Part shown: positions 1 to 64,000 of the stretch, one piece after another
Numbering within the stretch: position 1 is the stretch's first letter
Layout: each line of letters begins with the position of its first letter
Program-made: the position numbers and the translations under genes
The notes under the pieces: generated by a model
Databases searched by the model: none
What the model was told of the DNA's origin: nothing
What the model saw: the letters and a program-made list of their open reading frames with translations, nothing else
Source of the DNA: Mariprofundus sp. KV
Lineage (GTDB): Bacteria > Pseudomonadota > Zetaproteobacteria > Mariprofundales > Mariprofundaceae
NCBI RefSeq assembly: GCF_013387475.1
Contig: NZ_VWNB01000011.1
Coordinates: forward strand, 1 to 64,000
Direction of reading: 5' to 3'
Length of the DNA: 64,000 nt

Positions 1-66
1 AGACTCTGCCTGCTGCTCGGGTTTACCAATCTGCTACGCGGTCGAAGCCTGGGCTATACAGGATAG
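1..66 (+). CDS. C-terminal fragment of an unidentified protein
   Basis: Frame 1 is open from the window edge for 21 codons and ends at a TAG at 64-66. The visible tail is hydrophobic then basic (LCLLLGF followed by LLRGRSLG). It would be the last part of a rightward gene that starts outside the window and converges on the aminotransferase gene. Nothing in so short a piece identifies a family, and it may not be a gene at all. Confidence 0.2.
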   Translation, partial: RLCLLLGFTNLLRGRSLGYTG

Positions 67-214
67 GTTTGCCCGAAAAACGGATAAACCACCCGATCAA
101 AGCCAATCAGGCGATGATCGGGGGATACAAATAAGCAAGTTTGCCAAAATTCGCGCTCGAAACAGGGGCGAGGAAAAATAATCAGGGGTTATTCAGAGCA
201 TCCCTAAGTTTGCA

Positions 215-1342
215 TTAATCCAAAATTGGGCGCAAACGAACCTCAAAACCACTCATATCGGAATAGAAATGTGGGGAAAATCGAATGCCGCCAGAGCGAT
301 TGGCGCAGATCACACCTTCGGCCATCAGGTTACGATAGAGTTCTGCATGTCCATCTCTGTTCAACCCATGTTTACGGAATGTGACGATGCCTGCAAATCG
401 CCCCTTCTCTGATGGGGAAATCAGTTCCAGTTCCACTTTCGAATCCACCCAATCTATAAGTTGCTGTGCATTATCTAGAATGGCCTTTTCAACCACATCC
501 ATGCCGATCTCTTCAAACAGGGAGAGGCTGGCATTAAGCGCATAGATACCGAGCATGTTGGGACTACCCGGTTCAAAGCGGCGTGCAGATTTGGCAGGTG
601 TCCAATCCTCAGCGTCAAACTCCCCTGCCCGCTCGACCATATGCCAGCCAAATTGTGAGAGTTTGAGCTTCTCGCGCGCCTCAGGCCGGGAGTAGAAAAC
701 GGCCAACCCTTCCGGGCCAAGCATCCATTTATGGCCATCGGCGACCACAAAATCGGCATGGCAGGCCTGCGCATCAAATTCGATCGCTCCCAAGCTCTGA
801 ATGGCATCAACACAGAAGAGGACATTCTGATCGTGACAGAACTGGCCCAATCGATTCAGATCCATACGCAGGCCGGTGCCGTACTGCACGGAGCTTACAG
901 AGAGCAGCCGTGTCTTCTCATCACACAAAGCGAGCATGGCAGCTTCCGGATCATCAACCGAGATGTCTGCCAGCCGCAGCTCAACGCCACGCTCTTTCAA
1001 CGACTCCCAGACAATACGATTAGAGGGGAATTCCTGATTGCTGGTTACGATATTGTCGCCTGCCTGCCAATCCAAGCCATAGGCGATCAGGGAGAGTGCT
1101 TCGGATGTATTTTTACTCAGCGCAATATCATCGACTGAATCGGCGTTAATCAGTCGTTTAAGCCTGCCCCTAAGTTCACGCTCGACCTTCAACCACTCCA
1201 GATAACCAGCCGCACCTCGATGCATATTCTCATCGGCAAAAGCCTTAACAGCCTCAGCCGTTCTTTTTGGCCAGACCCCGACTGCGGCATGGTTAAGATA
1301 GAGAAGGTCTTTATCGAGAGGAAACTCCGCGCCGAGATTCAA
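215..1342 (-). CDS. class V aminotransferase / cysteine desulfurase-like PLP enzyme
   Basis: 375 residues, the usual length for a fold-type I PLP enzyme of aminotransferase class V. The Schiff-base lysine is K205 in ADGHKWMLGPEG, preceded by the PLP-contacting D179 in CVDAIQSLG. The N-terminal stretch LYLNHAAVGVWP and the SKNTSEALSLIA loop are typical of the class that includes SufS/NifS cysteine desulfurases and isopenicillin-N epimerase-like proteins. No conserved desulfurase active-site cysteine loop is obvious near the C-terminus, so I do not assign a substrate. The ATG lies one base past the stop of yajQ, so the two genes are probably co-transcribed with yajQ first. The class is well supported; the reaction is open. 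Confidence 0.85.
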   Translation of the reverse strand: MNLGAEFPLDKDLLYLNHAAVGVWPKRTAEAVKAFADENMHRGAAGYLEWLKVERELRGRLKRLINADSVDDIALSKNTSEALSLIAYGLDWQAGDNIVTSNQEFPSNRIVWESLKERGVELRLADISVDDPEAAMLALCDEKTRLLSVSSVQYGTGLRMDLNRLGQFCHDQNVLFCVDAIQSLGAIEFDAQACHADFVVADGHKWMLGPEGLAVFYSRPEAREKLKLSQFGWHMVERAGEFDAEDWTPAKSARRFEPGSPNMLGIYALNASLSLFEEIGMDVVEKAILDNAQQLIDWVDSKVELELISPSEKGRFAGIVTFRKHGLNRDGHAELYRNLMAEGVICANRSGGIRFSPHFYSDMSGFEVRLRPILD

Positions 1343-1343
1343 A

Positions 1344-1829
1344 TTAATCCCTGAAATTGGTGAATGAGAGAGGTCTGTCTGACTCCACGCCTTTTACCAG
1401 TGCCATGGCAGCCTGCAGGTCATCGCGTTTCTTGCCGGTCACGCGCACCTGATCACCCTGAATAGAGGCCTGCACCTTCATCTTCTCATCTTTGATCTTT
1501 TTGACGATCTTTTTAGCCAGTTCGGTGCTGACACCCTGCTTGATACTGATCTCCTGCCGTTTGGTGCCACCACTGGCATCCTGCGGATCGCCATACTCAA
1601 GACATGAAGGTTCAAGATTACGACGCACCAGCTTGGCACGCAGAAGCTCTGTTACGGTGTTAAGTTTATTGATGTCATCACCAACCACGGTGATACCTTT
1701 ATCGCTCAGTTCGATGCTGGCCTTGGAGCCCTTAAAATCGTAGCGCGTGGTGATCTCCTTGACCACCTGATTCACCGCATTACTCATCTCCTGCATATCG
1801 GTTTCACTGACAATATCAAAACTTGGCAT
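1344..1829 (-). CDS. yajQ: YajQ family nucleotide-binding protein
   Basis: 161 residues, full length for the YajQ family (UPF0234). The N-terminus MPSFDIVSETDMQE and the block NQVVKEITTRYDFKGSKA are highly characteristic, as is the C-terminal VRVTGKKRDDLQ. The fold is two ferredoxin-like halves. Some members bind cyclic di-GMP and modulate transcription factors (known for a Xanthomonas homologue); others bind nucleotides or RNA without a clear role. A good ribosome-binding site (GGGAG) lies five bases before the ATG. The start is divergent from the M23 peptidase gene, with only about 20 bases between start codons, so the two promoters must overlap or one start is annotated too early. Confidence 0.93.
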   Translation of the reverse strand: MPSFDIVSETDMQEMSNAVNQVVKEITTRYDFKGSKASIELSDKGITVVGDDINKLNTVTELLRAKLVRRNLEPSCLEYGDPQDASGGTKRQEISIKQGVSTELAKKIVKKIKDEKMKVQASIQGDQVRVTGKKRDDLQAAMALVKGVESDRPLSFTNFRD

Positions 1830-1849
1830 TTCTACTCCCTGGGAACAAT

Positions 1850-3415
1850 ATGGATCGGGCTGGAAACAGCCACCCTGAAAGCAAAATCATGCCCTCTGAA
1901 GCTTTGACAAGCAATGCGCCACACTTAAGATGCAGCAATCAGGAGGATTCTTTGCCGAACGCATTTCATAATGATTTTTCTGACCGGGTCTCATCGGAAC
2001 AGCCAACCGGTTCGAATCGTCGTCGAAGAAACAGAAAGGGACGCTCTTACAGGCTTCCTGCGCGCCCCTCCCTGCCTAAACTGTCAAAGCTTTCTCTGCG
2101 CCTGCCAAAACTCTCATTGCAGGGAAAGATGCCATCGTTTGGCAGGCTGCCTCGCATCCCCTCTCCCGGCTGGTTCCCGCTTATCGGTGCCGGAATCGGC
2201 TTTGCCGCCATCATGCTCTTTGTCAGCACAGGCAGTCAGGATGTGGATGCCAATGTCTCTATTCCTCAGGAGGAGTGGGTCTCACCCACGCTGCTTCCTG
2301 AAGCTGAAGAGCTCATTAATAGTACAACCACCACCCTGAAAAGCGGTGATAATGCGATCTCGGCGCTTGTTCGCCTCGGCTTTGACCACTCGACAAGCCA
2401 TTTTCTCATCAGCAAAGCCAATGCGGCCTATAAACTGAAAAACATTCGTGCCGGGCAAAGTTTTAAACGCGTAGACAGCAGTAGCAGCACCGATATCTAC
2501 TACAATGTCAGTGGTGAAAAACGACTGCACCTTCAGAAAGAGAACAGCAGCACCGCTCAGTGGCAGGCTACACTTGATGAGCGCACTGTTTACAGCCGCG
2601 AACGTTTTGCCTCCGGAACCATTAAAGACAGCCTCTTTGCTTCAGCTGAAACAGCCGGCATGGATCAGCGCACCACCATGAATCTTGTTGATATCTTTGC
2701 ATGGGATATCGATTTCGCCCGTGACCTGCGCAATGGCGACAGCTTTCAGGTGGTTTATGAAGAGCGCTATGATGATGAGGGCAAGATGCTGGAGAGCAGC
2801 ATTCTGGCTGCTGAGTTCACCAATCAGGGCAATCAGTTCAGGGCCGTTCGTTACGAACAGGCCAATGGCAAAATCGACTACTTTACGCCGGAAGGCAAAA
2901 GCATGCGCAAGGCCTACCTGAAAGCTCCGGTTAAGTTCTCTCGCATCTCATCAACATTCAAAACCAAGCGTAAACATCCGGTGCTCGGTTATACCCGTGC
3001 CCATCGCGGCGTTGATTACGCCGCGCCAAGTGGCACACCGATTCATGCTATTGGCGATGGTTTTGTCACCTTTGTCGGCTGGAAAAACGGTTATGGCAAC
3101 TTTGTGGAGCTTCGCCATAACAATCGCAACCACACCACCAGTTATGCGCATATGCGCAGTTATGCCAAGGGACTAAAAAGAGGTATGAAGGTACGTCAGG
3201 GCAAAATCATCGGTTATGTCGGCATGACCGGCCTGGCCACCGGCCCGCATCTGCATTTTGAGTTCCGCTCTCGTGGGCGGGCAGTCAACCCTTTAACAGT
3301 GAAACATCCACCGGCGCAGCCGGTGGCGACAACAGAGAGGCAGCGCTTTCAGGCACAAACCGCCCCGCTACTGGCCAGCCTGAAAGAGAACCCCGTACAG
3401 CTTGCCTGGGATTAA
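1850..3415 (+). CDS. membrane-anchored M23 family metallopeptidase (MepM/OapA-like)
   Basis: 521 residues from the ATG at 1850. A TTG at 1823 would overlap yajQ and is unlikely; an ATG at 1889 is a further option. Order: a basic cytoplasmic leader rich in R, K and P, one transmembrane helix near residues 108-127, an OapA/LysM-like middle part and a C-terminal LytM/M23 domain. The zinc site is visible as H385-RGVD and the HLH of GPHLHFE (H467, H469). Such enzymes cut peptidoglycan cross-links in the periplasm, allowing cell-wall growth or division. The gene ends three bases before kdsD and so begins the envelope operon. Substrate bond is not predictable from sequence. Confidence 0.85.
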   Translation: MDRAGNSHPESKIMPSEALTSNAPHLRCSNQEDSLPNAFHNDFSDRVSSEQPTGSNRRRRNRKGRSYRLPARPSLPKLSKLSLRLPKLSLQGKMPSFGRLPRIPSPGWFPLIGAGIGFAAIMLFVSTGSQDVDANVSIPQEEWVSPTLLPEAEELINSTTTTLKSGDNAISALVRLGFDHSTSHFLISKANAAYKLKNIRAGQSFKRVDSSSSTDIYYNVSGEKRLHLQKENSSTAQWQATLDERTVYSRERFASGTIKDSLFASAETAGMDQRTTMNLVDIFAWDIDFARDLRNGDSFQVVYEERYDDEGKMLESSILAAEFTNQGNQFRAVRYEQANGKIDYFTPEGKSMRKAYLKAPVKFSRISSTFKTKRKHPVLGYTRAHRGVDYAAPSGTPIHAIGDGFVTFVGWKNGYGNFVELRHNNRNHTTSYAHMRSYAKGLKRGMKVRQGKIIGYVGMTGLATGPHLHFEFRSRGRAVNPLTVKHPPAQPVATTERQRFQAQTAPLLASLKENPVQLAWD

Positions 3416-3418
3416 AAG

Positions 3419-4396
3419 ATGAGTGTGACAGACAACGCGCAAGCGTGGCTTGAGAAAGCCACAGAAGTGCTGAATATTGAAATCGATGCCCTGGTAACCC
3501 AGCGCGATGCCCTGGATGAGAGCTTTGTGCATGCCGTTGATACCATCCTGAATATCGAAGGGCGACTTGTTGTGCTCGGCATGGGTAAATCCGGCATCAT
3601 TGCTAAAAAGATCGCTGCCACCTTTGCCTCAACCGGCACACCGGCCTTCTTCGTCCATGCTGCTGAAGCACAGCATGGCGATCTCGGTATGATTACCGGC
3701 TCTGATGCCGTACTGGCACTTTCGCACAGTGGTGAGACCAGAGAGGTGTGCGGCCTGCTACCGGAGATCAAACGCCGTGGTGCAAAGGTGATTGCCATTA
3801 CCGGCAATACCAGCTCTACGCTGGCTTTGCATGCCGACACTGTTCTGCATATTCCGGTTACCCGTGAAGCCTGCCCGCTGAATCTCGCTCCCACCGCCTC
3901 GACCACGGCCACACTGGCCCTTGGCGATGCGCTGGCGGTGGTAATCCTCAAACAACGCGGTTTTAAAGAGGAGGATTTTGCCCGTGTGCATCCGGCCGGC
4001 AGCCTTGGTAAAAAACTGCTGCGTGTGGCTGATGTGATGCATCAGGGCGATGAACTTCCGATGGTCCGGCATGATGCCAAGCTGCGTGAAGCAATCATGG
4101 AGATCAGCAGGCATCGGCTGGGTATTACCGGCATCAGCGACAATGGCACGCTGATCGGCTGCCTCAGTGATGGTGATCTGCGCCGCATTCTGGAGTCCGG
4201 CCATATGGATCTTGATGCGCCGGTTCGCGAACTGATGCACGCTAATCCGATGAAAATTGAGTCCGGCAAGCTGGCCAGTGTGGCGCTGCACCTGATGGAA
4301 GAGCAGAAGATCATGGTGCTGTTTGTCTATGAAGAGAAGCCGGAGAACATCGTCGGCATTGTGCATATGCATGACATTCTGCAGGGAGGCATATGA
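3419..4396 (+). CDS. kdsD: D-arabinose 5-phosphate isomerase
   Basis: 325 residues with the standard KdsD/KpsF layout: an N-terminal SIS sugar-isomerase domain (GMGKSG at 54-59, SHSGET at 102-107, APTASTTATLALGDALA from 157) and two CBS domains from about residue 203 to the end. The enzyme interconverts ribulose 5-phosphate and arabinose 5-phosphate, the first committed step towards Kdo for the lipopolysaccharide inner core. It overlaps kdsC by four bases (ATGA), so translation is coupled, and lies in the kdsD-kdsC-lptCAB order known from many proteobacteria. All expected motifs are present. Confidence 0.96.
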   Translation: MSVTDNAQAWLEKATEVLNIEIDALVTQRDALDESFVHAVDTILNIEGRLVVLGMGKSGIIAKKIAATFASTGTPAFFVHAAEAQHGDLGMITGSDAVLALSHSGETREVCGLLPEIKRRGAKVIAITGNTSSTLALHADTVLHIPVTREACPLNLAPTASTTATLALGDALAVVILKQRGFKEEDFARVHPAGSLGKKLLRVADVMHQGDELPMVRHDAKLREAIMEISRHRLGITGISDNGTLIGCLSDGDLRRILESGHMDLDAPVRELMHANPMKIESGKLASVALHLMEEQKIMVLFVYEEKPENIVGIVHMHDILQGGI

Positions 4397-4962
4397 TGGC
4401 TGCACACAAAGGCTTTGATTTCCCGTTTGAGAAAGCAGCCGATATTCGCATGCTGATCCTTGATGTTGATGGCGTCATGACCGACGGCTCCATCATCATG
4501 GATAAAAATGGCGATGAGCATAAAGCGTTTAATGTACGTGATGGCCATGGCATCAAAATGATCCAGCGGGCAGGCATCCAGATCGCCATCATCACCGGCC
4601 GCAGCTCCCCTGTTGTTCAGGCCCGCGCATCTGACCTGGGTATCGAATATGTGATTCAGAAGTGTCTGAATAAAGCCGAAGGACTGGCCAGACTGGAGCA
4701 GGAGTCAGGTGTTGCTGCAGCTCACTGCGCCATGATGGGCGATGATGTCATTGATCTGCCACCGATGTACAAGTGTGGCTTGAGTCTGGCTCCTTCCGAC
4801 GCGCACATCTCTGTTGCGAATTATGTTGACTGGATTTCAGATAACCCGGGTGGAGGCGGTGCCATACGCCAGGCCGCTGAAGCGCTGCTGATCGCTCAAA
4901 ACTGTTGGAATGAGATAGTTTTTAAACGTTACAACGTTACCCCGGAAGATTGCGGCTGGTAA
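4393..4962 (+). CDS. kdsC: 3-deoxy-D-manno-octulosonate 8-phosphate phosphatase
   Basis: 189 residues, a typical small HAD phosphatase of the KdsC type. The nucleophile motif is DVDGVMTDG with D24 and acid/base D26; motif II is ITGRSS and the metal-binding motif is MGDDVIDLP. KdsC removes the phosphate of Kdo-8-P to give free Kdo. The protein is cytoplasmic and normally tetrameric, with no cap domain, which fits the short length. The first ATG (4393) overlaps the kdsD stop; a second ATG follows directly, so the start could be one codon later. lptC follows after ten bases. Confidence 0.95.
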   Translation: MMAAHKGFDFPFEKAADIRMLILDVDGVMTDGSIIMDKNGDEHKAFNVRDGHGIKMIQRAGIQIAIITGRSSPVVQARASDLGIEYVIQKCLNKAEGLARLEQESGVAAAHCAMMGDDVIDLPPMYKCGLSLAPSDAHISVANYVDWISDNPGGGGAIRQAAEALLIAQNCWNEIVFKRYNVTPEDCGW

Positions 4963-4972
4963 CCGGATACTG

Positions 4973-5545
4973 ATGCAGCAACGAATATGGTCATGGGTGA
5001 AATGGGCAAGCCTCGCTGTTTCGGTGGGCAGTGTTGTGCTGGCGATAGCACTAATGTGGCTTGCCGGTCCTGCTGAGGTTGAGACAGCAACCCAAACAGT
5101 TGAACGCCCGAAAACCGAGGTGGAGAGTCCGGTTATTGTTGAGCGCAAGGATGGTGAAGTCATCTGGCAGTTACGGGCTGCAGAGGCTAAACAACAGCTC
5201 GACGGCATGATGCATCTGATTGATCCGGTACTTATACTCTTTACCCAGCAGGGGCGTGAAGTGACTATCGAAGCTCAACAGGCATGGCTTGAACCGATCG
5301 AGAGAAATATCCAGTTTCAAGGTCAGGTGAATGTCCGCTATGAAGTATGGACGATGTTAAGTGAGTCACTGGTTTATAATAGTGCCCTGGATGAGATTCA
5401 TGTGCCTGAGAAATTCACCATCAAAGGCAAAACGATATCGGCCAGAGGAAAAGGTATGCGCTTGAATCGTAACAGCGAAAAGATCAATGTTGATCAGGGA
5501 ATCTGGATTCAGGACAGCGATCCACAATGGCAGGGAGTGAAATAG
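4973..5545 (+). CDS. lptC: LPS export ABC transporter periplasmic protein LptC
   Basis: 190 residues. A single N-terminal membrane anchor (about residues 10-31) is followed by a periplasmic region matching the LptC/YrbK family, a beta-jellyroll that takes LPS from LptBFG and passes it to LptA. Sequence identity in this family is low, so the call rests on topology, size and position between kdsC and lptA. The end of the gene overlaps the longer of two possible lptA starts. No unusual features. Confidence 0.88.
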   Translation: MQQRIWSWVKWASLAVSVGSVVLAIALMWLAGPAEVETATQTVERPKTEVESPVIVERKDGEVIWQLRAAEAKQQLDGMMHLIDPVLILFTQQGREVTIEAQQAWLEPIERNIQFQGQVNVRYEVWTMLSESLVYNSALDEIHVPEKFTIKGKTISARGKGMRLNRNSEKINVDQGIWIQDSDPQWQGVK

Positions 5546-6024
5546 TGATCCGAATTCTGGTAGTTACAGCTTTATCTCTGCTTCCGACCCTGCTTTGGGC
5601 AGGGCCGGTGGAGATCGCTTCCGACAAGATGGTTTTCATGCATAAAAGCGAACGCGCTGAGTTTATCAACAACGTGCACATGAAACGGGATGATTTTGAA
5701 CTCTATTGCGACAAACTTGTCGCCTTCTATAAAAACAGCAAACTCGAGCGCGCCGAAGCCAGCGGTCATATTCGTCTGATTCAGAAAGAGATTACAGGAA
5801 GATCTGACAAGGCGATTCTCGATCAAACAAACAACACCCTTACGTTGATCGGAAATGCGGTCCTGGAGCAACCGGGTGGCCGTATTGAAGGCGAAACTAT
5901 CGTCCATAACATGAATCGCGAAGAGACCTCTGTTCAGTCGGCTAAGGGGGGAAGAACACACATGACGATTGATGCAGACGAGCCGGGGAAATCTACCCTG
6001 CCAATACCGGATGTGACAAAATGA
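5545..6024 (+). CDS. lptA: LPS export periplasmic bridge protein LptA
   Basis: 159 residues from a GTG at 5545, which I prefer over the in-frame ATG at 5527. The GTG has a GGAG eight bases upstream, overlaps the last base of the lptC stop, and gives a clean signal peptide (IRILVVTALSLLPTLLWAG). The mature part shows the OstA/LptA pattern: PVEIASDKM, FINNVHM, and KLERAEASGHIRL, which build the beta-jellyroll bridge carrying LPS across the periplasm. It overlaps lptB by four bases. The start choice is inference; the family call is firm. Confidence 0.92.
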   Translation: MIRILVVTALSLLPTLLWAGPVEIASDKMVFMHKSERAEFINNVHMKRDDFELYCDKLVAFYKNSKLERAEASGHIRLIQKEITGRSDKAILDQTNNTLTLIGNAVLEQPGGRIEGETIVHNMNREETSVQSAKGGRTHMTIDADEPGKSTLPIPDVTK

Positions 6025-6752
6025 GCAGCGTCCATCACCTATCGGCACGTGGTCTGTGTAAAAGTTACCGCAAAAAACAGGTGGTCTCGGGTGTTGATAT
6101 CGATCTCTTCTCCGGTGAGTGCATCGGCCTGCTTGGCCCCAACGGCGCGGGCAAAACCACCAGTTTTTACATGGTTAGCGGGCTGATCAGCGCCGATAGT
6201 GGCCAGGTTTCACTCGATGATCTCGATATTACCCGCCAACCGATGCATCTAAGGGCACGCAGTGGCATTGGCTACCTGCCTCAGGAGGCGAGCATCTTCC
6301 GCAAACTGACGGTAGAGGAGAACCTGCTTGCTATCTTTGAAACACTGGATTTACCCGACATACAGATTGAAGAGGAGCTGGAGAATCTGCTGATCGATCT
6401 GGGCATTGAGGGTGTAAAGAATCAAAAGGCCTACACCCTTTCAGGGGGACAGCGGCGGCGCACTGAAATTGCCCGGGCACTGGTAACCAAACCGCGCTTC
6501 CTACTTCTCGACGAGCCATTTGCCGGCGTCGATCCGATTGCTGTTGAAGATATTCAGGCCATCATTGCCGAGCTCAAAAACAAGGGTATCGGCGTGCTGA
6601 TTACCGACCATAACGTTCGCGACACACTCTCTATTTGTGATCGTGCATACCTGATGAGTGCCGGTGAAATTATCGTCCACGGCAGTGCCGAAGAGATCAT
6701 TGCCCATCCTGATGCCCGCCGCCTCTACCTTGGCGAGAGCTTCTCAATGTGA
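6021..6752 (+). CDS. lptB: LPS export ABC transporter ATP-binding protein LptB
   Basis: 243 residues. Walker A is GPNGAGKT (39-46), the Q-loop is GYLPQEASIFR, the signature is LSGGQRRR and Walker B is FLLLDEPFAGVDP. The Q-loop text and the signature are typical of LptB rather than of the closely related LivG/LivF proteins. LptB powers extraction of LPS from the inner membrane through LptF and LptG; an lptG-like gene occurs at 43223, lptF is not in the window. In many proteobacteria rpoN and hpf follow lptB; here ubiX follows instead after 118 bases. Confidence 0.95.
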   Translation: MSSVHHLSARGLCKSYRKKQVVSGVDIDLFSGECIGLLGPNGAGKTTSFYMVSGLISADSGQVSLDDLDITRQPMHLRARSGIGYLPQEASIFRKLTVEENLLAIFETLDLPDIQIEEELENLLIDLGIEGVKNQKAYTLSGGQRRRTEIARALVTKPRFLLLDEPFAGVDPIAVEDIQAIIAELKNKGIGVLITDHNVRDTLSICDRAYLMSAGEIIVHGSAEEIIAHPDARRLYLGESFSM

Positions 6753-6870
6753 TTCAGAAGATCTATCCAGTCAGGCAAGCGCTGAGGAGAGACCTCTTTT
6801 CAGGGCATTGCCCTTATGAGAATATCTTCTACAGTTTCAGATATCAGAAATTCCAGGAGATTCAGGCGAG

Positions 6871-7500
6871 ATGAGCAGTTCAGCAGCAACAACAGAGGAG
6901 TCCATCATTGTCGCCCTGACCGGTGCATCCGGTTCCGCCTATGGTCTGCGACTGATTCAGCGACTGGCACAGGCAGGGATTGCTCAGCATATCCTCCTCT
7001 CTGATGCCGCCCGGATCGTACTCAAACAGGAGATGGATCTGGAGCTCTCCGGTGATGCTGATAACAGTGCCATTGAGCTTGCCAATCATCTCGAGATCTC
7101 CTCCTCCCTGCTTCGCTGTTATGCGCTCAAAGACTGGTTTTCTCCCACCGCTTCCGGCTCTGCAGGGATTCGGCGCATGGTTGTTGTGCCCTGCTCAATG
7201 GGCACGCTCGGCAGGATTGCCAACGGCATCTCCGACAACCTGATTGAGCGCGCTGCTGATGTGATGCTCAAGGAACGCAGGCAGCTTATTCTGGTTCCCA
7301 GAGAGACGCCGCTGTCGGCCATTCATCTTGAAAACATGCTCAAGCTCTCCCGTATGGGCGTGGATATCATGCCTGCCATGCCCGCTTTTTATAACCGTCC
7401 ACAATCAATCGATGAGCTGATCGACTTCCTTGTTGATCGTCTGCTTGATCATTTGAACATACCTAATCCAGCGGCAAAACAGTGGGGCATCAACCGATGA
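6871..7500 (+). CDS. ubiX: flavin prenyltransferase UbiX
   Basis: 209 residues, the standard length. Recognisable blocks are GASGSAYG (18-25) for FMN binding, VVPCSMGTLGRIANGISDNL, and the C-terminal LVPRETPLSAIHLENM followed by PAFYNRP. UbiX attaches a dimethylallyl group to FMN to make prenylated FMN, the cofactor of the decarboxylase UbiD in ubiquinone biosynthesis. The gene overlaps the following lipoprotein gene by four bases, and ubiK lies one gene further on, so this is a small quinone-related cluster. ubiD itself is not in the window. Confidence 0.95.
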   Translation: MSSSAATTEESIIVALTGASGSAYGLRLIQRLAQAGIAQHILLSDAARIVLKQEMDLELSGDADNSAIELANHLEISSSLLRCYALKDWFSPTASGSAGIRRMVVVPCSMGTLGRIANGISDNLIERAADVMLKERRQLILVPRETPLSAIHLENMLKLSRMGVDIMPAMPAFYNRPQSIDELIDFLVDRLLDHLNIPNPAAKQWGINR

Positions 7501-8129
7501 GGAGCGTAGCCGCCGCAGCGCTGTTATCGCTGCTCTCTCTCTCCGGCTGCGTTGCTGTTTCAGCGGTCTCAGCCATTCCCGGTGCTCTTCTCGAGGTAGT
7601 GGCTAACCAGTTTGTCGGTGAAGAGAAAAGCTTCCCCCACAGCATGCGCAGATCACTGGCAGCAGTACAACAGTCCCTGTGGGAGTTGAAACTGGATATC
7701 GATGTGCTGGAGATCCAGCCCGATGGTGGTTACGGCGTAGGTTTTGGTAATGAACGTCTGGATGGTGAGATCACACTGAGAAAGCAGACCTCTCAACTCA
7801 CTACCGTTTATGTCAAAGTCAAAGGCACGACGCGTGAAGAGTCTGTCGAACACGCCATCATTGAAATGATCGGCGGAAAACTGAAAAAACTGCCTGATAA
7901 TGCCCGCTACAACGCCTCAAAATACAGTAACCTTCGCCTTAAACCTACAACCAGTTCTGCACGTATCGGCTGGTTTCGACCCGGAGCCAATCTGGAAGCG
8001 AGCAAAACCCAGAATAGCGAGTGGTTGAGAATTAAACTTCCTTCTGGCAAAAATGCATATTTGAAGGGCACCATTATTAACAGCAATAGCCAGTTGAAAA
8101 GAAAACCAATTTTGAGCCAATCGGAGTAA
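7497..8129 (+). CDS. SH3-domain lipoprotein of unknown function (DUF3568-like)
   Basis: 210 residues from the ATG at 7497, which overlaps the ubiX stop (ATGA); an ATG five codons upstream is less likely. A signal peptide ends in the lipobox LSGC, giving an acylated cysteine. The first half of the mature protein resembles DUF3568-type periplasmic lipoproteins. The C-terminal part (SNLRLKPTTSSARIGWFRPG, then EWLRIKLPSGKNAYL) reads as a bacterial SH3 (SH3b) domain, often used to bind cell wall or proteins. The role is unknown; ubiX upstream and ubiK downstream may reflect shared transcription only. Confidence 0.75.
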   Translation: MRSVAAAALLSLLSLSGCVAVSAVSAIPGALLEVVANQFVGEEKSFPHSMRRSLAAVQQSLWELKLDIDVLEIQPDGGYGVGFGNERLDGEITLRKQTSQLTTVYVKVKGTTREESVEHAIIEMIGGKLKKLPDNARYNASKYSNLRLKPTTSSARIGWFRPGANLEASKTQNSEWLRIKLPSGKNAYLKGTIINSNSQLKRKPILSQSE

Positions 8130-8132
8130 CCC

Positions 8133-8390
8133 ATGTCAAACAATCAGCTTCCACTTGATGATATTGCAGAAAAAATTGCTGGTGGCATTCGCATGCTAGG
8201 TGGCCTTAAGCAGGGCGCTGAAGCGCAGGTGCGCAGCATCGTCGAAAATGCACTGTCGCAATTTGATGTGGTCACCCATGAGCGTATGCAGGTACAGGAA
8301 GCGATGCTCAACAGAGCCAAAGAGGAGCTGCAGGCACTGGAGGCCAGAGTGGCTGAACTCGAAGCCCAACTGAAGAAACTGAGTCAGTAA
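8133..8390 (+). CDS. ubiK: ubiquinone biosynthesis accessory factor UbiK
   Basis: 85 residues matching the BMFP/YqiC family now called UbiK. The N-terminal half is an amphipathic segment and the C-terminal half a strong coiled coil (ERMQVQEAMLNRAKEEL, then ALEARVAELEAQLKKLSQ). In enterobacteria UbiK supports the aerobic ubiquinone-synthesis complex and binds UbiJ; homologues show membrane-fusogenic behaviour in vitro. It begins three bases after the lipoprotein stop. The region 8391-8521 after it has no gene and no clear terminator. Confidence 0.9.
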   Translation: MSNNQLPLDDIAEKIAGGIRMLGGLKQGAEAQVRSIVENALSQFDVVTHERMQVQEAMLNRAKEELQALEARVAELEAQLKKLSQ

Positions 8391-8521
8391 GCAACCATCA
8401 ACCTCATCTGTGGCCTCATAGAGCAGCACTGCTTATTCACAATTTCAAGCCTCTTTGCCACTAGAATCATCTTAATTTTTTACAATATGTGAAAAGTCGG
8501 TTTTTGGTCTACAATCAACAT

Positions 8522-10081
8522 ATGTTAGCCAGATTATGTTGTGCCTCCCTGCGTGGACTTGATGCCGAAGCTGTCGATGTTGAGGTCGATCTCTCGCGTG
8601 GCCTGCCAAGCTGGAGCCTGGTCGGACTTCCTGAAGGTGCCGTACGTGAGGCCCGTGATCGTATTCGCTCGGCAGTCGTCAACTCAGGTTTTGAATTTCC
8701 ACTGCGTCGCATCACAGTGAACCTCTCCCCTGCCGACAGACGTAAAGATGGCTCCCATTTTGATCTCGCCATCGCCATCGCCCTGCTCAAAGCCTCAGGC
8801 CAGCTCTTTGAACAACCACAACTGCCACTACTGGCCGGCAACCGGAGCAAAATTTCAACTCAGGAGAGCCCCTTTCTGATTGGTGAGCTGGCACTTGATG
8901 GCCGTCTGAATCCGGTTAACGGTGTTCTCTCCCTGGCTCTGTTTGCACGCAAGCAGGGTTTCAGCGCGCTAATTCTTCCCAAAGAGAATTGCCGAGAAGC
9001 TGCTGCTGTTGAAGGTTTAACCGTCTACGCAGCCGAACACCTTCTGGCCGTTGTCGAACACATTTCAGGCAAGTTACAGCTGCAACAAACCTCAATTCAA
9101 GCTGAGACAGATGCAACGCAGAGAAAGGATCCGGATATGGCTGATATCCGGGGCCAGCAGCAGGCACGCAGGGCTCTGGAGATTGCCGCAGCCGGAGGTC
9201 ATCACCTGCTGATGAGCGGGCCGCCGGGGGTAGGAAAAAGCATGCTGGCCAAACGACTGCCTGGCATCCTGCCACCGTTGACCATAGAGCAGTCGCTGGA
9301 GGTAACCCGTATCTACAGTGTTTCGGGAGATAACTCGCGATCTCCAATGAGCCTGCGCCCGCCTCTGCGGCAGCCGCACCACTCAGCTTCGGATGTCGCT
9401 ATTATCGGTGGTGGCAGCAACCCCAAACCGGGTGAAATCTCTAAAGCCAATTACGGTATTCTCTTTCTTGATGAGTTGGCAGAGCACAAACGTGTTGTGC
9501 TTGATACGCTGCGGCAGCCGCTGGAAGATGGGTCCGTATCGGTAGCGCGTGCTGCCGACACCATTGAATTTCCCGCACGATTTCAACTGATTGCCGCCAT
9601 GAACCCATGCCCTTGCGGCTACCTTGGTCACCCAGCCAGAGCATGCCGCTGCTCTCCATCCCAGATCAGGCGATACATGGGACGTATCTCAGGCCCTCTT
9701 CTGGATCGCTTTGATCTGCGTATTCATGTGCCACCGGTGGAACACAGGGAGCTCAGTCGCATGCAACCCGGAGAGGATTCAGCCACCGTTGCCGCCCGTG
9801 TTCTACGTGCCCGGGATATCCAATATAGCAGACTAGGCAGTGGTCAGGTCAATGCACGCATGGACGCCAGTGCAATTGAAATGCATGCCAAACCCGACGA
9901 AGATGGAGCCCGACTGATTGACCGGGCCATGAATCACTTTTCACTCTCTGCCCGCAGCTATCACCGCATCCTCAAGGTTGCCCGCACCATTGCCGATCTG
10001 GCAGCTTCGGATGAGGTTAATGCCACCCATGTCGCCGAAGCACTGCAGTACCGTGGCGAGGATCTGCTTAACATGCCGTAA
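8522..10081 (+). CDS. comM: YifB/ComM family Mg-chelatase-like AAA+ ATPase
   Basis: 519 residues from the ATG at 8522. A GTG at 8489 would add eleven residues, but family members begin with the MLARxxxASLxGLDA pattern seen at 8522. Order: N-terminal ChlI/Lon-like domain (VDLSRGLPSWSLVGLPEGAVREA), central Mg-chelatase AAA+ domain with Walker A GPPGVGKS (233-240), Walker B FLDELAE, an Mg-chelatase C-terminal lid, and the NPCPCGYLGH cysteine loop typical of the family. ComM is a branch-migration helicase that helps integrate DNA during natural transformation (shown in Vibrio and Haemophilus). It stands alone here, so competence is not implied by context. Confidence 0.93.
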   Translation: MLARLCCASLRGLDAEAVDVEVDLSRGLPSWSLVGLPEGAVREARDRIRSAVVNSGFEFPLRRITVNLSPADRRKDGSHFDLAIAIALLKASGQLFEQPQLPLLAGNRSKISTQESPFLIGELALDGRLNPVNGVLSLALFARKQGFSALILPKENCREAAAVEGLTVYAAEHLLAVVEHISGKLQLQQTSIQAETDATQRKDPDMADIRGQQQARRALEIAAAGGHHLLMSGPPGVGKSMLAKRLPGILPPLTIEQSLEVTRIYSVSGDNSRSPMSLRPPLRQPHHSASDVAIIGGGSNPKPGEISKANYGILFLDELAEHKRVVLDTLRQPLEDGSVSVARAADTIEFPARFQLIAAMNPCPCGYLGHPARACRCSPSQIRRYMGRISGPLLDRFDLRIHVPPVEHRELSRMQPGEDSATVAARVLRARDIQYSRLGSGQVNARMDASAIEMHAKPDEDGARLIDRAMNHFSLSARSYHRILKVARTIADLAASDEVNATHVAEALQYRGEDLLNMP

Positions 10082-10183
10082 TAACACCCTCTTTCCTCCC
10101 CCATTTGGAGCTCTGCAAATGCAGAAAAACCTGCTAAAGTCGAAGTAAAGAAGCTATATATTGATCCACTATCGGAGATAGAG

Positions 10184-10513
10184 ATGTCACTTGAGCAACG
10201 TCGAGATTCACGCAACCCGGCCCCTGAAGACATGCAGTATGGCAAAGGTTTTCTCTGCAGCAGTTTTGAGTGTTTCGAAATCGAGTTGGTAAAGGATATT
10301 TCAGATCACGGCATCGGCCTGATGGCCGATATCTATCTTGGCAAAGGAACTGCGGTGCAGCTGCAGATTCCGCGCAGTGAACATACGGAGCAGATCTATG
10401 GTCGCGTCGTCTGGGCCTCTCCAGTTGCCGAGATTCTGGCTGATGCTGAGATACCACTCTCCTACTGGATTGGGATAAGCCTGGAGCAGGGCTCTACGCA
10501 CTCTGAATCGTAG
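10184..10513 (+). CDS. PilZ-like domain protein
   Basis: 109 residues, a single small domain. The N-terminal RRDSR resembles the RxxxR arm of PilZ domains, and VKDISDHGIGLMAD resembles the D/NxSxxG strand that completes the cyclic di-GMP site. RVVWASPV further on fits the last strands of the barrel. A ribosome-binding site (GGAGATAG) precedes the ATG. The gene lies alone and converges on the cytochrome peroxidase gene across a terminator hairpin. Other small PilZ proteins act as cyclic di-GMP adaptors for motility or surface functions. The motifs are present but imperfect, so the call is moderate. Confidence 0.65.
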   Translation: MSLEQRRDSRNPAPEDMQYGKGFLCSSFECFEIELVKDISDHGIGLMADIYLGKGTAVQLQIPRSEHTEQIYGRVVWASPVAEILADAEIPLSYWIGISLEQGSTHSES

Positions 10514-10517
10514 GAGA

Positions 10518-10545
10518 TAAAAAAAGGGGCCTCTAAAGAGGCCCC
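10518..10545 (-). terminator. intrinsic terminator of the cytochrome c peroxidase gene
   Basis: GGGGCCTC at 10526-10533 pairs perfectly with GAGGCCCC at 10538-10545 around a TAAA loop. The A-run at 10519-10525 becomes a U-run after the hairpin on the minus strand, 30 bases beyond the peroxidase stop codon. On the plus strand the U-run is missing, though the hairpin may also slow transcription from the PilZ-like gene. Confidence 0.9.
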
Positions 10546-10574
10546 AGGTTCGTTCTGATCAATTTCAACGCTTT

Positions 10575-11642
10575 TTAGTCACTCCAGCTCAGAGCATGAC
10601 CTGCCGGACGTGGCAGAACAGGGAAAGTCACTTCAGGAGCCTTACCTGTCAGCGTTTTCAAAAACTCCACAATATCGGCTGTATCGGCATCAGATAGCTC
10701 GGTATCCAGCTGGGTCCTGGCCATGATACGTACAGCCTCATCCAGAGTTTTAACCGCACCATCATGGAAGTAAGGGGCAGTCAGCGCGACATTGCGCCAT
10801 GACTGAACACGGAAGAGATGATCATCCTCATCCTTACCTGTAACCGACTTCACACCGGCATCGGTTCCGTAAGTAAATTTCTGGAAGCTGTTATTGGTGA
10901 ACAGTGGCCCCGAATGACATGAGGTACAGCCAACTTCAGCAGATTTCTGCATACCACGTTTGGCAGCTTCACTGATATCACCCTTGCCCTGTAGATAGAG
11001 ATCAAACGGTGCATCCGGCGTAATCAGGGTGCGTTCAAAGGCCGCAATCGCCTTAGCCATATTATCATAGTTCAGTGAATCCTTACCAAACACCGAATCA
11101 AACAGCGGTGCGTAACCAGCTTCATTCAGACGCGCAACGACGGTGACTTCACCCATGCTGGCCATCTCTACAGGATTCAATGGTGGGCCTTTAGCCTGAT
11201 CTTCCAGCAGTGGTGCACGGCCATCCCAGAACTGCGCGGACCAGAATGCAGCATTCAAAACGGTTGGTGCATTACGACCGCCACGCTGCCATTTATGACC
11301 GATGGAGAACTGCTGGTTATCTACACCACCGGTACCGAGGTTATGGCAGGAGTTGCATGAAAAGTTACCACTCTTGGAGAGTGCCGGTTCAAAATAGAGT
11401 TTTTTACCCAACTCCACCTTCTCTGCTGTCTGCGGGTTATCAGCCGGTACCGGAACGGAAGTCGGCAGTACTCCCATACCTTCAGGAATATCTGTCGGCA
11501 GAGCTGGTGCTGCTACCGGAGCAGTCGTTGCAGCCACAGGTGTAGCCGCCACAGTTTTCTCCTGGCTTGCATCCGAGCAGGCGACAGCTGCAAAAGAGAC
11601 CATGGCCAGTAGTGCAGTTGTTATCAGTGATGATTGTCTCAC
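10575..11642 (-). CDS. diheme cytochrome c peroxidase lipoprotein (MauG/CcpA family)
   Basis: 355 residues. A signal peptide ends in the lipobox-like AVACS, so the protein is probably an acylated, membrane-tethered periplasmic enzyme. An alanine/proline-rich linker (about residues 24-60) leads into the diheme domain. The two heme-binding motifs are C96-NSCH and C239-TSCH, and the family signature blocks NAPTVLNAAFWSAQFWDGRA and APYFHDGAVKTLDEAV are clear. Such enzymes reduce hydrogen peroxide with electrons from c-type cytochromes. It is divergent from a PerR-like Fur protein, which suggests peroxide control. The lipoprotein anchor and linker differ from soluble CcpA proteins. Confidence 0.93.
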   Translation of the reverse strand: MRQSSLITTALLAMVSFAAVACSDASQEKTVAATPVAATTAPVAAPALPTDIPEGMGVLPTSVPVPADNPQTAEKVELGKKLYFEPALSKSGNFSCNSCHNLGTGGVDNQQFSIGHKWQRGGRNAPTVLNAAFWSAQFWDGRAPLLEDQAKGPPLNPVEMASMGEVTVVARLNEAGYAPLFDSVFGKDSLNYDNMAKAIAAFERTLITPDAPFDLYLQGKGDISEAAKRGMQKSAEVGCTSCHSGPLFTNNSFQKFTYGTDAGVKSVTGKDEDDHLFRVQSWRNVALTAPYFHDGAVKTLDEAVRIMARTQLDTELSDADTADIVEFLKTLTGKAPEVTFPVLPRPAGHALSWSD

Positions 11643-11714
11643 GTTTCAACTCCTTTGAATGTAAATATGATTGATACCTTTAAACCCTACGAACTACTTT
11701 TTTGTTGTCAATTA

Positions 11715-11728
11715 TTACTAGTTAGTAA
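11715..11728. promoter_or_regulatory. dyad operator between the peroxidase and Fur-family genes
   Basis: TTACTA at 11715-11720 and TAGTAA at 11723-11728 are perfect inverted arms around GT. The dyad sits 13 bases before the regulator's ATG and about 72 bases before the peroxidase ATG, in an AT-rich intergenic of 98 bases. Position and AT-rich symmetry fit a PerR-type box that would serve both promoters. This is inference from position and symmetry. Confidence 0.5.
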
Positions 11729-11740
11729 ACAATCCTAACT

Positions 11741-12160
11741 ATGAATGAGACCTCCGCCACATCCGACCAGCAATCACTGCTACGAAAGCATGGCATGAAA
11801 GCTACGCCCCAGCGGCTGGCCATTGCCCGGCTGTTGCTTGCAAAGCCAACGCACACAACCGCTCAACAGCTCTGCGAACAGCTTAAACCTGACTTCCCAT
11901 CCATCTCACAAAACACCGTCTATCTCACACTGGCAAGTTTCGAGGAGTCCGGCCTCTTACGCCGCTTATGTGCTGATGGCAAGACGATTTTCGATAGCAA
12001 TATCACCCCACATCATCATGGTCTGTGCAGAGCCTGTGGTGTCATTGAAGATATTCCTGAAACGAAAAAAACAGTTCGTCCTGAAGTGCTACAGCAGTGG
12101 CATATTGAACATCATACTCTGACCTGGACAGGTCTCTGCCCTGCCTGCTCAATCGCATAG
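11741..12160 (+). CDS. Fur family transcriptional regulator, PerR-like
   Basis: 139 residues. The N-terminal winged helix covers about residues 12-80 (KATPQRLAIARLLLAKPTHTTAQQL, NTVYLTLASFEESGLL). The C-terminal dimer domain keeps the HHH run at 91-93 and two structural-zinc pairs, C96xxC99 and C133xxC136. The text TPHHHGLCRACGVIEDI is closer to PerR than to Fur, which usually has a longer histidine-rich segment. PerR senses peroxide by iron-catalysed histidine oxidation. The divergent cytochrome c peroxidase is the obvious target. No strong Shine-Dalgarno is seen before the ATG, so the message may be leaderless or weakly translated. Confidence 0.87.
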   Translation: MNETSATSDQQSLLRKHGMKATPQRLAIARLLLAKPTHTTAQQLCEQLKPDFPSISQNTVYLTLASFEESGLLRRLCADGKTIFDSNITPHHHGLCRACGVIEDIPETKKTVRPEVLQQWHIEHHTLTWTGLCPACSIA

Positions 12161-12181
12161 CAAGCATCAGGCAGTTAATCT

Positions 12182-12595
12182 ATGATCTCTCCCACCGCTT
12201 TAACCATCGTCGCCTACGCTATCCCAGCATCGCTGATCAGCGGCCTGACAATCATTGTCGGCAGAGAGCGACAAATCAGCTGGCAGCTTTGGGAACCGGT
12301 GGTTGTCACCCTCCCCTTTCTGATGGTACTGGCCTATGTGGTACTCACCTTCGGCAGCATTCACCAGGGCGTTATGGAGATGGAGTTTCATCCCGTTGCC
12401 GTAGCCATGATTGCCGGTATCGGTGGTTTTCTGGCTGGCCTCTCCCTATTGCCAAGGGTTATTTTCAGCAACATCGATGTTCCGGGATTAACACTCTCGT
12501 CAGCCTCAGCCTTTCTGATCGGTCTTCTCTGCCTGAAAATGTTCTTCCTGATGGCTGCCTTTGCCAACCCTATGGCGCTACTCTCTCCTGACTGA
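12182..12595 (+). CDS. four-helix membrane protein of unknown function (copy A)
   Basis: 137 residues with four predicted membrane helices and almost no soluble part. It begins 21 bases after the regulator gene and ends about 80 bases before the six-PAS kinase. The middle of the protein (AYVVLTFGSI, then AGLSLLPRVIF) matches the pattern of another membrane protein at 16086-16502 (AYIFFGSI, then GSFVLMPRYLV) at equal spacing, so the two are probably paralogues placed on either side of the kinase. No known family recognised. Confidence 0.7.
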   Translation: MISPTALTIVAYAIPASLISGLTIIVGRERQISWQLWEPVVVTLPFLMVLAYVVLTFGSIHQGVMEMEFHPVAVAMIAGIGGFLAGLSLLPRVIFSNIDVPGLTLSSASAFLIGLLCLKMFFLMAAFANPMALLSPD

Positions 12596-12637
12596 TTTCA
12601 ACAGTGGCACAGATCCTGCTGCACTCGCAGCATTGTG

Positions 12638-12658
12638 CAGTAGATGCTCAATCTACTG
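12638..12658. promoter_or_regulatory. inverted repeat in front of the six-PAS kinase
   Basis: CAGTAGAT (12638-12645) and ATCTACTG (12651-12658) are perfect inverted arms with a five-base spacer. The repeat ends just before the purine-rich ribosome-binding site (GAAGGGGG) of the kinase gene. It could be an operator or an RNA hairpin affecting translation. No T-run follows, so it is not a simple terminator. Confidence 0.45.
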
Positions 12659-12674
12659 ATACTGAAGGGGGACC

Positions 12675-15600
12675 ATGAAAGAGATCATCAATCAGCTCGC
12701 CTCACATGATCTTCTGCAGGATATTGTTGAAGGGGTTCCGATCCGTATTTTCTGGAAGGATCGTGATGGAGTATTCTTGGGATGCAATACGCTTGTGGCC
12801 AAAGATGCAGGATTGGACTCCCCGGATGAGCTGATCGGCAAAACCGATTTTGACTTTAACTGGTCTGATCAGGCTGAGGCCTACCGCGCTGATGATTTCA
12901 AAGTCATGGAGTCCGGGATATCCAGGCTTGCTTATGAGGAGCCACAAACCACCCCCAATGGCGCCACTATCTGGCTGCGCACCTCTAAAGTCCCTCTACG
13001 CGATGATCAACAGAACGTTATCGGTATTCTGGGGGTTTACGAAGATATCACCGCCGAAAAGCTTAAACAGTCAAAACTCATCGCTTCAGAAACAACCCTG
13101 AGGAACATCTTCAACAGTCTGCAGGATGCCTATTACCGTACCGACATTGAAGGTCATATCGTCATGGTCTCCCCTTCCGCAGAGACCATGATGGCATGTG
13201 CAACTGGTGAACTGCAGGGCAAAAGCATTGCCAACTTCTACGTGAATCCGGATGAACGGCAACTGTTTCTGGATGTGCTTCGCGAGGGTGGAGGCATTGT
13301 AAATAACTTCGAGGCCCAGATCAGAAGAGTGGATGGTGAAGTCATATGGGTCTCAACCAATGCTCACTATTTTCGTGATGAACATGGCAATGTCACCGGA
13401 GTTGAGGGCACCATCCGGGATGTAACCCGGCTCAAGCAGCAGGAAGAGGAGCTGCAGCTGGCCAAGTTCGTTCTCGACCATGCACCGCTGAATATCACTT
13501 ATCTGGATTCGGATGCCCGTATCCGCTACATCAACAAAACGGGCTGTGAAACACTCGGTTATACGCAGGAAGAGCTTCTGCAGATGAGTATCCCGGATAT
13601 TGATCCCCTCTTCCCTATGCAGGTATGGCATGAGCACTGGAAGGATCTGAAACAGAACATCTCTGTGCCCGTTGAAACAGAACATCAACGTAAAAATGGT
13701 GAGCGCTTCCCTATCGAAGTGATCGCCAACTACATCGAGTTTGGCGACAAGGCTTACAATGTCGCTTTCGACAGGGATATCAGCGAGCGCAAAAAGGCTG
13801 AAACTGTCCTGCAACGGTTCCGCATAGCGATTGATAACAGTGCCGATTCCATCTTTCTTATTGATCGTGACTCGATGAGGTTCATCGATGTAAATGAAGA
13901 AGCCAGCAGGCGAATGGGGTATTCACGGGATGAGTTTCTCGCCATGGGACCGAGTGACATCAAACCTTATGTCACCCGAACAGCGTTGGAAGAGACCTTT
14001 GACCGCCTGATCAATCAGAAAGATGAATCCGGAATTATCGAAACGATCCACGCATGCAAAGACGGCAGTGAGTTTCCGGTCGAAGTTCGACTGAAAACAT
14101 TTAAGGAGGACGACAGACAGATACTGGTTGCCATCGCACGCGACATTAGCGATCAGAAGCTGGCTGAAGATAAACTTGAACAGGAGGCCAGATTCCGCAG
14201 CCAGATTCTGGAGCAGGCCTCTGAAGGTATCGCCCTCTGGCGAGCCAGTAGTGACGAAGGTGAAGCTGAATTCCTCACCTGGAATCGTCGTATGCAGGAG
14301 ATTACAGGCTACTCTCGTGAGGAGATTAACGCTCTGGGCTGGCTGGAGACCATGTATAGTGACATATCGGAGAGAGAGAGGGCCCGCCTGACCATGCAGA
14401 AGGTCCTGCAGGGTGAAATCAATCACAGTACGGATTTCAACATTGTCACCAAAAGTGGTGAGTCCCGTACCATTCACATCTCTTCAACATCCATTCAACG
14501 TGATAATTCAGCGCTCTGTGTGCTGGCAGTAATTCAAGACATCACCGCAAGCAGGCGCCAGCAGGAGCTTCTGGAGGCCAGTCAAAAGCGTTTCAGTATG
14601 CTGTTCGACGCCTCCAGTGACGGCCTGTTCATTATTGATATGCAGGGTAACTTCATTGATATCAACAGAACTGCATATGAGCGGCTGGGTTATAGCAAAG
14701 AAGAGATGATGGCCATGAGGCTTACGGATCTGGATCCACCAGAGTTTGCGGCCAGGGTTCCGCAACGTCTGGCTCAAATAAAAAAACATGGCATGGCAGT
14801 GTTTGAAACAGCCCATTACCGTAATGATGGCTCCATCATGCCTGTGGAGATCAACGCCAGAATTATTGAGCTTGATGGAGAGATGGTATTTTTCAGCGTT
14901 ATTCGTGATATCAGTGAGCGCAAGACGCTTGAAGGACAGCTGCGTCAGGCTCTGAAAATGGAGGCGATCGGTACACTTGTTGGCGGCATTGCTCACGACT
15001 TCAATAACATGCTGGCCGCTATTCAGGGTAACCTCTATCTGGCGACCAAGCAGATGCAGGATCACCCGGTGGCGGCCGACAAACTCTCAAATATCGAAAA
15101 ACTTACCGCTCGCGCTACCGAAATGGTACAGCAGCTGCTCACCTTCGCCCGTGAAGGCAGCGTGGAGATGCGTGTCTTTTCACTCAACAGATTCATGGAT
15201 GACGGATATAAACTGGCCAAAACGCTTATCCCGGAAAACATTGATCATCAGACCAGCACATGCAGTGAACCACTCCACATCAAAGGCGATGCCACTCAAC
15301 TGCAACAGGTGCTGATGAACCTGCTCAACAACGCTGTGGATGCCCTCGCTGATACTGGCGAACCGATGATCCGATGCACTCTGGAGCCGTTTAAAGCAAC
15401 GCGTCTGTTCAGGTTAAGGCACCCTGAATTGAGGGCATCCAATTTTGCCTGTCTGAGTATCAAAGATAATGGCTGCGGCATTCCCGGCGAACTGCTTGAT
15501 AAGGTGTTCGAGCCATTCTTTACCACCAAAGAGGTGGGTAAAGGAACCGGGCTCGGGTTGGCGATGCTCTATGGCGCTGTGCAGACTCATCATGGCGCAG

Positions 15601-16085
15601 TGGAGATCGACAGCAAGGTTGGTAAGGGCACCACATTCCGGATCTACCTCCCTCTGATTAAAGGTGGAATCGAAACAGTGGCAGAAACGTCTGACGTTTT
15701 ATCTGTTATCGAAAAAGGCCGAACTATCCTTCTGGTTGATGATGAAGAGAGCGTCAGAAGCACAACCAGTGAGGTGCTTTCGAGTATGGGCTACCATGTT
15801 ATGGAAGCTGAAAATGGTGAAGTCGCCCTGCAACTTTTCAAGGAGAACCGGGGCAGTATCGATATAATCATCTCTGATGTCATCATGCCCAGAATGGGTG
15901 GGGTTGAGCTCTTCAAGGCAGTGCGCCAGCTCAATGAGAAGATGCCCCTTATTCTGGTCACCGGTTACGACAGAGATCATGTGCTGGATAAAGGCATTCA
16001 GATGCAGAATGCGCTGGTGCTCAATAAACCCTTTGATTTTGATGAACTTTCCCGATCTATACAGGCCAATATCAGAACAGTTTAA
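12675..16085 (+). CDS. hybrid histidine kinase with six PAS domains and a receiver
   Basis: 1136 residues without any membrane helix, so a cytoplasmic sensor. Six tandem PAS or PAS-PAC units run from about residue 12 to 757; their ends are marked by the repeated DITAEK, DVTRLK, DISERK, DISDQK, DITASR and DISERK motifs. A HisKA domain follows with phospho-acceptor H774 in GGIAHDFNN, then an HATPase (DNGCGIP, FEPFFTTKEVGKGTGLGL) and a C-terminal receiver with D1068 in ISDVIMP. The HDFNN kinase class with a fused receiver usually passes phosphate onwards. The number of PAS units suggests several redox or ligand inputs. No partner regulator lies beside it; two similar membrane proteins flank it. 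Convergent with the next gene, with no bases between stops. Confidence 0.93.
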   Translation: MKEIINQLASHDLLQDIVEGVPIRIFWKDRDGVFLGCNTLVAKDAGLDSPDELIGKTDFDFNWSDQAEAYRADDFKVMESGISRLAYEEPQTTPNGATIWLRTSKVPLRDDQQNVIGILGVYEDITAEKLKQSKLIASETTLRNIFNSLQDAYYRTDIEGHIVMVSPSAETMMACATGELQGKSIANFYVNPDERQLFLDVLREGGGIVNNFEAQIRRVDGEVIWVSTNAHYFRDEHGNVTGVEGTIRDVTRLKQQEEELQLAKFVLDHAPLNITYLDSDARIRYINKTGCETLGYTQEELLQMSIPDIDPLFPMQVWHEHWKDLKQNISVPVETEHQRKNGERFPIEVIANYIEFGDKAYNVAFDRDISERKKAETVLQRFRIAIDNSADSIFLIDRDSMRFIDVNEEASRRMGYSRDEFLAMGPSDIKPYVTRTALEETFDRLINQKDESGIIETIHACKDGSEFPVEVRLKTFKEDDRQILVAIARDISDQKLAEDKLEQEARFRSQILEQASEGIALWRASSDEGEAEFLTWNRRMQEITGYSREEINALGWLETMYSDISERERARLTMQKVLQGEINHSTDFNIVTKSGESRTIHISSTSIQRDNSALCVLAVIQDITASRRQQELLEASQKRFSMLFDASSDGLFIIDMQGNFIDINRTAYERLGYSKEEMMAMRLTDLDPPEFAARVPQRLAQIKKHGMAVFETAHYRNDGSIMPVEINARIIELDGEMVFFSVIRDISERKTLEGQLRQALKMEAIGTLVGGIAHDFNNMLAAIQGNLYLATKQMQDHPVAADKLSNIEKLTARATEMVQQLLTFAREGSVEMRVFSLNRFMDDGYKLAKTLIPENIDHQTSTCSEPLHIKGDATQLQQVLMNLLNNAVDALADTGEPMIRCTLEPFKATRLFRLRHPELRASNFACLSIKDNGCGIPGELLDKVFEPFFTTKEVGKGTGLGLAMLYGAVQTHHGAVEIDSKVGKGTTFRIYLPLIKGGIETVAETSDVLSVIEKGRTILLVDDEESVRSTTSEVLSSMGYHVMEAENGEVALQLFKENRGSIDIIISDVIMPRMGGVELFKAVRQLNEKMPLILVTGYDRDHVLDKGIQMQNALVLNKPFDFDELSRSIQANIRTV

Positions 16086-16502
16086 CTACTCTGTCGGCCA
16101 GCCTGCGACATAGGCATCTCCGGAGAGTGCAAAGAGAAAGACCCGGCTCATCGCAAACAGAGCCGATATACTCAGGCTGGCGATCACATTCACCAGTAAT
16201 CGGGCCGCCAGCGTATCAGCTTTGACCAGATAACGCGGCATCAGCACAAAACTGCCCACCAGCCCTGCCCCGATCACCTGCATAATCCAGAAGAATTGCC
16301 ATATGCCTGTGCGCTCATAGAGCGCATCGATAGAACCGAAAAAGATATAGGCCATCGCAACAACGGTAAGCCACGGCACAAACAGAAAGATCAGTTCAAA
16401 AGGGTGGATAGTGTTAAACTCTCGCCCTTTGCTGTGCACCATAGAGGCAAAGATAACCAGCATCGCTGCATAGATCAGCAGTGACTGAAATAACGGACTC
16501 AA
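16086..16502 (-). CDS. four-helix membrane protein of unknown function (copy B)
   Basis: 138 residues with four predicted membrane helices. Its stop codon abuts the stop of the six-PAS kinase, and it lies last in the minus-strand run that begins with the ArsR-type regulator. Shared features with the protein at 12182-12595 are the P-W/F-L start of helix two, AYxxxFGSI, and a glycine-rich third helix ending in L/MPR. The protein starts with a short helix and an unusual charged loop (HSKGREFNTIHPFEL). No family recognised; function unknown. Confidence 0.65.
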   Translation of the reverse strand: MSPLFQSLLIYAAMLVIFASMVHSKGREFNTIHPFELIFLFVPWLTVVAMAYIFFGSIDALYERTGIWQFFWIMQVIGAGLVGSFVLMPRYLVKADTLAARLLVNVIASLSISALFAMSRVFLFALSGDAYVAGWPTE

Positions 16503-16521
16503 CGACTCACAGCTCTCATCA

Positions 16522-17175
16522 TCATAACCAGCCTCTCTGTTGCATGATTAATGCCAGTGATTCAAGCAGCATATTCACATTTTCAGGCAGAATCAAAAAC
16601 AGCATCATGGCAAGCAACATAATCATCACTCCAAGCAGCACAATGCCGCCAAGCATCGCCAGCAACACCTTCCAGCCACCAATCTGGCAGTGAAAGCGCA
16701 GCCCCTTCCAGTTCAGAACAAGATTCCACAGCGCCATTACCGGCCCCAGATAGGGCCCCCATGCAATGACAAAAGGCGGTCCGCTATAGGCGCAGACCTG
16801 AAACACCGCCAACAGAGAGACAGGTTTGCCGGAGAGCCTGCTTAACGACCAGCTCAACCACATACTCCATAGCAGTGAAGAAGAGAGACCGATAGCCAGT
16901 GATACCGGCAGAATGGAGACAAAGATAAGGGCTCCGACGAGCATGTTCGGAGCCAGACTTGATGCGATCGCCCCAAAGGTGGTGGTCATCAGAATAGATG
17001 GGATAGCCAGATACATGGCCAGAAGCGTGGCACTATCTTTAAGATTTTTTGCCTCGGGAAGGCCTGTGAACATCCTTTTCGGAAAGAAGAGCCCGACCAG
17101 AAAGATGGAGAAGAAGACTTCAGCCAGTTTGTCACGGCGATAGTAGGTGAACTGAGGATTGAAACGACTACTCAT
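16522..17175 (-). CDS. multi-pass membrane protein, possibly Yip1 family
   Basis: 217 residues. After a polar N-terminal stretch (about 30 residues with a membrane-proximal FFPKRMFTGLP) there are five or so hydrophobic segments. The layout, a short cytosolic start with a conserved F-x-G-L/M-P element followed by clustered helices, resembles bacterial Yip1-domain proteins (PF04893), whose role is not established. It sits between two other small membrane proteins of the same strand with gaps of 19 and 36 bases. The family assignment is tentative. Confidence 0.55.
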   Translation of the reverse strand: MSSRFNPQFTYYRRDKLAEVFFSIFLVGLFFPKRMFTGLPEAKNLKDSATLLAMYLAIPSILMTTTFGAIASSLAPNMLVGALIFVSILPVSLAIGLSSSLLWSMWLSWSLSRLSGKPVSLLAVFQVCAYSGPPFVIAWGPYLGPVMALWNLVLNWKGLRFHCQIGGWKVLLAMLGGIVLLGVMIMLLAMMLFLILPENVNMLLESLALIMQQRGWL

Positions 17176-17211
17176 GTTAAGTGAGTCTATGCAGCAGCGT
17201 GGTCACACTGC

Positions 17212-17553
17212 TCAGTCAGCATCTGGCTGGCCGCTTACCTTCTCACCCTCTTTGAGCATCGACAGCAGGGATGATGCAGTAGCCAGTGCAAGCCTGAGCT
17301 CAACGGTTCTCGGAGCCACCAGCGCGGTGGCAACCACATTGCCGACACCCATCGCCACCATCAGCCATATAATTACAATCGGTGCGTAACTTGTCTCATA
17401 GGCGCTACCGGAAAAAAGCTGAAAAAACAGCACAATCGGGATAAAGAAGAGAACGATAGTCACAACAGCCCAGGCAATCACTCTTCTGGCGCTACGACCA
17501 TCCAGTTCACGCTGTGTCTCCGCTATCGCCTGCTCAAGTGTCTCTATGCTCAT
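17212..17553 (-). CDS. small two-helix membrane protein of unknown function
   Basis: 113 residues: an N-terminal helix with coiled-coil character (IETLEQAIAETQRELDG), two membrane segments at roughly 26-48 and 57-78, and a polar C-terminal tail. It follows osmC by 18 bases and precedes the Yip1-like gene by 36, so it is probably co-transcribed. No family recognised. Confidence 0.6.
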   Translation of the reverse strand: MSIETLEQAIAETQRELDGRSARRVIAWAVVTIVLFFIPIVLFFQLFSGSAYETSYAPIVIIWLMVAMGVGNVVATALVAPRTVELRLALATASSLLSMLKEGEKVSGQPDAD

Positions 17554-17571
17554 TTGATCAAATACTCCTGT

Positions 17572-17973
17572 TCATTGCTCGGTAGTCAGATTGATAGTGA
17601 TATCGGGGGTCTGATGCAGTGTGGCATGAATCAGACATGATGATGCCACGCGCTCCACCGCCTTACGCCGTTTCTCAGGCAGCCCGGGCAGAACCACATC
17701 AATGGTAAACTCACCAATACGGCGTGGTGCATCTTCAGCAACACTCCAGTCGCAATCAACCTTGAGACCATCGGTATCAATGCCAGCCTGCTGACAATAT
17801 TTTGCTACATAGAAACCGATACAGCCAGCCAGTGAGCCTGCAAAGAATTCAGGCGGAGTCATGCCGGAATCTTCACCCCCATTGCTTTCTGGCTGATCCA
17901 TCACAATCGAGTGACCACGGCAGGCAATATCAAATGCCGCCCCACTTTTAAATGTCGCTGTTAATCTCGCCAT
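17572..17973 (-). CDS. OsmC family peroxiredoxin-like protein
   Basis: 133 residues, the full length of a short OsmC/YhfA-type protein. The two redox cysteines expected for the family are C51 (SLAGCIGFY) and C113 (VASSCLIHAT), and the core pattern GMTPPEFFAGSLAGC is clear. OsmC/Ohr proteins reduce organic hydroperoxides with these cysteines, and some members act on persulfides. Its location at the end of a rhodanese/DUF2892 cluster makes a thiol or sulfane-sulfur role as plausible as peroxide defence. A hairpin and a CAAAT-G-ATTTG dyad lie upstream (18022-18055). Confidence 0.88.
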   Translation of the reverse strand: MARLTATFKSGAAFDIACRGHSIVMDQPESNGGEDSGMTPPEFFAGSLAGCIGFYVAKYCQQAGIDTDGLKVDCDWSVAEDAPRRIGEFTIDVVLPGLPEKRRKAVERVASSCLIHATLHQTPDITINLTTEQ

Positions 17974-18021
17974 ATCTATTCACCATCCAGTTCTTTAAAC
18001 AACTGCCTTCGCCTCATCCAA

Positions 18022-18055
18022 CAGAGAGGTAAAACCTCTCTGCCAAATGATTTGG
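18022..18055. promoter_or_regulatory. hairpin plus CCAAATGATTTGG dyad upstream of osmC
   Basis: CAGAGAGGT (18022-18030) and ACCTCTCTG (18034-18042) form a perfect nine-base-pair stem with an AAA loop. Directly after it CCAAAT (18043-18048) and ATTTGG (18050-18055) form a second dyad around one G. Both lie between the DUF2892 stop and the osmC start. On the minus strand no U-run follows the large hairpin, so it may be a processing site or attenuator while the second dyad could be an operator. Confidence 0.5.
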
Positions 18056-18061
18056 AGATCT

Positions 18062-18262
18062 TTACTTGCTACAGGTATTGATACCCAGCAGCGGATAGAG
18101 CGGGCAGAACTTAATCAGTGCAGTCAGTACAAATACGCTGCCTGCACCGATGGCGACGGCATTCCATGGGGAAGCCAGGCCACCCATATAACCAAAGGCG
18201 ATCAGAGCCGCACCTGCTACCAGACGAAGTACACGATCGATTGTTCCAACATTTGCTTTCAT
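18062..18262 (-). CDS. DUF2892 membrane protein
   Basis: 66 residues. MKANVGTIDRVLRLVAGAALIAFG is the classic start of DUF2892 proteins, which have two membrane helices and a short end with a cysteine (here KFCPLYPLLGINTCSK). DUF2892 modules are often fused to or beside rhodaneses, as in E. coli YgaP, and are thought to place rhodanese activity at the membrane. The gene follows a rhodanese gene by 71 bases. A second, divergent member lies at 19716-19934. Confidence 0.9.
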   Translation of the reverse strand: MKANVGTIDRVLRLVAGAALIAFGYMGGLASPWNAVAIGAGSVFVLTALIKFCPLYPLLGINTCSK

Positions 18263-18333
18263 TAGTTATCTCCTGATTTTCTATTGTGTTGATTAAACTT
18301 ACCCCGGTATAACAATCTCTCTTTACCCTAGAG

Positions 18334-18672
18334 TCAATTGGCAGAGCCCTGTTCGGTGGGATAGCCACTGTTGCTCCAGGCCATGGTTCCACCACCGATA
18401 TTGATCAGATTGTCAAAACCACACTGCTGCTCAAGATAGGTTAGAGCCTGGGCAGAGCGAGCGCCCGAATGACAGATGAGAAAAACATCCCCCTCTTTTG
18501 GGATCTCATTGGCTCTGGCCATGATGGTGTTGAGCGCGATCAGCTTTGCACCGGGCACATGACAACCACGGTACTCCTCGGGTGAACGCACATCAATCAG
18601 TGTAATAGGCTGCTTCTTTTCACGCGCCACCAGCCAGCGCGGATAGAGTTGGTCTACGGTTAGTGTATTCAT
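18334..18672 (-). CDS. cytoplasmic single-domain rhodanese
   Basis: 112 residues from an ATG at 18672 that overlaps the stop of the preceding rhodanese gene (ATGA). A GTG 36 bases upstream is possible but would lie inside that gene. There is no signal peptide, so the protein should be cytoplasmic. The active-site loop is C67-HSGAR in FLICHSGARSAQ, and the CH2A motif IDVRSPEEY is intact. Single-domain rhodaneses carry sulfane sulfur as a cysteine persulfide. It is the last of three rhodaneses in a row. Confidence 0.88.
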   Translation of the reverse strand: MNTLTVDQLYPRWLVAREKKQPITLIDVRSPEEYRGCHVPGAKLIALNTIMARANEIPKEGDVFLICHSGARSAQALTYLEQQCGFDNLINIGGGTMAWSNSGYPTEQGSAN

Positions 18673-19094
18673 CACGGCTTCACCACCGCATGATTGGCCT
18701 CTTTCCATGCCGTGATGCCACCCAGTACATTCTCTATATTGGTGTGGCCGGCTTTTGCCAGCATGCCTGCTGCATCTGCAGAACGACGGCCCGAGCGGCA
18801 GTAGAGGTAGACCTGCTTATCCTTAGGCACCTCATTGATGCGCTCTGCCAACTCCTGCACGGGAATAAGCACTGCACCCTCAATATGCCCTTCGGCATAC
18901 TCCTCAGGTGTGCGCACATCGATAAAGACAAACGGCACAGCCGAAGAAGCACCCTGATTCCAGTGCTGGTAAGCGTGTTGTACTGCGGTGTTTTCATAAC
19001 CTTCAACACTCTTCTCGCCAAATCCGCAGGCTGCTGCACCCATCGGCAACATCATCACCACCGTCAGTAGCAACCAGACTCTCTTTGTAATCAT
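18672..19094 (-). CDS. exported single-domain rhodanese
   Basis: 140 residues from the ATG at 19094, which has GGAG at the right distance; an open frame upstream to 19256 would overlap the previous gene and lacks a start signal. A signal peptide (KRVWLLLTVVMMLPMGAAA) leads to a periplasmic rhodanese with FIDVRTPEEYAEGH and the loop C99-RSGRR. The cysteine at position 23 follows AAA, so acylation is possible but the lipobox is weak. Placement beside a cytoplasmic and a membrane-anchored rhodanese suggests a division of labour across compartments. Confidence 0.87.
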   Translation of the reverse strand: MITKRVWLLLTVVMMLPMGAAACGFGEKSVEGYENTAVQHAYQHWNQGASSAVPFVFIDVRTPEEYAEGHIEGAVLIPVQELAERINEVPKDKQVYLYCRSGRRSADAAGMLAKAGHTNIENVLGGITAWKEANHAVVKP

Positions 19095-19173
19095 CTCTAA
19101 CTCCTGTCGCTCTCTATGAGCAAATCTATTTATTCTCTTCTCTTCAATCGGTGACAATGTCACACGGGATAAA

Positions 19174-19572
19174 TCACCTGACCGGAAGCCCTGCACTGCG
19201 CCATGCCCCCATGCCACCGGAGAAGTTGTACACCTCACTGTAACCGGCATTGGCAAAGGCAGTTGCTGCCATCGATGAGCGTGTTCCTGATGCGCAGATC
19301 ACAATCACAACTTTATCTTTAGCAACCTCATGCATGCGTTCAGCCACCTCACCCAACGGAATATGAACTGCTGTGGAAGCATGCCCTGACTGCCACTCAC
19401 CGAGCTGGCGCACATCAACCAGGGTATGCTCCCGGTTGCGCAGCTGCATATAATCAGCCGCATTCAACGACTTTACACCGGAGATCTTCGGCCAGATCAC
19501 CCGCTGCCAGAGCATCCAGCCCAACAGAAGCGCGATGAAGATGTAAACCGCATTGTCTTGCATAAATTGCAT
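19174..19572 (-). CDS. membrane-anchored rhodanese
   Basis: 132 residues. One N-terminal membrane helix (about 9-24, VYIFIALLLGWMLWQRV) is followed by a rhodanese domain with VDVRQLGEWQSGH and the active loop C93-ASGTR. The anchor matches YibN-type rhodaneses, whose catalytic domain faces the cytoplasm in E. coli; orientation here is not proven. The gene is separated from DUF2892 and the RND pump by 143 bases containing a 12-base G/C homopolymer. Confidence 0.88.
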   Translation of the reverse strand: MQFMQDNAVYIFIALLLGWMLWQRVIWPKISGVKSLNAADYMQLRNREHTLVDVRQLGEWQSGHASTAVHIPLGEVAERMHEVAKDKVVIVICASGTRSSMAATAFANAGYSEVYNFSGGMGAWRSAGLPVR

Positions 19573-19659
19573 CTATCTATCCTCACGATTCAGAGAGATC
19601 AGCTGTTTTAGCATCTCTCTGTAGATTTTTATCGGCAGGCGCAAACGACTTTCACGTAT

Positions 19660-19671
19660 GGGGGGGGGGGG
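19660..19671. repeat. G12 homopolymer tract
   Basis: Twelve consecutive G bases on the plus strand (C on the transcribed minus strand), flanked by GCAGGCG on the left and CGCCTGC on the right. The tract is about 88 bases upstream of the membrane-anchored rhodanese start. Tracts of this length slip readily in replication and in sequencing. Confidence 0.9.
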
Positions 19672-19715
19672 AGAAGCCGCCTGCGCCCGCCAATCTTGTT
19701 GACCCTTTCAGGCCC

Positions 19716-19934
19716 CTACTTCTCGCAGCAGGGTTTCATGCCGAGCTTGGCAAGAATGGTCTCCATCAGACACCAGTTGGTGAAACCCGACTGCAGCAGG
19801 TTCACACCGATAAATGCGGTGAACCAGAGCCAGCTGGGTTCAGTTAACACCACACCGTTATAGCGTGATGCCAGAAACAGGCTGAGCAGAATAAATGAGC
19901 CCGCAATAATGCGAATAGCGCGTTGAATAGTCAC
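19716..19934 (-). CDS. DUF2892 membrane protein, divergent member
   Basis: 72 residues. The N-terminus MTIQRAIRIIAGSFILLS, two membrane helices, and a cysteine-containing end (NWCLMETILAKLGMKPCCEK) match the DUF2892 pattern. The tail carries C55 and an adjacent CC near the end, more cysteines than in the copy at 18062. The gene follows the RND permease by 25 bases, tying the pump to the rhodanese genes downstream. Confidence 0.85.
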   Translation of the reverse strand: MTIQRAIRIIAGSFILLSLFLASRYNGVVLTEPSWLWFTAFIGVNLLQSGFTNWCLMETILAKLGMKPCCEK

Positions 19935-19959
19935 AAATCTTCTCCTTTACAGTTAATTT

Positions 19960-22900
19960 CTAAGAGGCTGGCTGTTCGGACTCGAATGGCCGATCTTTAA
20001 ACCACAGGTAGTACATCAGAGGTGTAATAAACAGCGTTAAGATCGTTGCTGCCAGTGTTCCGAAGGCCATCGAGACACCGAGCCCGCCAAATACCGGATC
20101 GGTGATCATGATCGAGGTGCCGGCAATCACAGCCAGTGCAGTGAGCAGAATCGGACGGGCACGAACCGCCCCACCCTCAAGCACAGACTCTTTCACTGAG
20201 AAGCCCTGCTTGCGGTAATCGACAATGAAATCGATCAGCAGTGTGGAGTTACGTACCACGATACCGGCAAGTGCGATCATGCCGATCATCGAGGTGGCGG
20301 TGAACGGTTGACTGGTGATCCAGTGGCCGGGAAAGATGCCGATCATCGTCAATGCAGTCGGTGCCATCACCATCATCGGCAGCACGAACTGGCCGTAATA
20401 GGCCACCATCAGCAGGTAGATCAATACCAGTGCAACAATAAAGGCTGCCCCCAGATCGCGGAACACATCCAGCGTCAGACGCATCTCACCATCCCAGAGC
20501 ATATGATAACCGAAGGTGTTATCCGGTGCGGTGTCGGTGAAACGCATTCCACCTGTTTTCACCTGCACGCCCGGCAGCATCTCCTGCTCATCGAGCTTGC
20601 CATCCATCTCCAGCAGCGGATAGACCTGTGATCCCTGTTTAGGCTCAGCCATCACATAGGTCACCGGATGTCCGTCTTTGGTGTAGATCGGTTTGGAGGC
20701 TTTGCCCTGCTCGATCACCGCAAAGGCGGAGAGTGGAACAGCACCATGCGAACCGGTTACATAGATGCGATGCAGATCCTCAGCATGAGCACGCAGCGCT
20801 TTCGGCAGCTGCACATGCAACTTCACCTGATGACGCTCTTCATCCATATGCACGGCACCAAAATGGTACCCCTGCAGGAAGTCGTGCAGTGCGGTGACTA
20901 CCTGCTGCGTGGCTACGCCCAGATGTGCTGCCTTCTCTTTATCGACACGCACATTCAGCTGCAACTGATCATCACCTACCGAATCATCAATATCTGTCAC
21001 GTCATAGGTATCAGCAAAGGTTTTACGCACCTCTTTGGCCAGCTGGCGCTGTGTCTCGTAATCAGGACCATAGATCTCAGCCAGCAGCGTTGAACGCACC
21101 GGTGGCCCCGGCGGATCTTCAACCAGTTTAATATTGGCATCAGGATTAGCCGCAATCAGTGGCGCCATCAGTTCTCGCAGCTCCAGCACAATAGCATCAG
21201 AGCGAATCGAGCGATCATGTTTATCCACCAGATTGACACGGATCTCGGCCAGATTGGCCCCCTGCCTGAGCACAGAACCACGCAGCATGCCGTTAAAATC
21301 GACAGGCCCTGCCTGACCTACAAAGGTTTCGTAATCCACCACCATCGGATGGGAACGCAGCAGATCACCCACTTCACGACTCACCCGATCACTCTCTTCA
21401 AGGGTTGCCCCCTCCGGCAGATCGATGGTGATATTAAAGGTGTTGTTATCCCCTTTCGGCAACATCTTCAGCTCAACCGTACCCGGTGTAAGTGGCCCGT
21501 TGATACCGGCTGGCCGGATAAACTGCCAGCCCGGCTGCATCATTGAGCCGACAAACAGAAGCAACGTGATGATCCAGAATATCCTGCGAATAGCAGGTTT
21601 CTCGATCAGAGGCACGGCATAACGCATATAGGCCCGGTAGACCCAGTCCTTATGCGAGTCATCAATGTGATCTGATGTGGATGTCTGTATTTTGGCAGGC
21701 AGAAAACGCTGTGCAATCCACGGCGTGAACATATAAGCGATCACCAGCGAGGCTGCCATGGCAACCGGTGCATTAAACGGAATCGGCCCCATATATGGCC
21801 CCATCATGCCGGTCACAAAAGCCATTGGAACAAAAGCCAGGATCACCGCGATGGTGGCGATAATGGTCGGTTTACCGGTCTCATTGGTGGCAATCACAAT
21901 CAGTCGCGCTTTATCAGCGGCATCCTTCACACCTTTGTGCAGATGGCGGTGGATATTCTCGATCACCACAATGGCATCGTCGACCAGCAGACCAAGCGCC
22001 AGAATCAGAGCAAAGAGTGTGATACGGTTGATGGTCTGATCAGCCATCAGTCCGATGGCCAGCACCACAAACAGAATCAGCGGAATATTCAGCGTTACAA
22101 TGGTCGCCTCACGCCAGCCGAGAAAGAGCAGCAGAATCAGAATCACAGTACCGATTGCGATACCCAAGTGTTCAATCAGCATATTTACAGCGGCATTGGC
22201 GCGCTGACCTGAATCACGCGTGATGGTTGCGACAACATTATCCGGGATAAAGTCGCCTTTAAGTTCATTGAGCTTATCTTCAATACGCTGGGTCACCACC
22301 ACAGCATTGGTACCACGTTTTTTGGCCAGCGTGATGGAGACTGCAGGCAATTCAGGTTCGCCCACACCAGCATTGCCACTCACCGCGTGACCAAAACCGA
22401 TTCGGTGATAGTTCTCTGCCTCAGCAGCACCATCGGTGATGGTGGCGATATCCTTCAGATAGATCGGTCTGTTCTGCCACTGGCCAACCACCAGCTGACC
22501 AACCTCATCGGCTGTTTTCAGGTAACCATCGAGCCATATTTTGGTCTGGCTATTGTTCCCCACAAGTGAACCAACCGGGCCACCGGCATTGGCCGATACC
22601 AGAACCCTGTGCAGCTGATCCAGTGGAATGTGGTAAGCGGCCAGACGCGCCGGATCCAGACGGATGCCGATCTCATGGTCACGGCCACCGATAATCTCGG
22701 CAACCGATACCCCTTCCAGTGGTGCCAGCTGATCACGAACACGCTCTGCCAGCCGTTTAAGGGCTAAGCCGTCCATATCCCGTGATGAGAGTGTAATTAC
22801 CGAAGCCGGCACATCATCGACATCCACCGGTTTCACCAGAGGCTGGGTAGCCCCGGCAGGGATACGATCCATATTCTGCATGATGCGGTCATAGAGTTTG

Positions 22901-23262
22901 ACCAGGCTGACCTCTTTGTCCTCACCCACTTCAAACATCACCGTAACAACGGCCAGTGAATCCATCGCCATGCCATAGGTGTGCTCAACACCAGTAATCT
23001 CGCGCAGCACCATCTCCATTGGCCGCACAATCAGATTCTGCACCTCTTCAGGGCTTGCCCCCTGCATCTGTACAAAGACATTGGCAGCCGGCACATCAAT
23101 CTGCGGATTCTCTTCACGCGGCGTCACCATAAGCGCAACAGCACCGATCAGGAAGATCAGGATACTGAGCATCGGGGTCATGTTGGAGAACATCGCCGCC
23201 TTACCCAGACGCCCTGCAATATTCAGTGGTTCACCACTATTCAAAGATGGTTTGTCGCTCAT
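19960..23262 (-). CDS. RND efflux permease, HAE1/AcrB superfamily
   Basis: 1100 residues, the length of a full RND pump subunit with twelve helices and two large periplasmic loops. The motif LGLLVDDAIVVIENIHRHL in the fourth helix holds the paired aspartates of the proton relay, and the C-terminal half repeats the fold (GIVVRNSTLLIDFI). It is closer to drug/hydrophobe or poorly known pumps than to CusA, since the methionine triad of metal pumps is not visible. Its ATG shares one base with the stop of the adaptor gene. Substrate unknown; linkage to rhodaneses suggests a sulfur compound or an agent co-occurring with one. Confidence 0.93.
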   Translation of the reverse strand: MSDKPSLNSGEPLNIAGRLGKAAMFSNMTPMLSILIFLIGAVALMVTPREENPQIDVPAANVFVQMQGASPEEVQNLIVRPMEMVLREITGVEHTYGMAMDSLAVVTVMFEVGEDKEVSLVKLYDRIMQNMDRIPAGATQPLVKPVDVDDVPASVITLSSRDMDGLALKRLAERVRDQLAPLEGVSVAEIIGGRDHEIGIRLDPARLAAYHIPLDQLHRVLVSANAGGPVGSLVGNNSQTKIWLDGYLKTADEVGQLVVGQWQNRPIYLKDIATITDGAAEAENYHRIGFGHAVSGNAGVGEPELPAVSITLAKKRGTNAVVVTQRIEDKLNELKGDFIPDNVVATITRDSGQRANAAVNMLIEHLGIAIGTVILILLLFLGWREATIVTLNIPLILFVVLAIGLMADQTINRITLFALILALGLLVDDAIVVIENIHRHLHKGVKDAADKARLIVIATNETGKPTIIATIAVILAFVPMAFVTGMMGPYMGPIPFNAPVAMAASLVIAYMFTPWIAQRFLPAKIQTSTSDHIDDSHKDWVYRAYMRYAVPLIEKPAIRRIFWIITLLLFVGSMMQPGWQFIRPAGINGPLTPGTVELKMLPKGDNNTFNITIDLPEGATLEESDRVSREVGDLLRSHPMVVDYETFVGQAGPVDFNGMLRGSVLRQGANLAEIRVNLVDKHDRSIRSDAIVLELRELMAPLIAANPDANIKLVEDPPGPPVRSTLLAEIYGPDYETQRQLAKEVRKTFADTYDVTDIDDSVGDDQLQLNVRVDKEKAAHLGVATQQVVTALHDFLQGYHFGAVHMDEERHQVKLHVQLPKALRAHAEDLHRIYVTGSHGAVPLSAFAVIEQGKASKPIYTKDGHPVTYVMAEPKQGSQVYPLLEMDGKLDEQEMLPGVQVKTGGMRFTDTAPDNTFGYHMLWDGEMRLTLDVFRDLGAAFIVALVLIYLLMVAYYGQFVLPMMVMAPTALTMIGIFPGHWITSQPFTATSMIGMIALAGIVVRNSTLLIDFIVDYRKQGFSVKESVLEGGAVRARPILLTALAVIAGTSIMITDPVFGGLGVSMAFGTLAATILTLFITPLMYYLWFKDRPFESEQPAS

Positions 23263-24287
23263 TATTTGGCCATCACCTTCATGCCGCTCTGCAGTTGAGG
23301 CTCTCCACTCCAGAGGATGGTGTCACCTTCATGAAGACCGGCCAGCACCTCAACCTGATCAGCACGCTGCTGCCCCAGTCGAATCTGGCGATAGCGAGCA
23401 ACCCCCTGACCATCAAGCACATAAATTCCATTAAGCCCGGCACGCTTGATCACTGCCACAACAGGCACCTGCAGCCCCTGACGACTACCTACCTTAAAAC
23501 CAACCTGCGCATACATGCCCGGGTGCACATCTTCACGCGCCTGTAGTGCAATCTTGATCAGAAACTGATGTGAGACGGCATCGGCAGCCTGTACCACCTG
23601 GCGCACGACACCGCTAAAGGCCTGTTTAAGAGATGAGACCTCAATCTCAACCTCATCGCCGATGTGGATACCACTAACAAACTGATCAGAGGCATGTGTC
23701 TCCACCAGCAGGCTGGCGGGATCTTCCAGCACAAGGATTGCAGCACCCGGTGATGCCAGATCACCCTTACTCAAGCGCTTCTCAACCACCACGCCATCAA
23801 CCGGTGAACGAACCTCGGCATAACCGAGCTGGTTACGCGCCTGCTCAACCTGTGAACGGGCTACTTTATAACGCAGATTCACACGATCCAGCTGCTGCTT
23901 ACTCACAGCACCGGCTTTAAACAGCTCTTCATAACGATTCATATCAGCTTTGGCATCAGCCAGATCAGCCTCAGCCTGCACCAGCCCCTGACGGGCATTG
24001 ACAGGGTCAACGCGAACCAGCACATCTCCGGCTTTCACACTGTCGCCTTCACGCACCGAAAGTTTGCGGATATAGCCTGAGATGCGTGAGGTGATTGAGA
24101 CACGGTGATCCGAAGTGACGGTGCCACTGGTGACATAACGAACGGGCAGCTCTACAGCCACGAGAGTCAGAGCCTCGGCTTTAGCGACAACAGGTACAGC
24201 TGTTTGCCCGGCCTGATCATCGGAACCGCAGGAGGCAAGCATCAATCCTGCTGAAAGCATCGCTGCAGTAGCGAGAAATCTGTTCAT
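23262..24287 (-). CDS. RND pump periplasmic adaptor (membrane fusion protein)
   Basis: 341 residues. A lipobox (MLASC) gives an acylated protein anchored in the inner membrane. The HlyD/MFP order is clear: beta-barrel strands, lipoyl halves (SGYIRKLSVREGDSVKAGDVLVRVDP and later AEVRSPVDGVVVEKRLSKGD), and a coiled-coil hairpin (about residues 100-155). The gene overlaps the tolC-like gene by four bases and the permease by one, giving a standard three-part pump operon. Confidence 0.93.
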   Translation of the reverse strand: MNRFLATAAMLSAGLMLASCGSDDQAGQTAVPVVAKAEALTLVAVELPVRYVTSGTVTSDHRVSITSRISGYIRKLSVREGDSVKAGDVLVRVDPVNARQGLVQAEADLADAKADMNRYEELFKAGAVSKQQLDRVNLRYKVARSQVEQARNQLGYAEVRSPVDGVVVEKRLSKGDLASPGAAILVLEDPASLLVETHASDQFVSGIHIGDEVEIEVSSLKQAFSGVVRQVVQAADAVSHQFLIKIALQAREDVHPGMYAQVGFKVGSRQGLQVPVVAVIKRAGLNGIYVLDGQGVARYRQIRLGQQRADQVEVLAGLHEGDTILWSGEPQLQSGMKVMAK

Positions 24288-25660
24288 TGAATCACCCCTT
24301 CATCAAGTGTACCGGTTGCCAGCAGCAGTGCAGCCTCTGCAACGGTGAGATCATATTTGGCGCGAATGGCCGCAACACGGGCCGAGTCAGCCTGTACCTG
24401 CGCATCAAGCAGATCGGAGGTTTTGGCCAACCCCTGCTCAAAACGCAGTGATTTAATGCGCAGTGACTCCTCGCTCTGCTTGAGTGCTTCACTCTCGCTC
24501 TCATAACGCAGTCGACTCTCAGCCAGCTGACGCCAGGCCTGTCCGATCTCATTATGAATCTGCTGTTTCATATCTGCGGATTTATACTCCAGCGATACAG
24601 ACTCAGCCTGAGCAGCACGATGTTTCGCACGATCAGAGCCCCCGGCGAAGATATTCATGCTGACGGTTGCCCCCACCATGGTATTACGATTTTTCACGCC
24701 AAAGGTGGATGCGTTCCACTCCTGTGCCGCAACCAGATTCACATGCGGAAGAAATGAGGCGCGTGACTGATCAACAGCTGCCGAGGAGGCCAGATACTGC
24801 TCTTCAACCGCTTTCAGATCGGGACGATTGGCAAGCCCGTGATTGATCGCCTCCTGCAACGCGAGCACAGGCATCTTCAGCTGCGGATCCTCTTCGGTAT
24901 TCAGGGTGACATCACCATTGAGTCCCATAACCCGCTCCAGCATCTCTTTACTGCTGGCAAAGCTGTTTTTCGCCTCTTCAAGTTTGAGCGTGGTGCGCAG
25001 CTGATGCACATTGGCATCCATCACATCACTCATAATCAACATACCACGCTTCTGCATTTCCTGGGTATCTCTGTAACGTTTATCAGCCGCAGTGACAGCG
25101 CGCTGCATGGCCGTGATCTGAGCTTGTGACTGCCGTACACGTGCATAGGCAGAGATCACCTGAAATACCACCTGCTGGCGCATAAAACTGTGTCCATAGA
25201 GGCTTGCTTCGGCGCGGTGCTCGGCAAGTTTACGCCCGGCCCATAGCGCGCCGCCCTGATAGAGCGGCATAGTGACACCGACACGGCTCTGATAGTTATT
25301 GATATAACCGGGGTTATTCATCACCGCCGGATTAAAATCAGCGGCAGTGATACTGCGCTGATTCAGCTTCATACCGAAATAGTCGCCCGGCGCATTGCTG
25401 CGCGCCACTCCGGTAGAGAGATCAACACGCGGCAACAACCGACCTGTTGCATCGGCAATACCCGCACTGGCCTGCTCCACCGACTGTGCATTGGCTGCCA
25501 GCATGCGATTATTGGAGAGCGCATAATCGACACTCTGCCTGAGCGTGGATATCTCACCGGCAGCAGCAGTGGCAGTCGTTACCGCAAGGGTGGCCGCCAG
25601 CAGCGACCCCTTTATTAAGTAATTAGAATTTACTGATATGTAAGGGCAAAAAAAGGCCAT
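24284..25660 (-). CDS. TolC-like outer membrane efflux channel
   Basis: 458 residues from the ATG at 25660, which overlaps the stop of the ArsR-type gene (ATGA) and has a strong ribosome-binding site (GGGGAGGG). An earlier start at 25687 would lie within that gene. The two OEP repeats characteristic of TolC are present, with a signal peptide ending near ATAAAGE and the LPRVDLSTGV and LPHVNLVAAQEW strand motifs. It provides the outer-membrane duct for the MFP-RND pump downstream. Confidence 0.92.
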   Translation of the reverse strand: MAFFCPYISVNSNYLIKGSLLAATLAVTTATAAAGEISTLRQSVDYALSNNRMLAANAQSVEQASAGIADATGRLLPRVDLSTGVARSNAPGDYFGMKLNQRSITAADFNPAVMNNPGYINNYQSRVGVTMPLYQGGALWAGRKLAEHRAEASLYGHSFMRQQVVFQVISAYARVRQSQAQITAMQRAVTAADKRYRDTQEMQKRGMLIMSDVMDANVHQLRTTLKLEEAKNSFASSKEMLERVMGLNGDVTLNTEEDPQLKMPVLALQEAINHGLANRPDLKAVEEQYLASSAAVDQSRASFLPHVNLVAAQEWNASTFGVKNRNTMVGATVSMNIFAGGSDRAKHRAAQAESVSLEYKSADMKQQIHNEIGQAWRQLAESRLRYESESEALKQSEESLRIKSLRFEQGLAKTSDLLDAQVQADSARVAAIRAKYDLTVAEAALLLATGTLDEGVIQ

Positions 25661-25989
25661 CAGCCCTCCCCTTTCGGGGCCACACACATCTCAGGGCAGT
25701 AGATGAACTTCAGCGCATGTACCAGATCGGCAAAAGCCGGATTGGCGATACGGTAGATCACTTCCTGACCACGTTTCTCATTCTCAAGAATGCCAAGCAT
25801 ACGCATCTTGGAGAGATGCTGTGAGAGATTGGACTGCGCTGCACCTGTAGCCTCAATCAACTCGTGGACACACATCGGCCGCTCCAGCAACAGGCAGAGA
25901 ACAGAGAGACGCAACTCGTGCGCAATCGCCCTTAAACCCTGGCTGGCAGCTTTGATTCTATCTTCTGGGATCTGAGGTAATTCATTCAT
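25660..25989 (-). CDS. ArsR family regulator with paired cysteines (SqrR/BigR-like)
   Basis: 109 residues, a single winged-helix domain (KAASQGLRAIAHELRLSVL, GAAQSNLSQHLSKM recognition helix). It carries C32, C40, C98 and C102. C40 in helix three and C98 or C102 in the last helix sit where SqrR and BigR, known persulfide sensors, hold their sensing pair. The classic ArsR metal motif ELCVCDL is absent. The gene opens a co-directional run of pump, DUF2892, rhodanese and osmC genes and is divergent from an ABC exporter. Inferred role: repressor released by sulfane sulfur or a related oxidant. Metal sensing remains possible. Confidence 0.85.
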   Translation of the reverse strand: MNELPQIPEDRIKAASQGLRAIAHELRLSVLCLLLERPMCVHELIEATGAAQSNLSQHLSKMRMLGILENEKRGQEVIYRIANPAFADLVHALKFIYCPEMCVAPKGEG

Positions 25990-25995
25990 ACCCCG

Positions 25996-26021
25996 TAATA
26001 TATTCGATTCTAATTATATTA
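25996..26021. promoter_or_regulatory. AT-rich inverted repeat between arsR and the ABC exporter
   Basis: TAATATA (25996-26002) and TATATTA (26015-26021) are perfect inverted arms separated by twelve bases, seven bases upstream of the arsR ATG. A second AT-rich stretch with AATATTATATT follows at 26031-26041. ArsR-family proteins bind AT-rich dyads of this general form, so this is the likely autoregulatory site and may also serve the divergent exporter. Confidence 0.55.
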
Positions 26022-26084
26022 GCAACATGTAATATTATATTTTCTATGCATTGCAGTTGTAGCCGGATATGGGAGATTAGGGCT

Positions 26085-27002
26085 ATGAGTCAAGCCGTAG
26101 TCAGCGCCAAATCTCTGCGCAAAACATTCGGACATCGCGATGTGGTCTGCGGTATCAATTTCGATATCCGACCCGGCATCTGCTTTGGTATTCTCGGCCC
26201 TAACGGGGCGGGAAAAACGACCCTGATCCGCATGCTGATGGGACTCTCCCCTGTCACCTCCGGTGACTATCACCTCTTTGGTAGTGATGTCTCGGATACC
26301 TCCATTCACAGTCGTGTTGGTGTTGTGCCGCAACAGGATAATCTTGATCCCGACTTCTCGGTACGGCTGAATCTGAAGGTCTACGCGGGCTACTTCGGTA
26401 TCGACTCCAAAACGGCTGAATCACGTATTGAGGAGCTGCTCGAATTTGCCGCACTCTCCTCACGCGGTGATGATCAGGTAGCTACCCTCTCCGGTGGTAT
26501 GCGCAGGCGCCTTATGGTGGCCCGTGCCCTGATCAATGATCCTGATCTGGTTGTGCTCGATGAGCCCTCCACAGGTCTCGATCCGCAAGCCCGTCATCTG
26601 ATCTGGCAACGGCTGCGTTCACTGAAGGCAGCTGGTAAAACACTGATTCTGACCACCCACTATATGGAGGAGGCTGCCGAACTGTGTGATGAATTGATGG
26701 TGCTAGATCACGGTAATATTTTAACACGTGGTTCACTACGCGAGCTGATCAGTGAGCATGTGGAACCGGAGGTGGTGGCAATCCGCGGACTACACAATGA
26801 ACTTGATGCCATTGAACTCTGTGAAGGACTGGATATCCGCCGCGATCATGTCGGCGATACCTGGTTCTGCTACGCCATTGATGCCCGTCCTCTGGTGGCG
26901 CGCTGTGCCGAGCGCCCTGAGCTCACCTTCATCCATCGCCCCTCCTCGCTGGAGGATCTCTTCCTTAAACTTACCGGCCGCGACATGAGGGAGGAGGCGT
27001 GA
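26085..27002 (+). CDS. ABC exporter ATP-binding protein, NodI-like
   Basis: 305 residues from the ATG at 26085, with GGGAG nine bases upstream; an ATG at 26046 would lie in the promoter region. Walker A is GPNGAGKT, the signature is LSGGMRRR, Walker B is LVVLDEPSTGLDP, and the HYMEEAAELCD switch region is typical of ABC-2 exporters in the NodI/DrrA/CcmA-like group. The C-terminal 80 residues are an accessory domain found in NodI-like proteins. It overlaps the permease by four bases. Substrate unknown. Confidence 0.9.
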   Translation: MSQAVVSAKSLRKTFGHRDVVCGINFDIRPGICFGILGPNGAGKTTLIRMLMGLSPVTSGDYHLFGSDVSDTSIHSRVGVVPQQDNLDPDFSVRLNLKVYAGYFGIDSKTAESRIEELLEFAALSSRGDDQVATLSGGMRRRLMVARALINDPDLVVLDEPSTGLDPQARHLIWQRLRSLKAAGKTLILTTHYMEEAAELCDELMVLDHGNILTRGSLRELISEHVEPEVVAIRGLHNELDAIELCEGLDIRRDHVGDTWFCYAIDARPLVARCAERPELTFIHRPSSLEDLFLKLTGRDMREEA

Positions 27003-27775
27003 TCCTCTTCCATCTTGCTCCAACCCGTGTGCTGGCTGTCTGGCGGCGCAACTTTCTCGTCTGGAAACAGCTGGCTGGTGCCTCAATGCTGGGCAACTTC
27101 GGTGATCCTTTCCTCTATCTGCTGGGGCTGGGTTATGGGCTTGGTGCCTACATCGGTGATATGGGCGGCATCCCCTACATGGCCTATCTGGCCAGCGGCA
27201 TTCTCTGCTCAAGTGCCATGAATACCGCCACCTTCGAAAGTCTCTATTCAGCCTTCACTCGCATGAACCAGCAGGGCACCTGGGAATCGATGCTCGCCAC
27301 ACCGGTGCGAGTGCAGGAGATCATTGCCGGCGAGCAGATCTGGGCCGCCACCAAGAGCCTTATCAGTGGCACAGCAATCTTTCTTGTCGCCGGTCTGCTC
27401 GGTGGTATTCAGCAGTGGGAAACCGCCCTTCTCGCCCTGCCTGTGATCTTCCTGATCGGCCTGGCATTTTCAGGACCTGCACTGGCAATCTGTGCCATCT
27501 CCCCCAGCTACGATTTCTTCCTCTACTACTTCACGCTGGCTGTCACGCCGATGTTCCTCTTCTGCGGTGTTTTTTACCCCATTGATACCCTGCCAAACCC
27601 TGTTCAGCTCATTGCCCAGCTTCTGCCTCTGACCCACGCTGTGGCACTGATTCGCCCGCTGTTGACCGAAATGCCGCTGACTTTGCCGTGGCTGCATGTC
27701 GGCGTTCTTGCGCTTTATGCCGCAGGTGGATTCACCCTTGCAACCCGCCTGGCCTCCCGACGCCTTATTCGCTAA
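26999..27775 (+). CDS. ABC-2 exporter permease, NodJ-like
   Basis: 258 residues with six predicted membrane helices, beginning at a GTG that overlaps the ATPase stop (GTGA). The conserved NodJ/ABC-2 signature is visible: QGTWESMLATPVRVQEIIAGEQIWAATKS and, near the end, FCGVFYPIDTLPNPVQLIAQLLPLTHAVALIRPLL. NodIJ homologues in non-rhizobia export hydrophobic or glycan-like molecules of unknown identity. It lies divergent from the arsR-type operon and may share its control region. Confidence 0.9.
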   Translation: MILFHLAPTRVLAVWRRNFLVWKQLAGASMLGNFGDPFLYLLGLGYGLGAYIGDMGGIPYMAYLASGILCSSAMNTATFESLYSAFTRMNQQGTWESMLATPVRVQEIIAGEQIWAATKSLISGTAIFLVAGLLGGIQQWETALLALPVIFLIGLAFSGPALAICAISPSYDFFLYYFTLAVTPMFLFCGVFYPIDTLPNPVQLIAQLLPLTHAVALIRPLLTEMPLTLPWLHVGVLALYAAGGFTLATRLASRRLIR

Positions 27776-27908
27776 CTCCATAGTATCGTTCATCAATAGC
27801 TCACAACCGGAGTGAAAAAAGCACAACAAAACAGAGCAGAAGACAGGTAAGATTAAAAAAAATTATTATTTTTCAAATATTTACAAGAATTAACCCTACT
27901 GAAAATGC

Positions 27909-27937
27909 TTGATTATTTTGCTCGGTTATTTTATGTT
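27909..27937 (+). promoter_or_regulatory. sigma-70-type promoter of the small membrane peptide
   Basis: TTGATT at 27909-27914 and TATGTT at 27932-27937 are separated by 17 bases, 40 bases ahead of the small open frame. Upstream, 27853-27882 is an A/T-only stretch with one C, which could act as an UP element, and it contains TTTTCAAAT, the left half of the palindrome at 29375. Confidence 0.45.
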
Positions 27938-27977
27938 GGAAGACATGATCGTCCATGTGGCGGCTAAGGAGTACAAC

Positions 27978-28085
27978 ATGAGTGATTCAGATCAGGTAGG
28001 CGGCCCAATGGAAGCAATTATACTGATGTCCATTACAGGAGGTATAACAATCACTTTCTTTATGTTTCTAGGCGGCATTCTATAA
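27978..28085 (+). CDS. 35-residue single-helix membrane peptide
   Basis: An ATG at 27978 with AAGGAG at 27966-27971 opens 35 codons ending in TAA. The peptide starts MSDSDQVGGPMEA and continues as one hydrophobic helix of about 20 residues rich in I, T, F and G, ending GGIL. A promoter-like pair lies upstream and a strong intrinsic terminator starts 28 bases after the stop, so this looks like a monocistronic small gene. It resembles in size the small subunits of respiratory oxidases or other membrane micropeptides, but no family is recognised. Confidence 0.6.
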   Translation: MSDSDQVGGPMEAIILMSITGGITITFFMFLGGIL

Positions 28086-28110
28086 CCCCCAGGAGCACAA
28101 CGTCAGTATA

Positions 28111-28141
28111 GTCCCGGCCGATTATGCCGGGGCTTTTTTTT
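28111..28141 (+). terminator. intrinsic terminator after the small membrane peptide
   Basis: CCCGGC at 28113-28118 pairs with GCCGGG at 28126-28131 around a seven-base loop, followed by GC and eight T bases (28134-28141). This is the clearest plus-strand intrinsic terminator in the window. Confidence 0.92.
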
Positions 28142-28317
28142 GTCCGAAATTCATCCTCTCAGCCACACAAAAAAGGTTCATCGCGGAAGTCCGGGAAAAC
28201 ACTTTAGTAAACCAGAACTGACGGCGCGCCCTTTTGCCGTGATGGTGGAATTATTTGTTCATTTCTTTTGATTCGGACCATTATGGCCCTCACCCTTCGG
28301 GCTAACTTAAGTTCGTC

Positions 28318-28606
28318 CAAATGGGCTCCTGCCCATTTGCGCCTCTTCCCATTGAACAATAAATACTTCGGCGCATCTTGGAATGGGATTGAAAGACAAT
28401 CCAATCTCACAGCTGGAACAGTGACGCTTGATCCCCCGCTAGCAGGCTGCCGAGACAAATGTTCAAAATCGGAGAAGAGCGGCGGAGCCGTGGCCGATTT
28501 TTAACATGCAGGATCGGGAACCCGAAGGGCTGACTGCTCTCCGGGGCGGCTTTCTTTCACCCCTTTCTTTACCGCTAAAGAAAGGGGGATGCTCTGCGCA
28601 GCAGAG
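28318..28606. repeat. chain of perfect hairpins in a 640-bp non-coding region
   Basis: 28086-28725 has no convincing gene. Within it are consecutive perfect inverted repeats: 28318-28339 (nine pairs, TCCT loop), 28386-28402 (GGATTG/CAATCC), 28465-28501 (AAAATCGG/CCGATTTT enclosing CGGC/GCCG at 28480-28490), 28515-28524 (CGGG/CCCG), 28560-28587 (twelve pairs, CCGC loop, CTTTCTTT/AAAGAAAG core), and 28592-28606 (CTCTGC/GCAGAG). Short open frames cross it on both strands but lack ribosome-binding sites. I recall similar CTTTCTTT/AAAGAAAG intergenic sequences from other proteobacteria, but cannot check; a REP-like or structured-RNA element is possible. Confidence 0.65.
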
Positions 28607-28681
28607 TAGTAAAGTTGAATGTCACTATCGGGATCAAAAATATATGTTTCCCGCGATTCAGCGGCTAATCCGAAATATACC

Positions 28682-28704
28682 AAAAAAAACCCGGCATGCG
28701 GGGG
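28682..28704 (-). terminator. intrinsic terminator of the cysteine-tailed receiver gene
   Basis: On the minus strand, CCCG and CGGG arms around the GCATG centre (28690-28703) are followed by eight U residues (A-run at 28682-28689). It lies 22 bases after the stop of the receiver gene. Confidence 0.75.
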
Positions 28705-28725
28705 CAGAAATCAGCTTAATCTGTA

Positions 28726-29256
28726 TCAGTGCAGATAGTCGGAGAGTTTCTTGTTAAGACGGGATTCGGCAGCAGCGATATATTGAACATCCGTTGCATG
28801 AGGACAGGTCCAGTCTGCAACCTCATTCGCATCACAGCGACCCACAGAACCACAATCAAGATCGCTCGATGGCCCGCACTCCATGCACTCAGCCAATTTG
28901 TTGAGCACCTCTTGCAGAGATCCCGGATAGAAGGGTTTTGCCAAAGACATACAGGCCAGATTGTTAGTCTCTAAGCCGAAATCAGCCCCATCGCTCATGA
29001 TAATAAATTTCATATCCGGGTTCTCAGGCGCCAGGCCTGCCATCATCTGATAACCGTTCATGTATGGCATCACTACATCCACAAAAGTAACAAATGGTTT
29101 CACGAAACCATCGCAGTTCACATGCTGAATATAGGTCAGAGCATCCGAAAATGATTGCACATCGTAACCAAACCGCTCTAACAGGGCCTCCATAAACTCC
29201 CGAATACAGGCATCATCATCAACAATATGAATTAATCGTTTGGGCAAATCGTTCAT
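28726..29256 (-). CDS. response-regulator receiver with cysteine-rich C-terminal tail
   Basis: 176 residues from the ATG at 29256, eight bases after AGGAG; a GTG at 29265 is too close to it. Residues 1-120 form a CheY-like receiver with acidic pocket D13-D15, phospho-acceptor D60 (TFVDVVMP) and K107 (LAKPF). The remaining 55 residues are not a DNA-binding domain; they carry C124, C127, C135, C141 and C151, the last in CPH, and end in a predicted helix. Such spacing suggests a metal or Fe-S site, or a redox switch. No kinase is adjacent. Divergent from the cytochrome c'-like gene with a 20-bp palindrome between. Confidence 0.8.
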   Translation of the reverse strand: MNDLPKRLIHIVDDDACIREFMEALLERFGYDVQSFSDALTYIQHVNCDGFVKPFVTFVDVVMPYMNGYQMMAGLAPENPDMKFIIMSDGADFGLETNNLACMSLAKPFYPGSLQEVLNKLAECMECGPSSDLDCGSVGRCDANEVADWTCPHATDVQYIAAAESRLNKKLSDYLH

Positions 29257-29374
29257 GATCATCACTCCTTCGGCTCGTACCAGATCGACAACATCTGTCC
29301 TTGCTTAGAAGTATCTACCGAAACAGTAAAAAAGGTGCGTGAACTAATTCACAAATCCGAAATTAATGACCATT

Positions 29375-29394
29375 TTTTCAAATGCATTTGAAAA
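29375..29394. promoter_or_regulatory. 20-bp perfect palindrome TTTTCAAATGCATTTGAAAA
   Basis: The palindrome is perfect over all 20 bases and lies in the 233-base gap between two divergent genes, about 119 bases from the receiver start and 95 from the cytochrome start. It is AT-rich and has no U-run logic for a terminator, so a dimeric regulator site shared by both promoters is the simplest reading. Confidence 0.65.
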
Positions 29395-29489
29395 GAATAG
29401 CTACGTTACTTCACCGCAGTCCTACTCTCCTGCCCCGTTTGATCTATACTAATAACAGGTAGAAGAGATTCAGGATTGGAGGTGCATGA

Positions 29490-29972
29490 ATGCCTAAGGT
29501 TATGATAGCCGCAGCCCTGCTGTTTATTGCGCTTCTCATGCAAGCTTGCGCCACTGATCTGGATAGGCCGGAGCTTAAGAAAACCGGCAATGCAGAGATC
29601 CATGCTGTTTCTAATGCCATGCTCAGAACTGTCATGCGGAAGATCAGATCTCAGGCTATCGATCATGATGACGCATCAAGAAGTGCAGAAGAAGAGGCCG
29701 AATATTTCAGTGAAGCCGCCAGGATCGCTGACTCGATTGAAGCATCCGCACAATTTATCCCCAAGATAGGCAAACGACTCACGCTAAACCCTCAGGAGCT
29801 TGCGACATTTACAGCGCTTGGCGACAAACTCAGACAACAGGCTGAAGAGGTAAGATGGCTGGCCATTGCCGGAGGAGCTATGTCTCTACGCAAAAAAATG
29901 AATCAGACGATCGAAACCTGCAACAGCTGCCACGACCTCTTCCGGACTATGCCCAAGAGCGAAAAAGAGTAA
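29490..29972 (+). CDS. cytochrome c'-like monoheme lipoprotein
   Basis: 160 residues. GGAGG precedes the ATG; an overlapping ATG four bases upstream hits a stop at once. The signal peptide ends at a lipobox-like LMQAC (C20). The mature part is mostly helical and a single heme motif C144-NSCH lies close to the C-terminus, the arrangement of cytochrome c'/c556 four-helix bundles. These bind NO, CO or act in electron transfer; the family is broad and lipoprotein members are less common. It faces the cysteine-tailed receiver gene, which suggests a shared redox or NO-related function. Confidence 0.82.
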   Translation: MPKVMIAAALLFIALLMQACATDLDRPELKKTGNAEIHAVSNAMLRTVMRKIRSQAIDHDDASRSAEEEAEYFSEAARIADSIEASAQFIPKIGKRLTLNPQELATFTALGDKLRQQAEEVRWLAIAGGAMSLRKKMNQTIETCNSCHDLFRTMPKSEKE

Positions 29973-30084
29973 TTGCATAACATTTTCTGAACCACTGAGA
30001 GCATCAATATGCATTGCAAAAATTTTTGCCTCCCCATAAATCCTTTTTCATTTACTATAGAAGATAAGTCGGGGAATTGCTGAA

Positions 30085-30118
30085 AATAAAAAAGCCCCCT
30101 GCTTGCGCAGAGGGCTTT
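30085..30118 (-). terminator. terminator of the sqr-like operon
   Basis: AAAGCCC (30091-30097) pairs with GGGCTTT (30112-30118); a further four pairs lie inside, with one mismatch and a TTGC loop. The A-rich stretch 30085-30093 gives a U-run on the minus strand, 30 bases beyond the 54-residue gene. It may also catch plus-strand transcripts from the cytochrome gene, 113 bases upstream. 29973-30084 otherwise shows nothing. Confidence 0.85.
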
Positions 30119-30147
30119 GGTGTTTCAGCGGTTAATACCCTTGGGTA

Positions 30148-30312
30148 TCAGTGGTGCGATTTCGACATCAGTTTAAGCATCTTCAGATTGATGACGATAA
30201 AGCGGTAGAACTGCCAGATAACAGATGTCCGCATACTTTTGGTAAACCCGGTCGGGGCTGGTGGATAATAAGCCTGCTGATAAGGCTCCTTATTGGTTGG
30301 TTTATTTGCCAT
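30148..30312 (-). CDS. 54-residue companion of the sqr-like flavoprotein
   Basis: An ATG at 30312 with GAGGAG seven bases upstream opens 54 codons ending in TGA, 39 bases after the sqr-like stop and before a terminator. The first half is polar and proline/tyrosine-rich (MANKPTNKEPYQQAYYPPAP); the second half is a basic amphipathic or membrane-hugging helix (SVIWQFYRFIVINLKMLKLM) and ends SKSHH. The sequence suggests a peripheral membrane protein that could dock the flavoprotein or quinone site. No family is recognised. Confidence 0.65.
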   Translation of the reverse strand: MANKPTNKEPYQQAYYPPAPTGFTKSMRTSVIWQFYRFIVINLKMLKLMSKSHH

Positions 30313-30351
30313 GTCATGCTCCTCAAAAAATATTTATAAATATCTATTCTA

Positions 30352-31809
30352 TTAATCTGGTAGCAGTGACCAGCCCGGTTTCAGCTTAGCCTGATAGATG
30401 AAGGTATGATGCAGAATATACTTCATCCAGTGACCTGCCAAACCGATCTCACCGGTAGTAAGGTTAATATCACGGCCATGTTCCGGATATTTCTCAAAGT
30501 CCGGCACAACCGGGAACACTGTCATTGTTGCAGCTGTACCCTTAAACACATGTGAACCGGTTGAAGCCACACATGCCGCACCCATCTCTGCCATCGAGGC
30601 TGTATGGGTTGGCTCTTTGGCGCCATTGACCATATCACGAATACTCTGAGCCACAGCGATAGCCATGGTTGCAGATGGCATGCCTGTACGTGGTGGGGTT
30701 GGGCCAATGGGTGTGCCGTTGGCACTCTGCATCGGCTTACTGATCGGATGCGGTGGTGCAAAGGCGATACCGATGGCAAACATGTTTTTATAGGTTGGGT
30801 TCTGGTAGTTCCTTGGCCAGTCCTTGGCACTCCACTCCGCATAGGGGCGCGGTGTGTAATCAGCATCGACTTTCAGGAAGCCGTTGGGTGCAAAGATATT
30901 GGCTGTAATATCTTCGCCAGCCTTATCAAAGGCTTTAAGGCCAACACCGGCAAAGGGTGGAATCAGCATGGAGAAGTCAAACTCCTGCTCGTGGAAGGCG
31001 CCATCGAGTGTCTCGTAATGGATCAGGCCAGCTTCAACCTTCTTCACGTGTGCTCGTGTAATCCACTCAATGCCACGCTCAACCATCAGTGATTCAGCGA
31101 AGGTCTTGCCGTTGGTGACGTAACCGCCACGTTTGATATGTACGCCGCCCATGCCGAAGTCACCGAGCTCATACTCATTACTGATCCAGACAATACGGGC
31201 CATATCGCGCACGCCCGCTTCACGCAGAACGTGGTCAACGTTATAGATATACTCAAAGGCAGCACCCTGACAGGTACACATACCGTGACCGGTTCCGATC
31301 ACCACGGTGCAGTGCTCACCGGCTTTCATTCTATCAATGGTCGCCTGCAGCTTCTCATTGGCCTCAAGTGCATGACCAGCGGTACATACTGATACAGTGT
31401 GTCCGTGATCCGGGCCTAACCCTTCAGTTGCAGCAAAGTTCAGTTTCGGGCCTGTCGCATTGATCATGTAATCATATTCAATGTTTTCCTGCTCTCCGGC
31501 TCTGCTCTCAAGGGTGTACTCAACCGTAATAAATGGCTTGTCGCTATCGGCACTACCCTCAGGATTGATTGAGAGCGCTTTGGCCTGGCGGAAATCGACA
31601 TTGGTCTTTTTATAAACCTCAGCCAGATCGAAGGTCACATCGGCTTCAGTCATCTGACCTACACCTACCCAGATATTGGATGGAATCCAGTTCCATTTGG
31701 CATTGGGAGAAACCACGATAATCTCATGTTTCTTTCCTATCCATTTATCAAGATACCTGGCTGCAGTATGGCCAGATATGCCAGCACCTAAAATTACGAT
31801 TCGCGACAT
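30352..31809 (-). CDS. sulfide:quinone oxidoreductase-like flavoprotein
   Basis: 485 residues from the ATG at 31809, which has GGAGG; an open frame to 31854 lacks one. The N-terminal FAD motif is GAGISGHTAARYL. Cysteines C142, C178/C180 and C413 match the three-cysteine pattern of sulfide:quinone oxidoreductases, where two form the redox pair and the third caps sulfur. The C-terminus (HHTFIYQAKLKPGWSLLPD) is the amphipathic membrane-binding end known from SQR proteins. The protein would oxidise sulfide to sulfane sulfur or polysulfide and reduce ubiquinone, feeding persulfides to the rhodaneses encoded nearby. The extra length relative to type I SQR suggests another subtype; flavocytochrome-like relatives are a second option. 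Confidence 0.85.
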   Translation of the reverse strand: MSRIVILGAGISGHTAARYLDKWIGKKHEIIVVSPNAKWNWIPSNIWVGVGQMTEADVTFDLAEVYKKTNVDFRQAKALSINPEGSADSDKPFITVEYTLESRAGEQENIEYDYMINATGPKLNFAATEGLGPDHGHTVSVCTAGHALEANEKLQATIDRMKAGEHCTVVIGTGHGMCTCQGAAFEYIYNVDHVLREAGVRDMARIVWISNEYELGDFGMGGVHIKRGGYVTNGKTFAESLMVERGIEWITRAHVKKVEAGLIHYETLDGAFHEQEFDFSMLIPPFAGVGLKAFDKAGEDITANIFAPNGFLKVDADYTPRPYAEWSAKDWPRNYQNPTYKNMFAIGIAFAPPHPISKPMQSANGTPIGPTPPRTGMPSATMAIAVAQSIRDMVNGAKEPTHTASMAEMGAACVASTGSHVFKGTAATMTVFPVVPDFEKYPEHGRDINLTTGEIGLAGHWMKYILHHTFIYQAKLKPGWSLLPD

Positions 31810-31868
31810 GTTTCCTCCTTCTGTTTCCTCAACGTCATTAGTGATCGAATTCAAATTATCGCGTTAAG

Positions 31869-31880
31869 ATATTATAATAT
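31869..31880. promoter_or_regulatory. 12-bp AT-only palindrome upstream of the sqr-like gene
   Basis: ATATTATAATAT at 31869-31880 is a perfect palindrome about 60 bases before the sqr-like ATG. It shares the AATATTATA core with the AT-rich stretch at 26031-26041 next to the ArsR-type gene, so the same regulator could bind both. Inference only. Confidence 0.4.
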
Positions 31881-32055
31881 TGTTATATGTCAAGCATCAC
31901 GTTATCCTATGATTGTAACAGAAAAATCAGAACGTGCTTGAATGCGTGTGAATTCAGACCATCAGCTTGATAGAAGTGAGGTTGTTTTAAAGCTGTTTTG
32001 TGAACACCAGCTTCGTCACTCAACGCCTGTATTGACTTGTTGCCTTCTGAATACG

Positions 32056-32433
32056 TTAGAGGGTGCGTGCCAGCTGAATGCCCAACCATGTCAGGGTGAG
32101 ACAGACAACCACCTGACCGATCACATTACCCAGGGCGAGTGCCAAAGCCCCCTCCTGCAACAGGCGGATCGACTCCAGTGAATAGGTAGAGAAGGTGGTA
32201 AATGCACCGAGGAAACCAACTGTCAGTGCCAAACGCACCAGCTCGCTGACGGTGGAGCGCTCAATAAGCCAGACAAAGAGAAAGCCGAGCAGAAAGCTGC
32301 CGATGGCATTCACGGCAAAGGTACCCCACGGAAAGGCACCGCCAGCCATGCGCTGGATACCCGAGGCCATCAACCAGCGCATCACTGCACCGGTTGCACC
32401 ACCAATAGCCACTGCCACCAACTGTGCTGTCAC
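32056..32433 (-). CDS. crcB: fluoride channel CrcB/FluC
   Basis: 125 residues, four membrane helices. Conserved Fluc elements are present: GGATGAVMRW at the start, the N-x-I-GSFLLG stretch of helix two, and GFLGAFTTFSTYSLE, which holds the central sodium site and the phenylalanine box. The protein acts as a dual-topology dimer that lets fluoride leave the cell. It overlaps rarA by four bases. No fluoride-riboswitch-like sequence was noticed near it. The 240-base region to its right-hand neighbour (31810-32055) contains only the dyad described above. Confidence 0.93.
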   Translation of the reverse strand: MTAQLVAVAIGGATGAVMRWLMASGIQRMAGGAFPWGTFAVNAIGSFLLGFLFVWLIERSTVSELVRLALTVGFLGAFTTFSTYSLESIRLLQEGALALALGNVIGQVVVCLTLTWLGIQLARTL

Positions 32434-33746
32434 TTTTTATCTCCCCTTCTCTCATTCAACCAATCTATTCGCTCTTTAAGTGTACGTTCAAAGCCGCGCT
32501 CGACTGGTTGATAGAACTGACCATGCACACCATCGGGAAGATGCTGCTGATGAACCACGCCGTCCACTGCATTGTGGGCATACTGGTAACCCACGCCATG
32601 CCCCAGCTCTTTCATCAGCTTCGTGGGTGCATTTTTCAAATGGGACGGCACATCCGTCTGCTGTGTCTCTCTGGCCAGCTTACGAGCCGCTTTCTCGGCC
32701 ATGTAAGCGGCATTACTCTTGGGTGCAAGGGCAAGGTAGATCGCTGCCTCAAAAAGCCCCTGCTCCCCCTCTGGTGAGCCGAGAATCTCAAACATGCGAT
32801 GGGCATCAAGCGTGATATTGAGCGCCTTGGGATCAGCAAGGCCGATATCCTCTGTGGCCATACGAATCAATCGACGTGCGATATAAAGTGGCTGCTCCCC
32901 CGCCTCCAGCATGCGTGCCAGCCAGTAGATGGCAGCGTCAGCATCGGAATCTCGCACCGACTTGTGCAGAGCGGAGATCAGATCGTAGTGGGCATCGCCA
33001 TCGCGATCATAACGGGCAGCACGTCTCAGGCTCTGCGCCTGCACCGCCTGTTTATCCCAGTTTTTTGAGCGATCCGACTCAAACAGGGCATTAAGCGCAT
33101 TGATCGCATAACGGGCATCACCATCACTGCCCTCAGCCAGCCAGTTCACTGCATCATCCGTCACCGCAAAAGCAGCTGACTGCTGCTGCAGGTAGTCCAC
33201 TGCACGCTGCAGAATCGATGCGATATCGGCAGGCTCAAGAGCGTTAAGAACAATCACGCGGCAGCGTGAAAGCAGCGCATTGTTCAGGCTGAATGAGGGG
33301 TTTTCCGTAGTGGCACCGACCAGCACCAGTGTGCCATCCTCGATATAGGGCAGCAGCACATCCTGCTGGGCTTTATTAAAGCGATGGATCTCATCAAGAA
33401 AAAGTAGCCAGGTCTGACCCCGGGCTCTGGCCTGTTTGACCACCTGTTGCACTTCTGCTTTTCCTGCTGAAACTGCTGAGAGTTGCGTAAAAGGGATACC
33501 GGCGGCATCAGCCATCATCGTGGCCAGCGTGGTTTTTCCCACCCCCGGCGGCCCCCAGAAGATACAGGAGATACAGCGTCCCTCCGCCATCATTGCGGCA
33601 AACCATGAGTCGTTACGGGTCAACTCATGCTGACCTGCCACTTCATCAAGGGATTTGGGGCGAATGCGGTGCGCCAGTGGTACATTGATATCGATCTCTG
33701 AGCCAGCTCCGGCCTCAGGTTGAAGTAGTGATACCTGCTGTGCCAC
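32430..33746 (-). CDS. rarA: replication-associated recombination ATPase RarA
   Basis: 438 residues. Walker A is GPPGVGKT (65-72), Walker B is [16 protein letters not shown], and the sensor block [23 protein letters not shown] is diagnostic of RarA/MgsA. The C-terminal domain includes [18 protein letters not shown] and the oligomerisation end. RarA acts at stalled replication forks. In many proteobacteria the order lolA-rarA is conserved, often after ftsK; here a fadL-like gene is inserted between lolA and rarA. Confidence 0.94.
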
Positions 33747-33762
33747 GCTACAGCCCTAAATC

Positions 33763-34878
33763 TTAATCAAAGGTCTTGGTAATAGAGAAAACCAGCGCCT
33801 GATTACGATCACGATAGGTTCCGGCATAGGCACCTGTAACAGTTTTCTTGTTATGGAAGGTATAGCTGTAGGCCAGATCCATATGGCTGTTCATGATCAC
33901 ACCGCCAATACCCAGACTAACGCGGTGACCATCCTGATCAGCCATGATCGGATTGTAACCGGCCACCTTGTTGGCACCCTGATCATAGGCGTAACCCAGA
34001 CGCATCTGGCTACCCGGATACCAGGTCCAGGTGAGACCGGCCATGGCTGTGATGGTATCACGCAGCTGCAGGGTATTGGTCTGCACCGCAGCACCGGCAG
34101 CGGTGACATTCATATCTTTAAGCGCTGACCAGCGCGTCCACTTCACATCGGTTTCAAGTCGCCATACATCTGCAAAATCACGGGCAATCGCAAGCGTGAC
34201 TTCATCAGGCAGTTTAAATGCAAACTCCTGATTCACCCCGCCGGATACCGTCACTTTGGCACCTGAACGATAGGTTGCACCCAGACTCCAGGCAGGAGCC
34301 GGCTTCCACATCAGGGCTGCGTGGCCACCGATAGTGGCATAATCATTATCATCAAAACTGCTACCACCCTGAGTAAGGGTTGCACGGGTGATATACCAGT
34401 CGATACCGGCGGCCAGAGCCAGAGAGCTATTGATGGCATAGACACCATTGAACATGGCGTGATCCACGGTCACTTTGGTAATACCTGAAGCCGCGCCAAA
34501 GGTGCTGATCCAGTCATTATTGATCTGATAGGTCGGCACAAAACCGAAACCGATGCCCCAGCGGCTATCCAGTGGCGCCCAGGTGGCATAGATATGACCA
34601 CTGGATGGCGCTGTACCATTATTGGGACCGATACCGGCAGGAATTTTTACTGAGTTATCGCGGTAGTAGAGGCCTATGCCACCGGTAACGGTGACTCCGG
34701 GCTGCCAGGCGATACCGGCAGGGTTATAGAGTACAGCTGATGCATCATTGGCGGTAGCAGCAAAGGCATCGGCAACACCGGCTGCCGCAGCAGCGTTGCT
34801 GTGCTGGGCAAAACCACCGGCATGAGCCCATGCCCCACCCATCATTACAGCTGTAATCAGACAAATTAACTTTTTCAT
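33763..34878 (-). CDS. FadL/OmpP1 family outer membrane protein
   Basis: 371 residues from the ATG at 34878; a TTG just upstream is possible. A signal peptide ends near AWAHA, and the mature start GGFAQHSNAAAAAGVADAFAATANDASAVLYNPAGIA matches the plug region of FadL, whose NPAG element is highly conserved. The rest is a 14-strand beta barrel with alternating residues and a C-terminal phenylalanine motif (VFSITKTFD). FadL-type channels admit long-chain fatty acids or other hydrophobic compounds. It is between lolA and rarA (gaps nine and sixteen bases), so it is part of the operon. Confidence 0.88.
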   Translation of the reverse strand: MKKLICLITAVMMGGAWAHAGGFAQHSNAAAAAGVADAFAATANDASAVLYNPAGIAWQPGVTVTGGIGLYYRDNSVKIPAGIGPNNGTAPSSGHIYATWAPLDSRWGIGFGFVPTYQINNDWISTFGAASGITKVTVDHAMFNGVYAINSSLALAAGIDWYITRATLTQGGSSFDDNDYATIGGHAALMWKPAPAWSLGATYRSGAKVTVSGGVNQEFAFKLPDEVTLAIARDFADVWRLETDVKWTRWSALKDMNVTAAGAAVQTNTLQLRDTITAMAGLTWTWYPGSQMRLGYAYDQGANKVAGYNPIMADQDGHRVSLGIGGVIMNSHMDLAYSYTFHNKKTVTGAYAGTYRDRNQALVFSITKTFD

Positions 34879-34887
34879 CAATATTCC

Positions 34888-35571
34888 TTATTCCCGGTTT
34901 GCTGAGCGCAGATCAAGCAGATCCACCCCTTCAGGCGGCGTAAAACTAAATAGATTTGGCGAAGGTGCAACGTACGAACATGCCGAGAGCCGCATGCGGT
35001 TGCTGTTGCCGAGCAGATCCTTGCGCTCAATAGAGACCAGATCACCCTGTTTATTGAAGCCCAGCCATACATCTGCAGAGTCCCGAATGCGAACCTGATA
35101 GCGCCTGATGGCATGTTCACTATCAAAGGCTTCACTCATCACTTCCACATCTTTGACCGAAACACGACCATCAAGCAGCTGCATAACAGCCGGATCAACC
35201 TGCTCCAGATCACTTAACCGTTCAGCCTGCATCAGATCAGGTTCATAGTGCCAGATCACCGATCCGTCACCGATATAGAGCTGCTCATAGGGCTTCTCAT
35301 AAGACCAGCGAAAACGTTTGGGTTTAAGCAGTGCCACTTGCCCGGAGAAGTTCTGCCCCCCCCCATCACTGAACACCATCAACTGATCAAAGCGACACTG
35401 AAAACCGGGCAGATCGGCAAGCCGCTGGATACTCTCGGCAAAAAAATCGGCCGATGGTTTTTCATGGCCATCAAGATTCCAGACCTGCTCCACCTTGGCG
35501 GCGTGCAATGGCGTTGCCAGCAACAGCACGGCAAACAGAGTATTCACTGCAATAGCAATCAACGGTCTCAT
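34888..35571 (-). CDS. lolA: outer membrane lipoprotein carrier LolA
   Basis: 227 residues. A signal peptide (TLFAVLLLATPLHAA) precedes the LolA fold; FSGQVALLKPKRFRWSYEKPYEQLYIGDGSVIWHYEPDL is typical of the family. LolA carries lipoproteins across the periplasm from LolCDE to LolB. The ftsK-lolA order with a four-base overlap is the common proteobacterial arrangement and supports the call. No irregularity seen. Confidence 0.92.
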   Translation of the reverse strand: MRPLIAIAVNTLFAVLLLATPLHAAKVEQVWNLDGHEKPSADFFAESIQRLADLPGFQCRFDQLMVFSDGGGQNFSGQVALLKPKRFRWSYEKPYEQLYIGDGSVIWHYEPDLMQAERLSDLEQVDPAVMQLLDGRVSVKDVEVMSEAFDSEHAIRRYQVRIRDSADVWLGFNKQGDLVSIERKDLLGNSNRMRLSACSYVAPSPNLFSFTPPEGVDLLDLRSANRE

Positions 35572-37772
35572 TCGAACACACCGCCACCATCAGCTTCAGA
35601 GCGGGCCAGCACCTTACGCATACCACCGGAGCCCGGCGCAGAGACCAACCCTTCACGCTCCATCTGCTCCACCAGACGACTGGCGCGGTTATAACCGATG
35701 CGCAGATAACGCTGTACCATAGAGACAGAACACTGCCCCTTCTCAATCACCAGCGCGGCAGCCTCATCATACTTCTCATCGTGCTCTTCGCCGCCCATGC
35801 CACCAGCCCCCTCACCATCAGCAGCAGTTGGCACCTCAAACACCTCTTCACGGTAGTCCGGCTCACCCTGCGCCTTGAGATGATCCACCAGATCAATCAC
35901 TTCAGAATCCGATACAAAAGCACCATGCACACGTTTAAGATCGCGGCCACCACTTAAGAAGAGGCTGTCGCCATTGCCCAGCAACTGCTCAGCCCCCATC
36001 TGGTCAAGAATGGTTCTGGAGTCGATCTTCGATGAGACCTGAAACGAGAGGCGACTTGGCAGATTGGCTTTGATCAGGCCGGTAATCACATCCACACTCG
36101 GTCGCTGCGTTGCCAGCACCAGATGCAGACCCGCCGCCCTCGCCTTCTGGGCAATACGACAGATCGACTGCTCCACCTCTTTGCCGGCCACCATCATCAG
36201 ATCAGCAAGCTCATCAATAACGATAACAATATAGGGCAGGCGCTCTGTATCTTCCTCTTTCTCGGCCGCCTTATTATAACCATCGATATTGCGCACTTTG
36301 GCATCACTCATCAGCTGATAACGGCGCTCCATCTCATAGACCGCCCAGGCCAGTGCCTTGGCCGCTTTATGCGGATTGGTCACTACCGGCACCAACAGAT
36401 GCGGAATATCATCGTACACCGAAAGCTCCAGCATCTTCGGATCAACAAGAATCATGCGCAGATCCTGCGGTGTTTTCACCATCAGCAGTGAACAGATCAT
36501 GGCATTGATCGCTACCGATTTACCCGAACCGGTTGTACCGGCCACCAGCAGATGCGGCATACGGGCCAGATCAGCCACCACCGGCTGCCCGGAGATATCA
36601 ACACCGAGCGCAATCGGCAGGATATGTTTGCGGTTGGCAAACTCTTTACTGGAGAGCACCTGGTGAATCACCACCATCTCCCGCTCCTCGTTGGGAAGCT
36701 CGATACCGATCACATTTTTACCCGGAATATTACCGGCCACGCGCACACTCACCGCCGCCATGGAACGGGCCAGATCATCCTGCAAGGCGATGATACGGTT
36801 GACCTTGGTGCCCGGTGAGGGCTCCATCTCAAATTGTGTTACCACTGGCCCCGGATGCACGGCCAGCACCTGACCATCCACCTTATAATCAAGCAGCTTC
36901 TTCTCCAGCATGCGGGCAATCGCCTGCATCGCCTCAGGGTTATGGGACTTCTGCCCCCCCTCTCCCCGACCATAGATATTCAATGATGGCAGCTTAAATC
37001 CTGACTGACTGTTCTCAAAAAAGGCCAGTTCAGCCTGCTGCTGCACCTTGGCCTGACGTGATACATTGACCCTGGCCGGTTTGCTTACCTCAGGTTCAGG
37101 TTTGGCTTCGCGTTTAGGACGTGCCTTGCGAACCTCTTTGCGCACCTCACGCGCCTCCATGCGATCCTTGCGCTCTGAAGCTCTGGAGAAGAGCCCCTGC
37201 ACGAGGCTTAACAGATAAAATGCCGTAAAGGCCAGCCCCTGATAACACTTCTGCAGAAACATCAACAGTGAGAGATGGGTAGCGGCAACAAGGCTGGCAA
37301 GCAGCAGTGTCAACAGCAGTACATCACGACCAATACTGCGCAGTGGCTCAAGCAGCGCATGATCAAGCATCGCCCCCAGAGCACCACCCGGAGTGGCGGG
37401 CAGCTGCAGAAGATCTACGGCAGAGCCGGCCGGAATATGGGCATGCATCAGTGCCGCCATCGCCAGCGCAACCGGCAACCAGAAGAGCGAAGTCCAGCTG
37501 CCCAGGTAGGGTTTATGACCCCAGCCGATACGTATGGTCAGCACCACCAGCAGCGCAACCCAGAGCCAACCTGCGTAACCAAACAGCTGATAGATAAAAT
37601 CAGAGGCGTAAGCCCCGACCAGACCGGTCAGGTTTTGCGCAGCCTCGCCGGTTTCACGGTTCAGCGACGGATCCAGTGGCGAAAAACTGTACATCGCCAA
37701 CACCAGCACAATCACGATGCCGGCGATCAACAGTGCCAGTGCTTCACGAACTAACAGACGAACATCCATCAC
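35568..37772 (-). CDS. ftsK: DNA translocase FtsK
   Basis: 734 residues, a short FtsK/SpoIIIE. Four membrane helices lie within the first 190 residues, followed by a basic linker (about 195-250), the alpha/beta motor with Walker A GTTGSGKS (412-419) and the KIDSRTILDQMGAEQLLGNGDSLF region, and a C-terminal winged-helix gamma domain (QRYLRIGYNRASRLVEQMEREGLVS) that reads KOPS sequences. The protein clears chromosome dimers at the septum. It follows rnj by eight bases and overlaps lolA by four. The linker is far shorter than in E. coli FtsK. Confidence 0.95.
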   Translation of the reverse strand: MMDVRLLVREALALLIAGIVIVLVLAMYSFSPLDPSLNRETGEAAQNLTGLVGAYASDFIYQLFGYAGWLWVALLVVLTIRIGWGHKPYLGSWTSLFWLPVALAMAALMHAHIPAGSAVDLLQLPATPGGALGAMLDHALLEPLRSIGRDVLLLTLLLASLVAATHLSLLMFLQKCYQGLAFTAFYLLSLVQGLFSRASERKDRMEAREVRKEVRKARPKREAKPEPEVSKPARVNVSRQAKVQQQAELAFFENSQSGFKLPSLNIYGRGEGGQKSHNPEAMQAIARMLEKKLLDYKVDGQVLAVHPGPVVTQFEMEPSPGTKVNRIIALQDDLARSMAAVSVRVAGNIPGKNVIGIELPNEEREMVVIHQVLSSKEFANRKHILPIALGVDISGQPVVADLARMPHLLVAGTTGSGKSVAINAMICSLLMVKTPQDLRMILVDPKMLELSVYDDIPHLLVPVVTNPHKAAKALAWAVYEMERRYQLMSDAKVRNIDGYNKAAEKEEDTERLPYIVIVIDELADLMMVAGKEVEQSICRIAQKARAAGLHLVLATQRPSVDVITGLIKANLPSRLSFQVSSKIDSRTILDQMGAEQLLGNGDSLFLSGGRDLKRVHGAFVSDSEVIDLVDHLKAQGEPDYREEVFEVPTAADGEGAGGMGGEEHDEKYDEAAALVIEKGQCSVSMVQRYLRIGYNRASRLVEQMEREGLVSAPGSGGMRKVLARSEADGGGVFE

Positions 37773-37780
37773 TGCTCCTT

Positions 37781-39439
37781 TTACAGTGCCAGCACGATGG
37801 GCAGTACCATCGGTCTGCGGCCAATATGTTTTTTACACCAGCGGCGAAGGAAGATACGAACTTCCTCTTTGGCAGCATCCATATCGGCAAGCCACTCTTT
37901 ATCCATCCCTTCAAGGAAGTGGCGCAACGCTTTACCGGCTGCCTCCAGCACCTCTTCACTGACATCTTCATGCAGCACGCCACGCGCTACAAGTTCCGGC
38001 TCACCGAGTAGTTTACCCTCATGTTTACTGAGCAGTACAAAGGCTGAGATCATGCCGTCATCGGCCAGAACCCGCCTGTCGCGCAGCACAATGCCATCGA
38101 TTTCATCGCGCGCATCGCCATCAACAAACACAGCGCCGGCATGAAATTCCGGCCCCTGCCGCACGCCATCCTCATCGACGATCACGCTGTATCCGTTCTC
38201 TGCGATGATCGTATGCTCACTTTTAATGCCTGCAGCCACCGCCAGATCACGGTGCTCAATCAGGTTGCGGTATTCGCCATGCACGGGATAAAAATATTGC
38301 GGTCTGGTCAGCTGCATCATCATCTTCAACTCATGCGCCTGGGCATGGCCAGATACATGCAACGGTGCCTGCCCGGCATGTTTGATACGGGCGCCACAGC
38401 GGTAGATATGATTATAGAGACCGGCGATCACCCGCTCATTACCGGGAATATTACTCGAAGAGAAGATCACCAGATCACCATGACCAAGTTTGAGACCGGT
38501 AAACCTGTTCTGCGCCAGTCGTGCCAGTGCTGCACGCGATTCACCCTGCGAGCCGGTGGCAATGACCAGCAGTTTATTGGCAGGAATATCGGCAGTCTGT
38601 TTGATATCGATCAGCGTTCCGGCTGGCACATTCAACCGTTTAAGCGTACTGGTGATCTCCATATGCCGCTCCAGAGAGCGTCCGGCTACCGCTACTCTGC
38701 GGCCATTGGCTACAGCAGCATCAACAATCTGCTGGATGCGGAACATATTGGAGGCGAAGGTGGTTACAATGACCTTGCCAGAGCACTGGGAAACGGCCTG
38801 CGTCAGGGCTGGTCCAACGACCCGTTCCGATGGCCCGCTTCCTGATCTTGTCGCATTGGTGGAGTCGGAGGCCAGCAGCAGCACGCCCATGTCACCGAGC
38901 TGAGAGAAACGGTGGATGGCTGTGGTGCGGCCATCGATCGGGGCAGGATCAAGCTTGAAGTCACCGGTATGCACAATAATGCCGAGTACAGTGTGAATAG
39001 CGATGGAGACAGCATCCATAATCGAGTGGGTGACAGGAACCCCTTCAACTTTGAACGGGCCGACATCAATCGTGCTACCGTCATCCGGCAGAAGCCGAAG
39101 ATCCCCTTTGTAACCGCGTTCGCTCAGCTTCGCCTTAATCAGCGCCAGCGTCACCTCGGAAGCGTAAACAGGTAGCGCCAGACGTGGCAGCAGGTGCGGC
39201 AGTCCGCCAATATGATCCTCATGGCCATGGGTAATCAGCAGCGCATGAATGTTCAACCCCAGCTCATGCAGGGATGAGACATCCGGCACCACCACATCAA
39301 CACCATGTTGACCGGCATCAGGGAAACCCATGCCGCAATCGACAATCACGGCATCATCATCAATGGCATAGACCATCATGTTTTTACCGAATTCGCCGAC
39401 CCCACCAAACGGGAAACATCGCAGCACAGGTTTACTCAT
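37781..39439 (-). CDS. rnj: ribonuclease J
   Basis: 552 residues, standard for RNase J. The metallo-beta-lactamase zinc motif is HGHEDHIGG (H71, H73, D75, H76), followed by the beta-CASP region (HVSGHAQAHELKMMMQLTRPQYFYPVHGEYRNL) and a C-terminal domain. RNase J combines endonuclease and 5'-3' exonuclease activity and is typical of Firmicutes, Actinobacteria and some proteobacteria. It heads the rnj-ftsK-lolA-fadL-rarA-crcB run. Whether an RNase E also exists cannot be seen here. Confidence 0.95.
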   Translation of the reverse strand: MSKPVLRCFPFGGVGEFGKNMMVYAIDDDAVIVDCGMGFPDAGQHGVDVVVPDVSSLHELGLNIHALLITHGHEDHIGGLPHLLPRLALPVYASEVTLALIKAKLSERGYKGDLRLLPDDGSTIDVGPFKVEGVPVTHSIMDAVSIAIHTVLGIIVHTGDFKLDPAPIDGRTTAIHRFSQLGDMGVLLLASDSTNATRSGSGPSERVVGPALTQAVSQCSGKVIVTTFASNMFRIQQIVDAAVANGRRVAVAGRSLERHMEITSTLKRLNVPAGTLIDIKQTADIPANKLLVIATGSQGESRAALARLAQNRFTGLKLGHGDLVIFSSSNIPGNERVIAGLYNHIYRCGARIKHAGQAPLHVSGHAQAHELKMMMQLTRPQYFYPVHGEYRNLIEHRDLAVAAGIKSEHTIIAENGYSVIVDEDGVRQGPEFHAGAVFVDGDARDEIDGIVLRDRRVLADDGMISAFVLLSKHEGKLLGEPELVARGVLHEDVSEEVLEAAGKALRHFLEGMDKEWLADMDAAKEEVRIFLRRWCKKHIGRRPMVLPIVLAL

Positions 39440-39535
39440 TTAAACTCCTTATTTTTCTCTGCGGGCAAACGTAACAGATCACAGTGAGACTGCCGTGCCC
39501 TTCATCACAAGCACCCTTTGCAGGGTAGTATCTAA

Positions 39536-40117
39536 TCAGGCTGCGCCACGGCTGCCTGGTTTCACAGGCGGCAGCAGGCCTTCTGCACACATCGGGCAGG
39601 CATCGGCCGCATAGGTCTCAACATCCAGACTGATCGCTGTTGCAAAAGGCACATCAAAGCGCCCCTCGGCATCGGGTGCACGATCAACAACCGCAAGCAC
39701 CTTCACAGGCTCACCGCCAAACTGCCGTACAACCTCCATACACTCACGTACAGAGCCACCCGTGGTAATAACATCTTCAACAACCAACAGCTTTGCACCA
39801 TCAGGAATCGAGAAGCCGCGACGCATCTGCATCTCACCCTCTTTGCGCTCGGTAAAGATAAACGGCTTACGCAGCAAGCGTGCAACCTCCTGGCCAATCA
39901 CCAGACCACCGATAGCAGGAGAGACCACCATATCAATCTCATCAGCATCTACCCTGGTGATCAGCTCACCAGCCAGAGCGGTCGCATTGTCGATATTCAT
40001 CAACACCAGTGCCGACTGCAGGTAGCGGGCAGAGTGCCTGCCGCTTGAAAGAATAAAGTGACCGTTTAACAGCGCACCTGCATCCTCATACATTGCCAGA
40101 ATCTCATTCTCATTCAT
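39536..40117 (-). CDS. pyrE: orotate phosphoribosyltransferase
   Basis: 193 residues. The PRPP loop is VVEDVITTGGS (112-122), and TERKEGEMQMRRGF is the catalytic loop of PyrE. It converts orotate and PRPP to OMP in pyrimidine synthesis. The C-terminal CPMCAEG pair is typical of the PyrE branch lacking the enterobacterial end. The gene stands between rnj and a histidine kinase with gaps of 96 and 300 bases, so it is probably transcribed on its own. Confidence 0.94.
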   Translation of the reverse strand: MNENEILAMYEDAGALLNGHFILSSGRHSARYLQSALVLMNIDNATALAGELITRVDADEIDMVVSPAIGGLVIGQEVARLLRKPFIFTERKEGEMQMRRGFSIPDGAKLLVVEDVITTGGSVRECMEVVRQFGGEPVKVLAVVDRAPDAEGRFDVPFATAISLDVETYAADACPMCAEGLLPPVKPGSRGAA

Positions 40118-40417
40118 TGCTTCAATCCTTTGTGTCAGGTCAGCTCCGGAAAAAAGCTAACAGCTGCGAAAAATTTGCGGGAGTGTAACAGTTTCCCCGT
40201 CAACACAGAACCTTGCACCCTACTACGGTGCAGAACAGCAACTGTTATGGAAAATATATAAAAATGGAATGCTTTATTAAGGAGACTCCGAAAAACCACC
40301 GCATTGAAGTTTTTATGCATCACTTACAGTCATGCCATTTCGTTTCTGCAAAATGGTCAAGCCTGGATATCCGGGTATTTTTCAGAACCTCTATAACTAC
40401 CTGAAGGTGATGATGTA
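40118..40417. promoter_or_regulatory. pyrE upstream region with hairpins
   Basis: No gene is supported in these 300 bases. TGCACC (40214-40219) and GGTGCA (40227-40232) form a six-base stem. Closer to pyrE, on the minus strand, an AGCT-GTT-AGCT hairpin is followed by a run of U (the A-run near 40150), which could act as a weak attenuator in the pyrE leader. Both are low-confidence readings. Confidence 0.35.
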
Positions 40418-42937
40418 TCAGAGCCCTGGTATATCTTTGAGTATCTGACTCAGCAGTGATATCTGGTAAGGTTTTCTCAGCACCATCTCTCCAGTCTCCT
40501 CAATACGCTTCTGCAGTGTATCGGTTGTATCGTAACCGGTGGCAAAAATAATGGTGATATCACTGTTAATGTTGTGGATCAGGTCAGCGGTCTCCGGACC
40601 ACTGAGCCCAGGCATCACCACATCCAGAATCACCACACCAATCTCACCCTGATGCATCTCAAACAGTGCTATCGCCTCTCTGCCACTGGTCGCACTCAAC
40701 ACCTTATAGCCCAGCCGAACCAGCACTTTACAGGCTGTATCAACAACCATTTCATCATCATCAACCACCAGAATGGTGTTACCGTGCCCGCTTGTCACAA
40801 CAGTCTCTGTTGCCCTCTTCCCAACATCCCTGGGCAGTACCGGAATGTAAAGATGCATTGATGTGCCTGCGCCCGGCTGACTCTCCACCTCAATGGCTCC
40901 GCCATAATCCTTGATGGCACCAAACACCATCGAGAGCCCCAGACCAGCCCCGTCGCCCACCTCCCTCGTGGTAAAAAACGGCTCAAATATTTTTTCCAGA
41001 CACTGCTCATCGATTCCGGCACCATTATCTTTAACGGTAATTCTGGCAAACTCACCTCCTGTCACCTCAGGGAACCTGCTTAGAAAAACGTGGTCTGCGA
41101 CATAACGATCCAATGTGATGGAAATCTCAGGCTCCTTTACACCCTGCAGGGCAACCTTTGAGTTATTGATAAGGTTCAGCAAAATCTGCTGCAGCTGACT
41201 TCTATCCACATCAACAGAGATATCCTGATCAGCAATCACCTGATTCAGGATAATCTCTTCATTAACCGACAGTTGAAACAGCTCTCTGGATGCCTTCAAA
41301 AACGGTGCAAGTTCTGTCTCCTCCTTGCGCATGGTTCCTTTTCTGGCAAAGGTGAGCAGCTGTTTGATCATATCAGCGGCCTTGAAAGCCAGCGCCTCTA
41401 CCGTATCCAGCTTCTCCACCGCGCTGGAGTACGCTTTGATCTCACTCTTGGCCAGATAGAGATTGCCGGTCATGCCAGCCAGCATATTGTTGAACTCATG
41501 GGCGATGCCACCAACAAGTGTACCGAGTGACTCCATACGCTGAGCCTGCTGGAACTGCTCTTGCAACTGCTCCTGCTCAGTCGCATCAAGGAAGACACCA
41601 ATATAGTTTTTCACCACGCCATGTTCATCACAGATAGCCGTGACAGAGAGGTGCTCCGGATAGATCTCACCGCTCTTACGACGATTGACAATGCGCCCCT
41701 GCCACTGCCCTCGCTCCTGAATCGCCTTCCACATCTGCATATAAAACTGCCCATCCTGGTAACCTGACTTGAGCATACTCGGATTGCGACCAACAGCCTC
41801 AGCTTTACTATAACCTGTCACCCTCTCAAAAGCTTCGTTCACATCAACTATGACACCCTTGCAATCAGTAATAATCATACCGCCAATGGTGTTGGTGAAC
41901 GCCTCACCATAGAGTTCAAGCCTTCGCTCTGCCTCGCGGCGAGCCTTTTCACTGCGACTTATCAGCAGATACAAGAACAGCACAAAAATAATCATAAAAC
42001 CAACAAACAGAGCCATCGTTGAATAGAGCGTTCTACTTAAATCAATGTTATCCGTCGACAGATCCAGCAACATCATCAACTGGCCAATCTCTCTGCCTGA
42101 TGCATCCAGAAACGGGGTATGCTTCAAACCATAATAGATATCGCCCACTGAAAAAACATGAGAGCGCTCATCTTTACGACCCAGAGACTCTTCTATAACC
42201 GGAACCAGCGGCTCTGCACCCGTCTCCGGATAGAGCACAACAAAACGTTTGAACAGTGACCAGTGATCGTTCTCGCTGTGAGCCGACAACCATGCATCCT
42301 TCTGCAGATGTGATTTATCCACTGCCAGTATGATGCGAAAAGGATTATCCAGCTCAATGCCTGCAAGGATATCTGTCAGCGCTATGCCCAGCTCCAGATA
42401 ACCAACTCTTCGCCCTGCCAGATTCCAGGGTACCACCACACGCAAGGTGAGTGTGCCCAGCGGGCCGAACTCGATGCCTGCTGCTCGTTGCCCTGTTAAC
42501 TCGGCCTGCTTTGCCGTCTCACGCTCTATAATATCACCGTAACGCTCGGGCTGATGCATGCGCAGTACAACCCGGCGATCCGCATCCATAAAATACATAT
42601 GAGAAAGCTGATTATTCAATCGCAGTGTTTGAAAGTAGCCCGATGCCAGCTGTTCAAGCTGCTGCCGCCGCCCTGACTCAAGCGCTTTAGCAAGTGTCTC
42701 TGAGTCAACCGAACGCTGCAGCAGAAGCAGCACTGACTCCATCCAGCGGGTTCGGATGCCGGTCTCCGAGGTCAACTCAGCTTTGAGAGTACTGAAGTTG
42801 TCTTCAATATGCGCATTGAGCTCATCACTCTGCTGTTCACTTAACAGATTGTGCATGGCAACAGTAAGCAGCAGCAACGCAACCACGGTAATAGTCAATA
42901 CTCTGGAGAGAATGGAGGGGTGCCTGATCTGCATCAT
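40418..42937 (-). CDS. membrane hybrid histidine kinase with Cache sensor, PAS and receiver
   Basis: 839 residues. One membrane helix at about 12-32, a periplasmic double-Cache domain to about residue 305 (dCACHE_3-like, [21 protein letters not shown]), a second helix, then a PAS/PAC domain (about 345-465), HisKA with H480 in GGIAHEFNN, HATPase ([25 protein letters not shown]), and a receiver with D772 in ILDVVMPG. Cache domains sense small molecules outside the cell. The kinase core is close to that of the six-PAS protein, so the two may share an ancestor or a phosphorelay. No partner regulator is adjacent. Confidence 0.92.
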
Positions 42938-43222
42938 CTCTCTTTTTTAGACCAATTTATCTCTTTATTCAAATCCCGGCTGTCGCAGTGCATGAACCGA
43001 CACAGAACATCCTTCCCTTTTTTCATGTTCAACGCCCCTCATCAGACAACCCTGGAAGGGCTTATATGAAAGAGTTCCGTTCACCGGCGCAATCGGACAA
43101 CATCGACGCCATAGATAGGTATTTTCCTTATCCATGGAGATCACGAACACCTGAATCCGGAAATTTCGTAATTCTTTTAATAGCCACTTTCACAATGATG
43201 CATGCATGCATAGTCTTGGCAG

Positions 43223-44281
43223 ATGCCTGTCATCTTCCGATGGATCTTCTCCGGTTGCATAAGCCGCTCTCTAGTCACTCTGGCAGCGCTGCTCTCTATC
43301 TATGTGATCATCGAAAGTTTCGATAAGGCCCGTTATCTTGGCCACGGCCTGAACGGCGGCCTGATGATCGAATATCTGCTGTTAAAAATCCCCTTTATGG
43401 TCAATGAATTTATGCCGATTATCGTACTGATCGGTGCCAGCATCTATCTGATCGAACTCTCCCGTAACCATGAGATGGTTGCCATTCGTGCCGCCGGCCT
43501 GGGCATCAACAAGTTGCTGATGCCCCTGCTCACCGTCGCGCTTCTGGCTGCAACCTTAAGTTTTATTGTTGGTGAGTGGGTCACGCCTATCACCAACAAA
43601 CGGCTCGATGTTATTGAGAATGTACATATCAAACAGCAGCAAAGCGCCAGCCAGGGTGTACAATGGCTTAAAGATGGCCAACGATTTTACCGCCTCATGC
43701 CCCTGAAAGAGGGTCGCTTTACCATGGTTGTCATTGAAACCGACAGCGAAGGCGGCTGGCTCAAACGCATTGATGCCGCCAGTGCCCGCTTTGCCAATCA
43801 GCAGTGGCTGCTCACAGATGTTCACATCACCACCCCGTCGCCGGAGCAGGGCACGCTACATGAACAGGTAGATAGTCTGGTACTGAACTCGAATGTCGGG
43901 CCTGAAACTGCCGAACTGCCCAAACCCCGTCATATGGAGTTTGCTGAGCTCTACCGCTATATCGCTGACCTGAAGCATGCCGGTTTGACCACCGGCACCT
44001 ACACCTATGCCCTGCACCGCAAGGTCTCCGCACCGCTGGCAAGCCTGTTGATGGTGATTCTTGCAACAGCCCTATGCCTGAATACCGGCAGTCGTAACAG
44101 TCGGGTCTCCTGGGGCATTATCGCTGCCATTTCACTGGGGCTACTGTTTTATGTCATCGGCAATGCGGGTTACCTTCTGGCCGCAAACGAGCATATATCT
44201 CCAGCCTATGCTGCCTGGTTACCCACGCTCGTCTTTGGCGGCCTGGGCATTTACCTGCTGCTTAAGCGGGAAGGCCATTAG
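43223..44281 (+). CDS. lptG: LPS export ABC transporter permease LptG
   Basis: 352 residues, two blocks of three helices around a periplasmic jellyroll, the LptF/LptG layout. NEFMPIIVLIGASIYLIELSRNHEMVAIRAAGLG is the conserved coupling region that contacts LptB, and the C-terminal block includes APLASLLMVILATAL. LptG usually follows lptF; here it stands alone between a histidine kinase and suhB, and lptF is not in the window. I call it LptG rather than LptF mainly from length and the C-terminal text. 42938-43222 upstream holds only an overlapping open frame with no support. Confidence 0.88.
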   Translation: MPVIFRWIFSGCISRSLVTLAALLSIYVIIESFDKARYLGHGLNGGLMIEYLLLKIPFMVNEFMPIIVLIGASIYLIELSRNHEMVAIRAAGLGINKLLMPLLTVALLAATLSFIVGEWVTPITNKRLDVIENVHIKQQQSASQGVQWLKDGQRFYRLMPLKEGRFTMVVIETDSEGGWLKRIDAASARFANQQWLLTDVHITTPSPEQGTLHEQVDSLVLNSNVGPETAELPKPRHMEFAELYRYIADLKHAGLTTGTYTYALHRKVSAPLASLLMVILATALCLNTGSRNSRVSWGIIAAISLGLLFYVIGNAGYLLAANEHISPAYAAWLPTLVFGGLGIYLLLKREGH

Positions 44282-44320
44282 ATACAATCGAACCATCAGG
44301 TAAAGAGCATCCCCTGGGGG

Positions 44321-44350
44321 ACGAATTCACTCGAATTAACACGAATAAGA
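44321..44350. repeat. three 10-bp CGAAT units after lptG
   Basis: ACGAATTCAC, TCGAATTAAC and ACGAATAAGA follow each other without gap, and an inverted copy (TTAATTCGTG) lies at 44374-44383. The segment is between the convergent lptG and suhB genes and may end transcripts, though no classical terminator is formed. Confidence 0.5.
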
Positions 44351-44394
44351 GGGGCAGTTCCGGTTGATTATCTTTAATTCGTGCTGATAAGTAA

Positions 44395-45168
44395 TCAGGC
44401 GATGTTGATAAGTTTGCTGACATCCCTGTGCAGATGCGGATTGGATGCAAGGATATCGCCCTTCTCAAGATCAATGGTTGCACCAGCCAGATCAGTAGCC
44501 AGACCACCGGCCTCCTGCACCAGCAGATAACCAGCTGCGATATCCCATGGTTTCAGGCCCGCTTCCCAGTAAACATCCAGACGACCAGCCGCCACATAGG
44601 CAAGATCAAGCGCGGCTGAGCCACCACGACGGTATCCATCCATAGACCGCATGCAGCCATCCATACGGCGCTGAAACAGATCGATATGCTCTCGCTGGTA
44701 AGATGGCATACCTGAAGCAAACAGCGCATGCGCCAGCCGCTTCTCATTGGTCACACGCAGACGACGACGATTCACAAATGCGCCACCGCCATTTTTCGCC
44801 TCAAAAGTCTCATCACGAATCGGATCATGAACCACAGCCAGCAGTGGCTTGCCATCTTTCCATGCCGCAATAGAGACAGCAAAATGGGGATAACCGTGAA
44901 TAAAATTGGTCGTTCCATCCAGAGGGTCAACATACCACTGGATTGATGCCTCGGGATTTACACGCTTACCCGACTCTTCAGCCACGATACCGTGATCGGG
45001 ATAGTGCTGGCTGATCTCTCTGAGAATCAGTGATTCAGCACGCTGATCCACATCGGTGACATAATCCCGATCTGTTTTCTGCTGCACTGTAAAGCTATCT
45101 CGCTCATCAAATGCCCTGGCAATCAGATCACCGGCCCGTCTGGCGGCCCGAACAGCTACATATAACAC
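44395..45168 (-). CDS. suhB: inositol-1-monophosphatase family protein SuhB
   Basis: 257 residues, beginning at a GTG with GGAG at a good distance. Metal-binding motifs are VTDVDQRAE, EES(G)KR, DPLDGTTNF and KPWDIAAGYLLVQEAGG, all intact for the Mg-dependent phosphatase fold. In enterobacteria SuhB also joins the ribosomal antitermination complex through contacts outside the active site. It lies alone between lptG and a kinase gene with two dyads in its upstream region (45215-45267). Confidence 0.93.
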   Translation of the reverse strand: MLYVAVRAARRAGDLIARAFDERDSFTVQQKTDRDYVTDVDQRAESLILREISQHYPDHGIVAEESGKRVNPEASIQWYVDPLDGTTNFIHGYPHFAVSIAAWKDGKPLLAVVHDPIRDETFEAKNGGGAFVNRRRLRVTNEKRLAHALFASGMPSYQREHIDLFQRRMDGCMRSMDGYRRGGSAALDLAYVAAGRLDVYWEAGLKPWDIAAGYLLVQEAGGLATDLAGATIDLEKGDILASNPHLHRDVSKLINIA

Positions 45169-45214
45169 GTTTCACTCCTGAATCAGCCGATCTGGGAATA
45201 CACTCTATCTGACC

Positions 45215-45267
45215 GGTTCGCGAACCATATCAAGGATGAGATAAAAAGTACGCCAAAATTGTTGGCG
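45215..45267. promoter_or_regulatory. two dyads between suhB and the divergent kinase gene
   Basis: GGTTCGCGAACC at 45215-45226 is a perfect 12-bp palindrome. CGCCAA (45251-45256) and TTGGCG (45262-45267) are perfect inverted arms around five bases. Both lie in the 204-base region between divergent starts and could be operators. Confidence 0.45.
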
Positions 45268-45372
45268 GTGGCTCTCTCACCTTGCAGGAGCATGAAATAG
45301 AACTACACTCGTAAACATAGGAGCCACACAATCTGCCTCCTGCTAGAAGCATACCCGCTGAGTGGAGGGCTC

Positions 45373-47493
45373 ATGCCAAACGTCAACAGCATCGCCGAAT
45401 GGCTGCAGAACGAGGCCTATACTGGCAACAAACCGCTGGCTGAACTGCAGCTTCAACAGACCAGAGCCCGCATCCTGTTGACAGTCGCAAGTCTCACCTA
45501 TGTGATTCTGCATGGCGAATATTTTACATACTACAAGGTAGAGGCTCTCAGCTTCTCTGCCCTCTATTTCATTCTCAACACATTCGCACTGATCACGCTG
45601 CGTAAGCGCCCCTTCTCCCTGCCCGCCACCCTTTTCTACCCGCTTCTTGATGTAGTAATTGTTACCTTCGGCATGCTCATTGATGGTGGCCATTCAAGCG
45701 GCGTCTACTTTATGTTGCTGCCGATTATTATCGGCAATGGCCTGCGTTTTGGTAATCCAATGCTGATCTATGCTCAGGTCTCATGCCTGATCGGCATGTT
45801 GTGCTCTACCGCCTATGGCTACTACACCCTGCAACTTCCAGTCGACTATACGCTGCTCTTCTGGCAGATATTCACGCTTCTTGCTGTACCCTTTTATGCC
45901 TATCTGATCGTGAAAAAGGTTGAAAAGGCGATCTATGAGAAAAACGCAGCGGAGCAGAGCTCATTTCAGCTTATCGACAAAGGGCCGCTGCCTGTTTTTA
46001 CCTTTGAACTCGATGCCAAACAGGTTCCGCAAACCCTCTATGTCAATGCAGCGATGGTTCAGCTTTTTCACAACACTCAGGCCGACGTTCTGGATCAGCC
46101 GGCCGACAGACTGGTACTGCCCGAAGATAGCGATGAGATGATCAAATTCTGCCGCAGCGCATTTCGTGATGACGGCGATGAGATTCAACAACCATCAACC
46201 TCCTACCTGCGGGGTATGGATGCATCCGGGCATATCATCAAACTGATGGCCACGGCCATCCGCTTGCGCTGGCAGGAGCGCTGGATCGGTGTCTGTTTTC
46301 TACTGGATATTACCGAACGTGAAACACTGCAGGAGCAGATGGAGAGTGTGCACAGACAGGGTTATATGTCGACACTGGTAGCCGGTATTGTTCATGATTT
46401 CAGAAATGTGCTGACCAATATGATCGGCAATGCAGAAGTGTTACAGATGAACAGTTCAGACCCGGTTATCAAGCAACAGATTGAAACTATTATTGAGGCT
46501 GGTGAGCGCGGCAGTGAGCTGATCACTCACCTTCTTAAACTGAGCAGAAACAGTGAACGTAAGCAGCCCCATACCCGCACAGCCGGCTCGGCACTGTTGC
46601 AGCCGCTGGAAAATATTATCGGGCTGGCTCGCCTGCAGCTGCCCCTCAACATTCGACTGGTCAGCACCATCGATAATACGTTGCCGGATGTTGCGATCGA
46701 AATCATCGAGATCGAACAGATCCTGCTGAATCTGATCAACAACGCCATGCAGGCGATCAGAGAATCCGGCCTTATTGAAGTCAGCATCAGCAGTGAAGAT
46801 GATCAGAAAGCAGCGCAAAAGCAGCTCTGTATCACCGTCTCAGATAATGGCGAAGGGATCAGTGAAGAGGATATTGATCGCGTCTTCAAACCCTTCTGGA
46901 CCTCAAGGGCAGACAAGGGGGGCTCAGGCCTTGGCCTGACAATGGTACAGCGCATTGTTAAACGGCATCAGGGTAAAATCGATATCTCATCACCTGCCAA
47001 TGAACAGCAGACCACCGTTCGCATCTGTATCCCCTCCTATAGAGCTGAAGAGAAGACTGTGACTTTCCCATCGGCGGTTGCCCCCTACCCCTCTAACGAC
47101 ACGCCATCAGTAGAGACGGCACCTCAACGTATCCTTCTGGTTGATGACATGCCCGACATTCTCAAGGTTCATCAGGCTATAGTCACCCGCCTGGGCCATC
47201 AGGCGGAAGCTGTCGAATCCGTTGATGCGGCGCTCACATTGTTTGCAGATTCTGGCTCTCATTTTGATATGATTATCACTGATTTTCGCATGCCGGGAAA
47301 AGATGGACTGGAGCTGGTGCAGGAGATCAGGAAGCGCAATCTGAGCATTCCTATCCTGATGGTGACCGCCTTTGGTGAAGATCAACAGCTGCAGCGAGCT
47401 GAAAGCTATGCCGTCACGCTGATGAACAAACCGGTTACCATTGAGCGCATGAAAGAGGGCATAGCCAAAGCAGTGGCCGCAAGTCAGACCTGA
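45373..47493 (+). CDS. hybrid histidine kinase with five-helix membrane sensor
   Basis: 706 residues. The N-terminal 185 residues carry about five membrane helices, including VYFMLLPIIIGNGLRFGN, which resembles the sensor part of RpfC-type kinases. A PAS-like segment follows (about 200-315, ending LDITERE), then HisKA with H341 in AGIVHDFRNV, HATPase (DNGEGIS, KPFWTSRADKGGSGLGL), and a receiver with D637 in ITDFRMPG. RpfC proteins sense fatty-acid diffusible signals, but the similarity is limited to the topology and a short motif. It converges on truA with seven bases between stops. No HPt domain is visible. Confidence 0.9.
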   Translation: MPNVNSIAEWLQNEAYTGNKPLAELQLQQTRARILLTVASLTYVILHGEYFTYYKVEALSFSALYFILNTFALITLRKRPFSLPATLFYPLLDVVIVTFGMLIDGGHSSGVYFMLLPIIIGNGLRFGNPMLIYAQVSCLIGMLCSTAYGYYTLQLPVDYTLLFWQIFTLLAVPFYAYLIVKKVEKAIYEKNAAEQSSFQLIDKGPLPVFTFELDAKQVPQTLYVNAAMVQLFHNTQADVLDQPADRLVLPEDSDEMIKFCRSAFRDDGDEIQQPSTSYLRGMDASGHIIKLMATAIRLRWQERWIGVCFLLDITERETLQEQMESVHRQGYMSTLVAGIVHDFRNVLTNMIGNAEVLQMNSSDPVIKQQIETIIEAGERGSELITHLLKLSRNSERKQPHTRTAGSALLQPLENIIGLARLQLPLNIRLVSTIDNTLPDVAIEIIEIEQILLNLINNAMQAIRESGLIEVSISSEDDQKAAQKQLCITVSDNGEGISEEDIDRVFKPFWTSRADKGGSGLGLTMVQRIVKRHQGKIDISSPANEQQTTVRICIPSYRAEEKTVTFPSAVAPYPSNDTPSVETAPQRILLVDDMPDILKVHQAIVTRLGHQAEAVESVDAALTLFADSGSHFDMIITDFRMPGKDGLELVQEIRKRNLSIPILMVTAFGEDQQLQRAESYAVTLMNKPVTIERMKEGIAKAVAASQT

Positions 47494-47500
47494 ATCAGGC

Positions 47501-48301
47501 TTAGCTGCAGCCTATCAGTTCAGAAGCACTAAAGTCGTCATACAGTGCATCGATAAAATAGAGGCCGTGGGCGGGCGCTGTGGCAGCACCTCTACGCCTG
47601 TCCTGCAATGCCAATAGCTGCCTGAACTGCTCAGGCGTCTGTTTACCAAGTCCCACTTCGACAAGATTACCCACCAGATTACGCACCATGTGGTAGAGGA
47701 AACCATCGGCTGTCACCTCAATGGATACAGTGTAACCACTCCTGCTCACCTCCAGCTCACTGATTCTGCGAATGGCATGTGCGGCCTGACAGCCGGATGC
47801 TCGCAGGGAAGAGAAGTCATGCCTGCCAATGCAGTGCACAGCAGCCTGCTGCATCACCTCTATATTCAGCGTTCTGGGCATCCACCAGTGGCGCCAGCGA
47901 TGCAGTGCTGAGGGAGTATTACGATTCCATATCTGATATCGGTAAGCGCGACCACGGCAATCAAAACGGGCATGGAAATCGGATGCCACACCCCTTACAC
48001 CTACGACCCGGATCGACTCCGGAAGTCTACTGTTAAGACCATGCAGATAGGCCAGATGCGAGCGCTGCCAGCGTGCGGAGAGGACATCAGCATGGACTAA
48101 AATCACCTCAGCATGCACGCCACTGTCGGTGCGTCCTGCAGCGACAGTCGCAACAGCTTCACCCTCTACTGCCAACAGGGCTGACTGCAGTTCAGCCTGT
48201 ACGGAAGAGGCGTTATCCTGCTGTTGCCAACCATGAAAGGCGCTGCCATCAAACTCAATGGCCATAGCGATGCGCTGCTTCTCAACCCCTACATCTGCCA
48301 T
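47501..48301 (-). CDS. truA: tRNA pseudouridine synthase A
   Basis: 266 residues from the ATG at 48301; an open frame upstream to 48517 lies inside the preceding gene. The catalytic aspartate is in AAGRTDSGVHA, and FDGSAFHGWQQQ near the start and SSLRASGCQ further on are family signatures. TruA makes pseudouridine at positions 38-40 of tRNA anticodon arms. It overlaps the upstream membrane-protein gene by thirteen bases. Being downstream of fimV, asd and leuB is a common proteobacterial arrangement. Confidence 0.94.
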   Translation of the reverse strand: MADVGVEKQRIAMAIEFDGSAFHGWQQQDNASSVQAELQSALLAVEGEAVATVAAGRTDSGVHAEVILVHADVLSARWQRSHLAYLHGLNSRLPESIRVVGVRGVASDFHARFDCRGRAYRYQIWNRNTPSALHRWRHWWMPRTLNIEVMQQAAVHCIGRHDFSSLRASGCQAAHAIRRISELEVSRSGYTVSIEVTADGFLYHMVRNLVGNLVEVGLGKQTPEQFRQLLALQDRRRGAATAPAHGLYFIDALYDDFSASELIGCS

Positions 48302-49005
48302 GCAACCCCCAAACCCAACAGGCCAATCATTGCGCTTAGCCAACTGGCAATCTGCCATAATGACGCTGCCTGAGTTGGTGAATCCAACCCCGTCACTGCT
48401 GTTGCGGGCCAGCGTAACCAGAGCTGCTGTGACTGCACCTCTGCTACCGCCAGTGCAGCACTGAAGGCCGACACAAGCATTTGAGGCGACTGCGGCCAGG
48501 AGCTTCGCAACTTCCACTGCAACCGCAATGCGTGCAACAGATCACCCTCACTGCGGCGCAGTGGTGCAATCAGAATCACATAAGTGGCAACTGCCCTGCT
48601 ACTGAAGGGCATCAATAACAGAGCTTGAATCCATTCATTGCGTGTCAGACAGAGGAAGAGCGTTATCGCTGCAAAGAAAATGACTGCCAGATGAACGGAG
48701 AGGTGCAACCCGAGCTGCAAGCCCTCCCATGTGAAAGGTAGAGGCCATCCCGGCAGAATAAGCTGGCCGGGTGAAAAGAGGAGGTGAAGTGCAAGAATTG
48801 GAATAATAAACCAGCGCAGCAGCCCGACCGATCGCCCTACCCTGTTCCAGCTATTCTCAATGACACGGACAAAAAGGGCGGCGATCAATATCAGCATGAA
48901 TCCATACATTAGTGAAGATGTAGCCGTGGCAAGACTCAGCAGAGCCAAACCAAGAAGAGATCTTGAAATGGGATGCAGTGTGTAGAACAGGCTGTAATCA
49001 CTCAT
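48289..49005 (-). CDS. CbiQ/EcfT-like membrane protein
   Basis: 238 residues with five or six membrane helices. The beginning (LHPISRSLLGLALLSLATATSS) resembles the LDPRTKL-type start of energy-coupling-factor T subunits, and a charged helix between the last segments (LRRSEGDLLHALRLQWKLR) sits where EcfT proteins bind the ATPases. The Ala-Arg-Gly coupling motifs of true EcfT are not clear and no ECF ATPase gene is near, so this may be an orphan. It sits between fimV and truA, 25 bases after fimV, and overlaps truA. Confidence 0.55.
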   Translation of the reverse strand: MSDYSLFYTLHPISRSLLGLALLSLATATSSLMYGFMLILIAALFVRVIENSWNRVGRSVGLLRWFIIPILALHLLFSPGQLILPGWPLPFTWEGLQLGLHLSVHLAVIFFAAITLFLCLTRNEWIQALLLMPFSSRAVATYVILIAPLRRSEGDLLHALRLQWKLRSSWPQSPQMLVSAFSAALAVAEVQSQQLWLRWPATAVTGLDSPTQAASLWQIASWLSAMIGLLGLGVAWQM

Positions 49006-49030
49006 GCGCTAGATCTGTTTTAAGTGCGTT

Positions 49031-52000
49031 TCAGGCCTTGTTATTCTTATCATCCTCATCGTCATCAGCAAACTCGCTAAGCAGATGATCAAGCTCCTGT
49101 GTTGCACAGTGATCAACTTCGATCTCATCCGTATCTTCACTGAGATGATCAACCTTATCAAAAGAGAGTCCCTCATAATCATCTTCGGAAGATGTACCAT
49201 CACCAAAGGCAGCAAACTCACCAAGCAGGTGATCAAGCTGCTGCGTAGCTCCCGGATCTTCACCTGTCAGAGATGATTCATGAGCTGCAGCAGCGGGTGC
49301 TGCAGGCAGAGGAGGAGTTGTGGTGACCGGCTCATCATCCTGGTATGCGAATGAACCAAGCAGGTGATCGAGCTGCTGCGTAGCACCAGGGTCTTCACTG
49401 GTCGGGGCTTCATCATCGTCAATGGCAGCGAATGCGCTAAGCAGGTGATCAAGCTGCTGGGTCGCTTCAGGATCTTCTGTGCCCTTATCAACAGCATTCT
49501 CTTCAACAGCAGGAGCCACGGCATCAAATTCAACGCCGCTGAGCTGCTCATCACTGTTGGAAAACTCACTCATCAAAACGTCCAGATGCTGTGTCGCCCC
49601 GAACTGCTCATCATCGTCATCTGACTCCGAGGTCGCGGCAGGGATAAGCTCCTCGTCACCATCGAACATACCGTCATCATCACTGAATTCACCAAGCAGA
49701 CTGTCCAGATGTTGTGTGGCAGTAACCTCCTGCTCATTATCAAGCCCGGCTGAATCCGACACTTCATCGTCGCCAGCTGGTGACTCCTCATCACTCTCTT
49801 CTGTGAACGCATTGAGCAGATTGTCCAGCTCCTGCGTTGCACCTATGGCTTCCAGATCCAGTGTTCCTTCATCATCAGGAAGAAGCCCGACAGAATGATC
49901 GTTCTCGATCTCATCATCAGAGAGCGAGATGCCCGTCTCCTCTTCCTCTTCAAAACCATCCAGAAGTGAATCGATCAGCTGGGTTTCACCATCGGCAGCA
50001 GTCAGGGCAATGGTTTGACCTGCAACATCCTCTTCATCAGCCGAAGAGGTTTCGACTTCGTCCTCGAAAGAGGCATCATGCAGCCAGTCCATCTCGGCAA
50101 ATTCACTGACATCAGCAGTCTGAAACTCTCGAGTCTCTTGCGGAGCAGATGTTGCGGCCTTACCTATATCGTCATCACTTCCATCCAGCCCGGAGAAATC
50201 ATAGTCCAGAACAGGCCCATCATCTGCTTCAATCGCTTCATCCGAAGCCACTTCGACTTCATCGACCTCAGACAGATCTGCCTGAGGCGCTTCAACGGCC
50301 ACCGACTCATCGGCAAGACCAGACAATGCACCTGTGGCTGCTTTATATTCAGCAAGCGCGGCTCCACCAAGTGCTGCCAGTGCAGCAGCATTGGCCTTGT
50401 TGAAGAGAACAGCATCGCCTTTGGCAGCCAGCAGTTCGGCCTTGCGAATATGTGCCCCGGCATTCTCAGCATCCAAACGCAGCGCCAGATCAAGCTGCTG
50501 CAGTGCCTCATCCTCCATGCCATAACGGATATATACATCCGCCTCAGAGAGGTAGTCTATGCTTGGATCAGCCTCTTCCATGGCAGTGACATCAAATGGA
50601 ACCATTTCAGCTGTGTCTGTATCAGTTAATTCATCAGGGAAATTAGCGATTGAGTCGAACAGGTCGGACTCTTTTTCAACGGCATCAACAGCTTTCTGCG
50701 CAGCCGCTTCGGTAACCGGTTCATCCTGGTCCATGCCATAGACAGGCTGCTCAACTGTATCGACCTTGTCCTCGATATCAGCCTCTGGAGCACTCTTCTG
50801 CTGCGCAACATCTGTAGCTTTATGCTCCATTTCAGGTTCAACCAGTGCAGCAGATGGATGGGCTGGTTCCCTGCGCATGAGCAACACAACCACCATCAGC
50901 AACACAACCACCAGAGCGATCAACAACCAGATGACCCAGTCCATGGCTCCGGCATCCTGCTGTGCGATACTCTGGGCTTTAGCTTTTTCCAGTTCGCCCT
51001 GCATGCGGGCCATGAGAATTTCCAAACGTTTCACATTGGCATCAGATGCGGCCGATGCTGCCAGATCCACCTTCTGGCTCAGGGCGGCAATACTCTGCTC
51101 ACTCTGCTCGAGTTTCTGCTGCAACAGCTCATTCTGCTTCTGAAGCTCAGCCAGCAGTGCCGTTGTTTCAGCGATGGCTCTGCTCGCACCATCTTCAGCC
51201 GCAACTTCAGACTGCTGGTCAACTCCACCTGCTGCAACGCCATCCTGAGCTGTGGCTGCCTCACCGCTATCGGCAACGCCCGTATCAGCGGCCGCCACAG
51301 GGGCTGCGGGTGCAGCGGCGACACCATCAGCCTGCTCACCCATGCGGACTCGCTTGCTGTAACGGGTACGCTGAACTTCGGCTTCTGCTGCATAACGCGG
51401 CTGCTTATTCAGGTCACTCCACTGTTTCTGATGCTCGGTAAAAAGCTTGTACGCATCGTTGGCTGAGATTGACTCAATCTCAGCAGCAGTCGGCACATTC
51501 AGGAAGCGACCCTTCATCAGCAGGTTCATGTTACCCTTATCAAAGCTGGATCTGTTCTTTTCAAACAGAGCAGCCATCACTTGCGACATGCTATATCGCT
51601 GATCAACACGCAGACGCTGTGCTACGGTAGAGAGCATATCTCCACGAACAATAGGGCCGTAACGATCAGTTCTTGCCCAGCCCTCGAAATGTTGAGCTTC
51701 GGCAACAGCAGGCACTGCTGCAACTTCAGCTGCAGCCACTGCAGCCTGCTCTGTCACACTGTTATCCGCAGGAGCTACTTGATGAAGAGTAGGAACGGGA
51801 GCCTTTTCTGCAGCCTGAACAACATTTTTTGGCGCCTCGAGGAAGACCGGGTATTTCTTGAAATTGGCCACGCGACCATGTCGGATTTTTACAATCAGGT
51901 TAAAAAACGGCGCTTTAATGGCGGTGCGTGAGGTAAGTTTAACACGCACACCACGGGCATCACTCTCCATATCCGCACGAATAGCGTTGAGCTCAGGATC

Positions 52001-52231
52001 GCGGTAAACCTCGAAAATCTTGTAATCGGAAGCAGCTGCAATTTCAACAAACAGCTTGGAGACCGTCTCGTTGGCATCCATACTAAGTGGAATTTCAGCA
52101 AAGAATGGCTCACCCAGTCGTGAGTTAACCTCAATCTTTTCAAGGGAAGCACCATAAGCCACCCCCACCATAAGGTGCAGTGCAACAGCCAGCCAGACCA
52201 GCCGAAAAATATGCCCTACTTGATTCATCAT
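49031..52231 (-). CDS. fimV: FimV-family peptidoglycan-binding hub protein
   Basis: 1066 residues from the ATG at 52231, preceded by GGAGGGG. Order: signal peptide ending AYGA; the conserved FimV N-terminal domain (SLEKIEVNSRLGEPFFAEIPL); a LysM-like segment (about 190-260); an alanine-rich stretch with a coiled coil (about 355-420); one membrane helix (about 430-455); then a very acidic cytoplasmic part with a TPR-like segment (SEADVYIRYGMEDEALQQLDLALRLD). The last 320 residues hold eight ATQ-LD-LL repeats instead of the usual FimV C-terminal TPR domain. FimV organises type IV pili and polar proteins. The asd-fimV-truA order supports the call. Confidence 0.9.
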   Translation of the reverse strand: MMNQVGHIFRLVWLAVALHLMVGVAYGASLEKIEVNSRLGEPFFAEIPLSMDANETVSKLFVEIAAASDYKIFEVYRDPELNAIRADMESDARGVRVKLTSRTAIKAPFFNLIVKIRHGRVANFKKYPVFLEAPKNVVQAAEKAPVPTLHQVAPADNSVTEQAAVAAAEVAAVPAVAEAQHFEGWARTDRYGPIVRGDMLSTVAQRLRVDQRYSMSQVMAALFEKNRSSFDKGNMNLLMKGRFLNVPTAAEIESISANDAYKLFTEHQKQWSDLNKQPRYAAEAEVQRTRYSKRVRMGEQADGVAAAPAAPVAAADTGVADSGEAATAQDGVAAGGVDQQSEVAAEDGASRAIAETTALLAELQKQNELLQQKLEQSEQSIAALSQKVDLAASAASDANVKRLEILMARMQGELEKAKAQSIAQQDAGAMDWVIWLLIALVVVLLMVVVLLMRREPAHPSAALVEPEMEHKATDVAQQKSAPEADIEDKVDTVEQPVYGMDQDEPVTEAAAQKAVDAVEKESDLFDSIANFPDELTDTDTAEMVPFDVTAMEEADPSIDYLSEADVYIRYGMEDEALQQLDLALRLDAENAGAHIRKAELLAAKGDAVLFNKANAAALAALGGAALAEYKAATGALSGLADESVAVEAPQADLSEVDEVEVASDEAIEADDGPVLDYDFSGLDGSDDDIGKAATSAPQETREFQTADVSEFAEMDWLHDASFEDEVETSSADEEDVAGQTIALTAADGETQLIDSLLDGFEEEEETGISLSDDEIENDHSVGLLPDDEGTLDLEAIGATQELDNLLNAFTEESDEESPAGDDEVSDSAGLDNEQEVTATQHLDSLLGEFSDDDGMFDGDEELIPAATSESDDDDEQFGATQHLDVLMSEFSNSDEQLSGVEFDAVAPAVEENAVDKGTEDPEATQQLDHLLSAFAAIDDDEAPTSEDPGATQQLDHLLGSFAYQDDEPVTTTPPLPAAPAAAAHESSLTGEDPGATQQLDHLLGEFAAFGDGTSSEDDYEGLSFDKVDHLSEDTDEIEVDHCATQELDHLLSEFADDDEDDKNNKA
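49040..49990 (-). repeat. eight-fold ATQxLDxLL repeat region of fimV
   Basis: Eight copies of a motif near GATQQLDHLLGEF are spread over this region of the gene, with acidic linkers of 15-40 residues between them. The copies nearest the C-terminus are the most alike, also at DNA level (AAGCAGGTGATCAAGCTGCTG-type stretches at about 49222, 49364 and 49439), so the repeats have spread recently by duplication. Confidence 0.85.
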
Positions 52232-52264
52232 GCTCCCCTCCATCATCTCGCAGGAGCTCGTCTC

Positions 52265-53302
52265 CTAAGAGTGAGGAATCAGAATTTCCGCTATCTGTAC
52301 AGCATTTAGAGCCGCACCTTTACGTACATTATCGGCAACAACCCACAAATGCAAAGAATTCGCACAAGAATCGTCGTTGCGAATTCGACCCACCCAGACC
52401 GGATCGGTACCGGCAGCCTCGCTCGGCATCGGATAGTCCTCTGCAGATGGATCATCAACGACACAAACACCATCGGCATCGGCAAGCAGTTGACGCGCCC
52501 TGTCGGCGTCCATCGCAGCAGTAAAGGTGATGTTTACCGCTTCAGAATGACCGTAGAATACAGGTACACGTACTGTCGTTGCTGTGACGGCGATCTCAGA
52601 TTCCATAATCTTGCGCGTCTCATCCATCATCTTGCGCTCTTCTTTGGTGTAACCATCATCCATGAAAACGTCGATCTGCGGAATCACATTAAATGCAATA
52701 CGGGCAGGGAAAACATTCACTTCAGCACTCTTACTGCTGAGCAACTGCGTTGTCTGTTTGGCCAGCTCCTCAATCGCTTTGCCGCCAGCACCAGAGACGG
52801 CCTGATAGGTGGTCACCACCACGCGCTTAATCGGCACTGCATCATGCAGTGGCTTCAGCGCTACAACCATCTGAATGGTTGAGCAGTTCGGATTGGCAAT
52901 AATCTTATTCTCACGCGCCATCTCAAGCGCATGCGGATTCACCTCCGGCACAACCAGACAGATATCCTCATCCATGCGCCAGGCACTGGAGTTATCAATC
53001 ACATAACAGCCTGCCTCTGCAAAACGTGGCGCATGCACTTTGGAGGTGGAACCACCGGCAGAGAAGAGCGCGATATCGACACCACTCGGATCAAAGGTCT
53101 CCAGATCCTGCACAACATACTCTTTACCCTTAAACTCAATCGTCGAACCGGCACTGCGGCTGGATGCCACAGGAAAAAGCTCAGCAACAGGGAAGTTACG
53201 TTCGGCAAGAATCTCCAGCATGGTCTGACCGACCGCGCCGGTCGCTCCAACTACTGCAACCACATAACCTGCATCTTTTTTCGCAAGAAACTGTTCACTC
53301 AC
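52265..53302 (-). CDS. asd: aspartate-semialdehyde dehydrogenase
   Basis: 345 residues from a GTG that overlaps the leuB stop by four bases. The NADP loop is [16 protein letters not shown], the catalytic cysteine is C140 in NPNCSTIQM, and the substrate part has [12 protein letters not shown]. The enzyme makes aspartate semialdehyde for lysine, methionine, threonine and diaminopimelate. It is the branch lacking the long enterobacterial insertion. It follows leuB and precedes fimV by 33 bases, a frequent order. Confidence 0.95.
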
Positions 53303-54381
53303 GCCAGAGCCTCCAGTGCTTCACATACGGCATCACCCATGCCGGAACAACTTACAAAAGCCCCACCATCAGCAAGATCTATGGTGCGCACTCCTGCATC
53401 AAGGGTATTTTCCACCGCCTGCTCCACCTTATCCGCCAGATCAGCACGATTCAGCGAGAAGCGCAGCATCATTGCAGCAGAGAGAATGGTCGCCAGCGGA
53501 TTGGCCTTGTTCTGGCCTGCAATATCAGGAGCAGAACCGTGAATCGGCTCATACATAGCATAATCCACACCGATTGAAGCGGAAGGCAGCATACCGATTG
53601 AACCGGTCAGCATCGAGGCCTCATCAGAGAGAATATCACCAAACATATTGGTGGTTACAATGACATCAAACTGCTTGGGATTGCGGATCAGCTGCATAGC
53701 AGCATTATCCACATACATGTGAGAAAGTTCGACATCTGAATACTCTGCCGCATGCAGTTCAGTGACCACTTCACGCCAATATTCGGTGGCCTCAAGCACG
53801 TTGGCCTTATCAATTGAGCAGACCCGGTTGGAGCGCAGACGCGCAGCCTCAAAGGCTTTGCGGGCAATGCGCTGAATCTCGGAGGTTTTGTAGGCGAGTG
53901 TATTAAAGCCGCGTTTTTCACCGTTGGGCAACTCTTCAATGCCGCGTGGCTGACCAAAATAGATGCCGGATACCAGTTCACGTACCACCAGAATATCAAC
54001 ACCGCTGATCACTTCAGGTTTAAGGGTTGAGGCATTCACCAGCTGTTTAAACACTTTGGCAGGGCGATAGTTGGCAAACAGGCCGAGATCTTCGCGAATG
54101 CGCAGCAGCCCCGCTTCAGGACGCAACGGTTTGGCCAGCGGCTCCCATTTCGGGCCACCGACAGCACCGAGAAGTACGGCATCCGATGCTTTTACCAGCT
54201 TCTGTGTCGCCTCAGGATAGGGATCACCGGCCACATCATATCCGATACCGCCAATCGTCCCCTCTTCCCAGGTGGCATCAAGGCCAAAGCTGCGATTAAG
54301 CACCTCAAGTACTTTCAACGCCTCATCAACGATCTCTTTTCCGATACCATCACCGGGCAACACTGCAATCTTTACAGACAT
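53299..54381 (-). CDS. leuB: 3-isopropylmalate dehydrogenase
   Basis: 360 residues. [10 protein letters not shown] at the start, [15 protein letters not shown] in the substrate region and the metal/cofactor block [27 protein letters not shown] are all characteristic. LeuB oxidises and decarboxylates 3-isopropylmalate in leucine synthesis. leuC and leuD are not in the window, so the leucine genes are split. The gene starts two bases after nrdR and overlaps asd. Confidence 0.95.
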
Positions 54382-54383
54382 CT

Positions 54384-54842
54384 CTACTCCTTCTTTCCAA
54401 CCACGGTTTTGACCGCCGCCAGAAAATCATCCACATCTTTAAACTCTCTATACACAGAAGCAAAACGCACATAGGCCACACCATCAAGCCTGCGCAGCTG
54501 TTCCATCACAAAATCGCCAACACTCTGGGCAGCAATCTCCGACTCACCCTGCTCCTGCACAGCCCGCAGCACTGCATTTACACCCTTCTCCAGCTCTTCA
54601 GCTGAAACAGGACGCTTTTCCAGTGCTTTCTGCATGCCGGAGTGAATTTTACTTATACTGAATGCCTGCCTTGCACCATCCTTCTTAACCACCAGCGGCA
54701 GCTTCAGCTCAGCACGTTCAAAGCTGGAAAAGCGTTTACCACATGCTTCGCATTCACGACGACGACGCACTGCGGCACCGTCTTCCACGACACGCGAATC
54801 CACCACACGGGTGTCATCATTGGCACAGTAAGGGCAATACAT
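54384..54842 (-). CDS. nrdR: transcriptional repressor NrdR
   Basis: 152 residues. The N-terminal zinc ribbon has C3xxC6 and C31xxC34 ([18 protein letters not shown]), and the remaining part is an ATP-cone domain ([26 protein letters not shown]). NrdR represses ribonucleotide reductase genes according to the dATP/ATP level by binding paired NrdR boxes. Those genes are not in the window. glyA-nrdR linkage is widespread, and the 31-base gap supports co-transcription. Confidence 0.96.
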
Positions 54843-54873
54843 TCAGATGAACAACTATCCGCGATAAAACGTC

Positions 54874-56133
54874 TTACTTTTCGTAAATCGGAAAACGGTC
54901 AGTCAGTTTGCGTACATCCTCAAATACAGCAGCATGCACAGCCGCATCTTCCGGTGCATTCAACACCTTGAGAATCATCTCACCAATCAGAACTGCTTCA
55001 GCCTCCTGCATACCACGCGCAGTCACCACGGATGCACCGATACGGATACCGGAGGTAACAAATGGTGAAGCAGGGTCAAACGGAATGGTGTTCTTGTTGG
55101 TGGTAATACCGGCAGCTTCCAGCGCCTCTTCAGCCTGTTTGCCGGTAATGCCCTGTGGGCGCACATCAACACGGAACATGTGGCAATCAGTGCCACCGGA
55201 GACAATACGCAGGCCACCTTCAGTCAGGGTTGCTGCCAGTGCACGGGCATTAGCGATCACCTGCTTCTGATCAGCCTTGAACTGCTCACCGAGTGCTTCA
55301 CCAAAAGCAACTGCCTTGGCTGCAATAACATGCATCAACGGACCGCCCTGAATGCCAGGGAAGATACGCGAGTTGATCTTCTTGTAGATCTCCTCATCGT
55401 CGGTCAAAATCATACCACCGCGTGGGCCACGCAGGGTTTTGTGGGTGGTGGTGGTGATCACGTGCGCGTGACCAACCGGACTCGGATAGACACCGGCAGC
55501 AATCAGGCCTGCATAGTGCGCCATATCCACCATCAGGATCGCACCTACAGAGTCAGCAATTTCACGCATGCGTTTAAAATCGATACCGCGCTCATAAGCC
55601 GAAGCTCCGCCAATGATCATCTTCGGACGCTGAACCTCTGCCATCTTCGCCATGACATCGTAATCGATCAGTTCGTTATCCTTACGAACACCGTAGGCGA
55701 CAACCTCATAGAGGCGGCCGGAGAAGTTAACAGGAGAACCGTGGGTCAGATGACCGCCGTGGGAGAGATCCATACCCATGATGGTATCGCCGGGATTCAA
55801 CAGCCCCATAAATACAGCCATATTGGCCTGAGAACCGGAGTGCGGCTGCACATTGGCATATTTAACGCCGAACAGCTCACAGGCACGCTGCTGCGCAAGA
55901 GCCTCAACCACATCGACATGCTCACACCCACCGTAGTAACGACGACCCGGATAACCTTCGGCATACTTGTTGGTCATCACAGAGCCCTGCGCCTCCATCA
56001 CGGCACGGGAAACAATATTCTCACTGGCGATAAGCTCCAGTGTGTGCTGTTGGCGACCGAGCTCGGCGGCAATGGCATCTTTAACCACTGTATCGGCAAG
56101 CGGGGCATTAAAAAACTGACTGCGATCGGACAT
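54874..56133 (-). CDS. glyA: serine hydroxymethyltransferase
   Basis: 419 residues. The PLP lysine lies in [13 protein letters not shown], and the N-terminal [19 protein letters not shown] and [20 protein letters not shown] are near-invariant for the family. It exchanges a one-carbon unit between serine and glycine via tetrahydrofolate. The gene probably starts the glyA-nrdR-leuB-asd-fimV-truA run: 161 bases separate it from hflX upstream, a region without a gene or clear terminator. Confidence 0.97.
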
Positions 56134-56294
56134 GAAAACTCCTGAAAAATAAGAAAAAGGCAGTGCTGTTACACCCCCTTTTCACGCTAATCCCGACTCA
56201 TGGGAAGTGCGGGGCGCGTATTATGGCGAATCGAAGCTGTTACGTCACCTTCGACTTCTACCTGTGTGATCAATCAACGGGAGCTCCCCTTTTG

Positions 56295-57599
56295 CTACTG
56301 CAACCGGTGCAGCTCCCCATCGAGAACAAGGCGTCCTGCATCAGCAGGATTCATACGCACCACCACATCAACAACGGTTTCATTCACCGTTTTCGAAAGC
56401 ACCGAACCGTGCTGGTAGCAGTAGGCTAAGGAGCGCCCATCGCTGAGATCAAACTTCAGATGCAGCTCATGCATCTGAAGCTTCAACCAGTCGGAGAGCA
56501 GATCGATCAGTTCATTCACCCCGTCACCGGTGATCGCAGAGAGAGCGATGCGGCTGCCTGCCACGGTCTCTGCCCGATAACTCTGCAGGCCGGGCATCAA
56601 ATCCTTCTTATTCATCACCTCAAGAATCGGAGGCGCCAGATCGCCGACCAGACCAAGCTGCTCCAGTGTCTCATCCACCACCTTCGCCTGTTCAGCCAGC
56701 ATCGGATCAGCGGCATCTCGCACATGCAGGATCAGATCAGCTTCGATCACCTCCTCAAGCGTAGCGCGAAAGGCATCCACCAATTCATGTGGCAGCTCCT
56801 GCACAAAACCCACGGTGTCGGAGAGCATCAGACGCAGTCCTCCGGGAAGCTCCAGCAACCTCAGGGTCGGATCGAGGGTGGCAAACAGCTGATCCGCCAC
56901 ATAGACACCTGACTCGGTCAGATGGTTAAACAGTGTCGATTTTCCGGCATTGGTATACCCCACCAGTGCCACCGTAGGGATATCCTTCTTCAGCCGCCCT
57001 GCCCGCTGTGTTGCGCGCATCTGACGCACCTTATCAAGATCCTTCTCCAACGAACGGATTTTGACCCGAATCATGCGCCGGTCCAGCTCAATCTGGCGCT
57101 CACCCGGCCCCCCCATAAAACCGAATCCACCACGCTGGCGCTCCAGATGCGTCCAGCTGCGCACCAGTCTGCCGAGCTGGTAATTAAGACTGGCAAGCTC
57201 CACCTGCAGAACACCTTCACGGGTGCGGGCCCGGGATGCGAAAATCTCCAGAATCAGGCCGGTACGATCCACCACCTTGGCATTCCACGCCTTCTCCAGA
57301 TTGCGCTGCTGCACCGGTGAGAGCGGATGATCCACAAACACCACGGCCGCCTCGAGTATCTCAACCTGCAGACGTATCTCTTCAACCTGCCCGGAACCGA
57401 GCAGTGTGCCGGGCATCGCTCTGCGCACACCAAAACGAAAGGAGTTCACCAGCTCGCAACTGCTGCTCTCAACCAGCCTGACAAACTCTTCAGCACGTGC
57501 TTTCCATGCATACTCACCAATACGCCTGCTGGCCAGCTCCGGATGTACGCTGATGGCAATATCCGGTGCCTGCCTGGTATCGTTCATCTCAACACTCAT
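56295..57599 (-). CDS. hflX: GTPase HflX
   Basis: 434 residues. The HflX N-terminal domain (VFVDHPLSPVQQRNLEKAWNAKVVDRTGLILEIFASRA) and a coiled-coil lead into a G domain with GYTNAGKSTLFN, DTVGFVQELPHELVDAFRATLEEV and NKKD. HflX splits stalled or stressed 70S ribosomes. It overlaps miaA by four bases. In gammaproteobacteria hfq lies between miaA and hflX; it is absent here. Confidence 0.95.
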   Translation of the reverse strand: MSVEMNDTRQAPDIAISVHPELASRRIGEYAWKARAEEFVRLVESSSCELVNSFRFGVRRAMPGTLLGSGQVEEIRLQVEILEAAVVFVDHPLSPVQQRNLEKAWNAKVVDRTGLILEIFASRARTREGVLQVELASLNYQLGRLVRSWTHLERQRGGFGFMGGPGERQIELDRRMIRVKIRSLEKDLDKVRQMRATQRAGRLKKDIPTVALVGYTNAGKSTLFNHLTESGVYVADQLFATLDPTLRLLELPGGLRLMLSDTVGFVQELPHELVDAFRATLEEVIEADLILHVRDAADPMLAEQAKVVDETLEQLGLVGDLAPPILEVMNKKDLMPGLQSYRAETVAGSRIALSAITGDGVNELIDLLSDWLKLQMHELHLKFDLSDGRSLAYCYQHGSVLSKTVNETVVDVVVRMNPADAGRLVLDGELHRLQ

Positions 57600-58516
57600 C
57601 TTGTTTCTAGCTGCTCCATGATTTTCTCTTTCAACTGATCAGCACTGCCATGCATGGCAGTCGGTGTCTGGTGATTGAACCAGGTCACCTGCCGCTTGGC
57701 GTAACGACGTGTGGCGGTGATGGCATCACTAATCGCTTTCTCCAGCGTCAATTCACCCTTGAGGTGGTCAAGCAGCTGGCGGTAGCCCACGGCGCGCATG
57801 GCAGGGTGTGTATCCGCAAGCTTCAACGTAGCCAACCAGCGCACCTCATCCAGCCAGCCGCTCTCTATCATCCGCTGAAAGCGAGAAGCAATACGCTCGC
57901 GCAATACCTCACGCGGCACATCAAGCACAAACACCGGGCAATCTATCGCCACGACTTCACTTATCGCCTCAGCCTGCCACGCAGCCAGCGAGCGGCCTGT
58001 ACTCTCCAGCACACAGAGAGCACGCATAATACGCTGGCTATCACCGGCTTTCAGACGCTCCGCCATCACAGCGTCGTGCTGCTGCAGGTAGCTGTACAAA
58101 CCCTCTGTACCCTCCACCCAGTGCATCATCTCAAACTTTTTACGCACCTCAGGTTTCTCATCCGGAATATCGGCAAAACCTTCCAGAAGCGCTTTAAGAT
58201 AGAGACCCGTACCACCGACAATCAACGGCACACGCCCGGCCGCATTTTCACCGGCAATCACCAGCCGCACCTCTTCAGCCCAGCGTGCTGCCGAATAGAG
58301 ATCAGGCAGTTCACAGCAATCGACAAGAAAATGATTTATCTCAGCACGCTCTTCTGCACTTGGTTTGGCTGTACCGATATCCAGTCCGCGATAGAGCTGC
58401 ATCGAATCACAACAGATAATCGAGCTCTGCGTAGCCGCTGCAATCTCCACTGCCAGCGCCGATTTCCCCGTGGCCGTAGCCCCCATCAGGGCAACGGCTC
58501 GCAACCCGCCACTCAT
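57596..58516 (-). CDS. miaA: tRNA dimethylallyltransferase
   Basis: 306 residues. The P-loop is GATATGKS (12-19), with CDSMQLYRGLDIGTAKP and VGGTGLYLKALLEG as further family signatures. MiaA adds a dimethylallyl group to A37 of tRNAs reading UNN codons. It overlaps the antiporter gene upstream and hflX downstream by four bases each, so all are translated from one message starting at mutL. Confidence 0.95.
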   Translation of the reverse strand: MSGGLRAVALMGATATGKSALAVEIAAATQSSIICCDSMQLYRGLDIGTAKPSAEERAEINHFLVDCCELPDLYSAARWAEEVRLVIAGENAAGRVPLIVGGTGLYLKALLEGFADIPDEKPEVRKKFEMMHWVEGTEGLYSYLQQHDAVMAERLKAGDSQRIMRALCVLESTGRSLAAWQAEAISEVVAIDCPVFVLDVPREVLRERIASRFQRMIESGWLDEVRWLATLKLADTHPAMRAVGYRQLLDHLKGELTLEKAISDAITATRRYAKRQVTWFNHQTPTAMHGSADQLKEKIMEQLETR

Positions 58517-59688
58517 AGACGATCCGAGGTGTAAACACCACGCATGCGAGCAAAACGCTTAATCAGAGAGTGCCAGAGTGGACTGAGCATCAGCGTCAGG
58601 GCAATCACCAGTACCGTCATGGAGTGCAGCGCCTCATCGATCAGCGCCACATGCAGTCCCACTGCCGCCAGCAGGAAGGAGAACTCACCGATCTGACTGA
58701 GCAGACCGGCCGTAACCAGCGCCGACTCCCACTGTTCTCCAAGCGCACGCATGACAAACACGTTGGAGCCTGAGTTGAAGAGAAAGACCAGCAGTGTCAC
58801 AGCCAGTACAACCTCAAGATGAGCGAAGAGATAATCGAGTTCAACAAGCATGCCGACAGAGAGAAAAAACATCGCCATGAAGATGACCTGTACAGGGCCG
58901 AGATGCTCATGTACCCATTTGGACTGATCCGAGGAGGCCAGCAGCACACCGGCCAGGAATGCTCCCAGTGCCGGAGAGAGACCCAGCCAGCCGGTCAGCG
59001 AGGCTGAACCGAGGCAGAGCAGCAGACCGAGCATCATCCTGTGCTCATAACTACCCAGCAGTGCCGCAGGTATGTGGAAACGTTTGCTGCGCATCAGCCA
59101 GAAGACAAACAGCAGAATGGCAATACCGCCTGCCACCTGCAGTGCGATGCCTGAAACCGAGATATGTTCACCGCTGCCGAGCATACTGAGGATAATCATC
59201 ATCGGAATGATCGCCATATCCTGCACAAGCAGCACGCCCAGTGCGCTCTGCCCCATCGGCAGCTCGAGCTCGCCGGAATCCTGCAGCATTCTGAGCACTA
59301 CCGCTGTACTGGAGAGGCTGATAATAAAACCGTAGAGCACCCCCTGCTGCCATGTCATATCAACCAGCAGTGCCAGCCCCACACAGGCAGCCACACTGAT
59401 GATGATCTGAATATTGGTGCCGACAAAGGCCACCTTCCAGCCCTGCATCAGGCGCGGAATAGAGACCTCCATACCGACAAAGAAGAGCAGCATAATCACA
59501 CCGATCTCACCAATACGGGTGACCAGATCATGATCTTCAATCACCGCAAAACCGGATGGCCCGATCACAATGCCGGTGAGAATATAGGCCACCACAATCG
59601 GCAGCTTCAGTCGCATCGCGGCATAAGCCATCAGCATGGAGAAGAACAGTACAATCGTAATCACCAGTATGACCGGATCTAAGTGCAT
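58513..59688 (-). CDS. CPA2-type monovalent cation:proton antiporter
   Basis: 391 residues with about twelve membrane helices. LPIVVAYILTGIVIGPSG and STAVVLRMLQDSGEL with LVQDMAIIPMM are typical of KefB/KefC and NapA-type antiporters. The C-terminal TrkA-N domain of Kef channels is missing, so gating by NAD or glutathione adducts is not expected, and the protein is closer to short CPA2 exchangers. It lies between mutL and miaA; this insertion is not part of the usual mutL-miaA-hfq-hflX order. Confidence 0.87.
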   Translation of the reverse strand: MHLDPVILVITIVLFFSMLMAYAAMRLKLPIVVAYILTGIVIGPSGFAVIEDHDLVTRIGEIGVIMLLFFVGMEVSIPRLMQGWKVAFVGTNIQIIISVAACVGLALLVDMTWQQGVLYGFIISLSSTAVVLRMLQDSGELELPMGQSALGVLLVQDMAIIPMMIILSMLGSGEHISVSGIALQVAGGIAILLFVFWLMRSKRFHIPAALLGSYEHRMMLGLLLCLGSASLTGWLGLSPALGAFLAGVLLASSDQSKWVHEHLGPVQVIFMAMFFLSVGMLVELDYLFAHLEVVLAVTLLVFLFNSGSNVFVMRALGEQWESALVTAGLLSQIGEFSFLLAAVGLHVALIDEALHSMTVLVIALTLMLSPLWHSLIKRFARMRGVYTSDRL

Positions 59689-59697
59689 CGAATCACC

Positions 59698-61512
59698 CTA
59701 CTCCTTACGGCCAAACAGGCGGTCGAGATCATTCAGGGAGAGGCTGACATAGGTGGGACGACCATGGTTACACTGGGCGATATTGGGGGTAACCTCCATT
59801 TCACGCAGCAGCGCCTCCTGCTCATCAACAGAGAGCAGACGTCCGGATTTGATTGAACCTTTACAGGCGCGATTACCCAGCCAGCGCTCAAGTATGCGAC
59901 CCAGACCACGCCCGTCGGCTTCAGATTCAGCCCCCATCAGCATGATGCTCTGCACCAGCTCGGCAACCAGCTCGCCAGCCGGTTCGCGCACCAGCATCCC
60001 AGGCACGGCACGAATCAGAAAGGACTCATCACCTGTAATCTCCAGCTCCACACCAAAGGGGTGCAGATCATCACTATGTTCATGCAGCCAGGCCGCCGTC
60101 TCACCTGTCAGATGCAGCAATTCAGGTGTGAGAAGCTTCTGACTGGATACTTTTTGACCGGCCAGCTGTCGTTTCAGTTTCTCGTAGGTCATGCGCTCGT
60201 GTGCCGCATGCTGATCCACAAGAATCACACCGGAGTCGGTCTGGGCGAGAATATAACAGCGGTGAATCTGAGCCAGTGGATGACCTAAATGCAGCTGTCC
60301 GGCAACCCCGTACTCGCCTGTCGGCTCAGCGACACCCGGTGCAGAGAAGAGGATGCGCTGCATATCTTTCGGCATTGCGCTGGAACCGGTCGACGCTGAT
60401 GAACCTCTGAAATCTCCGGAGGAGAAGCGCGGCATACTGCCGGATGCAGAACCGGAAGCAGCGGCACCATACTGCATCGAACGCATCGCCTGATGCGAGG
60501 TGGTTGACGAGACCGACTTTCCGAACTGCTCAATGGCGGCCCGGATACAGGCGATCACTCCGGCACGTACCGCCTGCGGCGACCTGAAGCGCACCTCGCG
60601 CTTGGCCGGATGCACATTGACATCAACATCCGCCGGGTCGATCTCAATCCTGATCACTGCCACAGGATAGCGGTCATGGAACATCACATCGCGGTAACCT
60701 GCACGCACAGCTGCCAGCAGTTGTTTGTCGCGGATCACACGTCCGTTGACCATAAACAGCATGCGCGTGGAGTCGCGATGGTGGAATGTCGGCAGGCCCA
60801 GATGGCCGGAGATCTGCATCCCCTCATGCTCAATGGCCATCTCGATGCTATTGTCGGCAAAATCACTGCCGAGAATGGCAAATACACGCGAAGGCTCATC
60901 CTGCGGGCTGAAATCAAAACGTTTGCGACCATCGAGCTCCAGTTGCATGGCCACCGACGGATTGGCCAGCGCCAGTGAGCGGAACACCTCAACAATCGCG
61001 GCATCCTCGGTTTTATCGCTGCGCATAAAATTCAGACGTGCAGGTGTATTGAGAAAGAGATCAAGCACCTCGATGCGGGTGCCTTTGCGCGGTGGCGCCG
61101 GACGCACTTCGGTAGTGCCACCACCATCCACACGCACCTCAACCCCCTCACTGCTACCTGCCAGAGCTGTCTGCATGCGAAAACGGGAGACAGAGGCGAT
61201 CGAAGGCAGCGCCTCTCCGCGAAAGCCGTGGCTGGCGATCAGATGCAGATCTTCCGAGCTCTCAATCTTGCTGGTGGCGTGGCGCTGCAGTGCCAGCTCG
61301 GCATCAGCAGCTGACATGCCGCAACCATCATCTTCTATGACAATAGACTTTTTGCCTGCGCCAGTGATTCGAACAACGACTTTGCTAGCTCCTGAATCAA
61401 GTGAGTTCTCCATCAGCTCTTTGACCGCAGAGGCTGGTCGCTCCACCACTTCACCGGCAGCGATCTGGTTGGCCACCTGAGGCGAGAGAATATGTATCAG
61501 TTGATCAGGCAT
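59698..61512 (-). CDS. mutL: DNA mismatch repair protein MutL, endonuclease type
   Basis: 604 residues. The GHKL ATPase half has VVERPASAVKELMENSLDSGA and HGFRGEALPSIASVSRF. The C-terminal half carries DQHAAHERMTYE, which satisfies the DQHA(X)2E(X)4E metal motif, and near the end ACKGSIKSG and CNHGRPTY, the other two elements of the nicking site. Such MutL proteins cut DNA themselves, whereas E. coli MutL relies on MutH. The middle linker (about 340-400) is serine-rich. First gene of the mutL-antiporter-miaA-hflX run. Confidence 0.95.
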   Translation of the reverse strand: MPDQLIHILSPQVANQIAAGEVVERPASAVKELMENSLDSGASKVVVRITGAGKKSIVIEDDGCGMSAADAELALQRHATSKIESSEDLHLIASHGFRGEALPSIASVSRFRMQTALAGSSEGVEVRVDGGGTTEVRPAPPRKGTRIEVLDLFLNTPARLNFMRSDKTEDAAIVEVFRSLALANPSVAMQLELDGRKRFDFSPQDEPSRVFAILGSDFADNSIEMAIEHEGMQISGHLGLPTFHHRDSTRMLFMVNGRVIRDKQLLAAVRAGYRDVMFHDRYPVAVIRIEIDPADVDVNVHPAKREVRFRSPQAVRAGVIACIRAAIEQFGKSVSSTTSHQAMRSMQYGAAASGSASGSMPRFSSGDFRGSSASTGSSAMPKDMQRILFSAPGVAEPTGEYGVAGQLHLGHPLAQIHRCYILAQTDSGVILVDQHAAHERMTYEKLKRQLAGQKVSSQKLLTPELLHLTGETAAWLHEHSDDLHPFGVELEITGDESFLIRAVPGMLVREPAGELVAELVQSIMLMGAESEADGRGLGRILERWLGNRACKGSIKSGRLLSVDEQEALLREMEVTPNIAQCNHGRPTYVSLSLNDLDRLFGRKE

Positions 61513-61676
61513 CAGCGAACTCAGAGAAAAAGAGGCAAACAGTGATAATGGGGCTCCTTAATATAGAAGTAGCGCAAATCTGCTTTTTTTAACTCAAACA
61601 ATCCACCTTCATAATCAAAAGGTGCACATCCTTCATTGATCTCTAGAGTGTTGCGATTCTGAAACAGGGGTCTGAT

Positions 61677-62084
61677 ATGATTGATACGGCAAACACGGTA
61701 ACATTAATGAAGGGCAACCCCCTTTTTGCCCCGCTGCCTGCCGAAGGTTTAGCTCTGATGGCTGATCACAGCACCATTACAACATTCAATTCCGGTGAAA
61801 AACTGATCGAAGAGAACGGTGAAAACAGATCGCTATTCCTGCTGATTTCGGGAAGTGTGAAAGTGATCTCCAATGGTACCGAAGTGGACAGGCAGCAGGC
61901 TGGTGATACCGCCGGTGAGGTATCAATGTCAAAGATCAGCCCGCCGGTTGCCGATGTCATTGCTGATGGTGAAGTCGAGGCCATTCTCTTTCCAACTGAA
62001 ACAGTTGATGCCGCCTGCAGCCAATATCCCGCGTTTGCCAAACTGCTGCGCGAAACTGCCATGAAAAAGGTCTACGACAGATAA
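61677..62084 (+). CDS. cyclic nucleotide-binding domain protein without DNA-binding domain
   Basis: 135 residues, a single cNMP/CRP-type beta-barrel: NPLFAPLPAEGLALMADHSTITTFNSGEKLIEENGENRSLFLLISGSVKVI is the classic first half. The phosphate-binding cassette is degenerate (AGEVSMSKISPPVADVIA, without the conserved R after the P-x stretch), so cAMP binding is doubtful. It ends without the helix-turn-helix of CRP. Such stand-alone domains may respond to other ligands or act as partners. Divergent from mutL with a 164-base gap that holds no other gene. Confidence 0.8.
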   Translation: MIDTANTVTLMKGNPLFAPLPAEGLALMADHSTITTFNSGEKLIEENGENRSLFLLISGSVKVISNGTEVDRQQAGDTAGEVSMSKISPPVADVIADGEVEAILFPTETVDAACSQYPAFAKLLRETAMKKVYDR

Positions 62085-62099
62085 TCGGATACCGGGGCT

Positions 62100-62378
62100 T
62101 CAGCCCCTGAAGTAGACAACAACCAGATGATAACCGAATTTTGTTTTGATCGGCCCATGCACCTTAAGCAGTGGCTTCTTGAAAACCACATCCTCAATCG
62201 GCTTAACCAGCTGACCTGGATAGATCTCGCCGAGATCACCATCCCGTTTCTTTGACGGGCAGGTTGAATACTTTCTCGCCAGTTTGGCGAAATCCTCACC
62301 TCTGGCCAGCCGTTGTTTCAACTGCTCAGCCTCATCCTTTGTTTTGACCAGAATATGTTTCGCCATAGCACTTTTCAT
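62100..62378 (-). CDS. small parvulin-type peptidyl-prolyl isomerase (PpiC)
   Basis: 92 residues, one parvulin domain and nothing else. AKHILVKTKDEAEQLKQRLARGEDFAKLARKYSTCPSKKRDGDLGEIYPGQLVKP is a textbook match to PpiC, with the active-site cysteine (C40) and the closing F-G-Y-H-L strand. No signal peptide, so cytoplasmic. The first ATG has GGAG six bases upstream; a second ATG four codons on is possible. Convergent with the cNMP protein gene, 15 bases apart. Confidence 0.94.
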   Translation of the reverse strand: MKSAMAKHILVKTKDEAEQLKQRLARGEDFAKLARKYSTCPSKKRDGDLGEIYPGQLVKPIEDVVFKKPLLKVHGPIKTKFGYHLVVVYFRG

Positions 62379-62387
62379 ACAGGGCTC

Positions 62388-62663
62388 CTAGCAACCATCT
62401 TCCCGGTGATATTTGAAAATCATCACCAGTATCAGCAGGCAACACGTTGTACCAAAAACCGATACAGCCACCATCAACCATTGATCCAGATGCGAGTAAT
62501 ATGCGGCAAACGTCGCCGATGCCGCAGCAAACACCATCCACTGCAGACGGGAGAGGCCATCCACATCACGCGTTTTACAGGTAATGCGAAGCTGATCCAC
62601 AAAACCCAGAGTAAAAGCCAGCGCTGCCAGTGAGCCCATCATTTGCCACAGATCGATATCCAC
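62388..62663 (-). CDS. SemiSWEET/PQ-loop family transporter
   Basis: 91 residues with three membrane helices, the triple-helix bundle of SemiSWEET proteins that form dimers. The helix-one region GSLAALAFTLGFVDQLRITCKTRDVDGLSRLQW matches the family pattern, but the usual PQ pair is replaced by DQ. These transporters move sugars or other small solutes by facilitated diffusion. It precedes ppiC by nine bases on the same strand. Substrate unknown. Confidence 0.8.
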   Translation of the reverse strand: MDIDLWQMMGSLAALAFTLGFVDQLRITCKTRDVDGLSRLQWMVFAAASATFAAYYSHLDQWLMVAVSVFGTTCCLLILVMIFKYHREDGC

Positions 62664-62756
62664 TTACTACCTCTTCCATCGTTAACGCTTCAGCTTCATC
62701 AATGTTGATGCGAGGCGCGCACCCTTCTGTTTATCTAATACACTGTCTATCTGATA

Positions 62757-63488
62757 TTAACGCAACAGGCCAACGATACAGATCAACACCAGAGCCCCGC
62801 CAATCACCTGCTTGAAGGTGGCAGCATCGCCAGCCATCAGGTGGTCGTGCATTTTAAGACCTATGACATGACCAATGGCTGCACACGGCAGCAGCCAGAG
62901 ATGGTGCAGCCACCAGAAGTCGACATCTGCCCAGAGCAGCACGGAGAGCTTGATCACCACCAGAATAAACCAGAGCACAAACAGCGTATTGCGCAGCTGA
63001 TCCCGTGCTACATGCTGGGTGAATACTGCCACAATCAATGGGGCACCGATCAGTGAGACACCTGCGGCATAAGCGCCACTGATCAGTAGTGTGAAATCAA
63101 CCCAGGCGTGATGACTGCTGATCTGAAACCGGAACAGGTAACAGAGGGCATAAAAAAGCGTGGTGAGATAGACAAAAACAACCACCCATTGCGAGGGTAG
63201 CGTCAACAGTCCGAAGACGCCGATCAGCATAGGGATGATCATGATTGCCAATGCTTTTTTCAGGTATGGCCAGTTGATATGGTTGATGCGCGAACTGAGT
63301 GTGATGGAAGAGAAGAAGAGCAGGTGCACACCGATCAGCGGCAGCCAGATCAGAGCATCATCAACCACCAGCAGTAGCAGCGGCAGACCAAGGGCGGCAC
63401 CGCCGAACCCCAGACCGGAGCGCACAAATCCGGTCCAGACAAAAATCAGTGCTGTGGCAATGTATTGCCAGCTTTGCAGCTCATCCAT
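62757..63488 (-). CDS. TSUP family membrane transporter (TauE/SafE)
   Basis: 243 residues with seven or eight membrane helices. FVRSGLGFGGAALGLPLLLLVVDDALIWLPLIGVHLLF and the second-half repeat SGAYAAGVSLIGAPLIVAVFTQ are the duplicated TSUP motifs. Family members carry sulfite, sulfoacetate, taurine products or other anions. In view of the sulfur genes elsewhere in the window a sulfur anion is possible, but it lies far from them and the substrate cannot be read from sequence. Confidence 0.88.
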   Translation of the reverse strand: MDELQSWQYIATALIFVWTGFVRSGLGFGGAALGLPLLLLVVDDALIWLPLIGVHLLFFSSITLSSRINHINWPYLKKALAIMIIPMLIGVFGLLTLPSQWVVVFVYLTTLFYALCYLFRFQISSHHAWVDFTLLISGAYAAGVSLIGAPLIVAVFTQHVARDQLRNTLFVLWFILVVIKLSVLLWADVDFWWLHHLWLLPCAAIGHVIGLKMHDHLMAGDAATFKQVIGGALVLICIVGLLR

Positions 63489-63518
63489 GTTAAAACTCAG
63501 TTAATCCGAAAAGCTATT

Positions 63519-63618
63519 GGAGTGGTTCAGTTTGATGCGATGCAAGGCGTTCAGAGCGTAGTGTACTAAAAGTACATGAGCGAGGAACAACACAGCAGCG
63601 CGCAAACTGAGACACTCC
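63519..63618. repeat. 100-bp element bounded by 16-bp inverted repeats
   Basis: GGAGTGGTTCAGTTTG (63519-63534) and CAAACTGAGACACTCC (63603-63618) are inverted repeats matching at 14 of 16 positions. In the middle TGTACT-AAA-AGTACA (63562-63576) forms a perfect hairpin. There is no gene inside. It lies between the TSUP gene and the end of the ubiH-like gene. The form suggests a small non-autonomous or REP-like repeat; it may also act as a terminator. Confidence 0.7.
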
Positions 63619-63623
63619 GGCAC

Positions 63624-64000
63624 CTAACTGATCTGTTTGGGAACAGGTAGAGACAGCCCTGTCGAGTTGCGCATCAAAAGCTGCTTAATGGCACCGGAAT
63701 TACCCATCAGACGCATGCCCAGCCCACGCACCTCTTTCAGGCCGGGAATCGTACCGGTGAAGATCTGGTGCAACCCCTCCATCGAACCCATTACCGAGAG
63801 CACATCAGGCATACGCTGTTTCATGTAACGCTCCAGCACATCCATCTCACCCCAATCCTCATCAAAGCGTTTGGCATCGGAGATCTCCTGCGCCAACACC
63901 ATCGCATCGCGCAAGCCCAGATTCACACCGAGCCCGGCCAGTGGATGGATACAGTGGGCGGCATCGCCAATCAGAGCTACGCGCTGGCGCACAAAATGTT
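63624..64000 (-). CDS. UbiH/Coq6-family FAD monooxygenase, C-terminal part
   Basis: 125 codons are visible and the frame runs off the right edge, so the N-terminal two thirds are missing. The second FAD motif of the family is clear: RVALIGDAAHCIHPLAGLGVNLGLRDA, in which the usual GQG is GLG. The rest (about residues 40-120) is helical and matches ubiquinone hydroxylases UbiH, UbiF, UbiI and VisC. It probably adds one of the ring hydroxyls of ubiquinone. The exact member cannot be told from this part. Confidence 0.85.
   Translation of the reverse strand, partial: HFVRQRVALIGDAAHCIHPLAGLGVNLGLRDAMVLAQEISDAKRFDEDWGEMDVLERYMKQRMPDVLSVMGSMEGLHQIFTGTIPGLKEVRGLGMRLMGNSGAIKQLLMRNSTGLSLPVPKQIS

Follow-up and report, generated by a model that had tools for sequence, protein, structure and literature searches.

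A candidate sulfane-sulfur export pump in a predicted persulfide-response operon of Mariprofundus sp. KV

The known routes for the disposal of sulfane sulfur are sulfite exporters and enzymatic oxidation. To our knowledge, the removal of excess sulfane sulfur, and the exit of sulfur oxidised at the membrane, are poorly explained. A locus of Mariprofundus, an iron oxidiser, places a tripartite efflux pump among rhodanese genes and raises the question of what such a pump might carry. The window analysed here is a stretch of 64,000 nucleotides from Mariprofundus sp. KV (contig NZ_VWNB01000011.1, positions 1 to 64,000). The favoured answer, which we hold to be somewhat probable, is that a persulfide-sensing ArsR regulator controls an operon whose RND pump expels a sulfane-sulfur product. 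Its observed basis is the gene content, the gene order and their conservation, the conserved cysteines and operator, and a linkage between the RND pump and DUF2892.

Layout and conservation of the operon

Ten genes lie in one co-directional run on the minus strand (25989-17572), mostly with short gaps or overlaps, all of them as described in the initial annotation. An ArsR/SmtB-type regulator of the BigR/SqrR/YgaV/HlyU group (25660-25989; Pfam HTH_5, PDB matches and alignment) is followed by a TolC-family outer-membrane channel (OEP; 24284-25660; Pfam OEP, 3.7e-63), whose start codon was picked from its 1-base overlap with the regulator. Next are an RND periplasmic adaptor (MFP; 23262-24287; TIGR01730 above cut-off), which is a predicted lipoprotein with the lipobox LASC, and an HAE-like RND permease (19960-23262; Pfam ACR_tran, 9e-151). 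A DUF2892/YgaP-like transmembrane protein with a GTG start (19716-19934; Pfam, 1.4e-12) precedes three Pfam rhodaneses: a membrane-anchored, single-domain one (19174-19572), an exported one (18672-19094) and a cytoplasmic one (18334-18672). The run ends with a second DUF2892/YgaP-like protein (18062-18262; Pfam, 1.1e-21) and an OsmC-like protein (17572-17973; Pfam, 4.3e-17; weak PDB matches to OsmC). The latter has five cysteines, of which C51 and C113 stand at what we take to be the positions expected of the OsmC redox pair. From 5' to 3', the junctions measure -1, -4, -1, 25, 143, 79, -1, 71 and 88 bases; four are overlaps of 1-4 bases, the largest gap is 143 bases, and the looser joins are found around the rhodanese, DUF2892 and OsmC genes.

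Three more co-directional membrane-protein genes (17212-17553, 16522-17175 and 16086-16502, minus strand) follow after gaps of 18, 36 and 19 bases. The middle one has a Yip1-like match below cut-off, and the three are syntenic in several relatives (some or all of loci L041-L044). The operon may extend through them down to 16086, a continuation missed in the initial annotation. Neither the Rfam scan nor the tRNA scan gave a match in the window.

Among the genus and family relatives, 15 carry ArsR-OEP-MFP-RND-DUF2892 and three rhodaneses on an unbroken contig, in an order that is nearly always identical. This number counts complete loci only, as the loci of further relatives are interrupted at contig ends. 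Since these relatives keep the layout on unbroken contigs, it is not the product of chance, and the earlier worry that pump and rhodaneses might be linked in a single strain is laid to rest. The clusters of other relatives carry inserted SQR, TauE-like, DUF302, Crp and cytochrome genes. The triple-rhodanese arrangement is seen in the Zetaproteobacteria group only; outside it, loci with fewer rhodaneses still keep RND-DUF2892. The wider conserved core is the RND permease with DUF2892.

The regulator, its operator and the predicted regulon

The solved structures nearest to the regulator in the PDB search are YgaV, BigR, HlyU and SqrR, with YgaV the closest. In the alignment, its C32 and C98 fall on the two sensing cysteines of YgaV, BigR and SqrR. 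Across 15 aligned homologues, C98 never varies and C32 is absent only in locus L059. The score against the curated BigR equivalog is 57.4, below the cut-off of 155. Judged from its sequence, the protein is a member of the wider BigR/SqrR/YgaV group and not BigR itself. Sulfane-sulfur-responsive ArsR members are defined by this cysteine pair, and RND genes near such regulators have been noted earlier, in general terms (PMC12423496).

Located 23 bases before the ArsR start is a putative operator, ATATTACATGTTGCTAATATAAT (26013-26035, minus strand), a palindrome of the form ATATTA-N8-TAATAT that overlies a promoter-like TTGCTA-17-TATATT and had escaped the initial annotation. A search of 23 genus genomes for the 23-base form, ATATTAN8TAATATAAT, gave 21 unique exact sites spread over 13 genomes; the reversed pattern gave none. 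Seventeen of the 21 are upstream of five gene types: the ArsR operon (5), cytochrome b561 (6), SQR (2), cytochrome bd subunit I (2) and thioredoxin (2). Sulfide is known to induce cydAB in A. baumannii (PMC7315123). A second operator-like site with one mismatch (31869-31888, minus strand) lies upstream of a gene for an SQR-family flavoprotein (30352-31809, minus strand; PDB SQR 3hyv, 3.2e-39), likewise overlooked before. By shuffling, 0.02 such sites are expected per window, and five close relatives have similar ones; the SQR-like gene is a candidate member of the operon's regulon.

The palindrome is exact before the ArsR gene of pump locus L059, elsewhere in the phylum, and recurs with one mismatch in L142. 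Among distant ArsR genes, the operator is present in L059, L142, L107, L117 and L196 and absent in L040, L072, L081, L094, L099 and L113, so it is not universal. A regulator other than ArsR could be the one that reads this AT-rich palindrome; a Crp/Fnr gene is present in several of the clusters. Scoring each promoter by its best palindrome of any kind did no better than shuffling, whereas the specific motif does. Two other candidates were rejected. The presumed SqrR-like box, ATTC-N8-GAAT, has two matches in the window against 1.28 expected by chance, neither at the operon. The regulon cytochrome b and the pump-adjacent cytochrome b of Paracoccus belong to one Pfam family, but in pairwise comparison they are too dissimilar to be called orthologues. 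The operator regulon across the genus is new and gives a simple motif for mapping sulfide regulons.

The sulfane-sulfur theme that had been joined to the pump from the outset has gained support from the cysteine pair of the regulator, from SQR, cytochrome bd and thioredoxin in the predicted regulon, and from the SQR and TauE-like inserts. That the run is a sulfide/persulfide-response operon is well supported. We infer the sensing chemistry and the operator binding to be as follows. With little sulfane sulfur present, the ArsR-type repressor would occupy ATATTA-N8-TAATAT over its own promoter. The oxidation of sulfide, for example by SQR, would yield polysulfide and persulfides, leading to the cross-linking of C32 with C98. 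The cross-linked repressor would then depart, and the operon, SQR and the partner respiratory genes would be expressed.

The pump clade and its possible cargo

The permease carries a VDD motif in TM4, and D428 and R1004-N1005-S1006 are invariant in the clade alignment. It has the marks of the HAE type, namely the ACR_tran domain, the TM4 Asp pair, and MFP and TolC partners. The best PDB match is MdtB (217 bits), the clade being without a close solved structure and about 25% identical to other RNDs of the same genomes. Outside the family, 41 of the 73 clade RND loci, drawn from many phyla, have a DUF2892 gene within 3 kb, and none of the 39 control RND loci does (p = 8e-11). Rhodanese (10/73), ArsR (10/73) and SQR (4/73) are weaker partners. 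The linked DUF2892 gene is downstream on the same strand in 40 of 54 cases, and a cysteine of this DUF2892 type is conserved in all 54 homologues. On plasmids of Paracoccus, Salinivibrio and Rhizobium, RND-MFP-DUF2892 is accompanied by ArsR and FAD oxidoreductase/SQR-like genes, and the Paracoccus locus additionally has an MBL (PDO-like) protein. The idea that the pump avoids cysteine was discarded: the window RND has none, but the clade shows no clear difference from the controls (means of 1.06 and 1.61 against 1.15).

The cross-phylum RND-DUF2892 link is new, and it gives DUF2892 a functional context beyond YgaP. A pump clade tied to DUF2892 under a persulfide-type sensor is a concrete candidate exporter. 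It is plausible that the pump exports sulfane sulfur, which would be relevant to iron oxidisers living at the sulfide-oxygen interface. More tentatively, and with doubt prevailing, the distinct clade with DUF2892 may be a widespread, dedicated exporter that carries elemental sulfur or polysulfane out of the inner membrane and through the envelope, partly under persulfide-sensing ArsR repressors; if so, it could be a missing route by which sulfide-exposed bacteria of many phyla shed sulfane sulfur.

The operon might respond to sulfide while its pump carries metal-sulfide complexes, metals or damaged thiol metabolites. Fe-sulfide chemistry would matter for an iron oxidiser, and H2S-induced RND pumps of Azospira were read in this way by their authors (PMC5358917). 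Such a cargo is nevertheless unlikely here, as the TM4 motif is of the HAE type, the score against the heavy-metal RND model TIGR00914 (HME, CusA/CzcA) is 256 bits, below the cut-off of 701, and the recurrent partner is DUF2892, with no metal-binding partner found. The pump could also be an ordinary multidrug or biocide pump under a sulfide-sensing regulator, sulfide co-occurring with other envelope stresses and the rhodaneses being independent passengers. RND pumps are often promiscuous, no DUF2892 was found within 3 kb in 32 of the 73 clade loci, and in several clade members the regulator is of the TetR type and sulfur genes are lacking. This is quite improbable given that the 15 complete relatives keep pump, DUF2892 and rhodaneses together and that the RND-DUF2892 linkage, mostly downstream and on the same strand, recurs in many phyla.

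Rhodaneses, sulfur handling and known systems

Of five Pfam rhodaneses in the genome, three are in the operon, and all three keep the CxxGxR active-site loop (CASGTR in the anchored, CRSGRR in the exported and CHSGAR in the cytoplasmic one). The signal sequence of the exported protein ends in AAAC, making a lipoprotein possible. The initial annotation had assigned one rhodanese to each compartment, which now appears doubtful. The N-terminus of the anchored protein has a net charge of -1, and R24, K29 and K34 follow its single TM; by the positive-inside rule, its domain probably faces the cytoplasm, which would leave two cytoplasmic domains and one exported. RND pumps usually take up their cargo in the periplasm or from the membrane; of the three rhodaneses, the exported one alone could therefore pass sulfur directly to the pump. 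A relay of successive rhodaneses of the kind proposed in the initial annotation, passing persulfide sulfur from the cytoplasm through DUF2892 and the exported rhodanese to the pump, would suit the intact active loops, the invariant DUF2892 cysteine and the YgaP TM domain, a thiocyanate binder and proposed thiocyanate exporter whose C159 lies close to the site (PMC4730233), but the probable cytoplasmic face of the anchored domain and the persistence of RND-DUF2892 with fewer rhodaneses outside Zetaproteobacteria make it decidedly improbable.

Under the preferred reading of a pump that expels a sulfane-sulfur product, sulfane sulfur at the inner membrane would be handled and moved by the cytoplasmic and membrane-bound rhodaneses, OsmC and both DUF2892 proteins, and that of the periplasm would be handled by the exported rhodanese. 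The tripartite pump would then expel the product built up in the membrane or periplasm. We infer its substrate, like any hand-over from a rhodanese, from this arrangement; hydrophobic elemental sulfur or polysulfanes, or thiol-polysulfide adducts, seem most likely.

The cst/BigR-type sulfide detoxification operon has a persulfide dioxygenase (PDO), whereas none of the ten operon genes was recognised by Pfam as PDO-like (MBL); elsewhere in the genome, the search for a homologue gave a single short, weak match of 28.9 bits. With BigR/SqrR/YgaV operons, the locus shares an ArsR with a dithiol pair, linked rhodanese and DUF2892, and a palindrome at its own promoter. Those operons, as described, control PDO, YeeE/YedE, YgaP or SQR, while that of Mariprofundus adds a TolC-MFP-RND pump and three rhodaneses. 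In Azospira suillum, Dsui_3440-3443 (MFP-SQR-RND-unknown) is highly expressed under H2S and was also indicated by Bar-seq; its deletion left the H2S oxidation rate unchanged, and the authors suggest export related to metal sulfide or general toxicity (PMC5358917). Its gene order, rather than its protein sequence, is likened to locus L142 (MFP-SQR-RND-DUF2892). Rhodanese, OsmC and ArsR are not described for it, whereas the Mariprofundus operon has all three. The HAE-type pumps MdtB, MexB and AcrB share the permease family, the proton-relay Asp and the MFP and TolC partners, but the Mariprofundus clade is separate and has DUF2892 as a recurrent partner. The likeness to E. coli YgaVP is twofold: YgaV is the closest solved regulator, and YgaP combines a rhodanese with a DUF2892-type TM domain. 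What is fused in YgaP is encoded in Mariprofundus by separate genes (19174-19572 and 19716-19934); both kinds of gene occur there more than once and are linked to those of a pump.

The ten-gene operon and its conservation

The cluster described in the initial annotation was borne out as a co-directional run of ten genes on the minus strand, from 25989 down to 17572. By open reading frames and Pfam domains, the order is ArsR, TolC/OEP, MFP, RND (19960-23262), DUF2892, three rhodaneses, DUF2892 and OsmC. The successive junctions, for which start codons were picked from overlap and Shine-Dalgarno context, measure -1, -4, -1, 25, 143, 79, -1, 71 and 88 bases. The operon may continue through three more membrane-protein genes down to 16086 (gaps 18, 36 and 19), which occur in some or all of the loci L041-L044 of relatives. 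Sequence reading places two plus-strand features beside it: an ABC-2 type transporter pair (ATPase and permease; 26046-27775), divergent and adjoining the operon promoter, and a very long multi-PAS histidine kinase with a receiver domain (12675-16085), convergent with the tail.

The genome (2.53 Mb, 28 contigs) has five Pfam rhodaneses, three of them in the operon; two further DUF2892 genes are present on contigs C27 (L200) and C25 (L201). The catalytic loop is intact in all three operon rhodaneses (CASGTR, CRSGRR and CHSGAR) and is also kept in orthologues. One rhodanese per compartment had been proposed. Because positive charge follows the single transmembrane segment of the anchored rhodanese, its domain probably faces the cytoplasm; of the three rhodaneses, a single one is exported. 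The suggested three-compartment relay of sulfane sulfur is doubtful.

In the RND profile search, the closest named relatives were Mariprofundus and other Zetaproteobacteria, which places the window in a Mariprofundus-like genome. Orthologues of the RND are present in most genomes of the genus (73-90% identity) and in the same family and order (69-76%). Among contigs long enough to show the whole cluster, 15 relatives (L041-L049, L051, L053-L057) carry ArsR-OEP-MFP-RND-DUF2892 and then three rhodaneses, in identical order in nearly all; the rhodanese order differs in L053, and one rhodanese of L054 scores as another type. The pump-rhodanese linkage is, therefore, not peculiar to this strain. 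Between the rhodaneses, DUF2892 and OsmC, relatives have insertions of genes for SQR, DUF302, Crp/Fnr, an AhpD-like protein and a di-haem cytochrome, as well as for a TauE/SafE-like membrane protein assigned by eye. The inserted SQR is type-I-like, with the A. ferrooxidans SQR as its PDB match (2e-148).

The regulator and its predicted operator

The solved protein nearest to the operon ArsR is YgaV, with BigR, HlyU and SqrR among the next. Its C32 and C98 align to the cysteine pair of these proteins, which marks the sulfane-sulfur-responsive members (PMC12423496). Among 15 ArsR homologues, including those of Paracoccus and Salinivibrio, C98 is invariant and C32 nearly so. The curated BigR model was not reached (score 57 against a cut-off of 155); thus, the regulator appears to belong to the BigR/SqrR/YgaV group rather than being BigR itself.

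When the regions upstream of ArsR are compared among 11 relatives, conservation is highest at the palindrome ATATTA-N8-TAATAT (26013-26035, minus strand), which overlies a promoter-like TTGCTA-17-TATATT and is the putative operator that ArsR would bind. Its exact 23-base form (ATATTAN8TAATATAAT) occurs at only two places in the genome, the operon promoter and a cytochrome b561 promoter, and the operator also precedes cytochrome b in five relatives. The cytochrome b561 gene (L211:4253-5661, contig C6) is followed by an FGE-sulfatase-type gene. A one-mismatch copy at 31869-31888 (0.02 expected by shuffling) lies upstream of a gene for an SQR-family flavoprotein with a PDB SQR match (30352-31809, minus strand), ~4.4 kb upstream of the operon. 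An operator-like site precedes the orthologue in five close relatives; the site in L223 is not convincing. In the relatives G008 and G012, such orthologues lie close to the pump cluster.

Across 23 genomes of the genus, the exact operator was found at 21 unique sites and the reversed control pattern at none. The genes that follow are the ArsR operon (five), cytochrome b561 (six), SQR (two, starting by coordinates ~0.3 kb downstream), cytochrome bd subunit I (two), thioredoxin (two) and others (four). The cytochrome bd genes are L251:1705-3021 and L269:1602-3020, the copy in genome G002 lying ~2 kb beyond the pump cluster; cydAB is a sulfide-induced oxidase (PMC7315123). The thioredoxin genes, from two species, are L252:1611-1979 and L263:1559-1930. 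Outside the genus, the operator before the pump-locus ArsR is exact in L059, has one mismatch in L142 and L058, and two in L107 (Acidobacteria), L117 (Opitutaceae) and L196 (Rhizobium); other pump loci there have none before ArsR. The L059 ArsR is without the first sensing cysteine, yet the exact operator is kept.

Association of the pump clade with DUF2892

Related loci were gathered with a profile of the RND permease (best 80 of many), and 73 formed the set without named Mariprofundaceae and Zetaproteobacteria records. These span Pseudomonadota, Nitrospirota, Bacteroidota, Acidobacteriota, Geobacter relatives and others; L080 (67% identical), recorded under Gammaproteobacteria, may be a zeta relative. 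With the same models, a DUF2892 gene was found within 3 kb in 41 of the 73 loci versus 0 of 39 control RND loci (p = 8e-11, a value that is not exact since the loci share descent). The flanks are incomplete in a third of the clade loci, which acts against the link. The controls came from the 41 genomes of the RND orthologue comparison, mostly at ≤29% identity, and fall outside the clade in the tree, through which the DUF2892-linked loci are scattered. Rhodanese (10 versus 0), ArsR (10 versus 0) and SQR (4 versus 0) were further partners within 3 kb. In 40 of 54 cases, the linked DUF2892 gene follows the pump gene on the same strand, and the cysteine after its TM2 is invariant (54/54).

Independent annotated examples are known from Paracoccus plasmids (MBL protein, DUF2892, YeeE, sulfurtransferase, ArsR, cytochromes, DUF2892, MFP, RND, FAD oxidoreductase), Rhizobium (ArsR, FAD oxidoreductase, DUF2892, MFP, RND) and Salinivibrio. 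Some clade members have no sulfur genes nearby.

Proposed function and known systems

A sulfide/persulfide response of the operon is well supported, and persulfide sensing probably derepresses a detoxification/export operon. By its TM4 VDD, the RND is HAE-like, and it falls far under the metal-RND cut-off; its sequence therefore favours a hydrophobic or amphiphilic substrate, taken from the membrane or periplasm, as more likely than metal ions. SQR makes polysulfide/S0 at the membrane, and our best guess from the combination is that the pump exports S0/polysulfane or thiol-polysulfide adducts. Such sulfane-sulfur export is plausible. For the transmembrane domain of YgaP, a DUF2892-family member, thiocyanate export has been suggested, C159 being close to the binding site (PMC4730233); this is compatible with a DUF2892 role in helping a small sulfur species cross the inner membrane.

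Neither the RND-DUF2892 link across phyla, nor the operator regulon, nor the cluster with three rhodaneses was found described in the open-licence literature searched. RND pumps have been listed among genes near sulfane-sulfur-responsive ArsR regulators (PMC12423496). In Azospira, an MFP-SQR-RND-unknown operon is strongly expressed under H2S and was also pointed to by Bar-seq, and its deletion left H2S oxidation unchanged (PMC5358917). In gene order, this operon resembles L142.
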